Positions 1-31,047 of a DNA stretch of 31,047 bases are shown here, piece after piece. Each line of letters starts with the position of its first letter. Positions within the stretch are counted from its first letter, which is position 1. This DNA comes from Chrysophaeum taylorii (Eukaryota > Sar > Pelagophyceae > Pelagomonadales > Pelagomonadaceae). Made by a program: the position numbers and the translations under genes. The DNA lies in the NCBI GenBank assembly GCA_029834535.1, contig JAQMWT010000669.1:35001-66047 (forward strand), written 5' to 3'. Under the pieces are notes generated by a model. It saw nothing but the letters and a program-made list of their open reading frames with translations. It searched no databases and was not told the origin of the DNA.

Positions 1-300
1 CTGCTCGCCTCCCGGGCTGGCCGGTTAGCACCCGGAAAGTCCGCGCTGGGATGGGGTTCGCTCGGTCGGGCAGAACGCGACGGACAGGTTGATTGTTCGT
101 GGACCAACACGTCCGCGGCCTGCGACGCTTTTGCACGACCTCGCACAAGACCGCGCGCAGTGACGGTCCACCATCAACAAGTCCGTCCTCGTCCCTCGCC
201 TCTGCCCCAACTGCGCGAATTTTCCTCTGTGATTCCGCACCGGCTCCTGCCGGTCCGGCCTGGCTCCCATGCTCGGGAGATGTCTGAAGTTAGTTAGTTA
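1..300. other. Unassigned left-edge sequence
   Basis: GC-rich DNA with only short overlapping frames on both strands, none with a recognisable domain. I see no gene here. It does not match the part of the Helitron repeat that precedes the shared 3' end in the other two copies, so the Helitron copy that begins at about 301 is truncated at this point. Confidence 0.5.
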
Positions 301-536
301 GTGTGAACTTACTGAGGCTTTAAGAGTAAGCTCAAAGCTTAGCGGCGTGTGCGGATCAAAGCAGCTTAGATTGGCGGGGGTGAGAGCGACGAGCTCGAAG
401 GAGAGTGGGGTGAGTGGGTGCGGGTTTACGCCGAATTTACTGGGGTTAGAGATTGCGACTAGGTGAACTTAACGGGAACAGGTGAACTTGCTGGGGTTAG
501 AGATTGGGACTAGGTGAACTTACTGGCCTGAACTTG
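301..536 (+). mobile_element. Helitron 3'-end fragment, copy A
   Basis: About 236 bp matching, by eye, the 3' ends of the Helitron remnants at 22506-23562 (same strand) and 3298-4552 (opposite strand). Shared landmarks are TTAGCGGCGTGTGCGGATC, CAGCTTAGATTGGCGG, GCGACGAGCTCGAAGGAG and the closing GGTGAACTTACTGGCCTG. The copy ends ...GAACTTG followed by T, as copy B does; copy C ends ...CACTTA followed by T. The helicase part is missing. The fragment stops 60 bp before the leuA start codon, so part of the promoter or 5' leader of leuA may lie in transposon-derived DNA. Confidence 0.75.
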
Positions 537-596
537 TATTCACTAGTCACTGGTATATTTAGGGCACGCGACCCACCCAACCCCACCGAAGTCTGC

Positions 597-2522
597 ATGA
601 GCCACGAAATTAGCTTCCGGTTTGCAGTTTGGTCTGCTGCTGCCGGCCTTGTTTATTCATTGGGATGGCAAAGCGGCGGCTGGCAATCGACACGACGTTT
701 ACGGGAGACATTTTTTGACGCGTCTGCCCTTGCGTGCGACTCTATTGGTGCACAAAGAATGCGCCCTGTCTACGAGCCGGGTCGAATAGAAGATGATAAC
801 TACGTGCGTATATTTGACACAACGTTGCGTGATGGGGAACAGTCTCCGGGTGCGACGTTGACATCGTCGGAAAAGCTAGCCATAGCTCGACAGCTCTCTA
901 GGTTAGGCGTTGATATTATTGAAGCTGGATTTCCAATTGCATCGCCTGATGATTTCGAAGCAGTGCGGCAGATTGCTCGAGTTGTGGGAAACGAAGTTGG
1001 TGAGGATGGGTACGTTCCTGTAATATGTGGTTTATCCCGTGCAAATCATCAGGACATTGAACGCGCATGGAATGCTGTTAAGTACGCTCGGCGGCCACGA
1101 GTGCATACCTTCATTGCAACAAGCAAGGTTCACATGGAGTCAAAGTTGTGCAAAACAAAGGAAGAAGTTTTGGCGATCGCTGTCGAGGCTGTGCAGTTTG
1201 CTCGCGCGCTTGGTTGTGCGGACATAGAGTTCTCGCCAGAAGACGCAGGAAGATCGGATCCATTGTTTTTGTTTGAAATTCTGGAGGCGGTCGTGGATGC
1301 TGGGGCGACGACACTGAACATACCTGATACTACGGGGTGGAATGTGCCATGGGAGTTTGGTGACCTCATGAAGACTTTACAGAACCGATTTGTGGATAGA
1401 GAGGTTATCTTCTCTACACATTGTCAGAACGACCTTGGCCTAGCAACTGCAAATTCGCTGGCGGGAGTGCTTAACGGTGCGCGTCAAGTTGAGTGCACAA
1501 TTAATGGCATTGGCGAGCGAGCAGGGAATGCGGCATTGGAAGAAATAGTGATGGCTATCTCACTTAAAGGGGAATCGCATTTTGGCGGTTTGCGAACTGG
1601 TATAAACTGCACACAGATTGCGCCTACATCCCGCATGGTCGCCGAGTACACCGGCATGACGCTTCAACCACACAAGGCCATAGTGGGCGCAAATGCTTTT
1701 CAGCATGAATCGGGTATCCATCAAGATGGAATGATCAAGAATAAGTCGACTTATGAGATAATGACACCAGAGTCTGTGGGGTTCGTACGCGGGGACCTTT
1801 TTTCTAGCGGTGCAGGAATTGTCCTTGGGAAACATTCTGGTCGCAACGCTGTTTCAACACGCTTGCGTGAGTTAGGCTACAGTGAGCTTGTCGATGATGC
1901 TGGCAAATTTGCAGCTTTCTTCACTCGATTCAAGCATGTAACAGAAAGAAAAAAAGGTGGTTTAGAGGACGACGAGCTCGAAGCGCTAGTTAATGATGAA
2001 GCCTTCCATAACAACCGCGCCCTGTGGTCACTCAAGTCTGTGCAGGTAACTACTGGCTCGAGTGTCATGCCAACGGCAACAGTGAGCTTGATTGGACCTG
2101 ATGGCGTGGAGAGGCGAGCTGCGACAACTGGCCTTGGGCCTGTGGACGCAGTCTACAAGGCTATTGACGATATCACTCGGGTCGCACTCAACCTCGAGAC
2201 ATATTCTCTTGAGGCAGTGAACGCAAGCATTGACGCAATCGCAACCACGAAGGTCATAGTTGCTCCAATTCCTGGAACACAGCTCGAATCTCCATCGCTA
2301 CATCAATCAGGCGGCATAACCACCCGCCGCTTTTCGGGTTCGGGGTCTGACCCTGACATTGTCGTTTCTTCTGCTCGAGCTTACGTTGCAGCTGTGAACA
2401 AGCTCCTTAACTGGAATTTGCGCAGACAGATGTCCAGCGTCGAAAGTGACACAAGTGCGCCTGAAGCCACACGCTCTACTACTAACAAAGAAAATACGAC
2501 ATCTCCCTCACTAATTGATTGA
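597..2522 (+). CDS. leuA: 2-isopropylmalate synthase (plant/cyanobacterial type)
   Basis: Condenses acetyl-CoA with 2-oxoisovalerate, the first committed step of leucine synthesis; in algae and plants this is normally plastidial. The 641-residue frame is uninterrupted. Visible landmarks are [15 protein letters not shown] (71-85, start of the TIM barrel with the metal-binding Asp), SPEDAGRSD (213-221), HCQNDLG (275-281, metal-binding His), GIGERAGNA (304-312), HESGIHQDG (370-378) and GKHSGR (411-416). The C-terminal LeuA dimerisation/regulatory domain runs from about 475 to 605 and ends [16 protein letters not shown], so leucine feedback is likely. I chose the ATG at 597 because it is the first in-frame ATG; the frame is open further upstream but lacks one. 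The first ~65 residues are outside the family core and could be a transit peptide. The last ~35 residues are Ser/Thr-rich and not conserved. Length and motifs fit an intact gene. An upstream exon cannot be excluded. Confidence 0.95.
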
Positions 2523-3297
2523 AGCGTTGCAATGTGTTTTATTTGCTGCTCAAATTGCGTTCACCGTCGGTGATCATCGTCTTTCTGCGCCACGTTGCGA
2601 CGCACCTGTCAAATGTGATTTCGATCGGTTAAACCGCTACCCTCTCTTCCGAGGCTCAAGGAGGCTGCTCGAATTCGTCGTAATGTAGTGCTGGCCGCCT
2701 GGCGCACCTCTGCCATCTTCCCCGGATCAAAGTGGCCTTCATAGACCGGCCGCGCCTCTTAAGTAACGTCGGCTAAGAAGCGTGGGCTCCCGCGCCAGAG
2801 CCAAAAATCAACAAGGACTGGTCCGGATTTTAAAGAGCCCTCGAATACACCCTGAATACCCCCTTATCTGCCTTGGACGATGTCCGTAGCTGCCAAATTG
2901 AGAAAGTTCGCCGGGAGCTTGCGTGTTATGGCCCGCGTGTGGGTCGGGGTCGTCACGTGCGGCTTTGAAAAAGGGGAACAATGGGATGAGAGGAGCGGTA
3001 TGCACATCAAGGGTGGTCCCCGGGCCCATGGGGTCTATGCCACATTGCTCGCGCAGAACTTCGACCGAATGGACTAGTGAGGCGCGTCCGCGGGACATCC
3101 GCGGCCGCCATCTCGTCAATCAGCGTCGTCATCCATCTATCCATTCAAAAACCCGTGAGTCCCTCGTCCTAGTCCCCGTCGTGCTCCTCGCTCCCACCAC
3201 CGTGAAATAGGCTCGATGGATCCGGTCGACATTGTAACTTGAAGCTCATCCATTCTGGCTCTTTGAGCCAGGGAGTTGCAAACCACAATAATAATAA
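2523..3297. other. leuA 3' flank, no gene recognised
   Basis: Sequence between the leuA stop and the inverted Helitron copy B. Several short frames overlap on both strands (for example about 100 codons on the minus strand at 2808-3119), but none has a recognisable motif. It probably holds the leuA 3' untranslated region and spacer. It does not resemble the repeats elsewhere in the window, so it is single-copy here. Confidence 0.5.
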
Positions 3298-3520
3298 CAA
3301 GTGCAGGCCAGTAAGTTCACCTAGTCCCAATCTCTAACCCCAGTGCCCGCTCCGCCTTTAACCTTTGAGTTTACTCTTAAACCCCAGTAAGTTCGGCGCA
3401 AACCCACTCGTGCTCACACCCACTCCCCACTCTCCATTGAGCTCGTCGCTCTCACCCCCGCCAATCTAAGCTGCTTTGATCCGCACACGCCGCTAACCTT
3501 TGAGTTTACTCTAAAACCCC

Positions 3521-3603
3521 CAGTAAGTTCACCTGGTCCCAGTAAGATCATCTCGTCCTAGTAAGTTCACCTGGTCCCAGTAAGCTCACCTGGTCCTAGT
3601 AAG
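3521..3603 (-). repeat. 19-bp minisatellite in Helitron 3' region
   Basis: Four imperfect units of CAGTAAGTTCACCTGGTCC (plus-strand reading) in tandem. The same unit recurs in inverted sense in copy C (23291-23397) and, more sparsely, in copy A (about 460-530). The unit also overlaps the last bases of the element, so the 3' terminus seems to have been amplified inward. Confidence 0.75.
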
Positions 3604-3639
3604 AGCGGCCACCCGAGGACCTCGCCGTAGACGACAGTG

Positions 3640-4170
3640 CGCGTGTAGACGCCGGGAGGGGGCTTATCGGTATTGCGCAGCACGTGTGGGGTAGGGTGGA
3701 GTCGTCGACCCAGAAGAGGATATCCTCGGGGTTGCCGACTCGACAGAGAGTCACGTACAGCTGGACGTGGCAGAAGACGGGCTTGGGCAAGAGGACGCCG
3801 ACCTTGCGGGGCGTCTGCCCCTGGCTCTTGTTGATCGTTTGGCGTCGGCGGGGCTTAAGGGATACTGGTTGGAGGAGCCTCAGCGACACGACACGATCGA
3901 TGATGTCTCGGGTGCCGTTGCAGTGGCCGTGCGACGGGTCGAAGTTGCGAAGACTATAAGCTCACGATCAAAGTCAGCATGCCGTTGGTTGTCAGGGAGT
4001 TAAAAACTCGACTGTAAAGAGCGAGGCGTCGTCTTCCGACCCAACCTAGTCGGCCGAAAAGAACTCCGACGCCTCGTCTCCGGGAAAGGGCGCGGCCATG
4101 CGCGCGTTGTCAGCATCGACAACATCATTTCGACGGGGCGTGAGAATGGCTCGCGCGCCTACCTGATCCT
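3640..4170 (-). pseudogene. Helitron Pif1-like helicase, C-terminal remnant
   Basis: Two blocks of a Helitron Rep/helicase protein can be read in different frames. The first (about 4170 to 4046) gives RAILTPRRNDVVDADNARM, then PGDE and FFSAD, matching the conserved stretch in which an RAIL..P..DV..IN.... block precedes the S.DS motif. The second (about 3890 to 3690) gives TINKSQGQT, VGVLLPKPVF and QLYVTLCRV, the C-terminal helicase motifs. Between them a stretch like FLNSLTTNGM is still visible. No Rep (HUH) domain and no N-terminal helicase motifs are present, and the frame is broken several times, so no active enzyme is made. In life this helicase unwinds DNA during rolling-circle transposition. 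The same two blocks occur in copy C, giving independent support. Confidence 0.85.
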
Positions 4171-4258
4171 TACCCTGATTCGGGGGACAACCACTCCCTC
4201 CTACCCCACAACCCCCCCCACATCCTTCATGCCCCCCACACACACCCCCCTTTTAGCA

Positions 4259-4548
4259 GCCGACATTTAAAGACAACCACTCTCGACCAGTCGACATTTA
4301 AAGACAACCACTCTCTCTCTAAGTCGACCTTTAAAGACAACCACCCTCTTGGCAGTCGACCTTCAAGGACAACCACACACATCCTTCATGCACCACACAC
4401 ACACCCCCGCTCTTAGCAGTCGACCTTTAAAGACAAACCTTCATGCACCACACATACACCCCCCTCTTAGCAGTCGACCTTTAAAGACAAACCACCCCCT
4501 CTTAGCAGTCGGTCGACCTTTAAAGACAAACAAACAGACAAACAAACA
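4259..4548. repeat. Irregular tandem repeat, core GTCGACCTTTAAAGACAA
   Basis: About seven units of 30-62 bp, each with the core GTCGACCTTTAAAGACAA or a one- or two-base variant (ACATTTAAAG, ACCTTCAAGG), separated by C/A/T-rich spacers that often read CACCCCC.CTCTTAGCAGT. A single unit in the opposite orientation follows at about 4606-4627. Copy C of the Helitron has one such unit (about 22590-22612), so this array expanded in copy B. Confidence 0.75.
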
Positions 4549-4560
4549 TCTCCTTTTTGG

Positions 4561-5021
4561 AAGTTAGGGCTTGAAGCTGACTCACAACCTTGGGTGTTGA
4601 GGGTTTTTAAAGGTCGACTGCTGAGAGAGAGCGGGGTGCGTTCAACAAACTTTCACCGATGCCCTCGCAGGAGCTGTCGAGATGAAGGAGGCGGGCGTGG
4701 AGCTGCAATTGCGAAGGTCCAGCCGCTCGGCTGCGGTGGAAGCAACGAGGAAGCTGCGCGAGGTGGGAACATCGACGAATCCATGCTCGTACCGCCAGCA
4801 ACGCGCACGAAGAGACCGCAGACCGCTGACGGTCGCAGGCGGTCCGGGCCGCGAAAGAGGCCAGGAAGCCGCCGGTCGATGCGAAAATGAGAATTCGGAA
4901 GAGATACGTCATGTTTGACGCAACACCGCCGCCGGGGCAGCACTTCGTCGTGTATCGTCGAGAGGAGAGGATCCTGGAGTTGGACAATGACGGGAAAGTT
5001 GGACGGTCCGACGGTGCCTGG
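4561..5021 (+). pseudogene. Left half of a locus split by the E1 insertion (function unknown)
   Basis: Between the Helitron repeat and the E1 LTR lies about 460 bp of non-repeat DNA. One plus-strand frame is open from about 4830, carries an ATG at 4887 and a second at 4911, and runs straight into the LTR after encoding GRSDGAW. Cutting at the CCTGG that abuts the LTR (5017-5021) and joining the reverse complement of 15938-15699 continues this frame with YHESGVVVDEDEIE and beyond, for well over 100 codons in total. The upstream part (4680-4830) is open in other frames with a stop between, so the locus is probably frameshifted as well. I do not recognise the protein; it could be a cellular gene or another transposon. 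Confidence 0.5.
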
Positions 5022-5344
5022 TATGGCGTCACAGAAAAACCACACCCGACCCCCGGGTGACAAAGGGGGTACTCGCCGACTCGTCCTAGACCTCACTGAA
5101 CGAGGAAAACTCGGACTCGGGGTCGGATATGCTCGCCACACACCTTGCTCACGTTCACCAAGCCTCTCAACAAGATGGAGAGATGGTATATGATAGCAAG
5201 AATCCTACAAGAATGCTGCAAGATACGCTTCTCACGAGGGAGAGGTATGATGTCACTAGGAAAGTAGGACAAGGCGTCCCGTTGAACGGGAATCAAGCCT
5301 CGAGAAGGGAGGGTAAGCCTTAGCGGTCAGGAGTTGCCGCCACA
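5022..5344 (-). repeat. E1 3' LTR
   Basis: About 323 bp, starting TGTGGCGGCAACTCCTGACC at 5344 and ending ...TGTGACGCCATA at 5022. It aligns over its whole length with the LTRs at 14916-15218, 15944-16261 and 28463-28786. The terminus has GACGCC where the other LTRs have GCCGCC. It is bordered on the outside by CCTGG (5017-5021). Confidence 0.9.
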
Positions 5345-5374
5345 GGATTCCCCTGGTGAGAATACGAGCTGCCC

Positions 5375-6050
5375 TCAGCGAGTCCGGCGAGAATCACGAG
5401 CCTTGGCTGAATGAGCATCTCGGGAACGAATCTTCTTGTAGACACGTTCAACGACAGGCTCGGGAACGCGTCCACTACGCAAAGTGAATTTAGGAATCAA
5501 CACATCGATCTCATGCGGGGCGAAGTCGGTGACATAAGGAGTGGTACTGTTGTTGTCCTTGGACTTGTCGGTGAAACTGTGACCGTCCACGTCCTTGTAT
5601 TCCGGCTTAAGCTTGCGAGTAGAGAGATGTGAGGTAGGCTTGTAATAAGAAACCTTTTCATGATGACCAAGATCAGCATAAAAATGCAGAGCGACTCGAT
5701 CATTCACTATAGGGCTCATAAACTTCAGCTACGTAAATCTTCTTTCGCCAATCGGACCGTTTGTTATCTGGAATCCGAAAGACAACGAACTTACGGTGCT
5801 TGTAATCATCCCGGAAGGTCGCCTTGAGTTTGGGCACAGCTCGATCGACCACTGGAGAAACCATCACAGGGGTGATCTGACTGACATGAACACAGCGGCG
5901 TTCAGGAGGAGAATCAAGAGACTCAATCCTGTACGTGACCGGAGACAAGCGTTCCAAAATAACGAATGGACCGCGCCATTCCGAGCTTGTTCTGAAGAAA
6001 AGGGATGTAGAGCAGAACACGTGAACCTTCTTCATACTCCACATCGACAT
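5375..6050 (-). pseudogene. E1 integrase C-terminal region and pol tail
   Basis: Two overlapping minus-strand frames continue the integrase after a frame break near 5980-5923. The first carries SSEWRGPFVILERLSPVTYRI, the GPF/Y-type module that follows the catalytic core in many Ty3/Gypsy integrases, then a basic stretch. The second (from 5719) is a charged tail with no domain I recognise; I see no chromodomain. The tail ends about 30 bp before the 3' LTR. The sequence just before the LTR (CAGGGGAATCC on the element strand) is a weak candidate polypurine tract. Confidence 0.75.
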
Positions 6051-7038
6051 GGTCCGTATTGTAAGCGAGACGTTGTTTACGAAGAGCCTTCTCGCGAGCT
6101 TCGTTCACCATAGCGGTATAGAATTTCAACCTCTCGCGAGTCTCTGCCACAACACCGGAGCGAGTTTTCGGCAGGCGGCGGACATCGAGATCCATGATCG
6201 TATAATCTGTTGGCAATAGAGGCTGCCGGTTAAGACGAAGCATGAAAGGTGAGATCTGAGTTCCCGGAATAAACTTACGATTGTAGCAAAAAGCAATGTA
6301 CTCCGCGAATTCGGGCCAGTCCGCGATCTTGCGGTCCTGAAGACATGCACGGAGGAAAGCCTTAATAAAGCGGTTGACCCTTTCCGCAGGATTAGCATGA
6401 GCATGATACGGAATCGTGGTACTATACCGAACATTAACGAGATGACAAAAATCTTCCATCAATTTGTTGACGAACTCTCCCCCGTTGTCGGTACGAATCC
6501 TCTGAGGTAAAAAACCTTCGAGTAATATATTCGCGACAAAAGACTCGAGGATTGACTCAGCAGTCTTATGGTGCAGTACGTCAAGAATCAAGAAATGATA
6601 AAATGGATCAAAAAAGATGATCAGATACGTCTCGGGACCGGCACTAGGCAAAGGTCCGAACAAATCCATACAAAGGACGGCGCAATCACCATCATACACC
6701 GGTTGCTGAAGAAGACCTGCTCTCTTTGGTTCAGGCGTGCGAGCTTTTTTGCACACTATGCAACCAGCAATATAAGCACCCACCTCATTAGACATGTGGG
6801 GCCACCAAAAAAGTTCAAGTATCGACTGCACTGTACTTTGACGACCCATGTGACCACCATTGAGAGGTGTGTCATGGTACAATCGGATGATGCGCGTCCG
6901 TGAAGTTCGGGGTGCGACTATCATCGGGTGCAAGTCAGGTGCGGCACGGTAGAGAACTTCACCACTTGATAGCGATAATTGGCTCCGTACCGACGAAGAG
7001 AATGGCCCTGAGCCATGCGATAACGAATGTCCTCGCAA
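5923..7038 (-). pseudogene. E1 integrase (zinc-binding and DDE core intact)
   Basis: A 371-codon open stretch containing an integrase zinc-binding module, H55-x7-H63-x29-C93-x2-C96, followed by an RNase H-fold core with D125 (in MDLFGPL), D184 (in RTDNGGEF) and E219 (in NPAERVNR). Spacing is D-x58-D-x34-E by my count, one residue shorter than the usual D,D-35-E. The fragment would join reverse-transcribed DNA to chromosomal DNA. All catalytic and metal-binding residues are present, but it is part of a broken polyprotein: it overlaps the preceding frame at 6921-7038 and the C-terminal module lies in another frame. Residue numbers count from the first codon of the open stretch, which is not a true start. 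Confidence 0.88.
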
Positions 7039-9120
7039 GTAGCATCAGTGATCTGCTCTTTGGCTATCTCTTCCAAAGTCAAATTATCCGGGATCTTGTC
7101 GATGTACTCTTGGTAATCATCGGCATCACGGAAAATACTAGGTTGGGTCTGCAGACGTTGCTTCTGACGTTGTCTCGTAGCATGAGACGTGACCAATTGC
7201 ATCGGATCATCGAGATCTTTCTCTTCCTCCACAAGCAACTCAGTCGTAACAAACGACAGAATGACATGGCACCCAGGTAAAGGTACTCCTTCATCATCGA
7301 CAGGGCGAAGAAGTTCTTGGCACACTAGATACGCGTGGTTCAAGGGTTCACCAAACTCATCCGTCTCGATGACATGATCTATAGGATTGCGAGAGAGACA
7401 GTCAGGGATACTCATTCCCGGCGACTTCCCTGGTTTGTAACCCAATTCAGGATCAAAATTGGCGAGCCGCATCGCCCATCGAGCCAACTGCCCAGACGAG
7501 TGCTTCGCCTTTCGTAAAACGTCAAATTGCGATGATCCGTCTCGAGGATCGTCTTGTGACCTTCAATATAAGAGCGAAAATGCTCAAGAGAAAGAATAAC
7601 GCCAGTAGCTCTAGCCGGCGAGGCTCATAGTTCCGCATCTCTTTCGGCACAGCTCGGCTCCAATACTCAATTACTCGTTCCTCTCGTGTCACCTTGCCGG
7701 TTTCGTCCTTGACTTCCACGAGCTGAAAAAGATACGCGCCCAGACCATCCTTGGAAGCATCCGAGCGGATCTGAAAAGGAAGATCGTAGTCAGGATGATA
7801 AACTCCGCGAGAGTCCACCAAAGCTTCGATGATCGTGTCCCATGCCTTTGGCACTCAGGCGTCCACTCAAACTTAACGCCTTCAAGACACAATCGCCTCA
7901 GCGGCTCCACAATCTTCGAATAATTCTTCACATATCGGCGGCAATAGTTGCTCATGCCGATGAAAGATCGAATCTGGGTCTTCGGGGACGTGTTCGGCAA
8001 CCTACCGGGAATCGGCATCTGCTGCAACGCTTCTAACGTCTTGGGATTCGGCTTCAAGCCTTCCGGAGTCGAAATGTGTCCCAGAAACTCGATTTCATCT
8101 TTGAGGAGGTGGAACTTCGAAGTTCGTCCACTATATCCTCGCTGCGCTAAATGGCACAGCACTTCAGTCAAAACTCGCAAATGTCGGTGGAGTTCATCCG
8201 ATCCCATCATAATATCGTCGACAAACGCGACCAAGTCCTTATACATCCATGTGGACAAATTGCTAGCCATCTGCTTACAGAAGAGAGCTCCTGCTGTTTT
8301 CGCTCCCAGAGGCAAGCGCAAGAAACTATGTGCTCCAAGTGGACTAACCATCGTGACGGCGGCCTGAGCGGCGGCGTCCAAACGCAGGTTGTGGTAACCC
8401 CATCGAATATCAATGCACGTCCGCCAACGGCGCATAGCAAGAAAAGCCCACCATCTTGACGAATATTCGGCCAACTGTCATTGACCAGCTGATCGTTGAG
8501 CTGACGCAAGTCAACTGCAGCACGAAAAGCATTCGACGTCCCGGCCTCTGCTCCCTTCTTAGGCAGCATCAGTACAGGGAATCCCCACGGAGAGTTCGCC
8601 GGTCGGATGACTCCATCGCGACACCACTCAGTGATCTGCTTTCTGAGACACTCGAGCTTTGCTGGCGTCAACCTATAAGGCGTCATCTTGATCGGTCGTG
8701 GGTTTGCGTCTTTAAATCGTAGAGAAACCGGTGGCGAGTCCACGGGTCTCATAATCGGATCAAAAAAGGCCCACGCGTATTGCACGCAGTGGCTCAACAT
8801 CATCTTCGCATCCTCATCCAGATGCGGGTTGTCGGGAATTCCCAGTTCTCGAACAACCTTCTCGACTTCTTCCTTCGTCGGAGTTACGACTTTCATCGCC
8901 TCATTGTCCTTGACGTGCTCCGGAGTCTGCGGTAACGGTACACCGTCCGCGTCGCGCGGCGCATCCTTCCATGGCACATCGAACTTTTCTTCGTATTTGA
9001 AACCTCACCTCAGGGTGGCTCTTATTGATCTTTTCACCTTTGACGCGCACATTCGGCTCGCTCCTTACTTTCGGCTCCTGTTCAGGTTCAGGATCCGGCG
9101 GAACGTCCACTTTGATTGTC
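7039..9120 (-). pseudogene. E1 reverse transcriptase and RNase H (frameshifted)
   Basis: Starting near 9120 (VDVPPDPEPEQEP) and read leftward through several frames. The RT fingers give NSPWGFPVLMLPKKG and FRAAVDLRQLND; palm motif A gives CIDIRWGYHNLRL; then LRLPLGAKTAGALFCKQM; the catalytic box is FVDDIMM, followed by LRVLTEVLCHLAQRGY and the thumb (FLGHISTPEGLKPNPKTLEAL). RNase H gives FQIRSDASKDGLGAYLF, a conserved YEPRRLELLA and an ILETDNR-like block. Frame breaks occur near 9000, near 8440 (between fingers and palm motif A), near 7850 and near 7490. The break near 8440 is also present in E2. A linker (SRNPIDHVIETDEFGEP...) joins RNase H to integrase. The enzyme copied element RNA into DNA; this copy cannot make it in one piece. 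Confidence 0.9.
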
Positions 9121-9257
9121 CGGGGGGCAGCAGAAAAGCATGAGCCGTCCCCGGCGCATCTGTTGGAAGCGGAAGCATAGGGACTTCTGGCGGTTCCCAT
9201 TTAGTGGGATCCTGGAGATCATCTTTGACACCCACTTAACGACACGAGTACGCGTAT

Positions 9258-10240
9258 TTAACAGCGGAATCTGTACGTGACGAAGGTGGTGTCGGAGATT
9301 CGCAAATACTGCTCCAAGGATCGATCTGTCGGGCTCAACGCGGTCGGCAGGACTTCGCCACTTTGGCGGAAACCTCTGGTCACGGAGTTGTGCAGATCGA
9401 CTGCTAAAATCGCAAGAGTGTATGGAGGGACGACAGACGCTAATTGCTTGAACGAATCTGTCTTAGACAAGCTAGCCCAATCATGGTCCAGCGGCATCGT
9501 GAGCAACTCGGCCGTCATCTCGAGAGTCAAAGGCTGAGTGTCCGAGCGATGCGGTCCCAAACGAAGAGGAACTCGCGTAACGGTGTAAGCCGTATCTGTT
9601 GCTTCTCGGGACGAGCCGAGATTATTCAGCTGGAGCAGGTGGCGTTCATGAGCGTAACCTAAAGCTGCAGCAAATTTTGTTGCATATTCGCACATGTCTT
9701 CGGAGCCTCTTGCAAGTGCAGTGGGTGACTGGAAACCAACAATCGCACGCGAGAGCTCATCAAAGTGGGCGTGATATCATGAAAATTGACGACGTACACG
9801 TAAGGGTGTAAGCGCGCTATATAAGAAATAATGGACGCCTCCTGTTCAATCAGCCACATCATGAAGCCAGCCATTTTGCACAGCTTCATCGTCCAATTAG
9901 TGGCCGTAACTCCCCTGCCAACATCTCTGGATGTCAAGTTGCAGAGTGCTGAATGAACGCAGGGTGGAGACGCTATACACATCGACGATGACCATTCCGC
10001 TTCAGGCAAATAAGCCTTGATCAATCGGAGGGTCGAGTCATATCGTCCGCAGAGCGTGTGCTGAACCACAGGTATCTTCGGAAAATTCTTCTGATGAATC
10101 TTGTTGGCAGCTGTTGAAGAGTCAAGAGCAAGGACGACTCGAAACGACGTCCCGCACAACTCATTCGCTCGTTGCAGTCCTAAAGTACTTCCTCCGGCGC
10201 CGCTAAAGAGCATCACAACCTTGCGATACGTGATCGGCAC
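9258..10240 (-). pseudogene. E1 DNA cytosine-5 methyltransferase domain in pol
   Basis: C5-cytosine methyltransferases transfer a methyl group from S-adenosylmethionine to cytosine in DNA. Motif I is VVMLFSGAGGSTLGLQ (SAM binding), motif II region ALDSSTAANKIHQKNFP, motif IV ASPPCVHSALCN with the catalytic Cys codon at 9961-9959, motif VI WLIEQE (Glu of the usual ENV), motif VIII SSRVRLLVSS (usual QxRxR), motif IX QPLTLEMTAELLTMP and motif X LASVVPPYTLAILA (usual GNAVPP). Order is the standard, non-permuted one. The stretch between VIII and IX, where target recognition lies, is only about 60-70 residues. One frame break near 9680, between VIII and IX, separates the catalytic half from motifs IX-X, so this copy is inactive as one protein. 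The first part is continuous upstream with the protease, showing that it is translated as part of the element's polyprotein. Confidence 0.9.
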
Positions 10241-11732
10241 CCAGTGGACCTTTTCAAACCTTCGGCGAATCTCGCCTTCTGTAACTTCTCGGCATTTCTT
10301 TTCCTCCTCGTCGGTTCGTCGGTCGAAATCGTCGTTACCGAGCGATTCTTGACGAGAATTCTTATTCTTATCGGCAGAAGGAGACGCCTTCTGCACCGAG
10401 CTCAAAAGCATCGGTTCGGGAGCCGCATCGCCTTGAGTCAGATGGCTTGCGACCGAAACAGTAAACGATAGGTTGGCCCTGTCATATTCGGCTTCACCAT
10501 CCTTCGTTAACTCGTCGACAGTCTCAACATTCAGCTCGTCATCAAAACGAACAATATCGCCCAAAGCGAGAACTTCACCTTGAGTAATCACGGTCGGCAC
10601 ATCCTGGGTAGAGGAGATCGCCACTCGAGCTGCGAACTTGTCATGATCCTCAGGAGAAGAACACATTCCATCGACTACCCCAAGTTGCTCGTATCCAGAA
10701 GACGTAGCAACGAAAACTTGCCCGGTTTCCATGGGCTCTGAAAGAGCGACTGGCACGCAGTAAGTGCGCCCAGGCTCGACCTTCATCGTGCGCGCAGCAT
10801 AGGCTATCACTTCATAGGCATCGCTGTTCGAACTTTGAGAAGGCGTAACTGTAGGGACTCCCCAAGTCGTCGAAGCTCCCGCTCGTTTCGGCGGTGGACG
10901 CTGGAGGTCTTCAATCTTGCACAAGCGAGCGTAAACGCGGTTCTCAACTGTGCTCAGGCTCTTTTGCATCGCATGGTGCTGTTGCCCATAAACCTGAACT
11001 ACCACGGGGTTGCGCTCATCATAAGTTGTTCTGAACGTCAAAATCGGAGAATCGACTCGTCGATCCTGCACCTTTAACTTCTTGCGCCCATAAGCGACTT
11101 GTGTGCGGAGAAACGCAATGCGATTTCGCGGGTAGTCCACTATGGCTCCCAACACCCGAATATCGCGCGCTCCCAGCAGAAATAGGTGATTAGTATCGGC
11201 CACAATGGCAACCACTGGAACGGCCACGTCGTCCGCGAGCGCAATTCGCAATGCGACCCATTTGTGGATAGTCGTCTTGTTCAATCCTGACCCGTACAGG
11301 GTGCGCTCGACTGGGAGATCGCCTCGGTCTCGTCAGTTTTTCGACCATCCCACGACAAATATAGGAGACATCAGCCATTCCATCCACGCCTAAAGTCGTT
11401 GCGAACTTCGGCCCGTCTCGTCGTCTGTAAATATGACCAACTATGAACGTAAGTGTACCAGGGTCCAGACAACCGATGGTGATGAGGTCTTGCTCGATCT
11501 TTTCCCCATCGCTCGGCGAAAGTGCAGTGTGATGACATCGTATCTCCGGTTTCGCATCGCCCGGCATCTGCATCGTCACCGCTGCCATATCTGGCGTCCC
11601 ACATCTCGCCTCTGAATCTATATTGGCGCTCGCCGCTTCGGCTGCTTCCTCATTCCCCAGTTTCGCTGGCAACAAATTCTGACACTTCTCAATCAGAGGC
11701 ACATATACTTCCTCCTTTACCCCCTCTGACAA
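10241..11732 (-). pseudogene. E1 retropepsin-type protease and linker to DNMT
   Basis: The first half of an aspartic protease is seen near 11412-11335 as PKFATTLGVDGMADVSYICRGMVE, where the usual active site would read DTGA; the Asp remains but the following residues are GMA. The second half, in another frame from 11284, gives FLLGARDIRVLGAIVDYPRNRI, the typical flap-to-helix end of retropepsins (LLG.D.L...GA.ID). E2 has about 18 extra bp between the halves, so E1 has a small deletion plus frameshift here. After the protease, about 250 residues of linker follow without a recognised domain, including the sequence EPGRTYCVPVALSEPMETGQVFVA, a beta-rich stretch often seen between protease and RT in Gypsy elements. 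The protease would cut the polyprotein. Confidence 0.75.
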
Positions 11733-11748
11733 TTTCCGTTTCTCGTCC

Positions 11749-11957
11749 TAGAGATAGAAAATCCGAACTAGGGTTAGTACCCCCTATTCTAGGGTTAGTT
11801 CAATTAACTTTGCCACCTTTTTTTAAGAAAACGCTGTGTTATTCGCACCGGCTGTCCTCGATTAGGAGACACGTTTTCTTAAATCAAAAGGTGGCAAAGT
11901 TAAGTGGACTAACCCTAGAATGGGGGTACTAACCCTAATTCAGGTTTTCTATCTCTA
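11749..11957. mobile_element. Foldback MITE inserted in E1
   Basis: A 209-bp palindromic element. Its ends are TAGAGATAGAAAA and TTTTCTATCTCTA, perfect inverted repeats; the arms extend about 85 bp each with few mismatches around a loop of about 38 bp. Each arm holds two copies of CTAGGGTTAGT. It is flanked by a 5-bp duplication, CGTCC at 11744-11748 and 11958-11962. E2 lacks it: the corresponding sequence near 23783 reads straight through GATGGACGAGAAA. No coding capacity. I cannot assign a superfamily from a 5-bp duplication and these ends. Confidence 0.92.
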
Positions 11958-11962
11958 CGTCC

Positions 11963-14484
11963 ATCAAATCGGACATTCCCGTCCACTTCTCCTCCATCGG
12001 CGCCGCTGTGGTCTGCTCTGCTGCGACCAAAACTGTATCGGCTAAAACATCGGCTAAAACAGTATCGGGGGGCCCCGTAGGAAAAGAAGACGTCGCCCCC
12101 GACGTCAACTCAAAGGGTCTAACGTCATCATCGTGAACTTCCCTGCAAGACATGCACATTGAAGAATGGGGGGACACTGGAACCTGTGGCATGGGTTCGT
12201 CGGTCTCCGAGTCTGAGTCTTCCATTAGCGCGGAGAATCCAAAGTTGCATCTGATATTGCTTCCACCTACGATGTAGAAGGCCACCGAACGATCCGAGCG
12301 TTGTTGGTATTTTGCTCCTGTTGCGAGCGATGGCTGCTCGTCACAGCGGCATCGGCAACATCATCGGAGACTCGGGCGGGGCGCGCCGTCGGGTAAAAGA
12401 CAACGCCCGACGATGGCCGCGCTTCGCATAGAGATTGGAACGCGAAAGTTGCGCTCGAATGTCCCGAACTATCCTGATATCGGCCTCCGTCATATTCGTC
12501 ATCGCGCTGTCGATGACGTCTGCGCCGGCGCGAATTGCGACTAGAGCTCCGGCTATAGCGGCGACGGCGGGCTCGGGCTTGATGTAGGACTATTGGTCTT
12601 TTGATCAAGGCTCTCACTTCGGTGTCGGCGCGACGATCGTCTAGAAGGTGATCGTCCGTCTCGCTGTCGTGTAGAAGACGACTTGCTATCTTTGATGCCT
12701 CTGACCTCGCTCACCATGGTCGCCATTGTGGTTCCAAGCTCGGTGAGGGCCGTTTGTATTTCCGTAGTAGGTTCCGATCCGCGCGTGGCGTGCGCATTAG
12801 ATGCATCGTCACGCTTCTCCCAATCGGAACGCGATATGGGTTGCTTTTTGTATTTCCGAATGCGCTTCCACATCGCACAGTGATAACGGTCCGGATCGCG
12901 GTTGCAAACCACGCGATTTCCGTGTTCATCTTCATCATGGGTGGACCAGAAGTATCCGCACTCCTTGCACGTCTTCTTGCACCACCAAAAAGGATCTCGT
13001 AAGATCAACGGAACCGTATTCCCAGACGGTTTATCCGTCTTGCTTAGCTTGTTGATCGGAAGTCATAGCTCGACCTCCCCGCCCTCGCGGCGGTTTATTT
13101 GCTTTCGGATTGGAGGGGCCTTGGTCTTTCTCCTCCTCCATCGACTTCCGAAAGTCGTTCTCGAGTCGCATAATATTAATAAGCGCCACCATCGACTTAA
13201 AAGTCATGTAACTATCCGGGTGTCCGCTCCTCATAGTCCGCACACGGGTCCGTAAATCCTTGGACGCCAAACCACTGATAAGCTGGTCGATGATATCAAC
13301 GTCATCCATCGTGCGGCTGGACTCGGTACAAAAGGCTAAAGCCTCATTCTGAAATTTGGTACAATACGTTTGTACGTGCCGCTCCCCAGTCTTCTTCGGA
13401 ACTGAAGACTGAGTGACCTTCCGCAGCTTGTCGAGCAGCTCCTGCTGCGTGCTCGGAGGTCGGCAAGTCGATCTAAAACAATCCAAATTCTTATCACAGT
13501 AAGTCTTGTTGAGACGACGGATGCGCCGATCGAGGCTCCATGCTCTTCATCGTCAGCATCCAATTTCAAATAAAATGACGGACCGTGCGGTAGCTCATCG
13601 CAGAGCTCCTCGTATTTCCGCAAATGCTCCTCAAAAATTGGTGCAACGGTATCGCGCAAATGCACCGGTAATAGGTAACGTAATTTCTCGACCGAGTAAT
13701 GGTCATCTGCCAAAGTATGCATCACCGCTGCCGAATCCAGATTGAACTGCCGTTGATCTCGGCCGTCGATGACGAGTTTGAAGTTGTCAGCCTTCAAACT
13801 GGAAGTGGGGCGACGAGATCGGCTCAAGTTGGCCTTCTCGAAGGCGTCCGCAAACGTCTGCGATAATCCCCGTAAAAATTTCGTACCTTCATCTTCAGTT
13901 TCCGCCCTACCCTCAGTCTCCGTATCGACTCGGGGCGGAGGTTCATCCCCCGTTTCAGTGCTCCTTTCCGGTTCAGGCCGCCTCACGGGCGTTTCCGGTT
14001 CGGGCCGACTCACGGGCTGTTCGCGGCTACTCTCACGACGTGCACGTTCGGCTAACAATTCATCTCGCTCACGACGAAGTCGTTCAACCTCCTCATGTAA
14101 GGTCCTCGTTGTCTCGAGCTCCTGCCGCAACGCTTCTTTTAGCAAATTAAGTTCTTGTCGAGCTGCTTCTTCCCTAGCTTCGGCCCTTTCACGGGCGAAT
14201 TGCTCAGCTAGTCGCTCGTTTTCGCGTCGTCTCCGCTCGAGGTCTTCACGAAGTCGACGTCGAGTCACGGATCCGCGCTCAATAGTAGTGCGCTCGCCAC
14301 GGTCCGGGGTCGTTGGACTCATCGGCGAAAAAATTGCTGTTTCTGGAGGCGCTTCAACAGGAGGTAATTCGGTAGCGTCGACTGCCTCGGCCTCTCGTAA
14401 TTCACCTTCCTCGCAGCCGGTCTCAGTGGCGGCGGGAAGCACTGGATGAGATCCTTCCTCACGCACGTCTGCGTCTTCTTCCAT
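11963..14484 (-). pseudogene. E1 gag with coiled coil and Cys/His cluster
   Basis: Starts at the ATG at 14484 (MEEDADVREEG; the same start occurs in E2 at 16692). The first ~85 residues are acidic and Pro-rich. Then comes a long heptad-like coiled coil (LREDLERRRRENERLAEQFA through about RDELLAERARRES), an acidic RPEPE-rich linker and a capsid-like helical region (LDSAAVMHTLADDHYSVEKL..., LLDKLRKVTQ..., IIDQLISGLASKDLRTRV). A nucleocapsid-like part follows with Cys and His spaced CKKTCKECGYFWSTHD...CNRD..RYHC, unlike the common CX2CX4HX4C knuckle, then an Arg/Ser-rich tail and an acidic linker (EDSDSETDEP). A one-base loss near 13528 and further breaks near 13020 and 12590 destroy the frame. 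E2 is broken at different places, so the family once had an open gag. Confidence 0.82.
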
Positions 14485-14891
14485 AATGTACCAAAATATC
14501 GATGAGGAATCTCGAACCAAGTTCGGATTCGATCACTCGAAGCGATGCACGTCGTTAACAATGACGTGATCCGTCGCTGTCAAAACAGCACTCGCGGAGT
14601 TCTTGTCCGCCTGGCAATCCAAAATGCCGTGTGGGTAGCGATCCCACTCGCTAACAGCTTCCGCCGTTCAGCTATACCAAAATCAATCCCGGGTGAATGC
14701 GCTGCGATTTCCAACTCGCGCGCGCGTTCGTCGTCTCTCGGGCCGTACGAACGAAACAATAATCCGCGTATACTCTTCAACGCAACTCGGTCCGCTGGAA
14801 CTCCGCGTGCTTGACCAGGGCACGTGCGTAAATTCGGTCCGCGTAATACAGTGCGTACGGGGCACTCGTTCGTCGGCGACCGATATAGTCG

Positions 14892-14913
14892 CACAATCTC
14901 ATATCCTCCACCA
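14892..14913 (-). other. E1 primer binding site
   Basis: Just inside the 5' LTR the element strand reads TGGTGGAGGATATGAGATTG. Its complement has the layout of a tRNA 3' end: CCA, an A discriminator, a 7-nt acceptor strand ATCCTCC, a 5-nt T-stem strand and AAT as the end of a T loop. The matching tRNA should begin GGAGGAT. The tRNA species is not identified. E2 has the same site and E3 a mutated one. Confidence 0.7.
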
Positions 14914-14915
14914 CG

Positions 14916-15218
14916 TATGGCGGCACAGAAAAACACTCCCGACCCCCAGGTGACAAAGGGGGTACTCATCGACTTGCCCTAGACCTCATTGAACGAGGCC
15001 GACGCGGACTCGGGGCCGGTTAGCCTCGCCACACACCTTGCTCACGCTCACCAAGCCTCTCAACTTGAGGATGGAGAGTCGATTTATGATAGCAAGATAC
15101 GCCTCTCTCGAGGGAGAGGTATGACGGCACTAGGGAAGTAAGAAAATGCGTTCCGTTGAACGGGTATCAAGCCTTGAGAAGGGGAGGTAAGCCTTAGCGG
15201 TCAGGAGTTGCCGCCACA
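14916..15218 (-). repeat. E1 5' LTR
   Basis: About 303 bp, starting TGTGGCGGCAACTCCTGACC at 15218 and ending TGTGCCGCCATA at 14916. It is about 20 bp shorter than the 3' LTR owing to internal deletions (for example around 15095). The outer side is TCTGCCACGG, which does not match the left outer flank of E1. Confidence 0.9.
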
Positions 15219-15943
15219 TCTGCCACGGGTTCGGGCACACAGCGGGCGCCTACATCTCCGTCTTCACCGCCCCCCCACTTTGTGCCATGTGCCGGATACC
15301 GACGCATGCGCACGAGAACTGTCCCCTGCGCCCCCCTGGCTGGCAAACTGGCGACATTCCCACCATCCGGGGCCTTCGCAGGTGCCCCGCTTTTGCCGGT
15401 CCGCGCCGGCCCGCACCCGGCCCACGCCCACGCCGTTAGACCGCGCCGACACTTCCCACCGCCCAACCATCACAGGCCCCGCATGCACTCACCACAGCAC
15501 CCCCCACAGTGCCCACCTCGGCAACTGCCCGCGCAGTCAAAGCCAACCCACCGCCCGCCCCGCATGCACCCACCACAGCACCGCCCCCACCCACCGCGGC
15601 AACTGCCCGTACGATGTCCTTGCGCGTCGGGTTTCTTGCGAATTGGAGCTCGCCGAGGCTCGAGCCACGCAAGACGCCATCCGGTGTAAAGCTGACGCTC
15701 AAAACCACAAACTGATCCAACAAATGCAAGTTCTCAACCAGCAGCTTCTGCCTTCTAATGACGACTCACGCCGACTAGCGGCAGCAAAGTTCACCGAGGC
15801 GAACGCCTTCACAACGTTGCTGCCGTTTAGGTTGGAGTTCAGCGCGGCTCGACGCCACGTAATGATTTCTTCAATGCCGGACCACTCGCAGGTCGTTTCG
15901 ATCTCATCCTCGTCGACCACAACTCCAGATTCGTGATACCAGG
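15219..15943. other. 725-bp spacer between head-to-head elements; right half of split locus
   Basis: Single-copy DNA between the 5' LTRs of E1 and E2. Its right end is CCAGG (15939-15943), the reverse complement of CCTGG next to the outer end of E1 (5017-5021). On the minus strand a frame runs from 15938 to a stop near 15702 (WYHESGVVVDEDEIETTCEW at its start) and joins in frame with the sequence ending at 5021. On the plus strand a 243-codon frame (15208-15936) is also open; its part after 15600 is Gln/Ala/Leu-rich and could form a coiled coil, so either strand might be coding. The first 400 bp is Pro/His-rich in that frame. I do not recognise a family on either strand. Confidence 0.55.
15481..15642. 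repeat. Two-unit 81-bp tandem repeat in spacer
   Basis: GCATGCAC(T/C)CACCACAGCACC recurs at 15481 and 15562 followed in each case by a matching stretch ending in CGGCAACTGCCCG. The period of 81 bp is a multiple of three, which keeps the plus-strand and minus-strand frames open and fits a duplication within a coding region. Confidence 0.75.
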
Positions 15944-16261
15944 TGTGGCGGCAACTCCTGACCGCCAAGGCTTACCCTCCCTTCTCGAGGCTTGATACCC
16001 GTTCAACGGGACGCCTTTTCCTACTTTCCTAGTGACATCATACCTCTCCCTCGTGAGAAGCGTATCTTGCAGCATTCTTGTAGCATTCTTGCTATCATAT
16101 ACCATCTCTCCATGTTGTTGAGAGGCTTGGTGAACGTGAGCAAGGTGTGTGGCGAGCATATCTGACCCCGAGTGTTTTCCTCGTTCAGTGAGGTCTAGGG
16201 CAAGTCGGTGAGTACCCCCTTTGTCACCTGAGGGTCGGGAGTGTTTTTCTGTGCCGCCATA
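15944..16261 (+). repeat. E2 5' LTR
   Basis: About 318 bp from TGTGGCGGCAACTCCTGACC to TGTGCCGCCATA. Immediately upstream is CCAGG. Within it are GTTCAACGGGACGCC and CTTGCTATCATATACCATC, shared with the other LTRs; the latter contains a possible TATA-like TATATACC or TCATATACC stretch, but the transcription start cannot be placed. Confidence 0.9.
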
Positions 16262-16263
16262 CG

Positions 16264-16283
16264 TGGTGGAGGATATGAGATTG
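16264..16283 (+). other. E2 primer binding site
   Basis: TGGTGGAGGATATGAGATTG begins two bases after the 5' LTR. It is identical to the E1 site and complementary to a tRNA 3' end of the form CTCAT-ATCCTCC-A-CCA. Confidence 0.7.
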
Positions 16284-16691
16284 TGCGACTATATCGGTCG
16301 CCGACGAACGAGTGCCCCGTGCGCACTGTATTACGCGGTCGAATTTACGCGCGTGCCCTGATCAAGCACGCGGAGTTCCAGCGGACCGAGTTGCGTTGAA
16401 GAGTATACGCGGATTATTGTTTCGTTCGTACGGCCCGAGAGACGACGAACGCGCGCGCGAGTTAGAAATCGCAGCGCATTCACCCGGGATTGATTTTGGT
16501 ATAGCTGGACGGCGGAAGCTGTTGGCGAGTGGGATCGCTACCCACACGGCATTTTGGATTGCCAGGCGGACAAGAACTCCGCGAGTGCTGTTTTGACAGC
16601 GACGGATCACGTCATTGTTAACGACGTGCATCGCTTTGAGTGATCGAATCCGAACTTGGTTCGAGATTCCTCATCGATATTTTGGTACATT

Positions 16692-18852
16692 ATGGAAGAA
16701 GACGCCGACGTGCGTGAGGAAGGATCTCCTCCAGTGCTTCCCGCCCCCACTGAGACCGGCCTCGAGGAAGGTAAATTACGAGAGGCCGAGGCAGTCGACG
16801 CTACCGAACTACCTCCTGTTGAAGCGCCTCCAGAAACAGCAATTTTTCCGCCGATGAGTCCAACGACCCCGGACCGTGGCGAGCACACTACTATTGAGCG
16901 CTGATCCGTGACTCGACGTCGACTTCGTGAAGACCTCGAGCGGAGACGACGCGAAAACGAGCGACTAGCTGAGCAATTCGCCCGTGAAAGGGCCAAAGCT
17001 AGGGAAGAAGCAGCTCGACAAGAACTTAATTTGCTAAATGAAGCGTTGCGGCAAGAGCTCGAGACAACGAGGACCTTACATGAGGAGGTTGAACGACTTC
17101 GTCGTGAGCGAGATGAATTGTTAGCCGAACGTACACGTCGTGAGAGCAACCGTGAACGACCCGTGAGTCGACCCGAACCGGAAACACCCGCGAGGCGGAC
17201 TGAACCGGAAAGGAGCACCGAAACGGGGGATGAACCTCCGCCCCGAGTCGATACGGAGACTGAGGGTAGGGCGGAAACCGAAGGTGAAGGCACGAAGTTA
17301 TTACGGGGATTATCGCGGACATTTGCGGACGCCTTCGAGAAGGCCAGCTTGGGCCAATCTCGTCGCCCCACTTCCGGTTTGAAGGCTGACAACGTCAAAC
17401 TCGTCATCGAAGGCCGAGATCAACGACAATTTGATTTGGATTCGGCAGTGATGATGCACACTTTGGCTGACGACCATTACTCGGTCGAGAAGCTACGTTA
17501 TTTATTGCCCGTGCATCTACGTGATACGGTTACACCAATTTTCGAGGCGCATTTGAAAAAATATAAGGAGCTCTGCGACGAGCTGCCGCACGGCACGTCA
17601 TTTTATTTTAAATTGGATGCGGACGAGGAAGAGCATGGGGTCGCGATTCGGCGCCTCCGTCGTCTGAACAAAACTATTGTGATAGGGTATTGGATTATTT
17701 TATATCGACCTGCCGACCTCCGAGCACGCAGCAGGAGCTGCTCGATAAGCTGCGGAAGGTAACTCAGGCTTCGGTTCCGAAGAAGAGTGGGGAAAGGCAT
17801 GTGCAAACCTACTGCACCAAGTTTCAGAATGAGGCGTTAGCCTTTTGCACCAAGTCCAGCCGCACGATGGACGACGTTGATATTATCGACCAGCTTATTA
17901 GCGGTTTGGCGTCAAAGGACTTACGAACTCCTGTGCGGACTATGCGGAGCGGTCACCCGGATAGCCATGTGACTTTTACATCGACGGTGGCGCTCATTAC
18001 GAGACTCGAGAACGACTTTCGGACGCTGATGGAGGAGGAAAAGGACCAAGGAAACTCCAATCCGAAACCAAATAAACCGCCGCGAGGGCGGGGAGGTCGA
18101 GCTATGGCCTCCGATCAACAAGCCAAACAAGATGCGGACAACCTTCTGGAAATACGGTTCCGCTGATCTTACGAGATCCGTTTTGGTGGTGCAAGAAGAC
18201 CTGCGAGGAGTGCGGATTCTTCTGATCCACTCATGATGAAGATGAACACGAAAATCGCGTGGTTTGCAACCGCGATCCGGATCGATACCATTGTGCGATG
18301 TGGAAGCGCATTCGGAAACAGAAGAAGCAGCCCATATCGCGTTCCGATTGGGAGAAGCGCGACGATGCATCTAATGCGCACGCTACGCGCGGATCGGAAC
18401 CCACTACCGAGATTCAAACGGCCCTCACCGAGCTTGGAACCACGATGGCGACCATGGCGAGCGAGGTCAGAAGTATTAAAGACGGCAAGTCGTCTTCTAC
18501 ACGACAGCGAGACGGACGGTCACCTTCTAGACGATCATCGCGCCGACGCCGAAGTAAGAGCCCTGACCAGAAGGTTAATAGTCCAACACCCAGTCCGATC
18601 CCCCGCCGTTGCCGCAATAGCCGGAGTTCCAGTCGCAATTGGCGCCGGCGCAGACGCCATCGGCCGCGCGATGACGAATATGACGGAGGCCGATACCAGG
18701 ACAGTTCGGGTCATTCGAGCGCAACTTTCGCGTTCCAATCTCCATGTGAAGCGCAGCCATCGTCGGGAGTTGCCTTTTACCCGGCGGCGCGCCCCGCCCG
18801 AGTCTCCGATGATGTTGCCGATGCCGCCGCGACGGGCAGCCATCACTTGTAA
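16692..18852 (+). pseudogene. E2 gag
   Basis: Same domain order as E1 gag: acidic N-terminus from the ATG at 16692, coiled coil (about 16915-17150), RPEPE-type linker, capsid-like helical part, Cys/His cluster (around 18186-18300) and Arg/Ser-rich tail ending near 18852. A stop codon (TGA at 16902-16904, where E1 has GGA) lies before the coiled coil. A one-base loss near 17670 shifts the frame in the capsid region, at a different place from the E1 break. The Cys/His cluster is also out of frame, with a stop near 18164. It is thus decayed, but the part from 18259 to 18852 stays open for almost 200 codons. Confidence 0.82.
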
Positions 18853-19063
18853 CAGGAGCAAACTACCACCGACGCTCGGATCGTTCAGTGGTCTTCTGCA
18901 TCGTATGTGGAAGCAATATCAGATGAAGCTTTGGATTCTCCACGCTACTGGGAAGACTCAGACTCGGAGACCGACGAACCCGCGCTGCAGGTTCCAGTGT
19001 CCCCCCATTCGTCAATGTGCACGTCTTACAGGGAAGTTCACGACGACGACGTCAGACCCTTTG

Positions 19064-19214
19064 TTCAGTGATATCAACCTTGACCCTTACCCTTCACCCT
19101 CCCTACTCCCCCCTTATTCTCCACTAACGCCATCATATGAAACCAAATGGAAGCAACCGCTCCACCCCAACCAGATCAGCCACATCAACAAGTGGGTGAT
19201 TCCACTTCCTTGAA
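19064..19214 (+). repeat. Nested element 5' LTR (151 bp)
   Basis: Starts TTCAGTGATATCAACC, ends CACTTCCTTGAA. Compared with the 3' copy (after removing the Helitron) I count six differences by eye over the whole length, so the two have diverged modestly since insertion. It is followed by GGTTATGGGCTCCTGGG, in which a primer binding site beginning TGGGCTCC is possible but did not look like a standard tRNA 3' end. Confidence 0.8.
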
Positions 19215-19384
19215 GGTTATGGGCTCCTGGGCTAGCCCTGGGGACCCTCACCGTGAAGTGGGAGGACGATCGACACCTGCGCTCTCAGGCCGACGCACAC
19301 AATCCGGCAAAGGTGTTCCGGAGTCAACCGGTTAAATCCTTTAGCAAAGAAGACCACCCAATAAGACCGTAAGTCCAGGAGAAC

Positions 19385-21824
19385 ATGGAGAACGCCTTCG
19401 AGGCCAAGTTCGACCATAAGGCGGAGCTTGCTGCACACAACGAGGCCTTTCTCGCGTGCCTCGAGGTCCTGTCCTCCAAGCTCGACTCCAAGTCAGACGC
19501 GCCCCACGATGATGTCTACGACGCCGCCCTTGCGGCTCACCGTGCGAAGCGTGCTCTCGACGCCCGCGACGCCCATGAAGCATCTTTTGCGGCCAAAAGT
19601 GCTCTCCGACGCCCGTATCGCTTCTAATGCGGCACTCCGCGCCAAATGTGCCCTTCTCCGCGCCGCTCGCCGCGTCGCCCGCAACGCCTCTGCTGCGACC
19701 GACCGTGCTCTTCGTGACGCCCGCAAAGCGTCAGTTGCGGCCAAACGGGGCAAACGAGCCATCGCCCGCGCCACTCGTCGAGACGCCCGTGACGCATCCG
19801 CTGCAGCCAAAGTGGCTGACTCCGTCAGCGCCTCTGTCACGGCCGACCTCGCCCGACGTGCTCTCGACGCCGCCTCTTCCGATGCTTCCGGCGCTCCCGT
19901 CGCCGCCTCTCACCCGACCCGGACCCTCACACAAGAAGACGCAGTAGTTGAAGTCCACCACGCTGACGTTGATGCCACCCAAGCTCACCGCGATCTCGAC
20001 GCTGTCGATGCCAAAGTTCCGGCCAACGACGCGCCCCGCGCCCTCCGTGATGCCCACGCCGACCCCGCTGCGGATCCTCGCGCCCCAGGCGAACTCGACG
20101 TTGCCTCGCGCCCTCCACTTGAAGATCCCCGAGCCCAACGTGTCACTGCTTCGCTTGAACGCTCTCAAAGCGACACCGCAATGCTCGCCACCTCGGTACG
20201 TTCGCGCACGCAACCCCGCGCCACCCGGCACCACCGTCACTCGCGCCCCGACAGACTCAATCCGACCGACTCCCGTGTTCGGTTCGACGGGGAAGCAATA
20301 CGTGTTTCTCCCAATCCTCCGAACCTCGCCACACGTACTCGGTCCGACGGGGAAGTCATACGTCTCGTCCCAATCACCTCGACCCTCGACTCACGTACTC
20401 GGTCCGACGAAGAAGTCCCTCAGATCCTTTACCCGTGTCATCGGTCAGACCAGGAAGACGAGGAATTTCACAGCCTCAACCTCCACGCGAACATCGACCC
20501 GCGTACTCGACTCGCCAAGGAAGTTCAACGCCCTAACTGCCTCGAACTCCCCAAGCACATAGATCCGCGTACTCGACCCGACGAGGACATCGATACCCGC
20601 GACACGCGTGTCCGATCCGACTCGGAACCCACCACCCGTACATGCCCAGCACCGGCTCGTGCTCCGCCCGTTACGGACGCCCATCGTCTCCACGCGTATC
20701 AACCGTCACCCCGCACTAGGTCCACCGCGGACTATCCAAGTCTCGACCCATGCATTCGGTCCGACGGCCACGTCCACGGTCACGACCCGTCCAAAGAGCC
20801 CGACAGCTGCGTCACCCGATACTTCGAGGCAGCCAACGCCCTCGAACTGGATACCGAGTCTGGCATATGCCTCACTCCGCGCAACCCAAACATCGATCCA
20901 AGTCATCGTCCAGACGATACCAAATCAAATGCGACCCTGCACACGTCATCCCCTCTCCTCACTGAGGGACCGTATGCGAAACCCAGCATCACTGCACTGC
21001 TGCGCAATACGTTGATCCCGCAAGCCTCGCAACCCCCGCAGTCGCCTCTTCTTGCTGACTCGCGACCGTATGACTCGACCGGTCTTCTTCCTCCCGACGA
21101 AGCCGACGGTCCAGCTCTCGATGAACCATCTCCTGGTGAAACCAACACGCCGGACATCGCCAGCCACCCTGACCACGCTCGTTCGGCCCTCGCTCATCAG
21201 GTCTACACACCCGTGTGGCCCGACAACAGCATCGACTCTGCTGCCGCCACCACGTGCGAGTCGCCCCTCTCCCCAGAGATTCGACTCGAGGGGGTGAAGC
21301 CTGCATCATCGTCGCACACAAGTAATTCACAAGACTTACTTCTCGCTACTTGTACCGCCGATTCCTCCAATGATCGCGCAGACGTTGCCTACGCCAAAAC
21401 CACGCCGCAGCCCCACGCGCATCCGCCTACTCCAAGCATGTCCGAGTTCTTGCCACTTGAAGGCACAACAGCTAACCTGTGCAACACCCGTGAGAAACAG
21501 CTCTTCAAGCTAGACCTCACCACCAACGAGATCAGGATGTCAACACAACCTTTGACACCTATAGTCCCTGCATACACACAGGCGCAGCAAACAAACTTCA
21601 TACGCGGACAACTGGAACCCACAGACTTTCACCAGCACGACCACTTGACCTATGAGGACACTTGTCAGCGTACAACTACAGTCTCTGGCTCTACAGACGT
21701 TGAAGCGGTGATGAACGCCTTACGCACCCTGCACACAGATGTGGTATCGCGCGACATTCTCACCACCAAGTTCACCGACAACGAGTCTACAAGCGCTTAC
21801 ACAGTCGAATTGAAACACGACTAA
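19385..21824 (+). CDS. Long frame of nested element: Ala-rich helical N-terminus and RTRSDGEV-type repeats
   Basis: About 810 codons, unknown function. The likely start is the ATG at 19385 (MENAFEAKFDH). This frame stops at 19625, but a run of four A near 19593 (GCCAAAAGTG) marks a one-base shift into the frame that continues to 21824; the Ala/Arg/Asp pattern carries on smoothly across it, so an extra A is the simplest explanation. Residues up to about 200 are rich in Ala, Arg and Asp in a repetitive helical pattern (AARRVARNASAATDRALRDA). From about 280 to 480 an imperfect unit of roughly 15-25 residues recurs with core RTRSDGEV or close variants (RVRFDGEAI, RTRSDEEV, RTRPDEDI, CIRSDGHV). 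The rest is Pro/Ser/Thr-rich. No RT, protease, zinc finger or membrane segment is visible. It could be a gag-like protein or a captured gene; its codon composition (strongly C-rich at third positions) differs from the surrounding Gypsy genes. Confidence 0.55.
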
Positions 21825-22433
21825 CTTGTCCCTGTACACGACATGCATACAGCCCACCTTAAGAATCAGGTGCAATGCAAACCGCACACCAGGGGGTGTG
21901 AGATACACATGCTCTCTGCCTTGAACAATACGACGATCTCACAAAGCACGTGCATCGCGTCAAACTTCAACTGCTGTTCGTACGCCTGTGAACATTTTAA
22001 TTCAGACGCTGAAGCATACAAGTTGCATTCCCGCGCTAAAGACTCTGGACTACTTGCATCACTCCAAGACCATCTGCAAGTCCCAAGCAAAGTCATACGG
22101 ACACTACCGACCCACCACTTCACAGTGGGCCTCCCAGGCCACTGCACTGGTTGATCTGGACAAACCTGCGCCCTCAATCATTCTTCATCATTACTTCATG
22201 GCACGTCAACAACAACAAGATCACCTGATGTTACCGCGCCTCCTGCTTAGTAGTCAAGGAAATCAACGTGAACCGCGCTCACAGCTCAGTTCACATGCAT
22301 CGCTGTCTTGTGGAACGATTCCACCGCCCCTCACCTTTACGTCTCCCATCGTCCGTCTTGACTGAGTCATGACACGTACGTACGAACGACCTTCATGCTT
22401 ACCCCGAGCACCGAAGTATCGTTCGAGGGGGTG
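21825..22433 (+). other. Nested element 3' interior with candidate polypurine tract
   Basis: About 600 bp after the long frame with only short frames (for example 103 codons at 21843-22154) and no recognisable product. The final bases, CGAGGGGGTG (about 22424-22433), form a short purine run just before the 3' LTR and are a candidate polypurine tract for second-strand priming. Confidence 0.5.
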
Positions 22434-22526
22434 TTCAGTGATATCAACCTTGACCCTTACCCTTTACCCTCCCTACTCCCCTCTTATTCTCTACTAGCGC
22501 CATCATCCTTACTACTAATCGACAGA

Positions 22527-22530
<4 letters not shown>

Positions 22531-22577
<47 letters not shown>

Positions 22578-22590
22578 TTGTTTGTTTGTC
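22531..22590 (+). repeat. TGTC/TTTG microsatellite
   Basis: About ten units of TGTC followed by about five of TTTG near the 5' end of Helitron copy C. A much shorter version is present in copy B (about 4527-4551, reverse complement). Confidence 0.95.
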
Positions 22591-22699
22591 TTTAATGTCG
22601 ACTGCTAAGAGGGGGGTGTGTGTGGGGAGCATGAAGGATGTGGGTGATTGTTTGTCCCTCGATTTAGGGTAAGGATCGGGTAGGCCCGCGAGCCAGACA

Positions 22700-23316
22700 G
22701 TGATCCTCCAAGCCGTCTATAGCGACCTCGCAGACTATTTCCACGAACCGCGGCGGCTCTTTCAGCGCGCCATTCTCACGCCCCGTCGAAACGATGTTGT
22801 CGATGCTGACAACGCGCGCATGACCGCGGCCTTTTTTTCCCGGAGACGAGGCGTCGGAGTTCTTTTCGGCCGACTAGGTTGGGTCGGAAGCCGACGCCTC
22901 GCTCTTTACAGTCGAATTTTCAACTCCCTGACAACCAACGGGATGCTGACTTTGATCGCGAGCTTTAAGTCTTCGCAACCTCGACCCGTCGCACGGCCAC
23001 TGCATCGGTACCAGATACATGATTGATCGTGTCGTTGTCACCGAGGCTCCTCCAACCTGTATCCCTTAAGGCCCGCCTACGCCAAACGATCAACAAGAGC
23101 CAGGGCCAGACGCCCCGCGAGGTCCGCGTCCTCTTGCCCACAAGCCCGTCTTCTGTCACGTCCAGCTCTACTTGGCTCTCTGTCGATCGGCAACCCCGAG
23201 AATATGCTCTTCTGAGTCGACGACTCCACCCTACCCCACACGTGCTGCGCAATACCGATAAGCCCCCTCCCGGCGTCTACACGCGCACTGTAGGTGAACT
23301 TACTGGGACCAGGTGA
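22700..23316 (+). pseudogene. Helitron helicase C-terminal remnant, copy C
   Basis: Blocks readable in order are YSDLADYFHEP, FQRAILTPRRNDVVDADNARM, RRLALYSRIFNSLTTNGM, then, in a second frame from 23023, SLRLLQPVSLK-like sequence, QTINKSQGQTPREV and VLRNTDKPPPGV. These correspond to the region of Helitron helicases running from the P.L...Y.....RAIL..P..DV segment to the TINKSQGQ motif. At least two frameshifts interrupt it, and the PKPVF/QLYV segment seen in copy B is more damaged here. No Rep domain. Confidence 0.82.
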
Positions 23317-23397
23317 ACTTACTGGGGTTTGAGATTGGGACTAGGTGAATATAGTGACCAGGTGAACTTACTGGGACCAGTTGAGCTTACTGGGGGT
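23291..23397 (+). repeat. Minisatellite AGGTGAACTTACTGGGACC in Helitron copy C
   Basis: About five imperfect units of a 19-21 bp repeat, including degenerate ones (AGGTGAATATAGTGACC). The same unit forms the terminal segment of the element at 23537-23560 and arrays in copies A and B. Confidence 0.75.
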
Positions 23398-23641
23398 TTT
23401 AGAGTAAACTCAAAGGTTAGCGGCGTGTGCGGATCGAAGCAGCTTAGATTGGCGGAGGCGACAGCGACGAGCTCGAAGGAGTGGTGTGAGCAGCGAGTGG
23501 GTTTACGCCGAACTTACTGGGGTTAGAGATTGGGACTAGGTGAACTTACTGGCCTGCACTTATATGAAACAAAATGGAAGCAACCGCTCCACCCCAACCA
23601 GATCAGCCACATCAACAAGTGGATGATTCCACTTCCTTGAA

Positions 23642-24602
23642 CTTTGAGTTGACGTCGGGGACGACGTCTTCTCTTCCTACGCCCCCCCCCGAAACGGTTT
23701 TAGCCGATACAGTTTTGGTCGCAGCAGAGCAGACCACAGCGGCGCCGCTGGAGGAGAAGTGGACGGAAATGCCCGATTTGATGGACGAGAAATTGCGAGA
23801 ATCGTCCGAAGAAACGAAGGAGGAAATATGTGTACCTCTGATTGAGGAGTGTCAGAATTTGTTGCCAGCGAAACTTGGGAATGAGGAAGCAGCCGAGGCG
23901 CCGAGCCCACCCGAGGTCACGATGGAAAAAGAGAGAGAGCCACCGGACAAAGAGAACGCGGCGAACGCCAATATAGATTCAGAGGCGAGACGCGGGACGC
24001 CAGAGATGGCAGCGGTGACGATGCAGATGCCCGGCGATGCGAATCCGGAGGGACGATGCCATCATACTGCACTTTCGCCGCGCGACGGGGCAAAGATCGA
24101 GTAAGACCTCATCACCATCGGTTGTTTGGACCCTGGTACACTTAAGTTCATAGTTGTTCATATTTACAGACGACGAGACGGGCCGAAGTTCGCAACGACT
24201 TAGGCGTGGATGGAATGGCTTATGTCTCCTATATTTGTCGTGGGATGGTCGAAAAAAAATGACGAAGGATAATATCATCCTTGACCGAGGCGATCTTCCA
24301 GTCGAGCGCACCCTGTACGGGTCAGGATTGAATTAGACAACTATCCACAAATGGGTCGCATTGCGAATAGCGCTCGCGGACGACGTGGCCGTTTCAGTGG
24401 TTGCCGTTGTGGCCGATACTAATCACCTATTTCTGCTGGGAGCGCGCGACATTCGGGTGTTGGGAGCCATAGTGGAAAACCCGCGAAATCGCATTGCGTT
24501 TCTCCGCACACAAGTCGCTTATGGGCGCAAGAAGTTAAAGGTGCAGGATCGACGAGTCGATTCTCCGATTTTGACGTTCAGAACAACTTATGACGAGCGC
24601 AA
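23642..24602 (+). pseudogene. E2 gag-pol linker and retropepsin-type protease
   Basis: Resumes E2 after the nested element. First comes an acidic linker of about 150 residues (ELTSGTTSSLPTPPPETVLADTVLV...), open to a stop at 24104. The first protease half near 24190-24250 has the same altered active site as E1 (GVDGMA-type followed by VSYICRGM) but is split by frameshifts and an extra run of A at 24250. A second block reads KDNIILDRGDLPVERTLYGSG, then LADDVAVSVVAVVADTNHLFLLGARDIRVLGAIV, the protease C-terminal half. E1 lacks about 18 bp of the middle. A frame break at 24602 separates it from the next part. Confidence 0.75.
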
Positions 24603-24605
24603 CCC

Positions 24606-26524
24606 GTGGTAGTTCAGATTTATGGGCAACAGCACCATGCGATGCAAAAGAGCCTGAGCACAGTTGAGGGCCGCGTCTACGCTCACTTGTGCAAGATTGA
24701 AGACCTCCAGCGTCCACCGCCTAAACGAGCGGGAGCTTCGACGACTTGGGGAGTCCCGACAGTTACGCCTTCTCAAAGCTCGAAAAGCGATGCCCATGAA
24801 GTGGTAGCCTATGCTGCGCGCACGATGAAGGTCGAGCCTGGGCGCACTTACTGCGTGCCTGTCGCTCTTTCAGAGCCCATGGAAACCGGGTAAGTTTTCG
24901 TTGCTACGTCCCCTGGATACGAACAACTTGGGGTAGTCGATGGAATGTGTTCTTCACCCGAGGATCACGACAAGCTCGCCGAGTGGCGATCTCCTCCACC
25001 CAGGATGTGCCGACCGTGATTACTCAAGGTGAAGTTCTCGCTTTGGGAGATATTGTTTGTTTTGATGACGAGCTGAATGTTGAGACGGTCGACGAATTAA
25101 GGAAGGACTGTGAAGCCGAATATGAGAAGGCCAGCCTATCGTTGACTGTTTCGGTCGGAAGCCATCTAACTCAAGGCGATGCGGCTCCCGAACCGATACT
25201 TTTGAGCTCGGTGCAGAAGGCGTCTCCTTCTGCCGATAAGGATAGGAACTCTCGTCAAGAATCGCTCGGTAACGACGCTTTCGACCGACGAACCGACGAG
25301 GAGGAAAAGAAGTGCCGAGAGACTACAGAAGGCGAGATTCGCCGAAGATTTGAAAAGGTCCAATGGCTGCCGATCGCGCATTGCAAGGTTGTGATGCTAT
25401 TTAGCGGCGCCGGAGGCAGTACATTAGGGCTGCAACGAGCGAATGAGCTGTGCGGGACGTCGTTTCGAGTCATCCTTGCTCTTGGCTCTTCAACAGCTGC
25501 CAACAAGATTCATCAGAAGAATTTTCCGAAGATACCGCTGGTTCAGCACACGCTCTGCGGACGATATGACACGACCCTCCGATTGATCAAGGCTTATTTG
25601 CCTGAAGCGGAATGGTCATCGTTGATGTGTATCGCGTCTCCGCCCCGCGTTCATTCAGCACTCTGCAACTTGACGTCCAGAGATGTTGGCAGGGGAGTTA
25701 CGGCCACTAATTTGACGATGAAGCTGTGCAAAATGGCTGGCTTCATGATGTGGCTGATTGAACAGGAGGCGTCCATTATTTCTTATATAGCGCGCTTACA
25801 CCCTTATGTGTGCGTCGTCAATTTTCATGATATCACGCCCACTTTGATGAGCTCTCGCGTGCGGTTGTTGGTCTCCAGTCACCCACTGCACTTGCAAGAG
25901 GCTCCGAAGACATGTGCGAACATACAACAGAAGTTCGCTGCAGCATTAGGTTACGCAGATGAACGCCACCTGCACCAGCTGAATAACCTAGGCTCGTCCC
26001 GAGACGCAACAGATATGGCTTACACCGTTACGCGAGTTCCTCTTCGCTTCGTACCGCACCGCTCGGACACTCAGCCTTTGACTCTTAAGATGACGGCAGA
26101 GTTGCTCACGATGCCGCTAGACCATGATTGGGCTGGGCTGTCTAGGACAGATTCGCCCAAGCACTTAGCGTCTGTCGTCCCTCCAGACACTCTTGTGATT
26201 TTAGCAGTCGATCTGCACAACTCCGTGACCAGAGGTTTTCGCCAAAGTGGCGTCCTGCCGACCGCGTTGAGCCAGACAGATCGATCCTCTGAGCAGTATT
26301 TGCGAATTGCCGACACCACCCTTCGTCACGTACAGGTTCCGCTGTTGAACACGCGTACTCGTGTCGTTAAGTGGGTGTCAGAAGATGATCTCCAGGATCC
26401 CAACAAATGGAAACCGCCGGAAGTACCTGTGCTTCCGCTTCCAACAGATGCGCCGGGGACGGCTCATGCTTCTTCTGCTGCCCCCCCCCCGACAATCAAA
26501 AGTGGACGTTCCGCCGGATCCTGA
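24606..26524 (+). pseudogene. E2 DNA cytosine-5 methyltransferase domain in pol
   Basis: After a linker (with an in-frame TAA at 24891 where E1 has CAA, and a 4-bp loss near 24985), one uninterrupted frame from 24947 to 26524 holds the entire DNMT: motif I (VVMLFSGAGGSTLGLQ, codons 148-163), motif II, motif IV (ASPPRVHSALCN), motif VI (WLIEQE), motif VIII (SSRVRLLVSS), motif IX (QPLTLKMTAELLTMP) and motif X (LASVVPPDTLVILA). The catalytic Cys codon TGC of E1 is CGC (Arg) at 25646-25648, so the methyl transfer chemistry should be lost. Motif II also has Gly for the Asp of E1 (ALGSS against ALDSS). The domain is bounded by a Pro-rich linker with a long C run near 26480-26492, where an indel shifts the frame relative to RT. 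Unlike E1, motifs IX-X are in the same frame as I-VIII. Confidence 0.88.
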
Positions 26525-28444
26525 ACCTGAACAGGAGCCGAAAATAAGGAGCGAGCCGAATGTGCGCGTCAAAGGTGAAAAGATCAATAAGAGCCACCCT
26601 GGGGTGAGGTTCAAATACGAAGAAAAGTTCGATGTGCCATGGAAGGATGCGCCGCGCGACGCGGACGGTGCACCGTTACCGCAGACTCCGGAGCACGTCA
26701 ATGACAACGAAGCGATGAAAGTCGAAACTCCGACGAAAGAACAAGTCGAGAAGGTTGTTCGAGAACTGGGAATTCCCAACGACCCGCATCTGGATGAGGA
26801 TGTGAAGATGATGTTTTGTTAAGCCACTGCGTGCAATACGCGTGGGCCTTTTTTGACCCGATTATGAGACCCGTGGACTCGCCGCCGGTTTCTCTGCGAT
26901 TTAAAGACGCAAACCCACGACCGATTAGATGACACCTTACAGGTTGACGCCAGCAAAGCTTGAGTGTCTCAGAAAGCAGATCACCGAGTGGTGTCGCGAT
27001 GGAGTCATCCGACCGGCGAATTCCCCGTGGGGATTCCCTGTACTGATGCTGCCTAAGAAGGGAGCAGAGGCCGGGACGTCGGTTGCTTTTCGTGCTGCAG
27101 TTGACTTGCGTCAGCTCAATGATCAGCTGGTCAATGACAGTTGGCCGAATATTCGTCAAGATGATGGGCTTTTCTTGCTATGCGCCGTTGGCGGACGTGC
27201 ATTGATATTCGATGGGGTTACCACAACCTGCGTTTGGACGCCGCCGCTCAGGACGCCGTCACGATGGTTAGTCCACTTGGAGCACATAGTTTCTTGCGCT
27301 TGCCTCTGGGAGTGAAAACAGCAGGAGCTCTCTTCTGTAAGCAGATGGCTAGCGATTTGTCAACATGGATGTATAAGGACTTGGTCGCGTTTGTCGACGA
27401 TATTATGATGGGATCGGATGAACTCCACCGTCATTTACAAGTCTTGATTGAAGTGCTGTGCCATTTAGCGCAGCGAGGATATAGTGGACGAACTTCTAAG
27501 TTCCACCTCCTCAAAGATGAAAGCGAGTTTAAGGGACACATTTCGACTCCGGAAGGCTTGAAGCCGAATCCCAAGACGTTAGAGGCGTTGCAGAAGATGC
27601 CGATTCCCGGTACACTGCCGAACACGTCCCCGAAGACCCAGATTCGATCCTTCATCGGCATGAGCAACTACTGCCGCCGATATGTGAAGAATTATTCGAA
27701 GATTGTGGAGCCGCTGAGGCGATTGCGTCTTGAAGGTGTCAAGTTTGAGTGGACGCCTGAGTGCCAAAAGGCATGGGACACGATCAACGAAGCTTTGGTG
27801 GATTCTCGCGGAGTTTATCATCCTGACTACGATCTTCCATTTCAGATCCGCTCGGATGCTTCCAAGGACGGTCTGGGCGCGTATCTTTTTCAGCTCGTGG
27901 AAGTCAAGGACGAAACCGGCAAGGTGACACGAGAGGAACGAGTGATTGAGTATTGGAGCCGAGCTGTGCCGAAAGATATGCGGAACTATGAGCCCCGCCG
28001 GCTAGAGCTACTTGCAGTTATTCTTTCTCTTGAGCATTTTCGCTCTTATATCGAAGGTCACAAGATGACGATCCTTGAGACGGATAATCGCAATTTGACG
28101 TTTTTACGAAAGGGGATGCACTCGTCTGGGCAGTTGGCTCGATGGGCGATGCGGCTCGCCAATTTTGATCCTGAATTGGGTTACAAACCAGGGAAGTCGC
28201 CGGGAATGAGTATCCCGGACTGTCTCTCTCGCAATCCTATCGATCATGTCATCGAGACGGATGAGTTTGGTGAACCCTTGAACCACGCGTACCTAGTGAG
28301 CCAAGAACTTCCTCGGCCTGTCGATGATGAAGGAGTACCTTTACCTGGGTGCCATGTAATTCTGTCGTTGTTGCGACTGAGTTGCCTGTGGAGGAAGAAG
28401 AAGATGGTCGCGACGATCCGATGCAATTGGCCACATCTCACGCT
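26525..28444 (+). pseudogene. E2 reverse transcriptase and RNase H, integrase deleted
   Basis: The N-terminal part (VDVPPDPEPEQEP to DPHLDEDVKMM) ends at a 5-bp insertion near 26815 compared with E1. The fingers (26929-27170) give NSPWGFPVLMLPKKG. After the frame break shared with E1 near 27165, a single 435-codon frame (27180-28487) contains CIDIRWGYHNLRL, FVDDIMM (catalytic Asp pair), thumb, FQIRSDASKDGLGAYLF, RRLELLAVILSLEHF and ILETDNRNLTF of RNase H, with the catalytic acidic residues present. Similarity to E1 ends at about 28444 with MQL-TSHA-like sequence. No integrase follows. Confidence 0.9.
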
Positions 28445-28462
28445 GTCTCTTTCAGTGCCTCT

Positions 28463-28786
28463 TGTGGCGGCAACTCCTGACCGCTAAGGCTTAACCCCCC
28501 CTTTTTTCGAGGCTTGATACCCGTTCAACGGGACACCTTTCCCTATCTTCTTAGTGGCATCATACCTCTCTCTTGTGAGAAGCATTCTTGCTGTATTCTT
28601 GTCGTATTTTTGCTATCATATACCATCTCTCCATCTTGTTGAGAGGCTTGGTGAGCGTGAGCAAGGTGTGTGGCGAGCATATCCGACCCCGCGTCCGTGT
28701 TTTCCTCGTTCAGTGGAGGTCTAGGACGAGTCGGCGAGTACCCCCTTTGTCACCGGTGGTCGGGAAGGTTTTTCTGTGCCGCCATA
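28463..28786 (+). repeat. LTR shared by E2 and E3
   Basis: About 324 bp, TGTGGCGGCAACTCCTGACC to TGTGCCGCCATA. On the left it follows the truncated E2 interior; on the right it is followed by CGTGGTGGAGGACATGAG, the internal start of a new copy. It therefore acts as 3' LTR of E2 and 5' LTR of E3. Confidence 0.9.
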
Positions 28787-31047
28787 CGTGGTGGAGGACA
28801 TGAGATCGTGCGACTACTCGGTCGCCCGACGAGCGAGTGCTGCCGTACGTGTTGTATTGCTTGGTCCGGATTTGTACGTGCGCCCTGATCAAGCACACAC
28901 AACGGAATTCCATTGGACCGGTTTTGCGTTGAGAATATACGCGAACGTTGTTTGTGTTCGTACGATCCGAGTGACGACGAACACGCGTGCGAGTTGGAAA
29001 TCGCAGCGCATTCTCCGAATTGATTTTGGTATAGCCGAACGGTGGAAGCTGTTTAGCGAGTGGGATCGCAACCCACGGGCATTTTGAATTGCCGAACGGA
29101 TTGGAATTCCGCGAGTGCGGTTTTTACAGCGACAGATAGCGTTTGTTTGGAATGAACGTGAATACTTCGAGTGATCGGAGATCCGGACGTTGTTTCGAGA
29201 TTATTGATCGATATTTTGATAATAGTATGGAGATAAACGCAGAACGTGGTGCGTGAGGAACAAACAGAAGAATCTCCTCCAGTTCTTCCCGCCGCCCCTG
29301 ATATAGGCCGCGAGGAAGGTGAATTAAGAGAGGCCGAGGCAGTCGACTTGCTGACGTGCCCCCTGATGTGCCTCCGGATACTGCCATTTTTTTCGCCGTT
29401 GAGTCCAACGACGATTCGGACCGTGGCGAGCGTGTTTACTATTGAGCGCGGATCTGCAGCCCGAAGTGGACTTCGTGAAGACCTCGAGCGGAGGACGTCC
29501 GCGAAAATGAACGATTAGCTGAGCTTTTTGCTCGTGAAAGGGCTGAAGCGAAAGAGGAGGCGGCTCACGAGGAGTTGATATGCTCAATGATGCATTACAG
29601 CAAGAGATTGAGACCTCGAAGACCCGACGTGAAGAGGTTGAACGAATTTTGTCGTGAAACGAGATGGATTGATTAGCCGAACGTACGCGTCGGGAGAGTA
29701 GCCGCGAACGACCGTGAGTCGACCCGAACCGGAAACGCCCGTGAGGCCGCCCGAACCGGAAAGGAACACTGAAACGGGGAATGAACCTCCGCCCCGAGTC
29801 GATACGGAGACGTGAGGGTAGGGCGGACGTTGAGACATGAAGGTACGAAAATTTACGGGAATTATCGCGGGGAATATCGCAGACGGTTGCCAACGCCTTC
29901 GAAAAGGGCAACTCGAGCCGATCCCTTCGACACCACTTCCAGTTTGAAGCCGGATAAACTTCAAACTCGGCATCGACGGCCGAGACCAACGGCAATTCAA
30001 TTTGGATTCGGCGGCGATGGTGCATACTTTAAGCAGATGACCATTACTCGGTCGAGAAATTACGTACCTACTACCTGTGGCATCTACGGGACACCGTTGC
30101 ACCAAATTTTGAGGAACACTTGCAGAAATACGAGGGAGCTCTGCGATGAGCTACCGCACGGTCCGTCGTTACTTGAAATTGGATACTGACGATGAAAAAG
30201 CAGCATGGAGCCTCGGTTCGTCGTATCCGTCGTCTTTAACAAGTCCGTATGCGACAAGATGTTGGGGGGATTATTTTAGATCGGACTTTGTCGACCCTCC
30301 GCGTCACGCAGCATGAGCTTGCTTGAGACAAGCTTCGGAAGGTCCCCCAGGCTTCAGTTCGAAGAAGTCTTGGGATGCGGCACGTCCAAACGTATGTACC
30401 AGATTCCAATATGAAGCCTTGGAGTTGTTTTCCGTGTCCCAGCCGCACAATGGATATGTCTATACCTTGACAGCTTATCAGTGGATTGACATCCAAGAGT
30501 TTGAGGGACCCGTGTGCGGGCGGACTATGAGGAGCGGACATCCTGATATTTTACGTGACTTTTAGTCGATGGTAGTAGCGCTTATTTACGCGGCTCGAGA
30601 ACGACTTGTACACAGTTGATGGAGGAGGAGAAGGACCAAGGCCCCCCCTAATCCGAAATCGAATAAACCGCCGCGAGGCGGTAGGTCCGAGCAATGGCCT
30701 CCCGTCAACAACCAAGCAGATTGTCGGATTGTTGAGCAAAAAACCGTCTGGGAATACTGATCGCTGATCTTGTACGAGATCCTTTTTGTGGGGCAAGAGA
30801 ACGTGCCGCACTGTGGTTCTTCTTGAGCCAATCCATGAATGAGATACCCGGAAGTCGCGTATTTGCAAACCGCTGATCGGATCGTTACCACTGTGCGATG
30901 TGGAAGCGTAATCGTAAGCAGAAGAATCAGCCCATATCGCGGTTTCCCGATTGGGCGAAGCGTGTACGAGCTCTCATGCGAACGGCCACGCACGGATCGG
31001 AGCCTTCTAACGATTTCCAAACGGCCCTCACCGATCTTTGGAACCAC
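28787..31047 (+). mobile_element. Ty3/Gypsy copy E3, 5' part only (continues past window)
   Basis: Begins with a primer binding site bearing at least one substitution (TGGTGGAGGACATGAGA, 28789-28805), then leader and gag sequence collinear with E1 and E2 up to the window end (GGATCGGAGCC...CAAACGGCCCTCACC, corresponding to the gag segment after the Cys/His cluster). Substitutions and single-base indels are much more frequent than between E1 and E2, so this is the oldest or most eroded of the three. Confidence 0.85.
29227..31047 (+). pseudogene. E3 gag, heavily decayed
   Basis: The start corresponds to ATG 14484 in E1 and 16692 in E2. Recognisable pieces in changing frames are EESPPVLPAAPDIGREEGEL, GLREDLERR of the coiled coil, ELCDELPHGPS of the capsid-like region, GPVCGRTMRSGHPD, and, near 30650-30690, NKPPRGG-like sequence. 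More than ten frame changes or stops are apparent, so no product is expected. It runs off the right edge. Confidence 0.8.

Follow-up and report, generated by a model that had tools for sequence, protein, structure and literature searches.

A probable cytosine-5 methyltransferase in the polyprotein of a Ty3/Gypsy retrotransposon family of the pelagophyte Chrysophaeum taylorii

Introduction

What is a cytosine methyltransferase doing inside the polyprotein of an LTR retrotransposon, and does it belong to the element at all? The question is raised by a 31,047-bp stretch of DNA (the window) in which DNA methyltransferase (DNMT) motifs lie among retrotransposon genes. PMC5890265 describes DNMT capture by retrotransposons in dinoflagellates and a charophyte, and reports de novo CG methylation by such enzymes. 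The window comes from the pelagophyte alga Chrysophaeum taylorii; the red-algal host entertained in the first-pass annotation was rejected when the protein CTAYLR_008533 matched at 100% identity. A weaker test of that idea found no phycobilisome families in the assembly; phycobilisome genes are usually plastid-borne. Light-harvesting matches numbered 84, exon pieces among them, with sequence judged by eye to be of the chlorophyll a/c type.

Results

Two decayed Ty3/Gypsy copies in the window

Two copies of a large Ty3/Gypsy LTR retrotransposon family, both of them decayed, lie in the window. The first, E1, lies on the minus strand and comprises, in its own reading direction:

14914..15218, minus strand: 5' LTR, about 305 bp, starting TGTGGCGG (self-blastn)
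13336..14532, minus strand: gag-like ORF of 398 codons, a putative gag by its position
11352..11387, minus strand: protease active-site-like motif VDGMADVS (sequence reading)
11138..11179, minus strand: protease C-terminal motif LLGARDIRVLGAIV (sequence reading)
10229..10948, minus strand: linker between protease and DNMT (tblastn with the linker of relative L029, 62.5%)
9182..10231, minus strand: putative cytosine-5 methyltransferase domain, SPPC kept (relatives, motifs)
10187-10222, minus strand: motif I, in the 557-codon frame
9947-9970, minus strand: motif IV, SPPC, in the 557-codon frame
9833-9856, minus strand: VI-like motif WLIEQE, in the 557-codon frame
9734-9757, minus strand: VIII-like motif SRVRL, in the 557-codon frame
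9423-9530, minus strand: IX/X-like sequence, in a frame other than the 557-codon one
7866..9001, minus strand: reverse transcriptase (RT) in two pieces (RVT_1, PF00078, and relatives)
7062..7848, minus strand: RNase H, in pieces (comparison with relatives)
5387..7065, minus strand: integrase, H2C2 zinc domain and rve core (Pfam and relatives)
5021..5344, minus strand: 3' LTR (self-blastn, LTR comparison)

The two E1 LTRs are 88% identical. The gag-like ORF appears charged and coiled-coil-like by eye and gave no Pfam match over the cut-off. An open frame at 9659-11332 (minus strand), 557 codons from stop to stop, contains the protease C-terminus together with DNMT motifs I, IV, VI-like and VIII-like, and the frame breaks between the VIII-like and IX-like motifs, as the first-pass annotation had read it. 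RT, RNase H and integrase follow downstream of the DNMT in the shared orientation, with RVT_1 scoring 50.6 bits on the ORF at 7689-8477. With its frame broken after motif VIII, E1 is a dead copy.

The second copy, E2, lies on the plus strand:

15944..16262, plus strand: 5' LTR (self-blastn)
24206..24606, plus strand: protease remnants, VDGMA at 24206 and the protease C-terminus, in differing frames
24663..25375, plus strand: linker between protease and DNMT (comparison with relatives)
25385..26413, plus strand: putative methyltransferase domain, running in a single frame (ORF 24800-26524) from motif I to the X-like sequence
26607..27749, plus strand: reverse transcriptase (Pfam and relatives)
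27747..28373, plus strand: RNase H (Pfam and relatives)
28460..28787, plus strand: 3' LTR (self-blastn), 91% identical to the 5' LTR

The placement of the DNMT between a retropepsin-like protease and a Ty3/Gypsy RT thus holds for both copies. That E2 repeats the arrangement of E1 stands for the order of the parts and for the single frame of the DNMT motifs, whereas its protease remnants are out of frame. Motif IV of E2 reads SPPR where E1 has SPPC, so the catalytic cysteine is lost, and no integrase match was found between RNase H and the 3' LTR; E2 is likewise a dead copy.

The arrangement recurs across the genome

Whole-genome scans returned 337 DNMT sites with the motif VIII pattern, 321 with the motif I pattern and 361 RT sites; reversed-pattern controls returned none. 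Among the 100 RT sites listed of the 361, 80 have a DNMT upstream on the same strand, and the distance from motif to RT was 1,400-1,412 bp in 50 of the 70 measured. The remaining 20 comprise two sites with a clearly shortened interval (C41:30067 and C119:5683), two sites at contig starts and 16 unassigned either way, and the three further RT relatives that were read include no DNMT-less element with a clean protease-RT junction, though the family may contain such elements. A search with the 557-aa E1 frame listed 80 matches, some at 81-98% and others at 70-72% identity; of 1261 candidates, 78 were scored.

Copies with an open protease-DNMT-RT frame, which the first-pass annotation had proposed looking for, do exist. 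In such copies the DNMT is in frame with pol: the L029 polyprotein has the DNMT from about residue 1440 and RVT_1 from about 1997, followed by RNase H and integrase (Pfam order RVT_1, RT_RNaseH, Integrase_H2C2, rve). This order, shared by E1, and the terminal repeats of E1 and E2 identify the family as Ty3/Gypsy LTR elements. The usual active site of aspartic proteases is DTG or DSG; at this position L029, L030, L052 and L033 read VDGMADVS. Pfam found no protease in the window ORFs or L029, and a retropepsin-like C-terminal motif is present by eye. Because the motif is VDGM and not DTG/DSG, processing of the polyprotein by this protease is an assumption.

The domain resembles cytosine-5 methyltransferases, most closely DNMT2

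We aligned 16 of 26 Gypsy DNMT rows, spanning three subfamilies (alignment A1), setting aside five copies with an internal stop (L032, L021, L050, L047, L016), two split copies (L035, L022), the window copy, and L015 and L024, which are the same copies as L033 and L034. Scanned alone, the domain passed the 22-bit cut-off of PF00145, with 24.9 bits for the first row and E<=0.01 in 15 of 16 rows, consistent with membership of that family. The long window ORFs fell below it (19.6 and 18.3 bits), and longer pieces of relatives varied: L029 pieces gave 18.6 and 22.7 bits and L033 gave 24.8.

FSGAGG and SPPC, which we take to be motifs I (FxGxGG) and IV (PC), are invariant in all 16 rows, and E1 carries both. 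Canonical motif VI is ENV and motif VIII QxRxR. Assigned by eye, the VI-like WLIEQE has its Glu in 15/16 rows, with E-Q instead of E-N, and the VIII-like RVR has both Arg in 16/16; neither gained support from profile comparison. With hhalign, the C-terminal stretch LEMTSELLTMP..LASVVPP met a Dcm profile in the right register at probability 0.1 (20 shuffles, 0.1-1.7), and Pfam found a methylase in none of four pieces of the C-terminal part alone. Statistical support thus covers motifs I-IV, with VI, VIII, IX and X resting on inspection. The description of the DNMT as complete survives for motifs I-IV, by profile comparison; VI is non-canonical and IX/X are not significant.

Compared by hhalign with 28 DNMT2 proteins taken from 120 listed (alignment A3), the Gypsy profile matched in register at the PC cysteine and reached a probability of 96.6 (E 5.6e-10); a reversed profile gave 1.8 and 10 shuffles at most 2.8. 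The bacterial Dcm profile gave 26, and the host's own DNMT2 alone 10. The only C5-methylases listed among PDB matches at E<=1 were three DNMT2 chains, weak matches with a best E of 0.059, and no Dnmt3 chain was among them. PHROG DNA-methyltransferase models matched at E about 1e-6 in the motif-I region only, and NCBIfam dcm, whose cut-off is 100.65 bits, scored 18.1. A protein search with the domain covered 5978 candidates of 0.55-1.75 times the length of an 874-aa piece, a range excluding full polyproteins, and yielded no relative at E<=0.001; viral contig scans gave 32 and 110 pattern matches with no relative among them. In a 31-row tree built without DNMT1, DNMT3 and DNMT6, the Gypsy DNMT groups with DNMT2 (support 94/88, not starred) on a very long branch (2.8).

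DNMT2 is the tRNA-Asp C38 methylase family. It is the best profile match of the Gypsy domain, over motifs I to IV, but the CFT motif invariant in A3 and the QP.TR context that follows PPC in DNMT2 are both absent from A1, and the Gypsy domain, unlike DNMT2, is part of a polyprotein. Taken together, the profile matches indicate that the Gypsy-borne domain is probably a diverged cytosine-5 methyltransferase whose closest matches are DNMT2.

A different methyltransferase in Copia elements

In the same genome, elements of the Ty1/Copia type have a DNMT of another, Dcm-like kind, likewise after the protease. It matched the Dcm profile (76 of 80 bacterial loci plus a phage query; 79 of the 80 gave a frame of at least 270 aa) over motifs II-VIII at probability 93.3 (E 2.8e-7), whereas the Gypsy domain matches bacterial and phage Dcm-type enzymes poorly. 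A protein search with the Copia domain found no relative among 7999 scored. The two best PF00145 matches in the genome are host genes, a DNMT2-like gene (C634) and a DNMT5-type gene (C621) with PF00145 and SNF2 in one frame. There were 55 others, and the 13 read, at 12 loci, all belong to the Copia-type second family; the PF00145 matches, lying elsewhere in host genes or Copia-type elements (13 of 55 read), were therefore rejected as additional members of the window family. A single clade of Gypsy and Copia DNMTs is compatible with the tree (p-AU 0.21, not rejected), so the case for independent capture by the two is made by element class and profile affinities and not by the tree.

Selection and CpG content

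Between subfamilies A and B, dN/dS was 0.07 for the DNMT, 0.03 for RT, 0.11 for the protease region and 0.19 for the linker, at a dS of about 1.8, near saturation; the A set excluded the window and kept L015/L033 and L024/L034, so two copies may count twice. Purifying selection thus acts on the DNMT, less strongly than on RT but more strongly than on the protease region and linker, so the element appears to gain something from it. Together with its position upstream of RT, this bears out the view that the DNMT is resident in the mobile element.

CpG observed/expected was 1.18-1.36 in eight Gypsy loci and 1.26-1.43 in six host-gene loci; Copia loci, at 1.00-1.02, lie below the host-gene loci. 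The ratio of CpG to non-CpG C transitions was 1.45 in subfamily A and 0.92 in subfamily B. CpG is therefore not depleted in the Gypsy copies, and any excess of CpG transitions is mild at most. This argues against lasting CpG self-methylation; alternatively, it could reflect an inactive enzyme or efficient repair. As an indirect test, it does not favour the first-pass suggestion that the element may methylate its own DNA or alter host silencing.

Discussion

A DNMT-bearing Gypsy element is already known. KnitGypsy-Dnmt3 of Klebsormidium nitens, as described in PMC5890265, is also a Gypsy LTR element, and its Pol polyprotein likewise contains a cytosine DNMT that is under purifying selection and retains key residues. 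Its DNMT is of the Dnmt3 class, whereas that of the pelagophyte family is, compared by description, closest to DNMT2, and a figure legend in the same paper calls its repeats DIRS-like where the Chrysophaeum elements have direct terminal repeats. SymbioLINE-Dnmt and SymbioDIRS-Dnmt3 of Symbiodinium share a DNMT in a multicopy retrotransposon, with Ka/Ks mostly <0.2 according to the same paper; they belong to the LINE and DIRS classes, whereas the Chrysophaeum elements are LTR Gypsy and Copia, and SymbioLINE-Dnmt is reported as CG-depleted, unlike the Chrysophaeum Gypsy family (PMC5890265). The Chrysophaeum family would then be a variant with a different DNMT affinity. A further, possibly independent capture, as first proposed, is plausible, since the nearest matches are DNMT2 and not Klebsormidium's Dnmt3 class.

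With middling confidence, we propose that the element's protease would release the DNMT domain from the polyprotein and that the freed domain would travel inside the particle. There it may use SAM to methylate cytosines in the element's own nucleic acid, whether genomic RNA, primer tRNA or new cDNA, at the time of reverse transcription or shortly thereafter and to the element's advantage; lasting CpG methylation of integrated copies would be unlikely. It is rather doubtful that the domain is instead a de novo CpG DNA methyltransferase, silencing or protecting integrated or retrotranscribed element DNA. Such a role has the precedent reported for retrotransposon DNMTs (PMC5890265), and the catalytic residues conserved in A1, a host DNMT5-type gene that could maintain CG marks and the mild transition excess of subfamily A all suit it, but CpG content resembles that of host-gene loci, subfamily B has no transition excess, and the CG depletion reported for SymbioLINE-Dnmt is missing.

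We consider it unlikely that the domain is a DNMT2-like enzyme acting on RNA, whether primer tRNA or packaged element RNA: the ranking of DNMT2 over Dcm, the weak PDB matches, the tree and the absence of CpG decay fit that role, while the missing CFT motif and QP.TR context, the low probability against the host's own DNMT2, the long branch, the unrejected Gypsy-Copia clade and the lack of DNMT1, DNMT3 and DNMT6 in the tree weigh against it. It is very improbable that the polyprotein retains the methylase fold without a catalytic role, for nucleic-acid or SAM binding or as a spacer; the atypical VI-like and C-terminal motifs and the lost cysteine of E2 would agree with this, but across 16 rows of three subfamilies the motif-IV Cys never varies, nor does either VIII-like Arg, and the cysteine is not the only loss that marks E2 as a dead copy. 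Chance adjacency or misassembly of a host DNMT beside a retroelement, whose only support is the damage in both window copies, is refuted by hundreds of sites on many contigs and by the recurrent DNMT-RT spacing, much as the first-pass annotation had judged.

The particle-borne role might extend to the Copia elements. Tentatively, two unrelated LTR superfamilies may have captured different C5 methyltransferases, DNMT2-like and Dcm-like, behind the protease. Both would be maintained by selection and leave no strong CpG-decay footprint, although the CpG content of Copia loci, lower than in host-gene loci, makes this reading slightly less probable. The two enzymes would modify RNA or nascent cDNA within the replication particle and would not write lasting CpG marks, making this a possible convergent, element-encoded modification step.

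Several hundred Gypsy sites and twelve Copia-type loci in a pelagophyte suggest that stramenopiles are another group with DNMT capture, which here involves both main LTR superfamilies within one 71-Mb genome with a published assembly. Because the Gypsy copies lack CpG decay, the usual assumption that such enzymes lastingly methylate the element's own integrated DNA is called into question. C. taylorii, with its host DNMT5-type gene, makes testable what retrotransposons gain from a methyltransferase.

Two independently damaged copies in the window

The window (G000:C669:35001-66047) contains one LTR retrotransposon family in two copies of opposite orientation, E1 and E2, each carrying a cytosine-5 methyltransferase (DNMT) domain. 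E1 runs from a gag-like frame through a protease remnant, linker, DNMT, RT and RNase H to an integrase, and E2 has the same order minus the integrase, for which we looked in E2 and found no match.

Features of E1 and E2 (LTRs by self-comparison)
14914-15218 and 5021-5344, minus strand, E1 LTRs
15944-16262 and 28460-28787, plus strand, E2 LTRs
9182-10231, minus strand, E1 DNMT
25385-26413, plus strand, E2 DNMT

In E1 the frame is broken after the VIII-like motif and before the IX-like one, and the E2 domain lies in one frame with motif IV reading SPPR, so that its catalytic cysteine is lost. Both copies are thus dead, each differently, and the independent damage described in the first-pass annotation was borne out.

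E2 is interrupted at ~19.1-23.6 kb (19136-23562) by a ~4.4 kb insertion lying between direct repeats of 80 bp (98%). The insertion contains an 819-codon frame (19365-21824) and in part resembles positions 3380-4154 in inverted orientation. In the stretch 28463-31047 the E2 3' LTR precedes a third gag-like copy, which has the same orientation and matches the start of E2 at 78% identity; this suggests a possible tandem array with a common LTR. The only host-like gene noticed in the window is a frame at 501-2522 resembling 2-isopropylmalate synthase (LeuA), judged by eye.

A DNMT2-like gene on contig C634 matches CTAYLR_008533 at 100% identity. That entry comes from Chrysophaeum taylorii, which NCBI taxonomy places in Pelagophyceae, Stramenopiles; the red-algal host considered earlier is thereby ruled out. 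The genome searched here comprised 70.8 Mb in 697 contigs; the published description gives 71 Mbp and 702 contigs, and its main text contains no word starting with 'transpos' (PMC10366177). A host DNMT5-type gene on contig C621 encodes PF00145 then SNF2 in a single frame.

The DNMT is a trait of the Gypsy family

Searching the same genome with the 557-aa E1 frame (78 of 1261 candidates scored) gave 80 matches, which fall into two groups by identity, 81-98% and 70-72%; many sit inside long open frames of up to 3067 codons. Whole-genome counts with degenerate DNA patterns, allowing up to three mismatches, gave 337 sites for motif VIII, 321 for motif I and 361 for RT, and 0 for each reversed control pattern. 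Linkage was checked against the ~100 zero-mismatch sites listed per pattern. For 74 of the first 100 listed RT sites, a DNMT lies upstream on the same strand at a distance of 0.9-2.6 kb, 70 via a listed DNMT site (at 1,400-1,412 bp in 50 of these) and 4 via a match to the 557-aa frame; six more gain one through motif I (five at 1,824-1,841 bp, C68:161 at 1,476), for a total of 80. The rest include 2 sites at contig starts and 16 without a listed DNMT site. Three RT relatives outside the list of 557-aa matches (L051, L052 and L053) all carry the DNMT, and no clean protease-RT junction lacking it was seen, although the 16 sites may include one. With hundreds of sites genome-wide, the DNMT belongs to the mobile element, as had been claimed, and open copies exist: L029, a natural copy on contig C5, is one 3063-codon frame with DNMT then RT.

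At C41:30067 and C119:5683, motif I lies only ~805 bp upstream of RT, the usual distance being ~1,835 bp, and the bulk of the domain must therefore be missing there. The missing length is alike (~1,030 bp), and the two may share a DNMT-core deletion variant.

Identity of and selection on the Gypsy DNMT

Piecewise Pfam searches of L029 identified PF00145 at 22.7 bits in one piece and 18.6 in an overlapping piece (cut-off 22), followed by RVT_1, RT_RNaseH, H2C2 and rve in turn. In an alignment of sixteen copies free of stops, every row keeps FSGAGG, SPPC and RVR, and 15 keep the VI-like Glu, for which L026 has Lys. Compared with 28 DNMT2 proteins by hhalign, this alignment matched with probability 96.6 (E 5.6e-10) over 78 columns spanning motifs I-IV, with the PC cysteines in register; the control values were 1.8 for the reversed profile and no higher than 2.8 in ten column shuffles. 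PHROG DNA-methyltransferase models matched the motif-I region at ~1e-6, and the nearest PDB matches are DNMT2 chains, weak (best E 0.059). The confident DNMT2 match stops at motif IV. EQ stands in place of EN at the VI-like site, and the NCBIfam dcm model reaches 18.1 bits, its cut-off being 100.65. Against a Dcm profile built from 76 bacterial loci and one phage, the best alignment of the IX/X stretch falls in correct register at probability 0.1, no better than shuffles, and Pfam found no methylase in the isolated C-terminal part. Within these limits, sequence comparison identifies the domain as a cytosine-5 methylase that is likely complete; profile support for the earlier description as complete covers motifs I-IV.

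Nei-Gojobori dN/dS between subfamily A (window type) and subfamily B (L029 type) was 0.03 for RT (10 pairs), a median of 0.07 for the DNMT (91), 0.10 for RNase H (2), 0.11 for the protease region (71) and 0.19 for the linker (80), at median dS of 1.1-2.1, near saturation, and with two A copies possibly counted twice. The DNMT, intermediate between RT below and the protease region above, is under purifying selection. Inside subfamily A the DNMT ratio is 0.25, with values reaching 1.80, which is what copies decaying once inserted should show.

A second DNMT family of Ty1/Copia type

PF00145 has 57 matches genome-wide, none at sites of the window family and 2 in host genes. Thirteen of the other 55 were read, in 12 loci (L003-L008, L037-L042), and all 12 hold a different DNMT adjoining a protease-like region. 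Seven of the 12 also contain an integrase. RT was seen in four of the six loci of 10 kb, the 3.4-kb loci being too short for it to appear. One locus, L037 (G000:C96:60001-70000), carries RVT_2 and, below cut-off, rve in a 1952-codon frame (L037:3096-8951) and is therefore Ty1/Copia; in it and the 11 others the Dcm-like DNMT sits between the protease-like region and integrase.

Protease-like motifs
Window 11352-11387 (E1) and L029 residue 1051, VDGMAD, Gypsy
L037 pol residue ~82, IDGGAS, Copia

In both superfamilies, Gly follows the active-site Asp instead of the usual Thr/Ser. The L037 pol has a region between DNMT and integrase (residues ~600-950), where purifying selection is weaker (dN/dS 0.23, 12 pairs).

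All seven rows of the Copia DNMT alignment match PF00145 at E<=0.01 (first row 35.2 bits), and PCQ and ENV are present. The domain matches the Dcm profile across motifs II-VIII (probability 93.3, E 2.8e-7) and DNMT2 at 15.5; its nearest PDB matches are bacterial-type C5 methylases, weak (best E 0.022), and its dN/dS is 0.16 (28 pairs, range 0.11-0.79). Profile comparison of the Copia and Gypsy DNMTs detected no similarity (0.7). A 31-row tree joins Gypsy with DNMT2 at 94/88. Copia falls in it with Dcm and the DNMT5 of the host, weakly supported at 78/44, and a tree constraining Gypsy and Copia together was not rejected (p-AU 0.21). Independent capture by the two superfamilies is, on these comparisons, the better reading, short of proof.

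CpG footprint and significance

The Gypsy DNMT is present in the element, fused in frame and with its catalytic residues retained. It would be released from the polyprotein by the element protease and packaged, and would then methylate element nucleic acid in a SAM-dependent manner. Observed/expected CpG lay at 1.18-1.36 for eight Gypsy loci and 1.26-1.43 for six host-gene loci; four Copia loci gave 1.00-1.02, and the leuA-like stretch of the window 1.04. C-to-T differences at CpG relative to other C were 1.45x in Gypsy A, 0.92x in Gypsy B and 1.22x in Copia. Split by context, the DNMT regions of A peak at CG and those of B at CHH, and Copia peaks at C before T. CpG is therefore not depleted in the Gypsy family, whose excess of CpG transitions is mild at most, and the Copia family is slightly CpG-low. 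This pattern speaks against heavy, long-lasting CpG methylation of integrated Gypsy copies, and would be compatible with transient cDNA methylation, other contexts, or RNA as target.

Iyer and colleagues (2011) reportedly linked DNMTs to reverse transcriptases. SymbioLINE-Dnmt, SymbioDIRS-Dnmt3 and KnitGypsy-Dnmt3 are described elements in the accessible portions of PMC5890265, where two earlier studies are said to have noted DNMT-reverse transcriptase links; neither 'red alga' nor 'rhodophy' occurs in its text. A passage of PMC12344493 places some DNMT3 members in LTR Copia and DIRS elements after that 2018 paper, 'Copia' perhaps being a slip, because the cited paper has Gypsy. Ty3/Gypsy and DIRS elements that encode adenine or cytosine methylases, stramenopiles included, are treated jointly in the available part of PMC6338049, and stramenopile DNMTs are the topic of PMC9998398, whose accessible sections report none inside an element. 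Among the papers listed by our literature search, whose coverage mostly excluded subscription journals, none described LTR elements with a DNMT in pelagophytes. The finding of a Gypsy-borne DNMT is real and stronger than first claimed in copy number and selection; DNMT-bearing Gypsy elements are a known kind, of which the pelagophyte family is a further variant. Added interest comes from the parallel Copia-type DNMT family and from the lack of CpG loss in the Gypsy family.
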